A DNA stretch of 64,000 nucleotides from Isoetes taiwanensis. Lineage: Eukaryota; Streptophyta; Lycopodiopsida; Isoetales; Isoetaceae. The position numbers and the translations under genes are program-made. This document shows, piece after piece, positions 1 through 64,000 of this stretch. The notes below the pieces were generated by a model. The model ran no database searches. It worked only from the letters and a program-made list of their open reading frames with translations, and was not told where the DNA came from. The stretch spans positions 1,807,900-1,871,899 of the forward strand of contig JAJEKV010000104.1 in the NCBI GenBank assembly GCA_021234155.1, read 5' to 3'. Every line of letters starts with the position of its first letter. Within the stretch, counting starts at the first letter, position 1.

Positions 1-2220
1 ATGAGCAAGCCTATGGAATGTCTTATATATGATTGGCAGCTTGATTCCATGACTGGCAAGTCTTATTGCACATCATTGTTGGTCTGCACAGCAAACTGGC
101 GAAGTATTTGTTGATAAGGGTTGAGGCCGCCTTCTGGTATTACTTTTCATTGTCTTCTGCAATTATTAGAGAGCATTTCATTATCATTAAGTAGCTCACC
201 TTTTTGCAGTTTGTGTTACCAATCATAAAATTATGATTATAGGTTGTGCTATGCTGGAAAGTTTTACTTCAGGTAAATGGTGTCCTTACAAACACAGGCT
301 CTTTATTCAATAAGCTACCACCTTGCAATTGATCAAATGTGAACTAAGAAGCGATTCTTGCATGCCGGAGTGGATTCAAAATGCTCCTTTTAGCTTGACC
401 TTTCAGACTTAACGAAAATGTTTGAAGCATCTATGGGTTGGACTTTTGGAGAGGAGAACCCTTGCAATTCTAAGCATATTTCTCCAATGATTTCATATTC
501 CAAGTACGTAACTTGAGGAGTACAATGATCGTAATTTCTGAGGCATGCATGCTTGCTCAGAGGAGCTTAACAAATTGTGTTACTGATTTGCCATTATGTG
601 CTGGCTTCTGCGGGTTACACGGAGATGCTTTAACGTGCTAATGCGGATGGTTCTATTGAACTAGACTCTCTATCCATAGAAGATCATCAGGTAACAGTCA
701 TATGAAAATTATGTCAGCCCATTTGTGTCTTGCACTAACTTCACTTGGTTTTGAAAATATTGGTTTCGTTTGGTGCTGAAGCAATATTTGACAAGAGTAT
801 TTGATAACTGACTTCAAAATCTCCTGTTGTCATGTAGACAATGTATGAGAAGTTGAGGATAGTCGCAAGGAGGTTGCTGACTTTCTTAGGTACTGTGGAG
901 TGTTTGCAATTCCATCCATATTCATTATGTGGACTTCCTGGCAAAATTAGAAGTGCAACACTTTACATTAGAAATAACCTTTATGATACCCTGTGCACAA
1001 AACTTGCATCCACCAAAAAGATATTACCATGTAAATAGCATAATTGAAATCAAAGGAGGTGATGCATGCTTTAGTCTGCCCTGTAGTAAAAAAAATTTGT
1101 TTAAATCAACAAACCCCTTTTAAGCAAATCCAGAATGTTGAAAGCCCTCTAAACGATGAAAATAACTTATGAGTTGTATTATATGTAAAGTGGCTCAAAG
1201 CTTCTTGAATCCGACATTAAGAATGCTTGCTGCACCAACAATCGCCTCCCATAAAACTAGGTTTATATAACCACTTAACCATTGAAATTGAATACTTCCA
1301 TCTTCCTCACATTGCCCAACCATAAAGATGGTTTGTTTATCATATCATTGTTGAAGTTTACCAACACCAACATAATATTAGTGGTAAAAGAACAAAATTG
1401 AACAAACACTAAGTATTATCGTCAAAGCTTCATGTGACACATGAATCTTATAATAATGCAAATCTGGGAACGGTTGTAATGTTAATACATACCAAATTAA
1501 GAATGTGAACATAAAACATGTTTTATTTCATTACAATATAATCTAACATCATCTCCCTTCTTTCATTTAACTCTCAAATTACCTAGGTGCTAAATAGATA
1601 TTTACAACTCAATAGATATCTACAACTCTATGGATACTTGCTTAAGAACACATCACAACCAAATTCAAACAAACTAAATACACAAATTTTGATTTACTAT
1701 TATCATTATCCTAACATTTTATGGAATAATCACCCTAGGCCATACACCCTGAATGAATCATGAGAGGCACAGTGAAATCACAATTTCATGTACATATCAA
1801 ATTTTGAACGACCAACAGGAGATGCTGCATCAATTATCTTAGAACACATTTTGCAATTTCAAAATGAGAACATCCCCCCCCCAAAGTTTCTTATGTCCAC
1901 TTTGACATCAGCATGCCATGTAGGTCAAGATGTGCATCTTCGCTACATCTGTAACATCTTAGGGGTTTAGCTACAACATTAGCAACTCAATTTATGCACT
2001 ATATCATATCATATGCCACATATAAAGTAATCTTTCTATAGCACAAGCGAAAGGGATGTCAAATCAGAGCTCATCTCTTTAAGAGTGTTACCTTAAAAAC
2101 GATACATGTGAGACATTCAACATTTCACATTTACAACCCACCCAGTGAAAGCCTTTGTTGCCCACCACAAACACTTTTCCACGTGCCCTAACATCATTAA
2201 CAACAAAGGCTCGGAACAAA
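1..2220. other. Gene-poor intergenic sequence
   Basis: AT-rich sequence with only short open frames, none with a recognisable domain, long uninterrupted coding stretch or paired splice sites. I see no RNA gene here. Confidence 0.5.
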
Positions 2221-2249
2221 GCCCGGCAACGCCGGGCATCCGTTACTAG
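2221..2249 (+). mobile_element. Helitron-like 3' terminus
   Basis: A perfect 7-bp stem, GCCCGGC at 2221-2227 and GCCGGGC at 2231-2237, encloses the loop AAC. Eight bases later comes CTAG (2246-2249), followed directly by T. Plant Helitrons end in a short GC-rich hairpin, then CTRR about 8-12 bases on, and insert between A and T, so the geometry fits. No rep/helicase frame is visible, so this would be a non-autonomous or truncated element extending to the left. The 5' TC end could not be placed. Confidence 0.5.
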
Positions 2250-2253
2250 TCTA

Positions 2254-2382
2254 GAAGTATGTTTGATTTTATCCTTGTCTTATTATCCTGCCTATCTTTT
2301 TGATATAGTGGGGACAATAGATAATACATATCTACAAGTATGATGCATTTTATTCTTGTCTTATTATTCTAGATATTTTTTT
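2254..2382. repeat. Imperfect direct repeat, two 45-bp units
   Basis: A unit beginning AAGTATG and containing TTATNCTTGTCTTATTAT occurs at about 2254-2300 and again at about 2336-2382, roughly 82 bp apart. It lies immediately downstream of the Helitron-like end. No function is evident. Confidence 0.5.
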
Positions 2383-2698
2383 TCCCCTTCTAGGTTGCAT
2401 TCAGATTTGGTGCGAGTTGCCCATGTACAAGGGGTCATCCCTGCTTTGATAGTTGACTTGCGTTAAAATTTAAACTTGTTCGTTTTTCCACCTCAGAATT
2501 TAATAACATAGTTCCATCTACCTATAATATCTCACAACAGTAATGGCAAAAAGTATAAACCTAGATCTCGGGTCCTTCTTGGCCAGTTTTTTTTATTTTG
2601 TCTATGGGATTGTCATTGCCATAAGTCTTTGGGAAAGCCATGTATGCATTCAAAACATCTGAGACTATCTCTTAAACCATCTGCATAAATCTAAATTT

Positions 2699-3500
2699 TC
2701 AATGGGAGTTAGTATTACCATCATTGGCTGAGCATGTTACCTGCAGAGAAGCCATTCCATCCAAAAGGATGTTGTTAATGCTAGGACAGACGGTGATGGT
2801 AGGGAAGGCCAATGTTAGTGTTGGTTTGTAAGTGTCTTCAGAACCAAGATTCTGATTACAAAGTCTGATTTGTACTGTGCCTTCGCCATTATCTATCTCA
2901 TTGTTCTAGTATCGCGTATTGTTGAACAATTCTTCCCTGTCCATAGCACTTCCATTATTCTCTAATACATATGTTGTTGCGTCTTCATTGTCCTCTTGTA
3001 GGACACTAGAAGAGTTGTCAGTGTCAAAATTTTCCTAGTCATCTTCATTATTTTCCCCGTCACTAGTATTGACTGTGTCCTTCAGATAGGCATCTCCTAT
3101 GGAGATAGTTTGTGTCATTGGATCATGTTCATCAGTTCCTGGATCTCTTTTATCCATGTCCGGATCTTGGATGTAGATGCGACTTGGAGGGTTGCCCCCA
3201 TTAAATTTTGCTAACAAACACTTTTTCCCTGAGTGTAACTCCATTTTTTTCTTTTCCTTGTCGAGCAACCTGGACTGTCTTGTTCTGTTTCTTTTCTTTG
3301 AAAGCCTGTAAAATACGTTGTGATAGATCCCAATTGGCTTGTCTGAGCCGTTCTTTGTCTTCCCTTTTCCTTTGAATTCTTCTATAGCTGCCATTCCAAT
3401 TTTTATGGTCCTTATGAGAGTCAAAGACTCTTCCATTCCAGGTAAGTGTCTCTCTTATTGGAGAACGTTTAACTGCGGTCCATGTGGCTTCCAATGACAA
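2699..3500 (-). pseudogene. Decayed coding relic of unknown function
   Basis: Read on the minus strand, one frame stays open from about 3436 to a TGA at 2699-2701 except for two TAG codons (3035-3037 and 2906-2908). That is far fewer stops than chance over about 245 codons in AT-rich DNA. The deduced protein has a basic Lys/Arg-rich first half, an acidic Asp/Glu/Asn-rich middle and a more hydrophobic last part (TLTLAFPTITVCPS). A second frame (3201-3500) reads better upstream, so a frameshift near 3200 is likely. A good splice donor, CAG followed by GTAACA, sits at 2741/2740 and may end the exon. I recognise no domain. It overlaps the likely 5' side of the L1 relic on the other strand, so it may belong to another inserted element. 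Confidence 0.4.
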
Positions 3501-3749
3501 AAAAAATAGATGAATTCAAATTCTGGGCCCAAGAGTTAACTCCAGAGGAAGACCTTGAGACAGAAACATATGCTGACATACCCAAAGACAATGACCTGCT
3601 AAGCATATCTTCTTACAGATGTGGACAAAAAAAGACAATCTATAGGTAAAAAGCAGAAGAAACAAAAGAAAAAGTATTTTAAGGATCTCTTGTTTGAAGT
3701 ACAAATATCTGATACCAGATTAGGACTAACACCCATTAAGGCATGTTAA
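3493..3749 (+). pseudogene. Coding relic upstream of L1 ORF2
   Basis: From the ATG at 3493 an open frame gives a hydrophilic peptide (FWAQELTPEEDLETET near the start), hits a TAA, and continues in another frame as a Lys/Gln-rich stretch ending before 3750. It lies directly upstream of the L1 endonuclease start at 3786 and on the same strand, so the end of an L1 ORF1 is the likeliest identity. There is no zinc knuckle or other diagnostic motif, so this is inference from position. Confidence 0.3.
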
Positions 3750-3785
3750 GCTATTCTCTGTTCTTTTGTTCTCATCTTAAGTGAG

Positions 3786-4309
3786 AATGATCACCTGGAA
3801 CCTGAGGGGTATTAAGGGCCCTATTAGAAGAAGGAGGTTTATTTCAAAAAGAGGCAGGATCCTCTGTTGTTGATGCTGACGGTACAAAAGGGGGACTGGC
3901 TATGATTTGATTGTCTCTGGATGTAATTTCCTCCCACTGTAGTCCTTCAAACAGGTGGCACAACATCAAAATCAAGATAGAAGACAAGCTTCTGGAGTTA
4001 TCAACATATATGCTCCAACAGACTCAAAAGAAAGAGCCCGTGTTTAAGAGGAAATCAATATATAGTTGTCAACCCAATCAGATGTGAATGACTGGATACT
4101 TGCTAGGGACTTTAACAACACTTCCCAATCGGACCTCAAGCTTGGAAATAAGATAAACATGGCCAACCAAGAAGAAGAGATTGGAATAAATTAATTCAGG
4201 ACAAAAACCTTGATACATTCCCTCCTCCAACAGCAAGTACACCCGGTCAAACAAGAGAGCTGGGCAGGATAGAACCTTTTCCACCTTAGATAGGCTTCAT
4301 GTTTTCAAC
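3786..4309 (+). pseudogene. L1 LINE ORF2 endonuclease fragment
   Basis: The frame from ATG 3786 starts ITWNLRGIKGP, the usual beginning of a plant L1 ORF2 endonuclease (EEP fold, catalytic Asn in the WN pair). Further on VINIYAPTDSKERA and WILARDFN correspond to the conserved IYAP and GDFN blocks, here with Gly changed to Arg. Several frame changes and stops make it non-functional. It is cut at about 4310 by the 5' LTR of the chromovirus. The rest of the same LINE resumes after the 3' LTR at about 13060. Confidence 0.75.
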
Positions 4310-4314
4310 CTGAA

Positions 4315-5844
4315 TGTGACATTTCATGTAATTATACAGTATACGTATAAATATATGAAACATCACTAGAGTATAATTAGGCCTTATGGGTCATTAGGGA
4401 ATAACTTGGGCTAACCTAAAAGGGCTTTTGTTAGCTATCCTAAATTGTTAATAAGTTAATTAAGCTAATTAGACTAATTAATGCTATTAATTAGTAAATA
4501 ATATCCTTAATTCGTAAATGTAAGCCAATTAGGGAGTGCCACCTGGCCCAATTCGGTTGGCCAAGGGAGACTTGCTAAAATTAGAGGGCAAATGGGGCCC
4601 TACCCCCCAATTCTGCCCCAAATCGATTTCGGAAGAGTTGGATAAGGGAGGAGCCACTTGCCACTTGCCACTGCACCCAGACCTGAAGGATGGAAGCCTT
4701 TTGAGATAATGGCTTTAGCCAAGAGACCAGTTAGTCTCTAGATAGTTTGTGCTTCAGCTAACCCTTGTATGACTAGATGGATGGGTAAGTTCTCTTTTAT
4801 GTGCTACTAAGATGATAGTGGATGTTTTATTTATGATTATGTTCTCTCTTTGTTCCTCCTGGAGGCTTGGGATTAAGGGTAGATAGAGACCTAAAAGCTC
4901 AGTAGTAATAGACATGTTTCTAGCTAGAACCAGTAAATGCGGCCTTTGTACAAAAGCCCACCATGTTGTAGATGTTATGATGCAGTTCAGCACCAAATAA
5001 TGGTCACAACTGGAGAAGTGGGGGCGGACCCTTACTGAGCGTGGCTACTAGGGCTCCTACAGTGTGCTAGACTTATAGTTGGTCACCCACGTGTGGGCCG
5101 GGTATGGGTCTGACACCCCCTGCGCAGGATATGTGCCTATAGGGATGTCCTGAACTCAGTATAGATTTAGGGGGATAAGTCGGGTACGGATGCATGTGCA
5201 CCCGGGTAGCACGTATCTTCTAGCACACCCATGGAACCATTATAATTCTGGAGGGGATTCATCCCTTTCCTGCCTCGTCGGACTGGGGAGATGTAACCTA
5301 GAGTAGTCTTATACGGTGACTCCATGAGATTATGTCTTTGGAAGGCTACGACCACGCCATAGCATGATTCAACCTATCTGCAAAGTGTGCACAAGAGGGG
5401 CAGATGGAGTGGACTACCCTAGCCATTGTTCTATGCCAGCCAATGCCATGTTATACTTCTGTTTGTTGTTATTCAAAGGCCTTGACTGTCACTCGACCTC
5501 TTTGGAGTCTGAGCCCGGGGTAGAGCTGTATTTATGGTGCATTTCTTATGTTATATTGTCATTGTATTATTGCTTATATGGAATATGGATGGACCACCCT
5601 TCATGATGGTATATTATTTTGTGTATGCTTGTTAGGTGCTAACATGTATGTGTGCTTTCGATGTATAGGATTCCCATAAAGGGCGTGGGACGAATGACAC
5701 CTTCGTGTTCTTTACCCCGGCACTTGGCCATCCCAAGTGGTCTGAGTTAGATGAACGGCCCTTCCGTGGTGATGTAGTCGCCGAGGGAGGGGAATTTCCC
5801 CGTATTTGTACGATGAGAGCATCATATAGATTCTGGGAGCATCA
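4315..5844 (+). repeat. 5' LTR of the chromovirus
   Basis: Starts TGTGACATTTCATG and runs to ATCA just before the primer-binding site. It aligns with 11538-13047 over its whole length, with scattered substitutions and a few indels, for example around 5055-5110. A TATA-like stretch (CGTATAAATATA) lies near its start. The 3' boundary is uncertain by a few bases because the LTR ends have diverged. Confidence 0.85.
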
Positions 5845-5847
5845 CTA

Positions 5848-5859
5848 TGATATCAGAGC
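5848..5859 (+). other. Primer-binding site, tRNA-iMet
   Basis: TGATATCAGAGC lies three bases after the 5' LTR end. It differs from the standard plant initiator-tRNA-Met primer site (TGGTATCAGAGC) by one base. Confidence 0.8.
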
Positions 5860-5869
5860 GTGAGTTTGG

Positions 5870-6294
5870 TGGACTAGATCATTGCACTGGCCATATTCTA
5901 ACTCGTTAGATTGGTTAGTTGTATGGGACTTTAATTTAGGTTAAACTACCCCAATTCCATAGTTAGGATGGGTGCTAGCCTAGTTATGAGAGAAATAAGC
6001 TAGATAGGGATTAAAGTGGGAGTTATTAGAGTAAAGTTATGTTAAGTTTTGGGAGAACGAGGTCTCTTGCTCCCAAGGGCCATAACTTTTCCTAGGTAAC
6101 TTAAATGGAGATGATTTTTGCACCAACGCGTCGGGGACAGTAATTGACCAAGGAGCATAGGTGGGACGCGTCAAAACGACATAAAATAAGCCCTAGAGCC
6201 AAAGGGGTGTGATCAAAGAAAAATAGTTTTAGAATTCAAAAAGACCATTACCCAAGCTGCACAAGTCGCCCTCGTAGAAGTGGATTGAGATGAT
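5870..6294 (+). other. Leader and remnant of a deleted gag region
   Basis: About 425 bp between the primer site and the protease relic. No gag capsid or CCHC zinc-knuckle sequence is readable in any plus frame. The space is far too short for a chromovirus gag, so this is a leader plus a deletion. Confidence 0.55.
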
Positions 6295-8425
6295 GTGTTG
6301 CCATCATTTGATCATCCAACCGTTGCGGATGACGAAGCTCCAGACTATATACAAGGTGAGTCCCACATATATGCCGCTATTGAAACAGATCAAGCTAATA
6401 GTCAACCTTCCGTTATATCCATGGTTGGCCAAGTAGACAGTAAGTCTTTTGTCATCCTTATGGATGCTTCACCTAGATTGGCAGAAGTCTTATAGCTTAC
6501 TCCTTTGAGATCAAAGTTGTATCCAGTTATTGGCTAGTGGGGCAGTTCGTCATACCCAAGGCTGACGCATTAATTTGAACATCCAGTTGCCAGGAGCATC
6601 CGTTGCTCTAGGAGCCGAGATTATGAACATCGGTCAGTATGATCTCATTGTGGGTATGGAGTTCTTGGCTGCCGCAAAAACAAACATAGATTGTGAAAAG
6701 CGGGAAGTTACCTTTAATGCGGTTAATGGAGATCGTGTGACTATAGCAGGTAAACCAGTTGTTTCAATTCTGCAATGTATTTCATTGCGTCAGTTGGATA
6801 AAGCCGTCATGAGGTTTTAGGTTGCTTGCATTGTTAGACTTACCTCGGTGGAGGCCATTTCTAAACAGGAAGAGATCATTGGAAGCTTGCCCAAAGCAAT
6901 TGCTGCCTTACTTCATGAATTCCATGACCTTTTTCCGAATAAGATTCAAAAATTACCACCTTTCAGAGGCGTGAAATATGAAATTATACTGGAACCCGAT
7001 ACTAAGCCTACCAGTAAGGCCCCATATCGTATGAGCACACCAGAATTAACTGAGCTTAAGAAGCAATTGCAAGACCTTCTTAAGTTGGGATTCATTCGGC
7101 CAAGTGTGTCACCCTTTGGTGTCCCTATTTTGTTTGTGAAGAAAAAGGATGGTACCTTGCGCATATGCATTGATTACAGGCAATTGAATAAGCACACAAT
7201 TAAGAATCTGTATGTGTTACCGCATGCCGATGATCTGATGGATCAATTGCAAGGGGCAAATTACTTTACGAAGATTGACCTTCGTTTAGGATATCATTAG
7301 ATCATGATTAAAGAGGATGACGTCCATAAGTCTGCCTTTCGAACACGCTATGGGCACTATGAGTTTACCGTTATGCCCTTTAGGCTAACCAATACCCCCG
7401 CTACATTCATGATGTTGATGAATGATGTCTTCCGTGTATCTAGATGACTTTGTCATCATTTTCTTCGATGATATCCTTATCTTTAGCAAAACCTTGGAGG
7501 ACCATGAGCTCATCTTCGGTTGGCCCTGCAGAAATTGAGACGCCATCAACTTTATGCTAAGCTTTCTAAATGCAAGTTTGCAACTACTAAGGTGGATTAC
7601 TTAGGACACATTGTCTCTGCGGATGGCATATCAATGGATCCAGCCAAGATTGAGGCAGTAAAAGATTGGCATGTTCCAACGAAGGTGTCGGAGGTCAGTA
7701 GTTTTCTAGGTTTGGGGGGCTATTACCAAAAATTTGTTAAGAAATTTTCCAAGCTTGCAGCACCTCTTACAGACCTTACAAAACATGAGCAGGTTAAAGA
7801 TTGGATGACCCATTGGAAAGAGAAAGTCTAGGCTGGATTTTAGTCATTAAAGGACGCTTTGATAAGCGCTCCAATTCTTACCTTGCCAGATCCTCAGACG
7901 GATAAGTGGGTTGCCACAGACGCCAGTAAGATCGTTACGGGCGGTGTATTAATGCAAGAAGGTAGGGTGATCGCATATGATTATAGGAAGATGAACGATG
8001 CAGAATAGCGATATGCCACGCATGACCAGGAATTACTTGCAGTTGTGCATGCCTTGCGTATTTGGAGACATTACTTGCTTGGGAGACGATTCTGATACAG
8101 ATCACCAAAGTCTCCAATATATCTTCACGCAACCCCATCTCAACCTTATGCAACGACGATGAATGGAATTTCTAGAAGAATACGATTTTGAAGTTGTGTA
8201 TAAGCCGGACAAGCATAACGTTATTGCCGACGCTCTTTTCAAGCATATATTTGTTACTCGAACGTATTGTAATGCCATTTCCACTCTCACCAGTGAGTTT
8301 GATAAGCAGATAGAGCAGACTCTTCTTCGCGATCCTGAATTTCAGGAAATATGGCAAAGTCTATCCAAGGAAGCTAGAATGGATAAGGAGAGAGAAGCTT
8401 TACGCCATTATAAGAATAGAATATA
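6295..8425 (+). pseudogene. Gypsy pol relic: protease, RT and RNase H
   Basis: Protease sequence ends near YDLIVGMEFLAA. RT starts at about 6900: [15 protein letters not shown] and CIDYRQLN are the usual gypsy RT motifs, and the catalytic block reads FFDDILIF instead of YxDD near 7460. The connection region ([21 protein letters not shown]) and RNase H (ATDASK near 7917; YATHDQELLAVVHAL) follow. Breaks include TAG at 7298-7300 in the normally SGYHQI-like motif, two TAGs near 7829 and 7843, one near 8006, and a frameshift around the catalytic block. The frame ends where a LINE fragment is inserted at about 8424. Confidence 0.85.
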
Positions 8426-9670
8426 ATAGAATAGAATAGATTTTTTATCGTCCATGGAGACCAATTGGCCTATGGGACCTAAATAAAAAGAGAGCAGCAA
8501 GCGTATTACTGTCAGATTAAAAAACCCCCGCCCCGAATGGTTTTCGAGGGAAAAGCCTTAGTAGTAATAAGGATGCTGGCATGTTGTACAATTGTATAGG
8601 ATAGTTCAATACTGTCCTAGAGGACACAACTGAGTCCGTGCATCCATAACCTCCTGGAGGTATGACCCCAACAAATCCACTGATGCCGTATTCAATAATT
8701 CATGCAATGGTTGGCCAGACACTAGTAATCGAACATACCGTTCTCGGATATGGGCAGACGCTGGGCAGATTTGGAGGGCATGACATTCATCCTCAACGGC
8801 ACCCTGGTGGCAACACTGGCAAAGCCTGTCCTCCCGTGCTTCCCAAGCCCAACGTCCTGTCTTAATGCGGAGACGATGTGCACCCGTGCGAATGAAAACT
8901 ATAAGTCTGCGCTTCTTCATGGGCAAATGTGTGTACAAGTACTGGTGTGGGCCTCTCGTGAGTCTAGGGTTGACTTGCTACTGATAGTGTGCCAGCTTAA
9001 CGTGCGTCAGAGCATCTGCATCCCAGAGTTTGCGAGGGAAAGTAGCATCCAGGTACATCTTAAGTGCCTTGTGATCTTTCTTTGTCCGTACCTGTACACA
9101 TCTGTTTGCCTGTACACCCCAATGTGAGAACCACTGAGCTTGCTTGTCCTTCCCATCGACATGGCCAAAGCAAGGTTGGGCAAACATGTATCGCCCATAG
9201 CGACCACCATCTGGAAGTAAATGATATGGCATTCCAATGCAGCCCGTTGAAGGGGTAGAACCTATCTCCTAGAGTAGGATCTGGTATGGAACTGTGGACT
9301 TTACCCCAAGGGCTCGTGCCAAGAAGGCTTTCTGCACCTGCTCGAGGTCATTCCAGGTGTTGAGGGATATCACCGGACCCCATACTTCTGCCCCATACAA
9401 GAGGACCGACTTGACCAAGGCCCTAAACAAGTGTGATTGGTGGCCCCAAGCATACAACTTTGCCTTGTGGCTATTATTCTGCATGGCATATAGTGCTTTC
9501 CAACCCGCCGTGACCCACAACCTGATGGCAGCATCCCAGTGGGTGGTAGCAGAGAACTCGATGCCCAAGTACTCGTAGGTCGGAGCCACCTCTACATCTT
9601 GTCCTTGGTAAGTAAATGAGGGAAGCCTTGGCTGACGGGATGATGAAACCAGCAACACCCTAGAAGGAAG
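8424..9670 (-). mobile_element. LINE 3' fragment inserted in the chromovirus
   Basis: A 5'-truncated LINE on the minus strand. From high to low coordinates it carries the end of the RT region (APTYEYLGIEFSATTHWDA, near 9580), a linker, and the C-terminal zinc-knuckle segment (CQCCHQGAVEDECHAL, near 8810). Then come a 3' UTR with a hairpin (8459-8470) and a short ATTCT-type tail at 8424-8440. It splits the chromovirus between RNase H and integrase. The sequences flanking it (about 8411-8423 and 9685-9705) are similar and probably a diverged target duplication. Frameshifts make it inactive. Confidence 0.85.
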
Positions 9671-10965
9671 GTAACCTTCTTTATTGTAAGAACAAGTTAT
9701 ATGTGCCGGAAACATCAGGAGTACGCAAGCTCATTCTCCACGACACACATAACAGTCCTATAGCGGGGCATGCAGGATTTATGAAGACATATTTTAAGAT
9801 CCGCTCCAGCTATTTTTGGCCAGGGATGAAGAGGCACATTGCGACATACATTAAGCAGTGTAAGGTATGTCAACAGACAAAGGCAAAACAATTGCGCATC
9901 CCAAAAGAATTGCATCCCTTGGATGTTTCTAATGCAAAGCGGGGAAGTTATTACCATGGATTTCATCATGGGACATCCGCGCACTCTACGGAATGACACA
10001 TTTCTTGCCATGTCGAACCACGGACATCGCAATAGACACCGCCTTGTTGTTCACAAGAGAGATATTCCACCTTCATGGGATGTCCCGTACCATTATATTG
10101 GACTGGGATCCTAAGTTTGTTAGTGCATTTTGGAAGGATTTCTTTAGCACTATTCAAACTAAGCTTGCCATGATCATGGTTTACCACCCGCAGACGGATG
10201 GCCAAACCGAGCATACCAATCCCATAATAGAAGATATGCTACATAACTATGTCTGGAACAAGCAATCCCAATGGGCAGATTATATCCATTTGGTGGAGTT
10301 TGCTTATAACAGTACTAAATAGGAGTCCTCAAGGATGTCTTCTTTTATGATCAACTATGGCTATCAATGCCTTACTCCAGACACATGGCATAATCCGGTT
10401 TCCAAGGTGGAAGTCTCTCAGTAGTTACTTACAGATATGAAGGCTTTGGTCGAGGAAGTTCGAGGGTATTTGTTAGTTGCTCGAACCCGGCAAAAGGGCC
10501 TTGCCGATAGGCATCGGACGCCACGAGAATTTCAAGTTGCTAAATCCGTATGGCTAAAGATTCAGGTGGAGCAAACCAAGCTCAAAATTGGCAATTGTAA
10601 GAAGCTGGCACCTAGATGGGTGGGATCCTTTGAGATAATTGAGAGGATAGACTCCCAAGCCTACCGGTTGAAATTACCCGCACATCTGAAGGTCCATAAA
10701 GTCTTTCATCAAGAAGCATACACCCGATCCGGAAGAAATCATCAATACGCCAACACTTCTTCAGATGATGGAAGATTAGTTGGAGATTGTTCTTGAGGCT
10801 CTCCTTGATCGTGCATATAAGCAGACCCACATGACTCCAATATTGCAGTATTTGGTTAAGTGGAAACACTTACCAATAGAGGATGCAACCTAGGTTCTTA
10901 AAGCGGATTTGGACAAGGCTTACCTAGATTTTATGTGGCAATGCCAAGGCCGAACCATTCATGAT
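9671..10965 (+). pseudogene. Gypsy pol relic: integrase and chromodomain
   Basis: The HHCC zinc-binding region is complete: two His in THNSPIAGHAGF and the Cys pair in CKVCQQTKAK. The catalytic core follows with Asp in ITMDFIMG, Asp in LDWDPKF and Glu in GQTEHTN, so all three DDE positions are present although the frame shifts near 9990. A TAG at 10319 and further breaks occur later. The C-terminal segment around 10846-10960 contains QYLVKWKHLP, a chromodomain-like motif, which places the element among chromoviruses. It is separated from RT/RNase H by the LINE insertion. Confidence 0.8.
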
Positions 10966-11520
10966 GCAATCGACTCCGACGCCAATGGTAAGCAATGCAT
11001 TGTGGATCCGGCAGGGGTCATGTGCATGTTTGATCCGACAGGGATCATGTAAGGGGATGGGCTAGATGCATCCTAGAGGGGGAAATGCGCATATAGGCAT
11101 TCATGATAGGACGCGTTCATCGACGGCTATAATGGGAACATTGCCATTCCTTACGCCGGGACAAAATGCAAACCTTAGGCATGATAGGATTTTCTTCATT
11201 CCAATTTCTTTTTCTTTAAGGGGGTGGTCCCTTCAAGCATACTATTCAAATTATTTTATAAGTACTGATGTACTGTAATTCTGTAGGCCACTAGTGCGTA
11301 CTGTGGTATTTGCAAAAGCTTCGTGGCCTTTCGTCTAGGACCATCTCTTGTTGTTTTTGATGTTGCGTGCATGTGTACCCTTTTTGTATAATTTTGTCAT
11401 ATCACTTTGATCACTGATCAGCTTATGTAACTCTGTATTACCTCATGAAGTAATTTTGCCTTTTATAACTTAATTGTTCTTGTTACCTAATTAACCCCAA
11501 TGCCAAGGACAACATTATTC
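10966..11520 (+). other. Chromovirus 3' non-coding region
   Basis: Between the chromodomain relic and the polypurine tract. No open frame of note. It contains a short repeated phrase (GATCCG-CAGGGATCATGT type) at 11005-11050. Confidence 0.5.
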
Positions 11521-11537
11521 CAAGGGGGGAGGGAGAA
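11521..11537 (+). other. Polypurine tract of the chromovirus
   Basis: An almost pure purine run (AAGGGGGGAGGGAGAA) ends directly at the first base of the 3' LTR, the expected plus-strand priming site. Confidence 0.8.
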
Positions 11538-13047
11538 TATGGCGTTCCATGTAATTATACAGTATATGTATAAATATTATGACCTGCCATTAGAGTATAA
11601 TTACGCCTTATGGGTCGTTAGGGGATAACTTGGGCTAACCTAAAAGGGCTTTTGTTAGCTATCCTAAATTGTTAATAAGTTAGTTAAGCTAATTAGACTA
11701 ATTAATGCTATTAATTAGTAAATAATATCCTTAATTAGTAAATGTAACCCAATTAAGGAGTGCCACCTGTCCCAATTTGATTGGCCATAGGGGACTTGCT
11801 AAAATTAGGGGGCAAGTGGGGCCCTACCCTCCAATTCTGCCCCACATCGATTTGGGAAGAGTTGGATATGGGAGGAGCTACTTGCCACTGCACCCAGACC
11901 TAAAGGATGGAAGCCTTTCGAGATAATGGCTCTAGCCAAGAGGCTGGTTAGTCTCTAGATAGTTTGTGCTTCAGCTAACCCTTGTATGACTAGATGGATG
12001 GGTAAATTCTCTTTTATGTGCTACTAAAATAATGATGGATGTTTTATTTATGATTATGTTTTCTCTTTGTTCCTACTGGAGGCTTGGGATTAAGGGTGGG
12101 TAGAGACCTGAAAAGCTCAGTAGTAGTAGACATGTTCTATTTAGAATCCTTAAGACCCAGTAAATGCAGCCTGTGAACAAGAGCCCACCGAGCTGTAGAT
12201 GCTATGATGCAGTTCAGCACCAAATTAACGGTCAGAACTGGTGAAGTGGGGGCGGAGCCTTGCTGAGCGTGGCTACTGGGGCTTCTACTACGTATGGGCC
12301 GGATAGGGGTTTGACACCCACTATGTCGCAGGATATGTGCCTATAGGGACGTCCTGGACTCGGTATAGATTTAGGGGGGTAAGTCCGGTACATGATGCAT
12401 GTGCACCCGGGTGGCACATATCCTCTAGCACACCCATGGAACCATTATGATTCTGGAGGGGATTCATCCCTTTCCTGCCTCGTCGGACCGGGGAGATGTA
12501 ACCCGCAGTAGTCTCATAGGGTGACTCCATGAGATTACGTCTCCAAAAGGCTACAACCATGCCATAGCATGATTCAGCCTATTTGCAAAGTGTGCACATG
12601 AGGGACGGATGGAGTGGACTACCCTAGCCATTGTTCTATGCCAGTCAATGCCATGTTATACTTCTGTCTGTTGTTATTGGAGGCCCTAACCGTCAGTCCA
12701 CTCCTCTCGAGACTGAGCCCGGGGTCGAGCCGTATTTATGGTGCATTTGTTATGTTATATTGTCATTGTATTGTTGCTTATATGGAATACGGATGGACCA
12801 CCCTTCATGGTGGTATATTATTTTGTGTATGCTTGCTAGGTGCTAACATGTATATACACTTCCACTGTATAGAATTCCCATAAAGGGCATGGGACGAATG
12901 ACACCTCGTGTCCTTCACCCGGACACTTGGCCATCCCAAGTGGTTCGAGTTAGATGGAGGGCACTTCCATAATGATGTAGTCGCCGAGGGAGGGGAATTT
13001 CCCCGTATTTGTACAATGGGAGCATCGTATAGATTCTGGGATCATCA
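11538..13047 (+). repeat. 3' LTR of the chromovirus
   Basis: Matches 4315-5844 from CATGTAATTATACAG onward to GGGATCATCA. The terminal TG reads TA here, a point change. The copies diverge right after CATCAC, which sets the element's right edge within two or three bases. Confidence 0.85.
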
Positions 13048-13059
13048 CACCGAGTATCC

Positions 13060-13885
13060 ATATTCTAGATGGTTGCCTAGTCACTGGAGATGAGACTAAT
13101 ATTCTCTCTAATCACTACCCTCAAATCCTAGTCTGGCTAAGACCCCAAGGCCAACAACTTCCCTTTCAGATTTAACTGCTCTCTGCTAAATAATGCAGAT
13201 TTCTATAGGGATTTTGAGCAATACTATATGACCCTTCCTGCTATAGGGAACACCAAAGCATTAAGAATTTCGGCAAACAAATCAAGGATAGTAAGTCTTG
13301 GATAAAAGAATGGGGGAAGAGTTAGGCACCAAAAATTCACATAGAAAAAAATTAAAAAAACACTTTGCTGCTAGCAATGAAAGAAACTAGGCAGAAAATA
13401 TTGGAGTTCATTCGCAAGGCTGAGTTGCATAGATAGGAGATTACCCTTGAAAATTAGATTAATGCCATAGAGGAGAAAGAGGTTAGGGGAATGGCCCTAA
13501 GTGCGAAAACTAAGCAGTACAATCAAATGGATTATGGAAGCTCGGGGTACTTCTTTAGGGTGGCCAAAATCAGGCTGAGTAACAACTCCATTATCCTCAG
13601 TTACCACTAAGGAGGAAAATCAATTAAATAATGAGGATGACATTAGACAAGAATTCCTCACCCAATATTCCAGCCTGTTCAGTGAGAATGAAATAAAGGA
13701 AGAAATAAAAAATAAGATGAATAACTTCTCCCAAATTCCAGCCACTGAAATGATAGATGATGGTATAGTTGATACCCCTGATGCAGTTGAAGTTATCTAT
13801 GCCCTCAAGAAAATGGAAAAAGATTAAAGTCATGGGCCTGATGGACTACCCGCTAAATTCTACTTGACTTTCTGGGATAACCCTT
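13060..13885 (+). pseudogene. L1 LINE ORF2 continuation
   Basis: This is the other half of the LINE interrupted at 4310. It holds the end of the endonuclease (DETNILSNHYP, matching the usual SDHxP motif with Asp changed to Asn), the linker (FNCSLLNNADFYRDFEQYY, near 13160), and EFLTQYSSLFSENE. The start of reverse transcriptase (GPDGLPAKFYLTFWD, near 13835) follows. It is spread over more than one frame with several stops. It ends abruptly at about 13885 against an unrelated transposon fragment, so everything downstream in the RT is missing. Confidence 0.75.
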
Positions 13886-13889
13886 ATTT

Positions 13890-14709
13890 GTCACGGTTTT
13901 TGCCACGCAAAATACACTATATTGATTTGGAAAGAGGATGTGAAAGGTGAACCAATGGTGTCAACAAGAGAGCCTAAGGCTATGAAACCATTAGAGGAAG
14001 TGAAGGATTGTGTGCGGACTATGGAAGGGATAATGGAATATATAAAGTACTGGGAGAAATCCTTAGCAGATAAACACATTGCACCAGAGAGGAGACCATG
14101 CAACAAAGCCCTTGTAAAGTATTGAAGTGAAGTTCACACTCTTTTGGGGAGTTTTGACACAAGCAAGACTGTCCTTATAGAGGGTTGGTGACCTCAAACC
14201 CGATGGAGGCTCGACCATGGTCAATTCCAACCTAATCAGTAGCCAATCCACTTGATGATAGAGAAGTCTGAAGAGGAGGAGGAGGAAGAAGAAGAACACT
14301 ATGTTGGACCTAAAAAAGAGCATTCCAAGTGTTATGGACTTGCTCCATATGATCCATGTGATCCCAAGATGGATCTAAAATATGGCTAATATTTGATTGC
14401 ATGAGACCAAATGATGAAGATACTTATCCTATATGCTTAGTGTATACCATCTCGGGCATTTGTAGGGAAGCTAATAGCCCTAACAGAAACAAGGTGCACG
14501 TGGAATGGTGGTGCCCAGTCAGTGGAAGAGAAGCTATTACTGTAAAAGGACGCTACAAAGATTGTTTCAATAAGCAGTGGAGGTATGATACAAGTGATCT
14601 GCCCCAATGGGTGGAAATAAGTCTCATGTTGATCTCATGGAACCCCAGAAAAGGCAAGTTTGATATGAGAAAGGGGAACATGAAGCTTCCACTCTCTGTG
14701 AAGAATTAA
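13890..14709 (+). pseudogene. C-terminal fragment of a DUF7869-like transposon protein
   Basis: The peptide WKEDVKGEPM near 13927 and the Glu/Lys-rich segment after it align with the 56075-56280 region of the gene at 52902-56829 (WKEDENGEP). The last block, EWWCPVSGREAI and the following 60 residues (14490-14700), matches SWxMPVGRDYTG and its sequel at 56600-56790. Order and spacing are the same, so this is a second, diverged copy of the C-terminal part only. It contains frameshifts and stops between 14110 and 14400. The conserved Trp that is mutated to a stop in the other copy is intact here. Confidence 0.65.
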
Positions 14710-14790
14710 GTTTTATTGTTATTGGACAAGATAGCCGAAAAAGGAAAATAATGTATGAGAGTTAATTGAGTAAAGGATAATAGTACTCCT

Positions 14791-14877
14791 GAGTGCGTCT
14801 GGGCGTTTGGTCTAGTGGTAACACACTAGTTCCTTAGCAATGTGGTCTCGAGTTCGAGACCGCCCAGAATCGCACTC
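14791..14877 (+). repeat. tRNA-like hairpin, probable SINE head
   Basis: Box A-like TGGTCTAGTGG (14808-14818) and box B-like GAGTTCGAGAC (14850-14860) are 31 bases apart, as in tRNA genes and tRNA-derived SINEs. The ends pair over about 15 bp: GAGTGCG and TCTGGGC at 14791-14804 with GCCCAGA and CGCACTC at 14862-14877. The T-arm does not fold into a standard 5-bp stem with a 7-base loop, so I do not call a functional tRNA. Downstream to about 15000 is non-coding sequence that may be the SINE body. Confidence 0.5.
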
Positions 14878-14999
14878 GGTACTGTTGGGGGTCAAATCCC
14901 AACAGACGCAATGTAAGGTGGTTGGGGGCAGGGCCCAACCAAGCAATGTAGTGTGGTGTGTGTGTCTTATGAATTACTTATGATGAGTATAAATGTTAT

Positions 15000-17544
15000 G
15001 TTACTTGTAATTCACTATGTGGAATATAGGCTTGTAATTAACTAAGTGTTCACTTGTAGGTTTTGACCTGTTAGAATTAAGGTTGGTAATAAAAAGTATT
15101 TATATGCCACATGTGATGAAATTGGGGTTGTTACTATTTCTACATTTCAAAATGATGGAATAATTTTAAAATAATAAAATCGTAGTTTAATTCCAAGTGC
15201 AAGTTGTGTGATCATCTTAATGAAAGTATAGTTCACATATTTGATTGCTCTAAAATTGAGGGTTTTGGAGGTGGCTTGACCATTATCTTCAAGACAAATT
15301 TGGGTAACTGGGCTACCCCAATGGACTTGGTTAAAGGCACCAATAGATGTCTTAAAATTATCAAGCAAATTGCTTATTGGGTCATCTGGAAGCACATGGC
15401 CAGATTAATTATTCTCATAAGGGAGTAGACATGGACTGTCCTTTCAAATTGAAAGTGTCAGAACTGCCATGGCTCATATAAATTAGGGACAAATCGAACA
15501 AGAATTGGAAAAAAATTGGGAAATTTATTGGATTACACAATGTCTTTTGCTGTGATGACATACTTCTTTCTAATGATCTTTTTATTGCTTATAGGAATGC
15601 TGATTGCGCTCACGAGCAAGATGAATTGTAAGCCAGACTTTGAAAAACTTGTCCCCATATGCAGCTTCAATGGAGATTTTTACCCATAAACATCTCTGGC
15701 CTTTATCAACTACTATTACTCTAGATCTTCTCCAGTTGAAACCCTTCCTTTGGAATGGCTTCCAAGCTCTCATGCTAGATAGATGAATTCCTGCCCTATT
15801 ACGAATGATTGCTTACTAAAACTCAGGATATATATTATCATTGCAAGGCTAAGCATAATGCTCAATGTGAGGTCTTAATCCTTTTCACTAATACTCCTCC
15901 CCTGTGGTACTTTGCTTTTCCACCTGATTGGAATGATATCGGCTGGAAAGTGGACTCAAGTGGCTTCGAACCTGGTGATTATTGAGGAAGAGAATGAAGA
16001 GTTTGACCCATATCAGTTTCTTGCCAATGGTATCGAGTAAGCTCAAAATTTTGATGCAGACTTCCAGTGGGACCAGACTTAGAAGCTGGAGCCGATAAGA
16101 TTTGCTATTTTTGACGGCCTTATAGCTATATGGGCTCCCCGACATGGTAGAACGAAGTGGTATTCCTGTCTAGGCTTCTACCATAGGCTGAGGATACAGA
16201 TATTTTATCAAAGTAAAGTAGAAATGTATAGAATTGTTGTTTTGGTCTATTGGGAATAGCATTTATTTTCAAAACATTAAAGGGTGGACAATTTTACCTT
16301 TTCTACGATGCACTCTTTCTATGATTAATAGAAAACCCTTCCATTTCCTCAAAAAAGAAGGGAGGCGGGTATAAACCAATTTTCACAAGTCATTTCTTGT
16401 GTACGATCATCTTTCTCAGTTTTGGATGAAATCCCAATTATGTTGCATTGTAGTTTAATTAATATGCGCAATGAAAAAAACTAGACTAATAACTCCATTG
16501 GAGCCGTGCTCATTCCTACGCCATTCATCAACATATTATCTAAAGCCATATAGATCTAAAGACAATTATTAAACCAACAAATAGTTAAATGTTACCACAA
16601 AACCTGGGGGAAAAAATCCTTGCCAGTTTACATTAGATAGCCATATAAGTAGGTAAAAGATATCATTTCTCTAGAGCAAAAAACTAAAACGATAGAACAC
16701 ATGTATTTATCATTGAAGAAGTTAAGCTATTCATTGATGGGATTTCATACTGGCAGGCATGGTCTGAGCCAGTACATGGACAAGTCTATTGGATACCTAC
16801 AAAAAAATGGAATACATACAATACATAGACCTTGATACAGTTGAGCAGATAGCTCTGCCAGGAATGGAGCTGGACATAATTGAAACATGTGACAATTTAG
16901 CTATCTTATTGCAATTCACAACCAACATATAGAAAGAAAGAAATATAGATAAGCCATGAAAGTAGTGAATATTATTATAACGTGATCTATACATGAGTTC
17001 TAAAATGCCATTTTTACGTGCTAAATGCCAACTTTTGAAGGAACTATTTCCACTACCTTGTGGGCACGCACATATAGATCCAGAAGAATGTTTTATACTT
17101 AGCTCTACATCTATATAACATTCTGCCAACTTTTACTCTAGCCATGCAATTTCTTTACACATGATTGCCATATTGTCTGGTTGATAGCAGTTTCATAATA
17201 CTCCAAAATCTGCCGCCATTTCATTTAGAAGTGCTTAAAATGCCATGACGCGCTCAAACATAACCTCCACAACAAAGTCAACCGCAAAATAGGATCAAGA
17301 ACACCAATCCACATACTTAAAGAGAGGGGGCATTTGGTTATTAGTGGAAACTTGTTTCTTCTTTCCACTATAGTTCAAACGAACTAGAAGATGCAAAATC
17401 CATCAGACGAAAGATGGTATGTCCTCTATCCATTTTCTGCATCTAGCATATAAAAGTTCTAACTTAAGCATCTTTCACATATCATTAATTTAGCTTCTAG
17501 ACCCCATCTATGACACATGAATCAAGATTTTACCAGATTGCTAC
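15000..17544. other. Intergenic sequence without a supported gene
   Basis: AT-rich, short frames only. Nothing in it could be tied to a known family. Confidence 0.4.
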
Positions 17545-20727
<3,183 letters not shown>

Positions 20728-20771
20728 TTTGAAATGAAATATGATATTAATACGTCTGCAGACCACCAGGT

Positions 20772-23700
20772 CTATGAGACGTTCGTGACAGTACAATGAA
20801 CATTATAAAAGATATCTTCCAATGCATCCTCAGAAAGGAATGCATCGGATCTCTCCCACTCCTCTTCCTCTATCTCCTCATCTCCTGCCTTTTTTAAAAG
20901 TTTATCCCTTCGTTCTATCATTTCCATTATAAAATTACCTATCATGTTTCCTGAGAGACCGAAAAAAGTGACCAAGTCCTCACAGCTGATATGATGCTTA
21001 TGACGAAGACCTGAGTATTGCGGACATCGTAAAAGAACATGACCCTCATCTTCCACCTCTCCCAGATCACATAGCTGACAGACCCTAAGCTCATGAGGTA
21101 TATTACTCCATCTGCCCACTTCCACTCCCAATCTGTGAGAGCTGAGTCTCATCCTACAGATTGCATGCCTGTACTTGAGTGATATACTTTCACTTAAATA
21201 CCTCGGTTGTTGAAGCAGAGGGTTTATACATTCCTTATAGTATGTTTTCTTCACCTCAGGGATGCACCATGATTTACGAATCACCTGCTCCTGGACCCAA
21301 GTTCTGATGTCTCCGCGATACACACACAAGTCATTAAACTCCAACCCCCATTTCCTCACCCAGGCCTGCACATCTGCATACCACCCTTTTTGGTTTGTGA
21401 CCTCCATAGCAACTCTAGGCAAACTCCCCTCCTGCATGTCCGTCTGCACTTTGCATACATACTCCAAGGTTCTGCACAGAGCCTCCGCTTCTAGTGGCAT
21501 CATACCACACTCCGCCAGCATCATGTCATAAGGGGTTTGTGCCTTAACCCCTAATTCACTTCTAAAAAATTTCTTCTGAATCTTTTCCACCTTTTTCCAT
21601 GTATCTTCCGCAAGTCCAGGTGCCCAAACCTCACAACCATATAGCACTACCGTCTGTACTAGCACCTTGTATAACATTCTCTTTAACTCAAAGTTCCAAA
21701 TCTCAGCTTTCCCACACCTTCTTTGCATGCTGTATAGTGCCTTCAGGCCACTATTCACTCTCTGTTCCACTGCCTGGTTCCAACTTGGAGTCTTATCCAC
21801 CTGTATCCCTAGATACTTATATGCGTCTACAATGTCCACCTGTTCACCTCTGTATATGAACCTAAGATGCCCTACTTTGAGCGCTCCAAAGACAATCAGT
21901 TTAGTTTTAGATAAGTTCACCTTCATACCCTTATCTTCACAGAAAAAGGAAAGGGCATCTAGATGTCGCTGCATACCCTCCACCGTCCTGGACAGAATAA
22001 CAATGTCATCTGCATATAACAACAACTTCAACACATACCCCCCCAGTGCCATACCATCTCCACCATACCGGCCCATCCAATTCTCTAGTTGATCTATAAA
22101 CAAACCAAACAGCGTAGGAGACATAGGACATCCCTGCTTAACCCCCACATTACTACTTACCTCGTCTGACCCTGCCCCTGAATACGGAAAAGACAATTGA
22201 ACTAGAACCTTCTCATAAAGCATTTTTACCGCACTTCTCAATTCAGCTGGAATCCCAAGCACTTCCATCCTTTCCCAAAGATTGCCCCTGTGCACTGTAT
22301 CAAAAGCTTTTGTAAAGTCTACAAAAAGCGCATATAAAGGCCTTCTGGTACCTGTAACGGAGTCAATCATTGCACGCAAGGTAACTAAATGATCTATTGT
22401 TGACTTTTTGGGTCTGAACCCTGCTTGTCCAACTGCCCTGACGTTGCTCTCCTCGGCCCAACCACTAATTTTTTTATTTACTATGGTAGCAAAAAGTTTT
22501 GCAAAAAGATTACTAACCATAATCATTCTGTAATTGTTGGGATCTTTTTCGTCTCCTGCTTTATGCAATGGAATGACCCTATTCACTTGCCAACTATGCG
22601 GGAACCCTTCCTGTAAAACTGCGTTCAACAATTTCCATAAAACTTCATGCACCACCGGTCCTGCCCACTTGAACATTTCAGCCACTAATCCCATATTATC
22701 TGCTGCTTTCCCATTTGATAGTGCTTTCAGACCCCCCTGTATATCTTCCAATGTGAACTCCCAACCCCCAGCACCCGTGCAAAACACCTGTGAATCATCA
22801 ACACCCGGAATATGGTACAAATGCGCGATGTAACCCAAAAGCTCTTCCCTTCCCAACACAGAAAAGTGTTTTAACCTCGGCTTGATTCTGTTCCAAAATC
22901 TCTTAGGCTCTGTTACCAACTCACTCACCATCTGCTTATGTTTCTCGAACAGAAATTTCTTTTTCTTTGATTTCACCACTCTCATATACTCCCGTTTAGC
23001 TATCTTCCTGGCTTCCCCCCTAGCTGCCTTAAACTCCCGTCTTTTCATTTTGCACTCCATGTCAAACCAACTGTTACACGGTAAACCTTTTAATTTCCTT
23101 TGGGACACATAGCACTTTTTTGCTGCATCTAACACTAGAGTACTGAGCTTTGCACTAATGCTCTCTGCATTATCAGGCCATTCAATACCCCCTGCCAACG
23201 CCTCACACGTGGCCTCATATTGCTCAGCCTTATGAAAACGCATGACAATCTTTGGACAGTGACCAGCTACTTCCTCAAGCACCATATATTTACCAACCTG
23301 TAACGAAAGAAAAATAGGCGCATGGTCGGATTCCGATCTCTCATCTCCAATTTCCAGGCTTACAATCTGATCCACAAATTGCGGCCTAGCCAACACTAAG
23401 TCAACCACACTAGCACCCCTGCATGTATATTCCCCTGACATTGGATACCTGCTTATCCCATTGTAAATTACCAAATCTAACCCGGTACACATATTCAAGA
23501 GATGGTTGCCTTGAGGCGTGGGCCATCTTATCTTATCTGCTGATACTCGGCTCCATCCACTCTGCACTAATTCATCTGTGTCAATCATTTCCAGCCACAA
23601 TGGTTCCCCATCTGTGCTGGCAATTGCTGCTTGTTTGCCCCCTGTCCTACCATTGAAATCCCCTAAAACAAGTGTTTCTCCATGCGGTAACAATTTAAGA

Positions 23701-24119
23701 ATATCCTGCTCTAATTCAAAGAAAGGATCATCCATGTCCAATATCCCTTTGTTATAAACTGGTGATTCACGTGGCGGAAAATAACATCCAGCAATATATA
23801 TCTTTCCCTTCTGTCCCACAATCTCCACCCAAATATGCTGTTTAGATCCAAAACCTTGTACCAGCTTTACCAAGTGCTTCATCTCATGCCTTACAAAACA
23901 CGCAATCCCTCCATGACCTTTCAGCCTCCAATGCTTAAAATTCCAAACAGAATGTACTAAATCAAAACCTGCTATTTCAGCTAAACCTCGCTCTTCATTC
24001 TCACATGTTTCCAGAAAAAATATTAAATCTGCCCTGCTCAAGACATCCCCCATCATCTGTACCTTCGTTGAATTTAAACTGTTTATGTTCCAGCAGACAA
24101 TCCTGGTGGTGTCGAATTC
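20772..24119 (-). CDS. LINE ORF2: endonuclease, reverse transcriptase, zinc knuckle
   Basis: Makes new LINE copies by nicking target DNA and reverse-transcribing its own RNA at the nick. Open for 1115 codons. The EEP endonuclease spans residues 1-250, with catalytic Asn in VCWNINSLN, Glu in LETCENEE, GDFNGRTGG and SDHAPI. RT spans about 480-760, with NYRMIMVSN, QAGFRPKKSTID, the YADD catalytic pair in LLLYADDIVIL, and VGVKQGCPMSP. A C-terminal CCHC-type knuckle (CQLCDLGEVEDEGHVLLRC) precedes an acidic tail. The first ATG is at 24056, but the conserved WN motif lies upstream of it, so I extend the frame to the codon after the ORF1 stop. ORF1 and ORF2 are in the same frame, separated by one TAG. 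All catalytic motifs are intact. Confidence 0.9.
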   Translation of the reverse strand, partial: EFDTTRIVCWNINSLNSTKVQMMGDVLSRADLIFFLETCENEERGLAEIAGFDLVHSVWNFKHWRLKGHGGIACFVRHEMKHLVKLVQGFGSKQHIWVEIVGQKGKIYIAGCYFPPRESPVYNKGILDMDDPFFELEQDILKLLPHGETLVLGDFNGRTGGKQAAIASTDGEPLWLEMIDTDELVQSGWSRVSADKIRWPTPQGNHLLNMCTGLDLVIYNGISRYPMSGEYTCRGASVVDLVLARPQFVDQIVSLEIGDERSESDHAPIFLSLQVGKYMVLEEVAGHCPKIVMRFHKAEQYEATCEALAGGIEWPDNAESISAKLSTLVLDAAKKCYVSQRKLKGLPCNSWFDMECKMKRREFKAARGEARKIAKREYMRVVKSKKKKFLFEKHKQMVSELVTEPKRFWNRIKPRLKHFSVLGREELLGYIAHLYHIPGVDDSQVFCTGAGGWEFTLEDIQGGLKALSNGKAADNMGLVAEMFKWAGPVVHEVLWKLLNAVLQEGFPHSWQVNRVIPLHKAGDEKDPNNYRMIMVSNLFAKLFATIVNKKISGWAEESNVRAVGQAGFRPKKSTIDHLVTLRAMIDSVTGTRRPLYALFVDFTKAFDTVHRGNLWERMEVLGIPAELRSAVKMLYEKVLVQLSFPYSGAGSDEVSSNVGVKQGCPMSPTLFGLFIDQLENWMGRYGGDGMALGGYVLKLLLYADDIVILSRTVEGMQRHLDALSFFCEDKGMKVNLSKTKLIVFGALKVGHLRFIYRGEQVDIVDAYKYLGIQVDKTPSWNQAVEQRVNSGLKALYSMQRRCGKAEIWNFELKRMLYKVLVQTVVLYGCEVWAPGLAEDTWKKVEKIQKKFFRSELGVKAQTPYDMMLAECGMMPLEAEALCRTLEYVCKVQTDMQEGSLPRVAMEVTNQKGWYADVQAWVRKWGLEFNDLCVYRGDIRTWVQEQVIRKSWCIPEVKKTYYKECINPLLQQPRYLSESISLKYRHAICRMRLSSHRLGVEVGRWSNIPHELRVCQLCDLGEVEDEGHVLLRCPQYSGLRHKHHISCEDLVTFFGLSGNMIGNFIMEMIERRDKLLKKAGDEEIEEEEWERSDAFLSEDALEDIFYNVHCTVTNVS

Positions 24120-25233
24120 CTATGCCTCACCCTGCTCCACTAAAACTTTTCCACGACGCCAAAATGCTCGCTTTCCACTCTGTCTGGCTTCTTTAAATAT
24201 TTGTAACTGCTCTTTATACTCCTGGAATTGCAACTTAGTGAAATCATCATTTATCCATACCTTTTTGCCTTTCAATAGAATCTTCTTCTTCAGCACATTG
24301 ATTTTATCTTCCCTTGAGCGGAACTTTGCAATAATGTGGCGGTCCCTGTCGGTCTGCTTTCCAACTCGGAATGCCTCAGTGATGCCAGCTTCAGTGATTT
24401 GTAATTCCTGTCTACAAAAGGACGATACTATATCAGCTGTCTTCTCACCGGCTTCTTCAGGAAGTCCAATGATTCTAAGATTTAGGGCTTTTTCCTTCCT
24501 TTCTTGCTCCTCCATGAAATCTGCTAACTGATTTTTTATTTCCAGCATATCATTGCCTCCCCTAGAAGTATCGTTGGGCTGTTCCAGTGGAGACACAAAT
24601 CCCTGCTTAAACACTTCGAACTCCTCTCTCATTTCTTGTTTGAACAAGGCTACTTCTTGGATCATCCCGCTCTTACATTCTTCCATTTCTCTCTGAACTT
24701 GGGCAAGAAGAAATGATTTAAGGTCATTCATCATACCTTGAACTGAGAACTCCATAGCCGTTTTCATTGCTGCTATTGAATGCTCCATTGATAATCGCAT
24801 CTGCCCTACAGCCAGAAGAAGGTCTTCCTTTGTAACAGCCCCTGTATTCTGCTCAATGGGTCTCCAGACTGATGCCACAGATCCAACATCATAAACCATG
24901 ACAGGTGCTGCCGCCCCCAAAACATCCCCTGCTACAGAGATAGATGCATCCACGCCCCCTGTTACAGAGGTCGAAATGGGTGCAACTGCCTCCCCGACCC
25001 TAACTGGCCCTGTTCCCAAATTTGCCGCAGCCTCTGGCCCTGATACCCCCGGAATCACAGTCCGACCTATTCCCAAAAGATGCAGTCGTTTTTCCTTGTT
25101 TTTTATTCTTGTGGGCCTGCCTGGCTGCTGTGACAGCACCCCCCGACCCTGCAGGGAGCGCCTTGGTAGCTGCCTTCGACCCCACACCACCATCAGAGTT
25201 CCCATCAGCTTTCTTTGCCCTAGTAGAGTGCGC

Positions 25234-25236
<3 letters not shown>
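24120..25236 (-). CDS. LINE ORF1 (L1 ORF1p-like RNA-binding protein)
   Basis: Probably coats the LINE RNA as a trimer. A Thr/Pro/Val/Ala-rich N-terminal part comes first. A coiled coil (about residues 165-260: repeated EME/KQE heptads after MEHSIAAMKTAMEF) follows. Then comes an RRM-like block (NLRIIGLPEEAGEKT, FRVGKQTDRDRHII) and a C-terminal domain (LKGKKVWINDDFT). The natural start is the ATG at 25234-25236 (MAHSTRAKKADG), immediately after a CT tract. That frame reads well for about 48 residues, then the coding potential moves to the other frame at A-runs near 25090-25110, so this copy probably carries a one-base indel. The TAG at 24120-24122 ends it. Confidence 0.75.
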
Positions 25237-25655
<419 letters not shown>

Positions 25656-25734
25656 GTAGAGACCTTTAGAAAGAGCAGGATAATATCGTTATTGCTTTCG
25701 ATCTGTGTTCCATAGTGACGCATTATTTTCTATC

Positions 25735-26290
25735 CTGCCGTGAAACTAAAATTCCCTGGTTCGAGGCCCACAGCTCTACCTGCGTTCTCAGTTGCCCATG
25801 AAGAAGCGCAGGATTATCGCGTCCATTCGAACAGGGGCCCACTATCTTTGGCTTGAGACGGGTCGGTGGGTTGGAGAGATGCGCCAGGACAGGCTTTGTC
25901 AGTGTTGCCCACTGGAGGTTGTTGAGGATGAAAGCCATGCCTTCCGTGAGTCATCCCGACCTATAGTAGTCGTTCGGGCTCGCTACATTCTCTTGGTGCG
26001 ACCTGGCCTGATCCTGCACGAGCTACTCAGTACGCCATCAGTTCGATCCCTTGGCTCCTACCTCCAGGAGGTTTTGGATCTGCGGACTCACCTCTGCCCC
26101 CGGGCGCCTATCTGAGGTGCCAGGAATTCATGTGTATATATGTATATTTGTACAGCTGCCAACAGATTTGTTGTTGCGACGGTTTTTCCCTCCTAAGGGG
26201 GGGTTTTTTAATCCGGGTAGCAACGGGCTTGCTGCACCCGTGTAATTTGGGTCCCATAGGCCGATTGGCCTCCGCGGACGATAAAAGAAC
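25735..26290 (+). mobile_element. LINE 3' fragment, plus strand
   Basis: The end of an ORF2: PMKKRRIIASIRTGAHYLWL then a knuckle (CQCCPLEVVEDESHAF) with its last Cys lost, stopping at about 26115. The 3' UTR has a CCCTCC-GGGGG-TTTTTT hairpin (near 26170-26210) and the terminal stem GGCC-GATT-GGCC (26259-26270) followed by GGACGATAAAAG. 5'-truncated; belongs to the same superfamily as the copies at 8424 and 33340. Confidence 0.8.
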
Positions 26291-26299
26291 CTTCCTTCA

Positions 26300-27600
26300 T
26301 TTGTCATGAGGATATTCACAAAGGCAAGTACTTTGTCTGCTGCTTCTCAAAGCTAGTGCTTAATGGTGGTTTTTATCTACTTTTAACTACAACCAGTAGC
26401 TTTCTTTGACATTTTTATAAGGCATGCACCAATTTTTTTTGTTTTGGCTATTGCAGCATCCTACTGCATCACCAATGCAGATTTGCAAATCCTGTATTTC
26501 AACTTCAAAGACTAAGGTAAAACATTCAATAATTGCTTTGCAAAAAAAAATGTACACTTGGAAGACTAGTAAGTGGCAGAATAATGTAAAGATTGGTGGT
26601 GGATTAAGCTAAAAAAGAGGTATTATGGAAAAGAATATTTTGGATTTGGAAGTGAATGTGATCATCAAAGATGGCAATGCTGCAAAAGCACTTACAAAGT
26701 TTTCTATTTTTTTAAGGCATTACAGTATCAGATTGGGAGAAGCTTAAAGCTTTATTTAGCAAACTTGGAGTCCTCATCAAGATTACAATTTCAGTACATG
26801 TGATTGAAATAGTAAATATTAGATCATCGTCTCTTGGTCATTGCTTTCGCACAAGGTGGATTGTTGTTTCTTCATCTTCGTATGTATCGGTTGGGCATAG
26901 TAGTAAATGCACTTGACATAGCCAAAGATATAGATGCTGCAATTTTCAAGAAGTTAGATGGCCTACAACCATGATGAAAATTTTTAGATTGATGGGAATG
27001 CTTCACAATCACTAAGTCCAAGCCTTTTCAAGAATGTTAATCCATAGGCAAAAAAGGTACATGCACCTGCATTTGGCAGCCTTATAACAGAAAATTAATC
27101 TAATGGCAAGACAGGTACATGCACTTGTACTCTGCAACTGTTTTTCAGTAATTTTATATTCATGTGAAAAAACTCACTTTGGATGTCCTCATTGGATCCA
27201 ATTCAGAATATTTCTCACTTTTACATGGAGATTTATATGCTATGACTATCTGAAACCAAATTATGTTTTTCAGATTCCTTCAATCTACAGTGTTCATTAT
27301 GATAGTACTTTATTACTTTTTGAGATTCTACACGATGGAGGTTTTATTTATTTTTGAGTCCTTGCCCAAGCATGGATTTAACTATAGAGATCTCAAGCTT
27401 GTGTTGATACAAGATGGACATGTAATGTTTTTTATTTGATCCTCCACATGAAGTGCAATAAATTACCATATCAGAAGGTGCAACTATTTTTAATAAAGAT
27501 AATTTCATGCATTTTTCTTGACAAGTTTATTCTCATGCAAGTTGTAAATAGTGCTCTCAATGGTGTTACTCATAGATTTCTTGGGAAAGGGCCATTTTAA
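26300..27600. other. Intergenic sequence, no supported gene
   Basis: AT-rich with short frames. A phrase AGGTACATGCAC recurs at 27056 and 27113. No gene or RNA seen. Confidence 0.4.
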
Positions 27601-27788
27601 AAGGAAGGAAGGAAGGAAGGAAGTATATTTTAACGTCCGCGGAGGCCAAACTTGACCTATGAGACGGTACATGCAGTACACAAAGCAGATAAAACCACAC
27701 CAAAAAGACAAATGCTACTATACAATGTGTCCCTACTACTGGGATGAAAAAACCCCCACATGGGAGGAAAAACCCTGGTAGTAGGCTC

Positions 27789-30700
27789 TCAGATCCCTTG
27801 TCCTGTAAGGGATTCTCTAACGGTAGAGACTTGCAAAATGTAGGATGCGAGACGTGCAACCATTGGCGATGCCAGCAATTGATGCAGCGGTGCCTCAGAG
27901 CATCTAAGATCAGCATGTGTTGCTCGGATATGCGTATATGCTGGACACTCTTGCAGAGCATGGTGCTCATCCTCTACTGTCTGCATGTGGCAACACTGGC
28001 ATATTCTCTCATGCCGGGGGATTCTCTGCCCTCCATCTGTAGTCCAACGACCTGTTTCAATTCTGAGATGATGGGACCCCGTCCTCACGGAGGCAATAGC
28101 TCTCCGTTTCTTCATAGATATATGCGCTTTCAAGTACTGGTGTGGGCCATGTTCCAGTGTTGGATTAACTTGCGTGTGGTAGTGCTCTGTTTTAGGCTTT
28201 GCACGAGTGGTTGCATCCCACAGAGTGGTGGCAAAACGCTCATTCAGGTGTGCAACCTGTCCCCGGGCATCGCATAGCCACAATCTGGCGGTAGTCTATA
28301 GACCACGTTAAGAACCCACCCACGACGGTGTTCTCGCCATACCCTCTTCGGTCGTTGTGGCTCTTGTGCCAATAACAAAGCCCTCGGGAAGACGTTGTGC
28401 ATCCATGCCGGTGACCTTGTGGAAATATGCAAGATGTCTGCAAGATAGCGGAATGTTGCGGGGCCGAACCCGTCTCATATAGCAAAATCTGATAAGGCAC
28501 CGTGTCCTTGATACCTAGATCGTATGTTAAGAAGGCCTTTTGCACCCTCTCTAGCTTATCCCGTGTTCTTGCTAATTCTTTGGACCCCGCACCTCTACCC
28601 CATACAACAATACCGGGTTCAACGAGTGCTCAAGCAGTGTGCTCTCGTGCCCCAATCACATAGGTCTATTCTCAGAGCAGCTATTCTCACATAGCATACT
28701 GTGGGCTCTCCATCCCGCCACCGGACCCGTCTTTCCACACAAATATCCCATAACATGCTAGCGCAAAAGTCGATTCCCAGATACTTGAAGGTCCTTACAA
28801 CATCCACCTTCTGTCCTCTATAATAGAGATCTGGGATATCATGCTGCGAGGAGAGGACTGCCATGAGGAGCTTAGTTTTCTGCAGGTTCACCGTCATTCT
28901 GTTGTGTGTCAGAACCCACTAAGAGCGTCCAAATGTCTGCCGCATACTCCCGGGTCAGTATGGGATAGCAAGTCTACATCATCTGCATAGAGCAATTGCC
29001 TTATCTTGTATGCCTCGTAGCCGTGGGCCACCGCCCCCATGTTCTTGCATCCAAGTCTCCAACTTGTCAATGTAGAGACCAAAGAGCGTTGGAGATAATG
29101 GACATCCTGTTTAACCCCTATGGTGCTAGCAACTCGGCGATCCGATGCGGGCAATGCAAAGATATATCCCATCATAGAGTCTATAGATGACATTTTGTAA
29201 GTCATGTGGGGCATGCGGCCTACCGCAAATCTTTGCCACAACAGTCCCGAGGGACCGTATCATATCTTTATCTTGAAATCTACGAAAACAGAGTACAGTC
29301 ACGTCGCGCGTGCGGTAGCTTCCATAAGGATTCCGAGTGAATATATGGTCGATTGTGGAGTGGGCAGGGCTAAACCCCGCTTTGGCCAATCTGACGCGAC
29401 TCCAAATCCTCATTTAATCGAAGTTAACTTCTTCTCCACCACACCTCCGCTAAAAGCTTTGCGAGTAATGGGCTCACCATGATCATGCGGTAGTTCGGCC
29501 GAATCATCCCTGCTTACTGCCTTATGAATTGGGGTGACCTTGCTAACCATCCACTCTCCCGGGGGCCCTCCCTTATGGCACGGTTAATAATCATTGTCGA
29601 GGCCCTAGCAAAGCTGGCCCACCCCATTTCAATAACTCGGCTTGAAGTCCCTGCAAGTCCTTCGCTTTGCCATTAGCCAGGTGTCTAAGGCCCTGTTGGA
29701 TGTCTTCCTCCGTGAGCTACAGCATTTCTCCTACCTGATCTGGAACCCCAGCCGCTGCTCTTTGCTGGGGATCATACGGCTCCTCAAGCGATGCATCCAC
29801 CGGTCTCTGGTAATATTGCCGGGTGGTTGATGCCTCTTGTACAACACCCTACGCGAGAAGGCTTTCGCTCGATCATCAACAAATCAAACATGCGTTGCTG
29901 ATGGTCTGCAATGTACGCATGCTTTTGGATTTCAAGAATGCTCTATAGTCCTGAATGGCCCGCTGCCGCAATTGTGGATCTGAGACGAGGCGTAGTTGGG
30001 TCTTTAGAGCCTTGCACTCAGCGTCAAACCAGGGGATTCGAGGGAATCCTTGCAGGTGTCCATTCACGGCGATCCTCACCGCAAAGCATACACTAGCTGG
30101 CGTGAGTAAGGCATTTACAAGCCATTCCCACCTATCATGTAACGTGCAAAGGGCATCAATCCCCTGCAGTTCACGTTCCAACACAGACTCATATTCTGCT
30201 TGCTTTCGATAGTCGGGGATGTATCTCAACCCCTGATGGTTTCTACTCTGTGATTGCGCTACTGAGTGCTCCCAATCCAAAGTGACATAAAGTGGATAGT
30301 GGTCCGACAAAGCCTCCTCATCTCCCCGCTCAGCCAATTGAGAGCTCGCTGATCATGTCAAGTCCTACCACTGGAGCAAGGAGATAGTCTACCACGCTAG
30401 CTCCACCATCATGTCTATCGCTCTTGCAAGTAAAACCCCCTGATTGCGGCCATCTGATCATACCATTGCACACTACCATGTCAAAGACCTGACAGAGTTG
30501 GACCAACTCCCTTCCAAAGGCGTTGGATCAGATCTTGAGACTGTCTGGCATGTTGGGGTGCAGCTGTTTCAAGCCAGAGTGGGTCAGAATCGGCCTCTCC
30601 CTGGAAGGTAACCGACTGCAGCTGTGCAGTGCGGGCATTGAAATCTCCTAACAAGAGCACATGCCCTTGCTGGCGATATTGCTCTATGTCATCATACAGA

Positions 30701-31091
30701 TCTCTGTAAGGCATTTGTACATCCGTGTCTGCCTCCTGGACCTGGTAGAACTTAGAGGCTGCATGGGGTATATAACAGCATGCAATAAATAATGGACGAT
30801 CTTTGAGGCTCCAAAGATTCTCACCCACGGTGGCGGTTAAGTCCGTCGACCTTGTGGAGCGAGACCGTGGCTGCTATAGCATCTTTGAAGTAGCATGCCA
30901 CCCCTCCATATCCTCGCTTGCCATGGCGCATTAGCGGCGAAAGCACCGGTATCCCAGATGTCCGGCACTGATGCCCACGATATTCCCATGTCTCTTGCAA
31001 GAAGACGATGTCCATACCTCATGGCGATCCCAACAAGGCCACGCCCTTCTTCCAGGGAATCCCCTACAGTTCCATGATACAAGTCGAGCAC
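27789..31091 (-). pseudogene. Degenerate LINE ORF2
   Basis: Pieces in successive frames follow the expected order. Endonuclease: VFLQETWEYRG near 31005, GDFNARTAQ near 30655, LSDHYPLY near 30305. Pre-RT linker: near 30060, IPWFDAECKALKTQ. RT: GFSPAHSTIDHIF near 29370, LLYADDVDLLS near 28990, then LQKTKLLMAVLSS. C-terminal knuckle: CQCCHMQTVEDEHHALQEC near 27985, intact in sequence. The RT catalytic YADD survives. The interval 29410-29870 and several junctions need frame changes. Confidence 0.8.
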
Positions 31092-31239
31092 ATCCCCTAT
31101 GCCGCCTGTGGGCGGTTGTCCCGCACCAGGCTCCCCGAGGAGGTTGCAGGGGGCCGTTCAGTGGTGCCCGAGCACCGGGTCCCGGTTGTTGCATCCGGGT
31201 TTGCCGTCTCCCTGAGGTGAAAGGTCTAGATGTCCCCGG

Positions 31240-32394
31240 CCCCATTGCCGCCTCCTCTGCCTCTTGTTGGCCGCGGAGGTACAAACACCTTCATCTTGCC
31301 ATTAACCAAGCCTCCGCCGATCCCCCGCCTGTCGACTTGCCTGATTTTTGTGCTCCTCTCGCCTCTCCTTTTGTTGCACCGGAGTAAGATCTCGTGTCCA
31401 AGTATATTGATGTCCCTTCAATCGGCTAGCGTTGCAAAGAATAGAGTCTTGGATGCCCGGTCCAACATCGGAATTTGACCGGTCCGGGGTCTCATGTTTG
31501 GCCCCCGACTGGGTCGGGTTTCTCACCCCCAAATCTCGCGGTTGTAGTCCGTCCAAAGACTGGGCATTAAGCTTAGCGGGCCAGATCTTCCCCATGATCT
31601 TCGGGCAAGCCCCGACAATGAGGTTCAGCCGACGGGATTGGCGATCCCCGCTCCCTCGCTAAGGACCTCGATTCCACTCCCTGGCCACCTCCCCTCCGGC
31701 ATTAGGCGACTTGCTGATGCCGCCTCGGGCAAGACTGCTCGTTTCATCTCCGAGGAGATCATACATCTCGGTGAAACTCGGCCATCCTCTTCTCTAGGGC
31801 CGAGCCCGGGTGCCGCTTCCTCGCCCTTCCGGTTGTCTCTTTTCCGTGGTGTCCAACCTTGCTTGCATCCGATGCATTCTAGCTTCATGGTCTGCAAGAC
31901 GGGGGGCTTCTGATGCCAACCCGTAATCTGTTCCCACCGCTTGCCCGAGCTCTCTCTGCGGTTGTGATATCTCATCTCACACCCGCCGATGGATCCTATC
32001 AATCCGGTTGGGTAACCTCATTCGATGATTGAGATGTTGCCATGAATTCACTTCTTAACTGAGCGACAATACCCCGTGCTTGACTGCGCTCGAAGTCGGC
32101 CAGCCCAAAGCGGTCATTCAATGGCCGCACCTGCTCTTCTAATGTGGAGATCCGTTCTCTCTCCTTCACCAACTGTTTCTTGAGGATGGCTACTGTTGGC
32201 TGGGTGTCTCTTTGTGCCTCCATACTTGCCAATCTATCCTGTACTGCTGTCAACTTTGCCTCCAAGGCTCGTATATTCTCGGACTGCGTGACATGCTCTG
32301 AGGGAGAGGAGCCCTCTCCTTTCCGTGCTCGCTTCTTTAGTGCATGCAGCTTCTCTTCCATTGTCTGCTGCCTGAGAGTCACGTCCTGGGTCAT
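31240..32394 (-). pseudogene. Degenerate LINE ORF1
   Basis: The frame 31999-32394 starts with ATG and encodes a strongly predicted coiled coil (LEAKLTAVQDRLASMEAQ, ERERISTLEEQV). After frame changes the C-terminal part reads LKGHQYTWTRDLTPVQQKE near 31420. That corresponds to LKGKKVWINDDFTKLQ in the intact ORF1 at 24120, so the ORF1p order coiled coil, RNA-binding core, C-terminal domain holds. A Gly/Pro/Arg-rich stretch around 31640-31990 is hard to frame. Confidence 0.65.
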
Positions 32395-32469
32395 TTAGAG
32401 TCTCACTACTGCAAGTCTGAACCTGAGGCCAAGTCTATTGTGAAGTCCCTGATTCTGAACCCAAAGCTC

Positions 32470-32900
32470 CCCAAGCTCCAGATATGATCAGAAACGTGTG
32501 GCCAGCACCACGAGCGCTTCAGGGTTTTCAGAGCGTTTTATTGGCAGCCCAGAAATCTACAATTTTGCTTTGGAAATATGACTCAACCACATGCAAATCA
32601 CATACCTACTGAAAGGTCTCTGAGAGGGCTTTCCAACGCAACAAATTTCAGCTGAAACGGAGCTCTGGATCTCTCGATATGATCAGAAACATGCGACCAG
32701 GACCATGAGCGCTTTAGGGTTTCTGGGGGCCGGATGTGCAGTCTGGAAATCTGTGATTTTGACAAAGATATAAGCCACAATCAATGGCAAATCATATATC
32801 TATTCAAAGATCGCTGAGAGGGCTCTCCATCGCAACAAATTTCAGCTGAAACAGGCTTCTGGATCTCCAGATATGAGCAAGAACGCGTGACCGGAAAGGA
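32470..32900 (-). repeat. Tandem repeat, period about 195 bp
   Basis: The phrase GATATGATCAGAAAC recurs at 32481, 32676 and (as GATATGAGCAAGAAC) 32870. The intervening AACAAATTTCAGCTGAAAC block recurs at about 32640 and 32838. About 2.2 copies lie directly upstream of the ORF1 start of the minus-strand LINE, which suggests LINE 5' UTR monomers, though an unrelated satellite cannot be excluded. Confidence 0.7.
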
Positions 32901-33339
32901 GCTGAAGAGAAAGGGTATGGAAAAAGAGAAATATCAGAAGATGAGTTTGTCCCATTCTCATGTGGTTGATAGTCATGAGATATCATGGGCAGTTCAAACC
33001 AATGACTCACACATGCATTTCACTTTTACACATGCTAAGATGTTATTTGCAGGAGAAGTTTAGATATCACAGAAGCATCCAAAAAGTTTGGTATTAGCCC
33101 CTTGGTGATGTGTTCCATGTGGAGTTGCATATCTAGAGCTCCATCATGAACTAAAATACACCAATGAACTAGAATATAAATATGTTTTGCATATTGTACC
33201 TATCTGTAGTTGATATAAACTACTTCTAAATGTGATAGTTTAAGCATAAGTTTTGGGTCTCTCTCCCAAATTTTATACTTTAGAGAAATGTTTAGTTACC
33301 CTGCACATTCCTTATAAAGCGTTGTTTTCTATAACACTC

Positions 33340-36300
33340 ATTTGGATGTGGATCGATTGGAACCCTATGTCGATCTATATGATGACATACATCAGCACAA
33401 ACAATTGGGCAGGGTTATGTTGCTTGGCGACTTTAATGCACGCACAGGAGCAAAGCAGGTTCCAATATTTGACCCCCTGGCAGAGGACGTCTTGCAGTTG
33501 AACCCCGCAGAGGTGGCTTGGTCAAGGATATCAGATGACAGCCATATTTCGCGCTATGGCAGGCAGTTGTTGTTGCTGGGTAGTATCTTTGACCTTGTTA
33601 TTTGTAATGGGTTGGCACAATGGCCGTCTTCCAGTTGCTACACTTGTAGACAGGAGAACCAAGGGGGCGGCTCCAGTGTGGTGGATTATCTGGCGGTTGA
33701 GGAACGAGATCTACACCTGGGTTACTCATTTTTCCATCGGGACGACACTTTCGGGGCGAGGAAGTAGATTCGGACCACCGCCCCTCGCTCATGCATCTCC
33801 ATTGGGAGGCTTCCCTGCACCTGCTTGCTTCCACACATCGGGTGCCCCACCGCACTGGACTACGACGACCGCGAGGGGGCTATGCCCAGTTTGCTTGAGC
33901 ATGATCCGCGGGACACCCTGCAACTCCCCACACTTCAAGAGCAATCTGGTGAGCTGACTCACCTGCTTCTGACGGCTGCTGAAAGATGCTTTGGGAGAGG
34001 CCGCTCACGGCGAACCACAGGCACTACCACCTTTCCCCGCAACAAATGGTTTGATGATGAGTGTCCTGAGCTCAAACGCCTTTCCCAAGCAAGTCATCGA
34101 TCCCATCTCCCGCCCACGGCCATCACTCAATACCGCTCATTTCTCAAGAACAAGAAGGCCAGATACCTCGCAGAGCATCAGCAACAGATGTTTGGTCTCC
34201 TGGACCGGCACCCCAGGACATTCTAGAGAAGGGTCTTGAGCAAGCCTGCACAGCCCACAGGGAACATCACCTCGGAGCAATGGGTACAAGATTTGCAACA
34301 AATGCGACCACCTCGGGGGGGCACCAGTCCCTCCACAGATAGGCATCGGGTGGATATCACAGAAGGGGATGTTATAATGGGCCTACAGCGTCTAGCTAAT
34401 GGCAAGGCAGCAGATTTAGATGGCATGCGCGTAACTTCAAATGGGTTTGGGCCTCCATCGGTGCCTGTCCTCACGGCATTGTTCAATAAAGCATTGCGAG
34501 AAGGCTTCCCTACGCAATGGACCACTAGCAGAGTAGTGCCCATATACAAAGCAGGGGACCCTCAATGCCCGGCCAACTACCGTACTATTATGGTCAGCTC
34601 TCTCTTGCAAAAACTTGGTATCGGCATCCTTGAGCAAATGACACAATATGGGCAGAGGAAACCGGAGGTGCGAGCTCTTACATAGGCAGGTTTCGCCCGG
34701 ACATTCCACCATTGATCATATCTTCACTCTGCAAGACATTGATTGAGGATAGCAGGAATCGCCCGGCAGATCCCGTGATTTGTTGTTTCGTCGATTTTGC
34801 AAAAGCGTTCACACCGCGATTACCCGCAACAAGCTCGGGACAGATTATGCGGCGGTGGGGACCCCCGGACTTGCGTAATCACACGGTATAGGTCAGACGA
34901 GGCATGCTCGTGCCAGATCACATCAGCAGCACAGCCGGTAATCAGTAGCATTGGAGTGCGTCAGGGTTGCCCCCTCTCCCCCACACTCTTTGGCCTATAC
35001 ATTGATCAGTTGGAAGATTGGCTCTCTGAGCATGGAGGCGCGGGCGCACATCTCATGCATCACACAATCCAAAGAACTCATATATGCCGATGATGTCAAC
35101 CTCATGGCCTATACTCCGGAGGACATGCAAAGGTCACCGGATGCTCTTGACACTTTTGCCAATTCACCGGCATGCGAAGTTAACTTGGCCAAAATTAGGT
35201 GTTTGCTAGTTGCATCGTCCCGTCGGCCAAAGGCTTCCCACCTTCACTTACCGGGGGCAAGAGGTAGAGGTGGCTCCAACCTACAAGTACTTGGGGATTG
35301 AGTTCTCAACTACCACCCATTGGGATGCGGCTATCGGGTTGCGGGTCACGGCGGGTTGGAAAGCACTATATGCCATGCGAACAACAGCCCACAAGGCGTA
35401 GTTGTATGCCCAGGGGCCACCAAATACATTTGTTTCGGGCCTTGGTTGAGCCGGTCCTTTTGTATGGGGCGTAGTGTGGGGTCCAAAGGATATCCCTCAA
35501 CACTGAAGGACCTCGAGCAGGTGCGTAAGGCCTTCTTGGCACGGGCCCCGGGTGAAGTCTACGATTCCATACCGCATCCTACTCCGTGAGATGTGCTTTC
35601 TACCCCTCCAACGGGCCGCATTGGAACGCCATATCGTTTACTTCCAAAAGGTGGTCGCGATGGTCGATACACGATTGCCCCATCTTGCTTTGGCCACAAA
35701 GAATGGGTCCCCAACACCTGAAATCCTGCTGAAAGACAAGCAAGCTCGGTGGTTCTCACGCCGGGCGCGGCAGTAAACAGATCGCCCAGTCAGACAAAGA
35801 AAGATCGCGATGCACTTAAACTGCACCTAGATGCTACTTTCCTTCGCAAGCTCGGGATGCGAGAGGCTCGACGACGCGTTAAGCTGGCACACTATCGGTA
35901 GCAAGTCAATCCTAGGCTCACAAGAGGCCCACACCAAAGATTTGTACACCCAAATTTGCCCATGAAGAAGCCGGGCAGACTTATAGCTTCCATTCGCGAC
36001 GGGTGCACATCAGCCCGTGATTTGAAACAGTATTGGGCTCCTGAAGCACGAGCAAAGGCTTTGCTAGTGTTGCCACCAGGGCGCGATTGAGGATGAATGT
36101 CATACCCTCCAGATCTGCCCGGCAGTTGTCCGAGAGAGGTATACTAGTGCCTGGCCAGCCGTTGCATCAGTTATTGACTACAGCATCAATGGGTTTGTTG
36201 GGGTCATACCTCCAGGAGGTTATGGATGCACGGACTCGTTTGTGTTCTACGGGACGGTCTTGAACTGTCCTATGCAATTGTACAGTCTGCCAGCATGCTT

Positions 36301-36470
36301 ATTACTGCTAAGGTTTTTCCCTCGAAAACCCTTCGGGGCGGGGGTTTTTTAATCCTGTCAGTAATACGCTTGCTGCTCTCTTTTTGTTTGGGTCCCATAG
36401 GCCAATTGGTCTCCGTGGACGCTAAAAACCTATTCTATTCTATTCTATTCTATTCTATTCTATTGAAATT
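33340..36470 (+). mobile_element. 5'-truncated LINE (copy E), plus strand
   Basis: Starts inside the endonuclease (VDRLEPYVDLYDDIHQ, GDFNARTGAKQ near 33425). It continues through the pre-RT region (FPRNKWFDDECPELKR near 34035), RT (NGKAADLDG, NYRTIMVSSLLQKL, VRQGCPLSPTLFGLY, ELIYADDVNLMA near 35085) and the end of RT (APTYKYLGIEFSTTTHWDA). The knuckle (CQGA-IEDECHTL near 36080) follows in another frame. The 3' UTR has a UUCG-capped hairpin (36320-36350), the terminal stem (36400-36411) and a (TATTC)n tail at 36430-36463. At least ten frame changes. Confidence 0.85.
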
Positions 36471-36608
36471 CATCCTTTGAATAAAAAGTTAATGCATTGA
36501 TGATATGGTCATCAGAAAATTTCAACAATAAAAATAATTACAAAATCAAATCACATCCATTCTTGCAAGCATCAACCTGTGCTATTAAACTTCAGAATTT
36601 AAATACAG

Positions 36609-38672
36609 ATGATAAGAGCCAGCCTTCTACATCATCTACTCCTACCTCATGGGACAGCCACTTCAACTGCAATAACTTGGCCTTCTGCTACTCGTATGCC
36701 TGAGGAACTGAAGTTCAACCCTGCTGAGGAAAACAAGCTTGCAGAACAGACAGCAAAAAAGCTCGAAGAGTTTAAAAATTTTTATCCAATGGGGGTGAAT
36801 TGGTTCACAAAAATAAGTATCTTCAACTGCGAGACAGCTCCAGCAACAATGACGCACAGATTCCGATCTAACGATCACGTGCAAACGCTAATAAGGAGCT
36901 TCAAGAAGTGCCCTACAGAGGTTCTCACTCCGGCAGATGTTGTGCCTTTTGACCACATCACAAAGTAAGTACTTTGTATACATACATGAGTTTTATGTAT
37001 TAAAATACTAAATTACTTTCTTTCGCAGGAAAATAATTACTTGGTCGAGGCCTAAGGAGCTTGACAACAAAAAATTCTACACTATTTCTGGAAACCACAG
37101 CATATTTGTTGCTCAGATCCTTTGCCCTGTGATGGGCAGCGTCGAACAACGCCTGGAGTTTGCTAAAGTTTATGCCAAAAGAAGAATGTGGGTGCTCAAT
37201 GGAAACCTGTCCAACAGTGAGTACATCCAATTATCTCTTCAATGCAACAACATAATTGTAGACACTGTGTATAGAGAGCCACTAGTGGAGAAGCTTCAAC
37301 AATTGCGTAATCAACACAAGGCTTTCGGTTGCCCTCCACAAGGACCAACGGGCAAAATAGTAACATCAGCTTGGAAGGTAAGCCTATTCACTTTTTGCTG
37401 AAGCAGATCGCGACCACGATCCTAACCAGCATTTCTTTTCAGGATTTTGTTGAAGTGGCGACCACTACATTGAAGGTCAAAGAACTTAAAGACGAAAAGC
37501 AGTTTCTGTTTATGCACGACGAACCATGGGCAAAGTTCATGGAGGTTGTAAATAAGTGGGCAGGACGGAAGCTATCAGATGATCATGGGGAACTGCCAGA
37601 AAAGCCAACAAAAGATTTTTTCAATAAAATATTTCTTGTTACAAGAAGGAAGGAAGCACTTTGTACTTGTTTCATCTACTTGTATCTTCGGGGTAGAGCA
37701 TTAGGTGGTATCATGTCTTCAGTTGGTCACAAGATTTCCGGCTTTGAATGGTTTTTTGGAGCTATTTCTGTTTTCTGTTTTCTGTTCAGAATTGCAATAT
37801 AAGATCCATTAAGGGGTCACTACATGTTAAAATACTTTCTATCTCGCCTATTTATGGAGCCATTTTGGAATAAGGTTTGTACCAATTTTATTATATAAAT
37901 AAAAATCCATCTAGCCTTCAGGTACCTTTGTGGCATGAATAATGCGGAGGTAGCCCAACTTATGGACGAGATTCTGGTGGGAAAGACATTTTTGAAGGTG
38001 CAACCTGGATATACCGGCAGGCCTGACTGCAAGCAGAGGACCTTAGACCTCAGAACTCTGACCTTGATGCACCGTGAGGTGCTATCATATGCCAATTGCT
38101 TGTTAGATAAACAATACAGCAGCATGGAGGAGCTTGTGGCACTCTTCCCTGAGCTCAATGAACAGAGGCTACTTGATATAGCATGTATGGATTTTGATTA
38201 TATCAAGGCCAACTATAACAAGGATCACGTCCAGGGAAATCTTCTGAGTGTTTTTTTAGAAGCTATTTTAGCTATACTCAAACCAGATGAAGCAAGCAAA
38301 CTGAAAGAAAAGAGAAACATTGTGCAAGCAGTAACAAAATCTGGTATTCTTGTGAGGGGGCAAGTAACAGAAAATGCTACAATGGCTTTTATTGACATGC
38401 GCAGTTTCAACACTGTCTGGGAAGTTAAAAAGTACACGAATCTATTCAACAGGATTGCAAGTATGACAACTGCAAAGGTGTATCACATCGTCATGTTCTT
38501 GAGATCGGTCCACTTGCCAAACTGCTTGTACAGCCAAAGTCAGATCGAGGGGAGTTCACATATCTCCACGGGTGCTTATGAAGAACAGGGCTGGGTTAGC
38601 AAGAAAACGGTTAAGGAATTTCAGTATTACGTCAGCCATGTAACGATCAATAGAAGTGAGGCGCGTATCTAG
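36609..38672 (+). pseudogene. ParB/Srx-like protein gene, copy 1 (spliced, 3'-truncated)
   Basis: Four exon pieces. One ends at 36964 (SNDHVQTLIRSF... DVVPFDHIT). Intron 36965-37028 (GTAAGT to TTCGCAG). Exon 37029-37377. Intron 37378-37442 (GTAAGC to TTTTCAG). Exon from 37443 (FVEVATTTLKV...). An intron with an unplaced donor ends at 37921, and the last exon is 37922-38672. The second exon carries YTISGNHSIFVAQIL, like the G-x-H/R-x-x-A motif of ParB and sulfiredoxin-fold proteins. The exons align in order with the minus-strand gene at 47336-51901. This copy lacks that gene's N-terminal and lysine-rich exons and its C-terminal methyltransferase-like part, and starts 140 bp after a LINE tail. 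No nonsense codon is seen in the aligned exons. The ParB assignment rests on a short motif and overall pattern only. Confidence 0.55.
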
Positions 38673-39885
38673 CCTGTGCAGCCCAGGTTGGAGCTGCGTC
38701 TAACTCAGGGGACCAATGCACCCAGAGGCACACCAGACTGCCATTGCAATTTGCTTGACAATAACAAATTTTCCCTTTCCAGGAGGGTACTGCGACCTAT
38801 TTCGTTGTCGATTGAGAATACCAAATTTCTCTAATTAACGAAATCGTGCTTAATATAGGTGAGTGACCCAAAAAGGTTTATTTTGGACTTGAACCATACA
38901 TATACTCTTACCCAAAGGGTTTTTTTTAGGTGACTCTGGTATAATATGTGGCTGAAATGGGGGTTTGGGGAAGATTTTTAAGGTGTATACAAGGGGTTTT
39001 TGGCAACCCCTTGCATGCACATGAGGTACCCCCTATATGACAGGTGCAGTCCCCGGGTCCACGTCCCACTTGAAAAAATAAGAAAGGTGGCCTCAACTAA
39101 ATCGTTTTGACTAATTCCAACCTTTAAAGTGGCCCTTTGCTCATCAAAGACTATAAAATGAACCTTAACAGGCAAAGCCTCTTGAAAATCTAATTGAAAT
39201 AGAAGACGATGAGAATGAGGAAAGCAGAGAAATGATTGTGCAAAAAGCTTCTAAGTTTAGTTGGTCGGAAAGATTGAGACTATCTTAAATCTGAAGAGAA
39301 TGGAGAGATGTAACTAGCCTTCTTGTTTTGGCAGCTTTTGACTTTTTGACAATCTTAGTCACTAAAATCATCTTCCTCCTAAAGCAACAAAAAAACTTTC
39401 CATTATGTTGAACTAAATGCATCTAATTCTCATGCACTATAAATATATATAGCAATACAACTTTAATGTAGCATATGCTTAGTAGCTTCATCACAAATCA
39501 AACTTCTTGTTGCTTTTAGTTTGATAACCTTCGAATTTTAAGGAGGCAGCTTCATTATAACCATACCCCTTTCTAATATTAGCTCGTGGGCAGAGAGAAA
39601 TTTAACATCTTTAAAAGGGCAACCCTATGTTGCGTCAGCATCTTGCTTTTTAATGCTTTGTACACAATGCAAGGAGATATCCCATATTCATATTCGTTTC
39701 AGTCGGATTTGAATTAGATAGACGGATAGATAGTATTCTTATTTGAATTAAAGACCTTCAATATATGGGATTGTCGTGACAACCATCTACACCACATGAA
39801 ATGTGACCCTCCCTTTAAGAAAAAAATAAAAGACCTAGTGTTATTGATATGCAACACGAGGGCAACTCTATTTTTTAATGTCTCT
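38673..39885. other. Intergenic sequence, no supported gene
   Basis: Nothing recognisable beyond low-complexity T- and G-runs near 38920-39010. Confidence 0.4.
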
Positions 39886-40262
39886 TGATTAAACCCGACC
39901 TCGGTAGGGCTCGAGTTCGAGCCTCCATGGGAGCACAAATGATATGGATATCATATGATATATAATTCCACCATGGAGGGGATGTACGGAGTTAGTTGTG
40001 TCTACAGTGGAAGCATGATGCTCGAGGACGAGCATAGTTCTAGTGGGAGGGATTGTAACAAACCCATGGAAGACTGCTTGGGTAGATCTTGGTGTAGCGC
40101 TTCCTGATACCACCATAAGAGGATGGGATGGATTTTCATAAATATTCGGATGCTTTGGTCAGTTGGCTAGGCCGGGCTGGTTAAGGAATGTTATATTTGG
40201 TATCAGAGCAGGTCCTGAGTTCGCGTTTCCATGGGTGCCTACATGATGGGCAAATTGGTAAC
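39886..40262 (+). mobile_element. TRIM element, plus-strand part
   Basis: Internal sequence (39886-40053) ends in a purine-rich run GTGGGAGGGA (40043-40052). A 142-bp LTR follows (40054-40195) that starts TGTAAC and ends GTTATA, then two bases later a perfect tRNA-Met primer site TGGTATCAGAGC (40198-40209). Having internal sequence on both sides of one LTR suggests a tandem or recombined TRIM. No coding capacity. Confidence 0.65.
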
Positions 40263-40803
40263 TGTAACGTTCCTAATCAACTAGGCAAAATTGTCTAGAC
40301 ATTTATGAGTAGTTGCTTCTATCCATTTATGTCGGTGTCTCGGGCAAAATTGTCTAGACATTTTATGAGTAGTCGCTTCTACCCATTTATGCGGTGTCTC
40401 AAAAATGTCCCACAAGCACATTCAAGAATGAAATACTTGAGCGGCCAACCATGGACCCCCTATAATCTCTCCCACTAGAACTATGCTCCTCCGGGACCCC
40501 CTATAATCTCTCCCACTAGAACTATGCTCCTCCTCGAGCATCCAAGACTATGATTTAACCAATATGCCATTGACTTGGTGGTTACCAAGGTTACCAAATT
40601 ATTCATGCATATAGTAGGTACCCATGAAGACTTGAACTCGAGACCTACTCTGATACCAAATGTAACGTTCCTTAACCACCCCAACCTAACCAACTGGACA
40701 AAACATCCAAATATTTATAGGAAATCCATCCCATCCTCTCATGGTGGTATCAAGCAACGTCACACCAAGATTTACTCGAGCAGTCTCCCATGGGTCCGTT
40801 ACA
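40263..40803 (-). mobile_element. TRIM element, minus-strand copy
   Basis: On the minus strand the 5' LTR is 40661-40803 (143 bp, TGTAAC...GTTACA). The primer site TGGTATCAGAGT is at 40647-40658. A short internal region follows and ends in a duplicated AGTGGGAGAGAT purine tract (41-bp tandem duplication, 40456-40537). A diverged 3' LTR begins at 40263 and contains a 58-bp tandem duplication (40284-40400). Total about 540 bp, typical of TRIMs. Oriented opposite to its neighbour. Confidence 0.65.
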
Positions 40804-40849
40804 ATATGAGAAAGAAATTAAAAAAAAGAAAACTACATGTGTCCCTCCC

Positions 40850-41405
40850 TTCAAAATGCATTGTCTTGGTTTCACATGCCCAATTCCATCTTGCATTTAG
40901 GCACACAAATACTAGCGCTGCTTCCTTGTCCAGGAAAAAGATGGTAGCTATTGCATCAATTCGCACAAGTTCCCATGGATTGAGACAAATAGATGTAAGC
41001 AGCTGCCATTACCACGAGAAGCAAGATTATGTACATGTTGCCAGTTACAGGTTATTGAAGATGAAAACCATACTCTTCTAAAATGTCCTGCTTTTGAGAT
41101 AGTCAGGAATTGCTATTTGATCTTAGCATTCCATTCCATGCTTCTACAACTTCTCAAAGTACCATCTGTACATGACTTGACATTCTATATACTTGAGGTT
41201 CTAGATGCACATCTTCAAATATTGAGCCCTCGATAGTCATAATGGTATACTTAATTGTTTTCCTGATTGTCTAGTATCATCATTATTGCAAAGGTTTTTG
41301 CCTAAAAACTTTTTAGGCAGAGTTTTTTTTTAACCTAGTAGTAATGGTTGTACTAGCCCATTGTTTTGGTCCCATGACCTCTTGGTCTTTGTGGACGTTA
41401 AAAAA
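40850..41405 (+). mobile_element. LINE 3' fragment, plus strand
   Basis: MVAIASIRTSSHGLR near 40945, then after a frameshift a knuckle CTCCQLQVIEDENHTLLKC (41035-41095). The 3' UTR contains a TTTAGGCAGAG-type hairpin region (41300-41340) and the terminal stem GACC-TCTT-GGTC (41376-41387) followed by GGACGTTAAAAAA. 5'-truncated. Confidence 0.75.
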
Positions 41406-41578
41406 TCTATTCTACTATGTAAGATCTACAAATGGATGGATTTGCTCATGAAGAAAGATATTTAAGGTATTCCTTCACTGCAAATTCATTGAGATAAACA
41501 AATACCCGTATAAAAGTGACTCAAGTTTTCCAAATGTCCATGTTTAGTGCTTCGTAATAGTCAACCATTTCCATTTTG

Positions 41579-41810
41579 CAATCATGATATTTTGGTTCTT
41601 TTGCTAGCCTTGTTGATGCTATTAAGGAGAGTTTTGATACAAATTTTTTAGGGGCCTCGAAAGTCATCAAGGTTGTTCTACCTCACATGAGATGTTCTAA
41701 TTTGCAATCACGATGTCTTGGTTCTTTTGATACTCTTGTTGATGCTGTTAAGGAGTCTCGATACGAATTTGATAGGGACTTTGAAAGTCACAAAGTGTGT
41801 TCTATCTGCC
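41579..41810. repeat. Imperfect tandem duplication, about 122 bp
   Basis: Two copies of a segment containing TTGGTTCTTTTG and GTTGATGCTNTTAAGGAG, at about 41579-41690 and 41703-41810. Confidence 0.6.
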
Positions 41811-43324
41811 ATAAAAAGTAACAAGCATTGGTCATGGTGCATTGCCATATTTCTTAGTTGACCAAGTTTATTTTGATAGTTCTATTGTTTTACTGGCTTA
41901 CCTCTGAACATTAAGCATTTTCTTTCGATAATGGTAGCACCCATGTAAAAACAATTACGACATATGTGCAAACTCGTTAATATGATGCATGAATTCTATC
42001 AATAATGAATTTAGTGATGCCCATTTTTCCTCTTGCATGGTTTGTTTCAATTAAAAGATCTGACATGTTTGAAATACTGTAGAAGAATAATTATCCAAAT
42101 AAAGAATCAATTTCTATTTGTATTTGATTTGCTATCATTGTGAAGCATATCATCATGGAAGTTAGTTTTGTGTTTGCAAACCTCGTAGAGGCATGTAGAT
42201 ACTTTGCACTTTAATTTCACGATGATGTACAATGGAAATGTATCATTTTGATTGTGACTCTTTTCATGTAGATGATTAAATGAGTAAGAAAAACTAGAAA
42301 ACAATCTGACATCCTTCTAAACAAATGCTAATCTTAACAACCATGAAAAAATAGAACAAAACAATAGATTTTTTAACCACCAATTCTAGTCCCAAATTAC
42401 AAATATAACCTCAAGCATTGGTGAATCTAGTGGACGCCTTATTGGATGCTCAAACGAGTACCATTTGGATATGAAGGTATCATAGATTACATTGGATGAT
42501 GTCCTTTAGCACGCATTACTTCTAGCAAGGCTCTAATCAGGCATAATGGCTTCTTGTTGAGGCAATTACCCCCTGTTTTATTCACATTTCATAATTCCAA
42601 TCGACCAGTAAACATTATAAGCCTCATTTACATTCTTGTTATGAGTTCCTTCCTCCTTCCTTCCTTAGGAGGGTTTTGAAGGTATGGTCAAGAGGAGGTT
42701 AACCCTCCCCTAGAGCAAAGATTATCATAATAACCTTTAGCATATCCTTAAAAAGGAATATTCTAGAGGTTATGCAAAATAAACTCATTTGATCTAATAT
42801 CTAATGGTGTGTAACAGTCAGACCAAGATACTCTTTGAGGGCAAAGGGTTAAGGACAAGTACCAACAAAAGAATATTGTGATGACTCGTTAGTGATGGTG
42901 GCACTAACAAACCACATGTGCAATTGGACGTTTGGTGGGCAAAACATCATTGATCCAAACACATGCCTTGAGGTACTTGTTGTGCACGATACATATATTT
43001 TCATTGGATCCATCACCCAATGCAACCACCTTTTCATGTCCAACAATGAAAAGATTGCCTTTAAATGCAACCCCCTTTTCACGTCCAATGACTATTTTTC
43101 CGTTTCCATTGGACCTATCCTAATATAGTATATCCCAAATGATTCCTCCCACATTTTATATTCATAAGAGTTATGATCCATTAAAACTCGTTTGATTCCA
43201 TTGCGTGGAATATATACGATATGATGATCTTTGGGTACAGGGAAAAGGAAGAAAACGGTTCTAGTAGGTAATGGGTTACTTGAAGTTCCATTATATTGTG
43301 GGTACAACTTGAATAAACAATGTT
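41811..43324. other. Intergenic sequence, no supported gene
   Basis: AT-rich, short frames only, no domain recognised. Confidence 0.4.
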
Positions 43325-44215
43325 AAATGGTTGGGTGATACAATATTATTTGCATTTTAGAGAAGGATTGCGTGATCACGAATTGATGTCAAGGAAAAGT
43401 TATGCATGAAAGTATGATACTTTAGTGTAGCCAGGAGGAGGATTGGATCAAAGAAAGTGAATTTATGGTGAGAAGTAACAATCATAGAAGAGCATGAAAT
43501 TTCGAAAGTTGGGAGCAGGCTAGTATAGATATAGGACAAAGCTATGGATCAGGGGACGTTAGAAATTATAGCTATCTCAAGATTAGATCAATAAAATAGA
43601 TAGAAACAAAGTTTTTAATCGACAGACCAAATGATTGCTTGGTACAATTTGCATTTGGAAGAAGGATTGTATAATCAAAAAATTATATGGTGAACTTTAG
43701 TGCAAGGTGTGGAGAGATTACAAAAGGGCAAGCCAGCTAATATAGATATTGGACAAAGAGATTATATAGTTATGAATCTACGGATCAAAAGACATTAGAA
43801 GTTATAGCTCTCTCAAGATGAGATCCATATAATAGATTATATAGACAGGCAAAAAAAAAAATTTAATGTCAATAGACCAAATGGTTGACTGGTACAATTT
43901 GCATTTTGTTGAAGGATTGTATAATCATAAATTAATGGAAAGGAAAACTTATATGATGAGTATGGGGAGATAGGATAAACTTGAAATTGTGGTAGCATAG
44001 AAGAGTATGAAATATCAAAACTGTGAGTAGGCTAGTATAGATATAGGACAAAGAGATTATATAGACAATGAATCTATGGATCAAAAGGCATTTAGAAGTT
44101 ACAGCTAGCTGAAGATGAGATCATAGAAACTATGGATCAAAAGACATTTAGAAGTTATAGCTAGCTGAAGATGAGATCATAGAATAGATAGGTAGATAGA
44201 TAGATAGATAGAAAA
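43325..44215. repeat. Degenerate tandem repeats and a GATA microsatellite
   Basis: A unit containing GGTACAATTTGCATTT and GAAGGATTGTATAATC recurs near 43335, 43640 and 43890. A second motif (GGATCAAAAGRCATT, ATAGCTAGCTGAAGATGAG) recurs near 43550, 43790, 44078 and 44133, a spacing of about 50-300 bp. It ends in (GATA)n at about 44188-44212. It lies just 3' of the VIT gene. Confidence 0.55.
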
Positions 44216-44255
44216 TTTGAACGTCGACGGACCAAATGGCGAGAGGATGGGAGGA

Positions 44256-45095
44256 TCAGACACCCATGAAATTGACGAGACGGAGGAGGCCGTAAGTGAG
44301 GAGCATAGCGAGGAGGCCGCCAGAGGTGACGCGGAGGGAGGCGCGGGGGATAGGGGCGCCGCCGAGTTTAGCACCAATGGCACCAAAGGAAGCAAGGCCA
44401 AGGGAAGAGGCAAAAACAACACAAGCCAAACGGGTGGTATAATGGGTAACAAAAGCGCCAGAAAGCAAAGGCAAGGCGCCACCCATGCAAAATGCAAACG
44501 CAGATGCTGCAGCGGCCTGGCCCGGATTCGAGAGCTCGTCTACGTCGATCCCGAGCTCGTCCCTTGCATGGGCTCTGATCGGATCAATCCGGCTCAATTC
44601 CTCCGCCACCCGCTTCGCCAGATCGTAATTCAAGCCCCTTTCCACGTAAATCTGTGCCAATTCTTCCAATTCTCGAGCTGCTGCTTCCGGCCCCTTCTCG
44701 TGCTCTTCCCTTTCCTTTTTCAAATCCGCCATCTCTGTATCCCTCTGTGAATACACCGATACGTACTCCCCAATCGCCATGCTGCAGGCTCCTGCTACCA
44801 ATCCTGCTATTCCCGACACAATTGACGCCCTTAAATCGTACCTTACTGCGCTCACTCCGATTATTAGCGATGCTATTGACACTAGCCCGTCGTTTGCCCC
44901 CAAAATTAGTGCCCGCAGCCATGGCGACCTCTGATTATAGTGCTTGTGCCCATCTGGATGTAGTGGGTCGTCTGAATCTGTCATTTCCGGCCCCCCTGCC
45001 TCTTCTTCTGCTGGATAGGTGTTTGATTCGGCGCTCTGGCGGAAATTTGTCATCTGGGCGGTTTGAAATTGGGTTTTTAGGGTCGGAATTGTCAT
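44256..45095 (-). CDS. VIT/CCC1-family iron/manganese transporter
   Basis: Predicted to load Fe2+ or Mn2+ into the vacuole or another compartment by cation/H+ exchange. The 279-residue frame is intact and intronless. A variable acidic N-terminus precedes the first membrane helix (RALILGANDGLVSIASLIIGV, the CCC1 signature) and helix 2 (IVSGIAGLVAGACSMAIGEYVSV). A Glu-rich cytosolic loop follows (about residues 130-195, AARELEELAQIYVERGL, ARDELGID), where VITs bind metal, and then three more helices. The loop is the long kind seen in bacterial VIT/CCC1 proteins and true VITs. The short plant VTL/nodulin-21 type lacks most of it. I chose the ATG at 45093-45095; the frame is open further up, and a later Met (MTDSDDP, about residue 37) is also possible. 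Confidence 0.9.
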   Translation of the reverse strand: MTIPTLKTQFQTAQMTNFRQSAESNTYPAEEEAGGPEMTDSDDPLHPDGHKHYNQRSPWLRALILGANDGLVSIASLIIGVSAVRYDLRASIVSGIAGLVAGACSMAIGEYVSVYSQRDTEMADLKKEREEHEKGPEAAARELEELAQIYVERGLNYDLAKRVAEELSRIDPIRAHARDELGIDVDELSNPGQAAAASAFAFCMGGALPLLSGAFVTHYTTRLACVVFASSLGLASFGAIGAKLGGAPIPRASLRVTSGGLLAMLLTYGLLRLVNFMGV

Positions 45096-45458
45096 CTTTG
45101 AAGCCGTAAAAACCAGTTTTTGGAAGCCCAATTCATACGATTCTTTGGAAAGGTCATGAATTTGTCATAGACATAGACCGATTGGCCCCCAAAACTGAAT
45201 CCATTTTCAGTTTTGAGACGAAATTGTGACCAATGATGAGAAACAGAGGAATAATTGACGATTTGAATACGCAATGAGATGAATTCATGAGCGAAAAGAA
45301 AAAGATTTGCTCCAGATCAGGTGAAAGTGGGTATAGAGAGCAGCGATTACGGCAATTTAATGGCGGAATGGAGCCGAAACAGAAGATTTAGTCCCGCGAT
45401 GGACAGATTTGGAGAAGTAGAGAGGGAAAATGCGCAGGAATTGAAGAGGGATGAGGAA

Positions 45459-45467
45459 ATTTTTATA
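45459..45467 (-). promoter_or_regulatory. Possible TATA box of the VIT gene
   Basis: On the minus strand CTCTATAAAAATTT occurs about 365 bp upstream of the chosen ATG, a plausible TATA box with a long 5' UTR. Prediction only. Confidence 0.35.
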
Positions 45468-45499
45468 GAGAAGAGGAGGGGTGGCGACCCAGAAGGGCA

Positions 45500-47335
45500 T
45501 CTGTGAATAAGCAGCCGTCCAGATTTGGTCGTGCGTTGGGTGCGTGTCGACTTTTGAGCATGAATCGTGGGCGTATGCCACACGCTTACGCTTCTACCCG
45601 GGAATCTGGGATCCGCCAAGTTCCATTTTTGGAAACAAAAAATGTCATTTCTAATTACCATTTTTTAGCAGGGTTGCCTTGAAATCTAGGCTATACACGT
45701 CTACACCCAGGGTTGCCTCGAAATCTAGGCTTTACACTTGTATGCCCATGTCAGCACACCTCGACCTCGACATGTCCGTTACTTCGACCTCGTTCCTTCT
45801 GCCTTCACCGTTGTTCTCTTCTATTTCACTATAGCCAAGCCAAGCCAAGCTTTTCGAGATCTACCAAGCTTTCTTGGTGGCCATAGCTAAAACTTGGAAG
45901 CTTCCCGCATCCTCTGAAGCTTTTTGCATTTAGCCTTGCAGATAATGTTGCACAAGCAGGTTACCTTGTTTTGGGCGATCCTTTCAAGCCTTTTGACCGG
46001 AACTCCCTTTTCCACTTTTCCAGCTTGCGTCAAGAACCATGAACCAATAAGTCATCATCTCCTCCAAAAAAACTTCTCCTTCTTATATCATATAAGTCAC
46101 AGAATTGAACAGAACGTTATGGCCTTTTTTTCAAATCTTTGACTCAAATGCAGCGAAGGTTGTTGCCTTGCTCGCCAGAGAACCGTGTGTGAAGGCTCAG
46201 TCCTATTGCACCCATCCTTTGCAACCACATATGACATAAAAGGTGAATATTTTTTTAGATCTGTAAGCTATAAGATCCCTTTCTCTACATCTGTGGAATG
46301 GTTGCTTCTGTAAAAAAGAATCTTTGCCAGTGTTGTGCATGAATGATGTCGTGGGATTAATCTTCTGAAGTGTCTAGTTGGATATAGATGTCATGTTACC
46401 TGGGCACGTAGCGACAAATTTACTTTGATGAAGTAGTATTTTTATATATATCTATATATATGTGCAGTATCCATCTCATTCCATTCCAATGCAGCCTTCA
46501 ATACACTTTATCATCTGGTAAAAGCATTTGACAGCTTATGGTCATTTGCTTCAACATATATCATGCACGACAGTTGCATACTCTTGTAGGCATTTGATTA
46601 TTAGAACTTGTCCATGTTTGTGTTATGCAGGCATAAAGCTCATGGATTTTGTCAACTTTGTCTAGTTCAGTTTATGATAAAACTGACTGACTATTTCATA
46701 AGTTCTAAATATTGTATAAGATTGTTTTTATGCATTTAAAACTGGATTTAATTATTAAAGAAGCAAACTTTTGAAATACTCTTTGGATTATGCATTTTGT
46801 AGGACTAACTGAGAGAAAGCTTATTTATGATATGCAGAAATATGAACATCAGTAGCAATGTTGACAACAGAAATTGACCAATCTACACCTCCATCGGTAG
46901 TTGAGGGCTTCAGATCAATACTTACAGCATCTCGTTCAGAGATAAGCCTGCTCTTCTTACAAGCCCTTCTAATGTGGAAGGACAGTGTAAAAGTTGTGGT
47001 TATTTCTGCAGAAAGCACAATTTCATTAAAATGAGAAATTTCGTGATTCCAATTAGGAACGAAAATCCTTTTTAGTCCATTTTATGCCAATTTTTTGAGC
47101 AATTATGGCGCCGTTTAGAAAAAATATGCCTCTAAAACGTCATTTATTGGCGCCATTAAAAATACTAACAGTGCATATAAAGAAGCTAAAGAAACACAAC
47201 ATCACAAAATTAGTTAAAAATTCTAAATTCATAGATTTGCATATCAAAAAATTTGCCACAACAGGCAAGGACTCGAAAGAGAGAGTCTGTTCACAAAAGT
47301 ATTATTGTATAATTTAAATTACAATCACATAAAAT
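45500..47335. other. Intergenic sequence, no supported gene
   Basis: Upstream of the VIT gene and downstream of the ParB-like pseudogene. It contains a duplicated phrase (GGGTTGCCTNGAAATCTAGGCT at about 45671 and 45711). Two GGCGCC sites lie at 47105-47155, related to the palindromes further right. No gene seen. Confidence 0.4.
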
Positions 47336-48969
47336 TCAGGGTTCCGCATCAGGATCAGGTTCCGCATCAGGATCAGGTTCCGTATTGCCAGGGCCATGGC
47401 TAGAAGAAGCAACTATAGGATCTCCCTAAAAGCTCTCGAACGCTGTGGCAGTGAAATTGGGATCACTAAGAAAGTCCAGATCGAATTGTGTGTTCTTGAT
47501 CACATCATAGTCCACATCGGGTGGAGCTTCGGGCATCTCTGGATTAGGTGGATCTACAAATTTTCTTCAACAACATCACCTTTTGTCTCCGTAGGGAACT
47601 AGCCGCGATGATAGGATTCAAGAGGGCGGTCAAGCCTATCAAGAATCCCCTTAGGCACTCCCCGCTAACCGGGGTCACTTTCGAACACAATGCAAAATCT
47701 CTTTATTCATCAATGAAGCCCGGCCAAAAGAACCACGGGAGAAGTAATCAAACACCCCCGTTCTGGCGGTACCATTTTCTCAGACGAGGTAGGAGCATGT
47801 GGCGGGGGCCCACCTGGTTCTCATGATTATGTCCCTGGCAAGCCTTGCCACCAGTACTGAATCTGGCGTTGCGAGCTTTCCCCATAGCCTCGGTCTCCCC
47901 CTCTTCGTCTTCTTCGTTTTGAGGGCACGTGAACCGGTGGCGCTTCTTGAGGATGATCGTTGAAGGGAAATTTGAAGTCAATTTCATCGGCGTGATGACT
48001 GCAGTGGTCTGAATTTTTTGTGGCGTACACTAGTGCATGGACCTCCCGAACTCCCCGGGCGGCGGATTTTTGTATTCGTCCTCATACGTGCCAATAAAAA
48101 CTCTGGATCTGGAATCCAGATCATCCAACACAGATGAAATCAAAAAGTTATGCTCTGGCCTTGCAAAGACCACTATCCAGAAAGAATCAGCTGTGGTGTT
48201 CTTTACAGCTTAAATTAGATAGTATGGTTTTGTCCCACATTGGAAATATGCCTCTAGTGTCCAAGGCAATCAAGGATACTGGTACAGGAGTGCATCTAAC
48301 TTGCCCCCCCGCCGTGCATGGGTTCAACTTCGAACGGAAGTCTTCAAGATCCTCTCTCGCAAGACAAAGATTTGCGTATGAATCTTGCCAAGGCTGGTGG
48401 CACGTTACCGAAAACGCCTTCCTTGCCCACTCCAGTTTCAACCCACTTACTATGCAAGGTGGCCATGGAAATGAGGTCGGTATCCTCGAAGCCCGGCACG
48501 GCAGCACAGAGATCAGTGAAGGATTTGAACTTCCTCGGAAAATTATCCTTCACATATTCAAAAATCTCCTTCTTCAAGAAAGATATGGATCTTAGTGTCT
48601 TTGCCCTTGTCTTGAAGAAGTGCTTACCTGTATAATCATTGGTGACCTTGACGAAGGTCTTCTCATCCAGCACTTCCTGGAACAGAACCCGACAGTCTTC
48701 GTAGTCGAGCCCCCTCATGCACCTCAGGTAGGTCCGATCAAGTAGTAGTCGATTCTTTTGCCCGATTCTGGGTAATAGTTTGTCCCTTGTTGTCTTTTAG
48801 CTTGCCAGATTTCCACAAGTTCCATAGGGACATGAATAACTGGAAAATATCCTCTGGCATGAAGACCCACTGGTTGAAATCTTTTGGATGCTTACCACGC
48901 ATGGTAACCTCAGCCAAAGCCAGATAACGCTGGAAACAACAAGAAGTTAGCCTTGAACATTTAATGAGC

Positions 48970-49078
48970 AAATGGCGCCGCGGCGCCATTAAATGAAGAA
49001 ATGGCGCCGCGGCGCCATTTAATGAGCAAATGGCGCCATGGCGCCATTTCCTCACTAAATGGCGCCGCGGCGCCATTT
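48970..49078. repeat. Tandem array of four perfect palindromes, 29-bp period
   Basis: Each unit is a 22-bp site: AAATGGCGC, a central CGCG or CATG, then GCGCCATTT. Starts are at 48970, 48999, 49028 and 49057, exactly 29 bp apart. The centres are CGCG, CGCG, CATG, CGCG. The 7-bp spacers vary. The first site ends ATTA instead of ATTT. It lies in an intron of the ParB-like gene. Confidence 0.95.
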
Positions 49079-50937
49079 GCTAATCTTGCCAACAATTACA
49101 ATATGTACCTTGTATGGTTCTGAGCGTGACTGCCCGCGTCCCGATGGATCAGGCTTCCCGCATAGAGCATATTGCTGCCGCAGGTGGGTTATGTTATCAA
49201 TGAAGGGCTCTTTGAAAATAGTCTTCGCAGTGATATCATTGACTTCACAACTGAGCTGCAGGCATTCCTGTTCGTTGACTGTGCCAGATAACACTCGGCA
49301 ATTCCGTTGAAGATAAATCTTTGACATTTGCTCTTGGGACTTTGCTGTGCCGAGTCTTCTACATACAAGCTGAGCAGCCATAACTGAATGATTGCCATTC
49401 ACTATATAATAGTGCATCCCCATGAGGTCATCCTCGGTTTTCCAAGCGACCAGTTTGTTTGTGAGGGGATTGAATGGAATCACATCAGCGGGAGTGAATA
49501 CTGGATGTGGGTCTCTCTGAAAGGACTCCACTAACGTTTTGACGTGCTCCATATTCCTTGGTCTAGATGTCAGATTTGCTGGCCCTTGATATAGTTTGAA
49601 CACGTCTATTTTTTTTTATAAATGTGACACCCGAGGGAAACAGATGCCTTGATCGTAAATTTTTTGCGGTGTATTCTCTCTAGTCTTTTCCTCTTCCTCG
49701 ACCTTTCCACCTTAAGATTTGCGGGCACCTCTAGCAAGTCTTGAGCTATTCTTAATGTGAGCTTCTTTAGCTCGGCTTCTTAATGGGGACCCTTTTTGGC
49801 GGTGTGTCCCGGGGATCCCAGCTATGCCTTGGGCTCGGAGGTTCACCACCACTTCTAGGACTTCCAGCAGGACTTGGAGTCCGAGTCGCTCTCCTTTGTT
49901 TTTTAGGTGTCCTCTCCTTCTCAGAGGTCTCCAGCCTGTGCTTCTTCTTCTTTTTCCCATCCATTTCCTCTGTCTCCATTTCCTTTCCCTCCTTTTCCTG
50001 TCTCGCCTTTCCTTCCTTCTGCCCCTTGCCTTCCCTATCCTTTTCTTTCCTTTCCCTTTTCTTTTCCTTCTTTTCCTTCGTTTCTTTCTCTTCCTTCTCT
50101 TCCTTTTCCTTCGCTTGCTTCTTTGCCTTCTTTTCCTTATCTGGATCTTTGTGATCCTTTCTCTTAACTTTCCTCTTGCCCGCCGCCTTTCCTTCCTCAG
50201 TTTCCTGGACAACATCCTCAGTAGAAGATGAGGAGTCTTTGTCGGCTGCAGGTGTCTCCTTAGTTTGTCTTGTCTTCTTCTTGCTAACTGTTTTTAGCCA
50301 GGCTGTGTCCACAATGGCGGGTAGTTTCTGCTGGGCTAATGCCTTGACAACGAATGAAGGCGAGTTTTTCGACTCGTTCATCCGATTGCGAAGAATCATA
50401 AAGCCCCTCAAGATTTCTTGTGAGCCTTTGATGTCAGCTTCTTCAAAGCTGTTGTTGTCGGCAAGCGGCCTCGATGCCTTGCTTCTTCGCCGAACCAGCT
50501 ACATTTGCAATGCTAGCAGACATTACAGTGGGATCATAAAACTTCCAGTCCACATAGTAGACAATTATTCTCTGCTTCAAAGTATCCTCACAGACCACCC
50601 GGATCCAATCCTCATGACGCTCTTGGCAACCATCTTCATGTGGACCAAGATACACGGCCGGGTAAATTCCAAATTGTTTAAGTCCTGTCTCCCTTATAAG
50701 GAGGCAGAGCTCTCTTCTGCAGTCTCCTTTCGAGCCTGTAGCAGTAGAGGGGCTCACCCGCATTACTTCCATGCACCAGTACCTGTCTATCAGCATGATA
50801 GTCTGGTCGGATTGAAATTGTGTTTCCGCACGCAACATAGCTGCAACAAAGGGGCATCAGTAAATGGTTTTAACAAGCAGGCAGACAATCAGTTGTGGTA
50901 GGCAAATGGCGTCGTGGCGCCATTTGCATCTGAGTCC

Positions 50938-51440
50938 AGTGCATAAGCACATGGAGGCGGTTCGTATGCCTTTCCCTGCGTTTGGTCGCAGAGGCCTCCA
51001 CCCAGTCCAAACCCCTCCCCTTCGCAATATTCGAGGAAGATGGTTCGAAGGAGAGTGGCTCGGACTGGGTGGAGGCACCTGCGACTCGTAGGAGAGTGCA
51101 CTACAGAACGCAACACAACGAGGCGAGCTACCTCAATGCTGATATATATGTGTGTCTCTGTCGTCTGCTTAATCGTCTGGTTTTAACAAGCAGGCAGACC
51201 AGATGACTAGGCAAATGGCGCCATGGCGCATCCGAGTTCAGTGCATAAGCAAATGGAAGCAGTTCGAATGCATTTCCCTGCGTTTGGTCGCAGAGGCCTC
51301 CACCCAGTCCGAGCCCCTCCCCTTCCAATGGTCGCGGAAGATGGTTGGAAGGAGAGTGGCTCTGACTGGGTCGAGGCACCTGCAATTTGTAGGAGAATAC
51401 ATATGCGAATGACTCCATTAGTGTTAATGGACTGGACGCA
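50938..51440. repeat. Two 301-bp-spaced copies with internal inverted repeats
   Basis: TGCATAAGCA starts matching segments at 50940 and 51241. Each contains GCCTCCACCCAGTCC followed about 55 bp later by its near-complement GACTGGGTGGAGGC, so each can form a hairpin. It lies in the large first intron of the ParB-like gene. Confidence 0.8.
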
Positions 51441-51446
51441 GATAAA

Positions 51447-51802
51447 AATGGCGCCATGGCGCCATTTGCCAACAACAAGTCCCAAATGTATGCTAATAGA
51501 CATCAAATAGCGCCATGGCGCCATTTGCCAACAACAAGGCCCTATGGTAAGCTAATAGACATCAAATGGCGCCATGGCGCCATTTGCCAACAACAAAGCC
51601 CTATGGTAAGCTAATAGACATCAAATGGCGCCATGGCGCCATTTGGTAGCAACAAGACCCTAGAGTAAGCTACCAGGCATCCTAAAGTAAGCTAAGACTC
51701 CTAAAGTGCACTCAGGCATCCAAATGGCGCCATGGCCATTTGTCAACTATAAGACCCTAAAGTGGTTATCAGGCATCTAAATAGCACGGTGGCGCCATTT
51801 AG
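51447..51802. repeat. Palindrome array, 58-59-bp period
   Basis: Intact or near-intact AAATGGCGC-CATG-GCGCCATTT sites start at 51447, 51505 (one substitution), 51564 and 51623. Decayed ones lie at 51722 and 51779. The spacer shares GCCAACAACAA and CTAATAGACATC. It is intronic, same gene as the 29-bp array. Confidence 0.95.
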
Positions 51803-51901
51803 CCCAAACAAAACAATGCAAGTAGATGACATACCTGTCCCTTGAGGTGCGCTAGCCGCTGTCTCCACATTCTGAGGAGCTCCAGAATTGTCGATTTCCA
51901 T

Positions 51902-52901
51902 TTCGAGCGCCTTGAATTTGGTCCGAAAACTGGTGTGTATCTAGATGTGTTGAGGCGCTGAACTGTGGGGAAATGGCGCCAGAAAATACTAAAAACAAAG
52001 GACTCAGAAGGGTTGCTTTAGGCGCTGGGCGCTGGCGGCTAAGGTCGAGGCGCTAGGAGCTGGAATCGAAAACGAAAAAACTGAATGAGAAGCTTCAGAA
52101 AAACAATTCGGCATAACAAACTTTGGGCGCCGCCTCATTGCACCCAAAGCGGCCAACTAGGGCCCGTGGCTGTCCAGGCGCCCATGCCCGTCCAGCCGCC
52201 CATGCCCGCCCATGCCCGTGGCGGTCCAGGCGCCCATGCCCGCCCAGCCGCCCATGCCCGCCCATGCCCGTGGCGGTCCAGGTGCCCATGTCCGCCCATG
52301 CACGTGGCAGTCCAGGCGCCCATGCCCGCCACAATTTGAATTTTGAAATTCGAATATTTCCCGCCCTAACGCCCGCCCGCCCAAATTTGAACATAAAATT
52401 CAAAATTCCCGCCCGCCCGCAATTAACATAAAAGTCAAAATTCCCGCCCGTAAATTGAAATTTGACTGCCACCTGTCTAAATTTGAATTGTCCGCTTTTA
52501 AAATTGTACTTTGCATTTAAAGCTCCCTCTTTGTCGCCGTGCTCCCATTTAATGCGACCATGCCACGACGCAGAGGTTTTTAGTAATACGGTTCGGTAGC
52601 TTCGAATCCGCTGTTAAGTCTCATTACCGCTTCGCATAAAGGCCGCTTCTTTTCTTAGGCCTAGGGCGAAACTTTGCAAAGGCGCATGCGCGTCTTGTCA
52701 GGCGCTTTCTTCTTGGCGCTCACAGAAATCCCAGGTGATTCTTGGCGCTTTCTTCTTGGCGAATTCTTGGCACTTTCTTCTTGGCGAATCCTTCTTGGCG
52801 CTTTCTTCTTGGCGAACTCTTCTTGGCGCATTCTTTTGCGAATATATCTGCTGGGATCAGCTTGATTTTCCTGTTCCATCTACTGCTCCAGGACATACCA
52901 C
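51902..52901. promoter_or_regulatory. Divergent intergenic region with GC-rich repeats
   Basis: One kilobase between two divergent start codons (51901 minus, 52902 plus), so it is probably a shared promoter region. It contains tandem-like GCCCATGCCCG/GTGGCGGTCCAGG repeats (52170-52330) and repeated TTCCCGCC boxes (52358, 52407, 52441). TTCTTCTTGGCG repeats, about seven, lie at 52730-52850 just upstream of the plus gene. TTTCCCGC-like boxes resemble E2F sites; this is inference. Confidence 0.45.
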
Positions 52902-55900
52902 TATGGATCTATCTAATATCAAGTAAGTCCACTGTTTCTGGTATGAATTCTGTTCTATTGCTGCCATGTGTATAGCGTGTTCAAATGCTGATATGAATGC
53001 TGCTAGGAAACTAAGAACCTTGGTTTCAATTGCAAAGTTGGCATGGGGTGCCCATGTTATGCATGCCTGCTCTTATTGACACATATACAGCAATGGGAGC
53101 AAGAATGCATAACATAGGCACCTCGTGTAGATTTTGTGATGGAGCTAAGCCAAATCGGCCATGTGACCAACTTGGATCAAATGTCGTCAGGGCGCCATTC
53201 TATTCCAAATACACACTTAAAATGGTGTGTTGGTCTTAATGGCGCCATAGCGCCATTCGGTTGAAAATGGTGCACGGCTGAAATGTAAATTTGGAGCCAA
53301 ATGGAGCCATGGCGCCATTTGGTCGAAATGGTGCACTTGGATCAAATGGCGCCATGGCGCCATTTGTTCCAAATTCACACCTATGAATGTGCCATAGGTG
53401 TGAATTTGGATCAAATGGTGCCATTTGATCCAAGTGCACCGTTTCGATCAAATGGCGCCATTTGGCTCCAAATTTAGACCAAAATTTATTCTTTTGTACT
53501 AAATGGCGCCATTTTCGCTTATTTATTGCTTATTTTTCGTCTATTTCATATGTTCTAAAAAGTGTCGCCTTGCTTGAATGAAACAGGTTCAATTTTCCCC
53601 TGTACAACCTATTCGTCGGAAGGACAATTGTTGCCCGGGGACATATTTTGAATAGAACCACTCTTCATGGGAAGGAAATAGATCCTTCAAATGTAGCTAT
53701 TGAGGTCACGGAGTCCGTGATCCCATCGACCGAGCTTCCAGTCCCCTGCGAAGGGGCAGATAACATTGGTGAAGCAGTAGGCACATTCAAGAGGGATGTA
53801 AAACAAAATGAGTGCCCCTCAAGTGAAGATACGTCTTCGAGATCCCTCAATTTGCCCTCTTCAGCAGAGGATTCATCTAGTAGTACACCATCCGTCAAGA
53901 GTCCGGGACATCGGTTTCCATCGCTCAATTGTGGTGAACCAAGCAACACAAAGAACAAATGAAGAAGACGAAATAGTAGAGGAGATTGGAGGTCATGAGA
54001 ATCTAGCTGCCCGTCTTGGTCTCAGGTTGTTTAAGCCTGAAGATGAGACAGTCTACTACTCCAGAACAGATCTACTAGGTTTTCCATGCTACATTCTTCA
54101 TTCCTGCATTGGATCTAAATATTCGAGGCTTAATATAGTCTTTAGTGATCCTCGTGGATGCTATAGGCGATGAGTTCTTGGGTGTATCAAAGGTCGAGCT
54201 TTCAGTGGGTACCATAATAGATCCAACGGGAAACCAAAATATCAAGTCATGTCATGCTTGTGCTGAGAGGCCTATAGCTAACAGTCTAGTAACCTGGGAG
54301 ACCCGTGATGTTTTGCTTCATGATGGTAGGACAGTTTCACAACATTTACAAGCTCGAAATGCTCTCGAACAGATGACTTAGAAGTTGAGTGCTTGGAAGC
54401 CGATGTTGAGAAGCAATTCAAGAGGAAAAGGAAATATACATATGTGAAGAGGGTCAGGAGGGAACCAAAGGGGGATAGCAAGGAGGAGAGGATGTGCGCT
54501 TCCAAGTCAATCAAGAGTGCTCTAAAATCAACATGCTGCAAGGACGAATGTGTCAAAAAACTGAGCCGAGAGCAAGTATGTGCCTTAAGAAAAGAATTTT
54601 ATTCTCAATCAAGCAGTGCCAGGATTACGCTTGTTTTTGATGTGTTGAGTGTAACTTATACAGGCGTCGGTAAAGTAGTGGTCTCCGGAGTGGAGTCTTT
54701 GTCAATTTGCATGGCGCGTGGCTTTAGGAGTTGCTCGATCCACGTTTTATAGTTGGAGGAAGAGGTTTCGAGTTAGGTGGAAAACGGGCGAGCATGGTAA
54801 TCTGAGTGCTCTAAGAAGCCTAGATCTGTGACACTAGCTACAGAAAGTGTGCTTGATACCTTCATTAGTGAGAATGCGGAGAGCATTCCACATAGAAGCA
54901 AAAAAGGAAAGGATGATATAAGGGAGAATGTTCGCAAACTTCCTTCCATTCTTAATAAGAAGAGCATACATAAGGAAGTGGGTGCCGTGGTGGAAGAATT
55001 GACAGAACGAGTGTAACCTTGCCCTCTTTTTAATATTTGGAAGAAGGAGTTTCCAGACGTCGATAGCAAAAATACAAAGATTCTCCAAGTGTAACATATG
55101 TGTATTCATCAAGCGTAAATTGGAAAGAACAAAAGATACAAGGGAGAGGCGTAACCTTTCAATTCAACGGCCGGGCACATATGTTGGAACAACGTTCTGT
55201 AGGAGTCAATATTGGCATTGGCGTGCATTATCACATCGTTAAGCGAAAGTCACCTTTGCATAATACATGATAAGATGGATCAGGTCAAAACACTCACACC
55301 AAGAAGTCACCATCTCGCAAAGTCTCTTTGGAGAGGAGATCGCTTGAAGAGCAGCTTGACAGGAGCATTGACACATGGTCATGGTGGACGGGCTTATGGC
55401 CATTTCTCTCTTGATCTTTGGAAGGATGACTCAAACTTTCATGTTGGATCACTTTCTAGGATCCTGAGTTGCCGGAAGAAGACAAGTGTGGTGATCTGTG
55501 TGGAAGCAGAACTACAGATTGCAAATTGATGCAAGCCCTAAAAGATACTCGACCACTGCAGCATAAGCTAGCGCAGACACAAGAGAAGATGCCTTCATCT
55601 TCTAGTGCCAACTTAGAAGGCTTTAATCCTCTTCCTCGAAATCTCTACTTACAGTTGGATAATGTATCGGGTCAAAATAAAAATAGATATGTGTTCTCCT
55701 ACCTCTCTTATTTGACATGGCTTAAGGTATTCGATGAGATTCAGGTTGGCTTCATGATGGTTGGGCATACTCATGACGATATTGATGCATTGTTTGGGAA
55801 CTTTTCGACGTTAATGAGTTCATCGGATGCTCTAACTTTGCCTGAGTTGCTTTACTTGTTTAGCAAGTGCAATGCAAAGTCTCCTGTTCCATATTTTGTG

Positions 55901-56829
55901 GATGAAGTTCCAGATTGGAAAGGCTTTGTCAAGGGATATATCCCTGATAAAGGCCAACGTCTAACAGGCCATACCGACCCATTGCTATTCTGATTTAAAA
56001 TGGATGGGAAATGGCCCATTATGCAATATAAGATGCCCAACCCATAAAGAGTGGATTCCAGAAAAAGGAATAAGAATGTGGAAGGAGGATGAAAATGGTG
56101 AGCCAACGTTACCAACGGGGGTGCCTAAAAATATCCCTCCAAGGAAGACATTGAAAGATCTCCCTGGCCTGGCAGACAGCATCAGCAAGTACATAGCATT
56201 ATGGAATTCCTTCTGCAAAAATCAAGAAGATAGTGTGTTTGCACGACAGTACAAAGCAACTATGGATTACTGGAACGAGATTCTTGTGTGTTTGGAAGAT
56301 GTATCTCGGGGCGACCTCAAAATGATAACTTTTGGTTGCGTACAAGGCAAGAACCTCTACAAGCTGCATTTACTCCGTGAGGTCGATGAAGCCGCTGTGC
56401 TTGTAAGACCTTTGCCTACGTGATTGTGGGCCAGCCAGATGGGCGGTGTTGCCTATGGATGAGTTCGATCCTCATGCACATGTTACGAAAGGTATGTTTG
56501 TTTTAGTCCGACCTGGAGACGATGAAACTCCAACGTGGTTGGGCTTTACAGAAGAAGATGCCATCCTTGATCAAGAGTCTACCAATTATGGTCACATTTA
56601 TGTATCATGGTAGATGCCTGTTGGTCGTGACTATACAGGTTGCTTAACTAAACGTTGGCGACCCAATCCATCAGATCCATCAAGGTATGAGAAGTTAGAT
56701 ACCATACATTATGCATGGGATGCAAATGGCAAAAGACCGAAGACTGTTCAGATTCCAAAATACATTGTTGACATGTGGGGGGACATAGCATTAGCTAAAA
56801 GCTCTCAATCTCAGTCATGTTCTCGATAA
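52902..56829 (+). pseudogene. DUF8039/DUF7869-like transposon protein gene (broken)
   Basis: Exon 1 (52902-52921, MDLSNIK) ends in a GTAAGT donor. The intron ends GAAACAG at about 53586 and exon 2 begins FNFPLYNLFVGRTIVARGH, resembling a DUF8039 domain (to about 53800). After frame changes come KSTCCKDECVKKLSREQ (near 54530), SRSTFYSWRKRF-like text (54740), IIHDKMDQVKTLTPR (55260), and LTGALTHGHGGRAYGHFS (55350). The best-conserved part is LQLDNVSGQNKNRYVFSYL and GFMMVGHTHDDIDALFGNF (55650-55800), typical of DUF7869 proteins, which I take as transposase-like. The C-terminus has GMFVLVRPGDDETPTWLGF and MPVGRDYTG. Breaks include TAG at 56611-56613 (TGG to TAG at a Trp kept in the copy at 14490) and frameshifts near 53950, 54160, 54720 and 55500. 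DNA-transposition function is inferred. Confidence 0.6.
53190..53510. repeat. GGCGCC palindromes, decayed cluster
   Basis: One perfect site at 53345-53366 and about six partial ones (for example 53239, 53298, 53410, 53449, 53500), irregularly spaced. They sit in the first intron of the DUF7869-like gene, showing the same motif in introns of both divergent genes. Confidence 0.85.
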
Positions 56830-57045
56830 TTATGTATGTAATTTCTTTTGCTATAATACTTAAGCATTTTGGACAATTAATACATTGTCGATACATCAAT
56901 TAGCTTTCATTATGCTTATACTAACATTCTTACATCTTTTATAATAGGTGTTTAATACATATCATTACACCTGATGCACACATTATTGATGGCATACATA
57001 TAATTTAGATGCACATATTATTGATGGCATTATAGAGTCGGTGAT

Positions 57046-57291
57046 TCACTCATCTTCAATCCCTGCTAACGTGATCGCATTCAGCTCATAGGCACGACGT
57101 TCAGGAAGCCAAAGAAGATGGATCACAACACGAGTAAGGCCAGGGCAATGACACTCAGGACCATCAGCTTTGGATTGCAAGTAGGGATCCAGCTTAACTG
57201 TTTTATGTATGCACCGAACAATATCATTGTAGCTCATGGAGCAAAGAATGGTCTCAAACCGATCTTCATACTCATAGATATTATAAGCCAT
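57046..57291 (-). CDS. Small hypothetical protein, 81 residues
   Basis: From the ATG at 57289-57291 (MAYNIYEYEDRFE) to a stop at 57046. The peptide includes CSMSYNDIVRCIHKTV, two Cys-X-His-like groups (ECHCPGL) and VIHLLWLPERRAYEL. Its composition looks coding, and it is divergent from the frame at 57956 with repeat-rich sequence between. I do not recognise a family. It may be another gene of the same element. Confidence 0.35.
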   Translation of the reverse strand: MAYNIYEYEDRFETILCSMSYNDIVRCIHKTVKLDPYLQSKADGPECHCPGLTRVVIHLLWLPERRAYELNAITLAGIEDE

Positions 57292-57345
57292 GGGAGATGA
57301 ATGACTTCTACCACCGAATGGAGCTGCTTTTATAGTCGTTGTAGA

Positions 57346-57880
57346 ATTATTGGTATAATACTTCAGCATTATTGGTATTATACGTGAGCATTATTGGTAT
57401 TATACCTCAGCATTATTGGTATTATACTTCAACATTATTGGTATTATACTTCAACATTATTGGATTCGTAGCTATAAATTCTTTTACCTTGCTTTCACTT
57501 CTCACTTTTCACCTTGCTACTTGATCTTGATCCTTGCTTCTTGCTCCTTCATCTTCCTTGTTCCTTGATCTTCTTGCTACTTGATCCTTGTTCCATGATC
57601 TTCTTGCTACTTGATCTTCCTTGTTCATTGCTTTGCTACAGTTGATCTTGATCCTTGCTCCTTGATCTTCTTGCTACTTGATCTTGTTCCTTGCTCTTGA
57701 TCTTGCTACTTGATCTTGTTCCTTGCTACTTGATCTTGATCCTTGCTTCTTGCTCCTTGATCTTCCTTGTTCCTTGATCTTCTTGCTACTTGATCTTCCT
57801 TGTTCATTGCATCTTGCTACTTGATCTTGATCCTTGTTCCTTGCTACTTCATTCCCGTGCTCCTTGCTACTTGATCTTGT
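57346..57880. repeat. 23-bp ATTATTGGTATTATAC repeats and CTTGATC-rich tract
   Basis: About five and a half copies of a unit containing CATTATTGGTATTATAC at 57346-57455. A long low-complexity stretch of TTGCTACTTGATCTT and TCCTTG words follows at 57490-57880. Confidence 0.85.
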
Positions 57881-57955
57881 TGCTTGCTCTTGAACTTGCT
57901 ATTTGCTCGCTCGTGTGTTCCTTGCTCCGTCGGTGATCCTTGCTTGCTTTTGCAA

Positions 57956-58574
57956 ATGATTGGACCCAATCCTCCCTGGGCTACTCCAGAAGGCCTGCAA
58001 GCATGCCCCAGGCATTCTGTGCGGCCTGGAATGGATGAGCTATGGGACCATTTCTTGGAGTGGAGGTTGCGCCACAGTCCCACCAAGGAGCTTACAATGG
58101 AGTTGATCAACTTCATTCGAGGCGATTTGATTGTGGTCATGAGCCACCGATGGAAATTAATCCATCCGAATGTTATAGGAGACTTGCAATGAGGGGAATT
58201 CTTGAACCCCCTCCTTATCACGGGCGAGATGCTACAAAGAATTGAGGCCTCTTCTTCGTGTTGGATATTTAGCACACTCTCTGGATGCATACATATCAGA
58301 GTTCATTCATGAAATTTCTAAGGGACAGATGTATGGCCTTATTAGGGTGTACTACAATGAGTACAACGGTTTTGTGGAGTTGGGTCCGCTCTTCTTCCGT
58401 GAGTATCATCCTGTGGAATTACTTTTTCTAATGACTAGGTACCCCATATGGTGGGAAGAATCAGGCTGGGATATGCGTGAGCTCTTGAATCCTAACCCAG
58501 ATGCGTGGGTTAGACCTCGCAGGCCAAGGAAAGGGGAAGGGGAAGGGGTTAGGAACCTGGGGGAAGGTTACTAG
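57956..58574 (+). pseudogene. Hypothetical coding relic in three frames
   Basis: From ATG 57956 (MIGPNPPWATPEGLQ, MDELWDHFLEWRLRHSPTKE). The natural reading moves to a second frame near 58150 (MEINPSECYRRLAMRGILEPPPYHG) and to a third near 58240 (LLRVGYLAHSLDAYISEFIHEI, IRVYYNEYNGFVELGPLFF). It ends Arg/Lys/Gly-rich at 58574. Either two small unrecognised introns or, more likely, two indels. No known domain. It lies downstream of, and on the same strand as, the DUF7869-like gene. Confidence 0.4.
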
Positions 58575-58674
58575 GGACATACATAGTTCATACTTCGGTC
58601 TCTATTGTGTTTGGAAGTTGGTATATGATACCATGTTATTATGTTCTCTAAATATTCATGTATGTATGATAAAC

Positions 58675-58815
58675 GGGTACTGCACGTGTATACAACCCCT
58701 GCATAAGGTCTATGATACAGGGTACTGTACATGTGTATACAACCCCTGCATAAGGTCTATGATACAGGGTACTGTACACGTGTATACAACCCCTGCATAA
58801 GGTCTATACAACCCC
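58675..58815. repeat. Tandem repeat, three units of 45-47 bp
   Basis: Units beginning GGGTACTG and containing ACAACCCCTGCATAAGG start at 58675, 58720 and 58767. A partial unit follows. Confidence 0.9.
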
Positions 58816-58819
58816 CATA

Positions 58820-59610
58820 ATAAAAAAATTCCAGTTTACTAAAAATTTTCCCATTATAATGAAATTGTGCTTCAGATGAATAGATTTGTAAAAATTTACT
58901 ATGGAGTTGCTCATGGATGGGCTGCCCAGTATGATGTAACTAGTGAAAAAGCAGTTGCAAAGATCATCAAGACATGTTGAGATGGTTCTGGAAGTACCTG
59001 AAATGAAGGTTCATGGGTTGCAAAAGTTTTATAGCTCTACTAACACCATCTTTATCGTTCCAAATTTTGGGTTTGCTTCATCACTAACATCTCACTACAC
59101 TGTGCTCCACTAGTTCATGTCATACAAGTGGCTTGATTTTTAAGTTCTATTCTAGCGAGTAAGTAAGTATACAGGGTGGGTGGATATCGTTCCCCTATTA
59201 TGCCCCATTGGGTTGTGTATGTAATAAACATTTATTTTTAAAGATATAATCCACAGAGTTGATGCAAAGCCTTGGTTTTTGAAACTTGCTTTCCGAAGAG
59301 TCTAGTTGTACTACACTAGACTCTATGTAAACAATGAAAAGAATGTGGAATCTCTCTGAGACCATTATGAGGGATGTTGATTGATATGTATGACCACTTG
59401 TAGGCATGTAACATGTAGCATTTCCCCTATGAAATACATGGTCAAATGGTATGTAAAAAGCACATTCCACATGTTGCATCTTCATTCATACGGTATATTT
59501 GGTTTGTCATTTTGATCTTTGGTAGTGTTTGTACATTGTTACTCTATCAACCTTTCTAGGCTTGCATCAAGTTGCCACTTGCATGAAACATGTGTTGCAT
59601 AGACGCCATG
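58820..59610. other. Intergenic sequence, no supported gene
   Basis: AT-rich with short frames, nothing recognised. Confidence 0.4.
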
Positions 59611-60657
59611 CATTCTTGGGAGACTCTATGTATCAAAACAAACAACAAACATATGGCCGATAAATGAAGTGGCTTTCTTATTAAGCATTCCAAAATGGTA
59701 AGTACAATAGTAGAGTAGTATAAATGAAAAATGCCCTAACATCTAAAGCCAAAACATTGAAAACCCCAGAATTAGACAATCACTGAGGGTTTTTAGATAA
59801 GAATAAATCCATGCAAACTCAAAGTCCGAAATATTATCAGCTGGACTAAAAACCCCGTCCTTTAGGGTTTTCGAGGAAAACCATGAAGATAAGAAATGGA
59901 CTGGGAGTGATATAACTGAAGAAGATAGGACCCACAACAATCAGCAAAATGATGAACCAACTCCCAATGCCAGCAGACTCAAGCATCAACACCTCCTGCT
60001 CTAAGAAGTGCCAACTCCAACAAAAATGCCAAGAATTGAAAGGACCTGTAAGCAGGTTATCTACTCAAAAGAAAAGCCCCCATCAAATTGTTAGTGAAGA
60101 AAAAGAGATAAGCTTTACGCTAAGTTAAAGTGCACAAGATAAAAACAAGATCCAGAGATGAATGTAAAGAAAGAATACGAAAAGAAAAAGCTCAAAAAAT
60201 GGATAGGGAAGAACATCCGCTCAGCCTGAAAAAACTTATGTCAGCTGAAGCGGGGAAGAACATCCATCCAATAGATCCAGAATAATAAGGTGGAGAAGGG
60301 CCTCCACCTAGCCAGGATAAAACGCTGCAAACTAGCACGAGGAAGATCATCTGCCCATGAAAAAAGAAATTAGAGAGTGAAAGACAAAATGACACGAGTC
60401 ACAAAATCAACGAGTGTAGAAACAAAAATGTGGAGATATAAGGAAAGGTAGGGTGGAAGGAAAAACTAGAAATAAAAAGAAGAAAGAAAGGAACGCTCAA
60501 AGAGAAGGCCAATAGGAAAGAATTGGAAGACAATGATAATATATGGAGCAAAAGAAAAAAATCTGATAAAGATAGGCCAATAATATGTCGTCTTCCCAAG
60601 AATGATGGTTCTATACATTCTTGGGAGACTCTATGCATTAAAACAAACAGCAAACAT
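59611..60657 (-). mobile_element. Retroelement relic between 42-bp direct repeats
   Basis: Direct repeats starting CATTCTTGGGAGACTCTATG at 59611-59652 and 60616-60657 (three mismatches) enclose about 960 bp. Near 59850, read on the minus strand, GGTTTTCCTCGAAAACCC and GGACGGGGTTTTTAG match the hairpin part of the LINE 3' UTRs elsewhere in the window. A truncated LINE with a long target duplication is possible. No coding match was found. Confidence 0.4.
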
Positions 60658-63148
60658 CTAGCCAAAAGAAGAGGAACACTCCACCTCATAAGTCCAAACT
60701 CCGAGAGACCAAGAGACGCTCTTCGATGCTTGGAAGAATATAGCGAATGCAAGGAATTAAAAGTGAATCATGATCAAGCAACAACATTTATGCACTATAA
60801 CTGGAGCATTTGCAAGTAAACGATTTGAAATCTCCCATAATTATGATGTGGCAGTCCCTAAATTCAGATAAAATTTTGAGGGTCCAACAAATGTAATCTG
60901 TGAAAACTATGCATCAGGAGGCTATGTTGGGTTTTACAGACCACTAGAAATATCAAAAAGTTATCTTCATCCTAGTTAATTTTATCTCTGATACACCATA
61001 AGCCATGGCTGTACTACAGACTTTAGAAGTTCTATTTGGAAATATGTATTCTTTTGCAACTGTGTACTTGGAACCACATCAAAATCAGCAAATATTAAAA
61101 AAAAACCTCTAGAATCGCCATATTGTTGGCATGCAGGTTCTCTTCTGTTGCATCAGTTCAGCAGTATTGGTATTCTTTCTGATCACTTCATCATTGTTGG
61201 TGTTCTTTTTCTTGTGACACTTTTTCTGGCAGTACTCAAATCCTTCCTAGTCATCTTATTTTATGCCTCGGGTTGCCCGCCTGCTTTGCATTTCATAGCA
61301 ACATTTTTTGCAAGAGCGCAGAGGCAAAAGGAGAAGCCGGAATAGAGGAGACGGAACAAAGTAAGAGAGCAGCAAAACAATAGGGCTTTGGATGCATCGC
61401 TCCAGATTGTGCCGACACACTGCAATATAGGGTCAAACAAACAGTTAAGGCATGTGCTGAATTCCTAAGAACACTAGCATCCTACCTATTGAAATTGAGA
61501 ATTTTGGCAGCGGAAAAAAATTCTAGAAAATTTTCCAGTTAAAATCTGTAGGTTTCTTTATATTTTTTCAGATGAAAACTAGATTTTTATAGGTCCCTTC
61601 TGGCTAGCTTAAATTGTACAGAAAATATACTTGTTAGATTTTTAGAGTTTGTCCCACGTTGATAAGGCTTTGCTGTTGCAGCAAAAGAATCAAGTGCCAA
61701 ACATTGCATCCGACCACGTTTGCCGCCCCACTATCTGGGGCTTGAACCCCGGTCCGAACACATATGTCGATGGCTATGACGGTGGCCTTTTCTCAAATGT
61801 CGAGAGTCAGAAATTGTTTGTAATTCCAAGAATATGCCAGGGAATCGTCCCAATAATCTTCCTATATATATGATTACTAGAGGAAAAAGAGGGAAGTTTT
61901 CAGGACAAAACAAAATCTAAAAATAATGTTTTCAGGCAAAAACAATTCAAAAAAATTACATTTGGAACCTGAAAGTGGTTTCCGATGACTATGGTTAGGA
62001 AACGTGTCTAGCCTGTCTTTGCAACCGGTCCATTGTTTATAAATTGCTTTCGCAATTTCTAGTTGTTTTGTCTTAATTCAGTGACAAATTCATCTTTGCA
62101 AGTCTGATTTTGTGGAAGTGGAATTATGGCGATGGCAATTTCTGTTGAAAGAAATTTTTCAGCAGCAGATTTTTGATATGTGGGTTTTGAGTTTTAGTTT
62201 ATTAACGAACTAAATCGTCCAATTTTTGAGCTTCATCACTGTAGCTAGTGATCATGCATGCTGGTTGGGTTTTGCAAGGTAGCTTTTATGAGCATCTGGA
62301 TGGTACCATAGCAATTAATTTAGCATGTCTGCTCGGTTTCTTCGTTGAAAGTCTCGCTTTGCTCCACGATTCATCAGAGGTAATAGTTTTTAGTTCTACT
62401 CTCATTAGTACGATCTCTAGCAGATTGGGAGCATCTCAGACATCTTGGGGTCCAGATCCTCGGGACCTAGCACATATCTTCGGGGTTGTTAGAGCCTAAA
62501 CTCCAACCTTGCAAGAAGGATGAAAAACCAATAATCCAAGCTTCAATCTACCATGTGATGTGAGTTTTATTGTGATTATTCTAAGCTATATTAAATAAAT
62601 AAGGAGATGACGTGGCATAGGAGGTGATGTGGCAATGAAATAATTGAAGGAGGTTAGAATTAGGGAAAGGGAAAAACGTGAGAAAGAGGAAGGAAGAGAG
62701 AGATTTCGTGATTGAAAGAGAGAGAGATAAGAAGGTTGCAAGGAAGCGATTTAGAGGTAAGAAAATGTTTGATGTTTTGTTAAAGGAAGGATAATCCATC
62801 TTAAGAGCAGGGGGTAATCATGGGCTGCAATATCAGAGAAAAACACAGGCTGCCTTGTAAATTTCGTTCTTCATTCCTGCTTAAAAGAAACCATGAATAG
62901 CAGAGTCTTCAGCGAACCCAAAGGCCGAAATCCTTGGCTAATCGATCACCAGCTGTTAGATCCCTCTGAAATCGTCCTGAAATCGTCAAAATCACTTACC
63001 TTTATGCTTTACTTGAATTTTCGGCCGAGTTTATGAAGAGCCGTAGCTTCACCCTGTAGATTCCGGAACTGCCCTTAGGGTTTCTGTATAATATTTCAGA
63101 ACTTCATCGTTGAATACTAAAAGAATGCTTAACTTAAATGTTTTCTAA
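60658..63148. other. Intergenic sequence, no supported gene
   Basis: AT-rich, no domain recognised. An isolated GGGGTTCAAGCCCC-like hairpin (minus strand, near 61740-61755) resembles a tRNA T-arm but has no box A. Confidence 0.4.
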
Positions 63149-63331
63149 TGCTGGGTGAGTTGGTTAAGCCTGTTAATTGTGAATTGAATGGCGAGGGTTC
63201 AATTCCTCTTGCTAACAATTATGCCTTCATAACATTTCCTTTTTAATGGGTAAGCCTTATTTGTGAATTGAATGGCTAGGGTTCAATTCCTCTTGTTAAC
63301 AATTATGCCTTCATAATATTTCCTTTTAATA
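63149..63331 (+). repeat. tRNA-like SINE head with a tandem duplication
   Basis: Box A-like TGGGTGAGTTGG (63152-63163) and box B-like GGTTCAATTCC (63196-63206) are suitably spaced. The second half, from TGTGAATTGAATGGC to CATAAYATTTCCTTTT, occurs twice (about 63177-63248 and 63260-63331). No acceptor stem, so a relic or SINE, not a gene. Confidence 0.5.
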
Positions 63332-63671
63332 GTGAGAATAGGTTACCTTCAAAATGTTTCTCTCCACGTTAGCATTTCTGTAGAAATACTTATAATCGTT
63401 CATGTTGCTAGCCTGGATGGCACCTTGGTCTGCCCACAGCTCTCCGGGGAGAATAAGCAGAAACCGAGGCCGTGAGTGTTAAGCACTCAGCATTAGCGAG
63501 TGGGCACTGACGAAGCTCGCTAGTGCGGACTCGACGCTGGTCACGTCGAGTTGCTTCTGGGTGAAGGTCTTTTCCCGAGCTAGAGACCCGTAGCTTAGGG
63601 AGACCGCAACATATTATTTGGGACTTGGGGATGACGTGTAGGTTCTGCACCCGTGAGATCTTAGGCTTTGT

Positions 63672-64000
63672 GTGAAGTATTTCCGTAACAGCAAGTGTCG
63701 GGCGGAGGACCGTCATGAAAGAGTTGTGAGAGTAAAATCTAAGGAACATCAAGAATTATATACATTGGAAGGGTTGAATAAGCAGTATTTTACTCCTAAG
63801 CCCATTAGTCGCAAGCAAATCAAGAGGGCAATTAGGAAGCATGAAAGGTTGGGGTTGCTTGTACTCAAAGGGTCAGGAGAGATTAATCAAGTATACATGA
63901 ATGATGTGCAGGACATCCTCGAGGAGTTCAAGGAAGTGTTTCCTAAGAGTTGACTGAGTTACCCCTCGAAGATATGTTGATCATGCGATTGAATTGGTTC
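63672..64000 (+). pseudogene. Start of a second Ty3/gypsy pol, running off the window
   Basis: The frame from about 63672 to 63953 encodes a region before RT: LNKQYFTPKPISRKQIKRA, then DVQDILEEFKEVFP, the motif that precedes the LPP...DH segment of gypsy RTs. A TGA at 63951-63953 is followed in another frame by LSYPSKIC, so there is a frameshift. The rest of the element lies beyond 64000. Upstream (63405-63660) is a GC-richer leader with an inverted pair near CATTAGCGAG and CTCGCTAGTG. Confidence 0.6.

Follow-up and report, generated by a model that had tools for sequence, protein, structure and literature searches.

ParB-like proteins have already been described in DNA transposons of algae. 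Sola1-1_Ec32, a large DNA transposon of the brown alga Ectocarpus, carries on the opposite strand a gene whose product combines a ParB-like domain with an N4/N6 DNA methyltransferase domain; its describers also point to similar proteins in green and red algae (PMC12477816). They suggest that ParB-like accessory proteins of this kind act by binding the transposon that encodes them and modifying it; no named target and no binding sites were noticed in that account, and the string 'palindrom' does not occur in its main text. Here, a stretch of 64,000 nucleotides from Isoetes taiwanensis (contig JAJEKV010000104.1), referred to as the window, was analyzed and compared with these systems.

The palindrome-bearing element of the window is an 11.86-kb DNA transposon (47013-58872), which extends past the interval of 47336-53510 originally given for it. 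The left terminal inverted repeat (47013-47041, plus strand) begins with AAGCACAATTTCATTAAAATG and matches the right one (58844-58872, minus strand) at 26 of 29 positions; this 29-bp repeat occurs at these two places in the window and nowhere else in it. The ends are flanked by the target site duplication CAGA (47009-47012 and 58873-58876), and the duplication was 4 bp long in all three copies for which both ends could be found by pattern (CAGA, TTTT, and TATA). With its inverted ends and a target duplication of fixed length, the element is a TIR DNA transposon. Sola1 transposons produce a 4-bp target site duplication, and the superfamily is perhaps Sola1. Two divergent genes could be assigned, a broken ParB-like gene on the minus strand (47426-51901; several exons with borders set by eye, frameshifts, and a lysine-rich linker) and a frameshifted DUF7869 transposase-like gene on the plus strand (52903-56830), whose DUF7869 matches lie inside 55203-55990. 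The PF25273 match had an E-value of 6.4e-33 and 114.4 bits (cut-off 26), and a second match (6.2e-5) was under the cut-off. A third short gene on the plus strand (57957-58577) is broken and has a relative in locus L012. DUF7869 is very abundant in this genome (9902 first-look candidates, of which 150 were scored), and no mention of the name was found in the literature searched. The element is a DUF7869 DNA transposon with two or more genes, among them the ParB-like gene. A lone selfish gene could be ruled out, since the ParB-like gene sits within a TIR element alongside the transposase-like gene.

The ParB-like domain with its GNHS motif was located at 49109-49615 on the minus strand, and YYIVNGNHSVMAAQL is encoded in the open frame 49055-49615 of the same strand. 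A second, diverged ParB-like gene (family 2) occurs at 36696-38672 on the plus strand, with 25-36% identity by stretch, and encodes YTISGNHSIFVAQIL within 37012-37401 (+); the family 1 and family 2 proteins are about 30% identical. Both peptides of the spliced gene named in the preliminary description are therefore encoded, but the copy with YYIVNGNHSVMAAQL is broken by frameshifts. The likeness to ParB proposed there is borne out by profile comparison, which gave a score of 31.9 with family 4 placed first (P 1.1e-4) and 24.3 with family 2 first and family 4 included (P 0.0033), neither reached by any of 200 shuffles. Omitting family 4, which is joined to the other families by tblastn (E 2e-5 with the related-clade copy L040), the score of 21.7 was marginal, being reached by 0 of 200 shuffles with the best shuffle at 20.7. 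The similarity to ParB_N spans the domain in the correct register. On the other side, curated HMMs including PF02195 (ParB_N / ParB-CTPase fold) did not detect the domain, and the arginine of GxxR is absent, the motif being GNHS in families 1-3 and GTHS in family 4. GxxR is the phosphate-binding motif of the ParB fold, named Box II in PMC12704722. A genome-wide PF02195 search gave no match with two candidates scored, which is a weak test because it was run exon by exon and picked up no sulfiredoxin gene either. The predicted structure had a pLDDT of 38.5, and a fold search at that quality gave no usable match. Sulfiredoxin carries its catalytic cysteine in a GCHR motif. The suggested sulfiredoxin link could be discarded, since this cysteine is replaced by N or T.

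A methyltransferase-like motif was placed by eye at the C-terminal end of the ParB-like gene (near 47690-47760). Pfam gave no hit to a methyltransferase (PF01555) in this part of the protein. The first profile comparison aligned motif I with motif I; the score was matched by 26 of 120 shuffles, with the best local match lying elsewhere, and by 29 of 200. The DPPY catalytic motif is missing, with D-x-R-x at its presumed place (placed by eye). No homologue of the ParB-like piece from outside this genome was found in the protein collection, and viral contigs contained neither a homologue of the ParB-like or DUF7869 piece nor the palindrome.

The window contains 26 copies of the half-site AAATGGCGC, compared with an expectation of 0.47 from shuffles. 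All 26 copies lie within 48970-53514, largely as the preliminary description had stated for the palindromes, but two partial sites with GGCGCC at 47107 and 47149 (47105-47160, degenerate and subterminal) fall outside the interval given there. The claim of at least ten perfect palindromes in and beside the gene was confirmed by a count of ten. Seven of them are 22-24 bp long (48999, 49028, 49057, 51446, 51563, 51622, and 53343), and the others measure 20 bp (48971), 16 bp (53449), and 14 bp (53501). Perfect 22-bp copies thus exist, but the sites are better described as dyads with a 4-bp centre, AAATGGCGC-N4-GCGCCATTT, a word common to family 1 and its related clade, which 14 window sites fit at no more than 4 mismatches of 18. 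Four palindromes at 29-bp spacing occupy the intron after the ParB-like exon (48970-49078), intron 1 of that gene holds six sites (50904-51800, with a 59-bp tandem unit at 51446-51681), and the transposase-like gene has four full sites and two shorter palindromes in its first intron (53179-53514; intron inferred by eye). None of the 14 sites is exonic, although exonic sequence, its borders drawn partly by eye, accounts for 61% of the element.

The genome of Isoetes taiwanensis (1.658 Gb) contains 957 copies of the exact 22-mer of family 1 and none of its reversed control. All 18 clusters listed from this search belong to family 1. The ParB-like gene is present in 14 of them, and the other four have the family-1 terminal repeat and sites without the gene. 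Two non-autonomous copies, whose likeness to autonomous ones is mainly confined to the termini and a single short piece, retain full sites (four in L013 and five in L020). The palindromes therefore follow the element in this genome sample, and the earlier proposal of a selfish element holds in the form of a TIR transposon. The expected association between palindrome and gene family is seen in those 14 of 18 listed clusters, but the word itself differs between families.

In family 2, the word is ATCGC-N4-GCGAT, located in the ParB-like gene within the intron that also holds sites in family 1. One of its forms, ATCGCGGCCGCGAT, has 961 genome copies (control 0), and a family-2 gene or part of it was found at all eight places taken (138-836 aa of the 860-aa reference). 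The gene copy of the window at 36.6 kb carries no family-1 palindromes and has kept just a remnant of the family-2 site in the matching intron, after the ParB-like exon (ATCGCGACCACGAT, 37407-37420). The match of this remnant is by itself within chance and was identified by intron alignment; this copy is excluded from the family-2 site count. The intron site was lost in L025 and has diverged in L027. Among the DUF7869 copies picked by HMM, L050 and L051 combine a divergent ParB-like gene with repeats of GGTATGAATTCATACC, and L052 has repeats of AAGTGTATTCCGGAATACACTT, in a sequence that did not extend to a ParB-like domain. These loci add two more DUF7869 families, each with a repeated palindrome unlike those of families 1 and 2. 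Words 2, 4, and 5 were discovered in L023, L050, and L052, loci that are also included in their counts; the second copy for word 4 is L051 only, and word 5 has no second copy. Among copies picked by gene and not by site, seven of seven bear the word of their own clade (L049 of family 1, L032-L035 of family 2, and L039 and L040 of the related clade). A single word following the entire ParB-like gene family could be ruled out, as the word changes with the clade.

The sites number 1 to 14 per locus examined and are placed between the divergent genes, in introns, and in family 1 near one end. It is probable that they serve this large DUF7869 transposon group as cis-acting binding sites with two-fold symmetry, bound by an element protein, most likely the ParB-like one. 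Points against this reading are the failure of curated HMMs to detect the domain, the single site of L040, the lost or diverged intron sites of L025 and L027, and the absence of any site from the right half of the transposon in the window. The dyads would be bound by dimers of this protein, which may load at the sites and then coat, mark, or regulate the DNA of its own element. Possible roles include self-recognition, autoregulation of the divergent promoter, and protection from silencing. Since the families use different words, each may mark its own DNA; a more specific and tentative proposal, for which the case is close to balanced, is that each ParB-like protein loads solely on its own dyad word, as a repeatedly re-specified ParB-parS-like self-marking in plant transposons.

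Alternatively, the sites could be bound by the DUF7869 transposase, or by the product of the third gene, for autoregulation or for recognition within the element or near its ends, while the ParB-like protein acts otherwise. We regard this as rather unlikely. The transposase-like gene is also present in 14 of the 18 listed loci, and because the two genes go together, co-variation does not tell which product is the binder. The transposase-like gene holds four of the 14 window sites in an intron, family 1 has conserved sites roughly 95 and 137 bp away from the left end (L008, L009, and L015, and in degenerate form the window element), and the N-termini of the L050 and L052 transposases gave weak winged-helix-like hits under the cut-off. 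Against a transposase binder, 10 of the 14 sites are within ParB-like gene introns, and neither the window element nor L012 has a site close to its right end.

Binding by a host factor, such as a transcription factor or insulator protein, or a role as intronic RNA hairpins would fit the intronic and promoter-proximal positions, and both appear very unlikely. Across the 38 loci examined, four different words occur in one genome, each limited to its own clade, and no word was found within an element of another family. Moreover, the site centre is not self-complementary in six of six sites of L039 and L040 (the latter with a single site), so a perfect hairpin is not the conserved feature. Local duplication is evident from the tandem spacings of 29, 34, and 59 bp, but an origin of the palindromes as mutational by-products, through tandem slippage or tiny mobile palindromes settled in the elements, is highly improbable, since half-sites are conserved around variable centres at a fixed 4-bp gap (CGC-gap-GCG over gaps of 0-12 peaks at gap 4, with 150 vs 4-53 in family 1, 83 vs 3-16 in family 2, and 8 vs 0-3 in L039), the intron position is identical in family 1, the related clade, and family 2 despite the low protein identity, and neither word 1 nor word 2 is present in the 41 kb that remain of the window when both elements are set aside.

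Binding by the ParB-like protein would work much as ParB loads at parS, without chromosome partition. ParB-like methyltransferase genes have precedents in algal transposons (PMC12477816); no description of family-specific palindromes in elements of this kind was found in the literature searched, as far as its texts were accessible. With four words, two of them having more than 950 exact copies each, and the matching gene clades, the self-binding proposal becomes directly testable, and the same set offers a natural series for shifts in protein-DNA specificity. If true, a bacterial DNA-loading principle enters plant transposon biology, and a eukaryotic mobile element would possess a private DNA address for regulation, anti-silencing, or chemical marking. 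As in bacterial and phage ParB-parS systems, a ParB_N-like domain is accompanied by palindromic sites in and beside its gene, here as putative binding sites; in contrast to these systems, the GxxR arginine is missing, no HTH was identified, and the dyads are 4-bp-centred, intronic, and part of a nuclear transposon. The phage ParB-methylase fusion Javan316 (PF02195 and PF01555) joins ParB_N to a methyltransferase. With Sola1-1_Ec32, as far as described in its report, the element shares the layout of a large DNA transposon with an opposite-strand ParB-like gene, whereas here the host is a vascular plant, several families are present, the candidate methyltransferase domain is motif-like, and each family carries its own dyads.

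The palindromes lie inside a DNA transposon, 47013–58872, which substantiates the earlier proposal of a selfish element. The transposon was bounded by a 29-bp terminal inverted repeat (47013–47041 with 58844–58872; 26/29 match, E 1e-4) and flanked on both sides by the duplication CAGA. Related copies with both ends found carried the target duplications TTTT and TATA (L013 and L020), giving a 4-bp duplication in 3/3 copies. A frameshifted ParB-like gene was located on the minus strand, with exons between 51901 and 47426, and a DUF7869 transposase-like gene (E 6.4e-33) was divergent from it on the plus strand. A short, broken third gene (57957–58577) consisted of pieces without a Pfam match and had a relative of up to 64% identity in locus L012. 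The half-site AAATGGCGC occurred 26 times in the window against 0.47 expected, every copy within 48970–53514, so the palindromes were indeed absent elsewhere in the window; outside the element, GGCGCC was found in the window only at 26103, 44355 and 44475. The preliminary description counted at least ten long perfect palindromes; ten perfect ones were present, but only seven measured 22–24 bp and three measured 14–20 bp. At up to 4 mismatches, 14 sites were detected in the element, 10 in introns of the ParB-like gene and 4 in intron 1 of the transposase-like gene, with none in exons, which made up 61% of the element (borders partly by eye).

Several other features were observed. Intron 1 of the ParB-like gene held a duplicated 230-bp unit (50865–51095 and 51178–51396, 85% identity), the first copy containing a 40-bp inverted repeat (GTCGCAGAGGCCTCCACCCAGTCC...), and a GC-rich tandem repeat of GCCCATGCCCGCC type lay between the divergent genes (52128–52330). 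By eye, LINE-type ORFs with endonuclease and reverse transcriptase were present at 17752–25394 and elsewhere, one of 1115 aa, and the ORF at 44256–45164 resembled plant vacuolar iron transporter-like proteins.

A search of the whole genome (1,658,258,908 bases, 1110 contigs) returned 957 exact matches to the 22-mer and 0 for the reversed control. All 18 clusters among the matches listed were taken, these being in contig order, with gene content no criterion; the ParB-like gene was present in 14/18 and the DUF7869 gene in 14/18. DUF7869 remnants remained in L006 (47 aa) and L020 (32 aa), and no DUF7869 gene was found in L009 and L019 within the stretch fetched. The four clusters lacking the ParB-like gene (L006, L013, L018, L020) all carried the terminal repeat of family 1, the window element and its relatives, and the sites in the sample were confined to elements. 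L013 and L020, each a 3-kb element, shared with autonomous copies mainly their two ends (147 bp at the start and 140 bp at the end) and about 165 bp mid-element, with one further 75-bp stretch in L020. Sites were retained in such gene-less copies (15 half-site matches and 4 full sites in L013; 10 and 5 in L020). In this sample the palindrome tracks the gene in family 1 and its related clade; family-2 genes use another word.

The second ParB-like gene in the window (36696–38672; 25–36% identical by stretch to the first), which belongs to family 2, lacked the family-1 palindrome (word 1). A genome search with this gene gave 2759 candidates and 150 scored matches. L023, chosen by gene, contained repeats of ATCGCGGCCGCGAT (word 2), which had 961 exact genome matches (control 0). 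Eight of the first eleven ATCGCGGCCGCGAT clusters were sampled, and 8/8 held a family-2 gene, whole or in part; the three passed over were C1 and C6, which lay close to genes listed before, and one on C81 close to the start of a contig. L032–L035, also chosen by gene, carried word 2 in 4/4. The intron after the ParB-like exon contained word 2 or a clear remnant in 10/12 family-2 copies aligned (L024 and L028 left out); L025 had no word 2 and L027 a diverged form. This intron position was kept, and the corresponding intron in family 1 and in the related clade L039/L040 held AAATGGCGC-type sites.

The site is a dyad. L039 was 44% identical to family 1 over a long match, and its sites had conserved arms and four variable central bases; the centre was not self-complementary in 6/6 sites counted in L039 and L040. 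Self-complementary centres numbered 93/145 in family 1 and 21/60 in family 2, where the arms were ATCGC and GCGAT. Counting CGC-gap-GCG at gaps 0–12 revealed a peak at gap 4, with 150 in family 1 (other gaps 4–53), 83 in family 2 (3–16) and 8 in L039 (0–3), against 0 in L040 and 3 in the rest of the window (0–3). L040 had one related site only, in the intron after the ParB-like exon, with one base changed.

DUF7869 elements form a very large transposon group in this genome (9902 first-look candidates, 150 scored), and DUF7869 had no match in 14 control genomes. Three further copies, L050, L051 and L052, were picked solely on HMM rank and open frame. The close relatives L050 and L051 (family 4) each had a divergent ParB-like gene with the motif GGTHS followed by LTDEEAKVLAISHNVDN; GGTATGAATTCATACC (word 4; up to 2 mismatches) matched six times in either locus. 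L052 had five matches to AAGTGTATTCCGGAATACACTT (word 5; up to 3 mismatches) between divergent open frames, in a stretch that stops short of the ParB-like domain. Weak RFX winged-helix-like hits were seen in transposase N-terminal frames of L050 (363–1844, E 0.013) and L052 (1–1809, E 0.39).

Across 38 loci, excluding the window's own family-2 copy (remnant only) and the overlapping L001–L004, the words were family-specific. Word 1 occurred in 20/20 family-1 loci (18 selected for holding it, and the window chosen since palindromes had been noticed there), 2/2 related-clade loci and 0/16 others. Word 2 occurred in 13/13 family-2 loci (8 selected for the word) and 0/25 others, word 4 in 2/2 family-4 loci and 1/36 others, and word 5 in 1/1 (L052) and 0/37 others; these counts include the discovery loci L023, L050 and L052, and the independent cases are L049, L032–L035, L039, L040 and L051. 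The single exception, L006, has two family-4-like GGTATAAATTTATACC palindromes at 6353 and 6412, outside its family-1 element, which ends at 5628.

Comparing the family profiles with ten ParB_N domains from phages indicated a ParB-like domain. Families 1–3 scored 21.7 (P 0.009), against 20.7 for the highest of 200 column shuffles, which is marginal by itself. With family 4 included, the score was 31.9 when that family was placed first (P 1.1e-4) and 24.3 when family 2 was (P 0.0033), and family 4 alone scored 32.8 (P 5e-5), each reached by 0/200 shuffles; family 4 was linked to the other families by tblastn with L040 (E 2e-5, 31% over 70 residues). The alignment placed GNHS/GTHS opposite GHTR, then LTD(E/K)E...N opposite LSEEQ...N. 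The ParB link proposed earlier thus gains from profile similarity, but Pfam, NCBIfam, PHROGs and PDB sequence searches did not detect the domain, PF02195 had no match across the genome at E 1e-3 (exon-by-exon search, 2 candidates), and the GxxR arginine is replaced by serine. The C-terminal end (CVLDFFSAGTASRVALMQGK) was similar to motif I of N6/N4 methyltransferases, with shuffles reaching the profile score, and lacked DPPY.

The sites are probably bound by an element-encoded protein acting as a dimer. The transposase is a possible binder; the ParB-like protein is our first choice on three grounds, namely the placement of the sites within and about its gene, its similarity to a DNA-loading fold and the self-binding suggested by its algal cousins. 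The sites may serve in regulation, marking, anti-silencing or transposition.

Among known relatives, the relevant sections of the ParB fold survey give sulfiredoxin as the commonest eukaryotic form (PMC12704722), and neither these nor those of PMC12477816 describe sites in such transposons. Phage fusions join ParB_N to an N6/N4 methyltransferase, whereas here the C-terminal end is only motif-I-like. In the Ectocarpus Sola1 transposon, as outlined in PMC12477816, an opposite-strand gene combines ParB-like and methyltransferase parts; its authors propose self-binding and self-marking and point to comparable cases in green and red algae.
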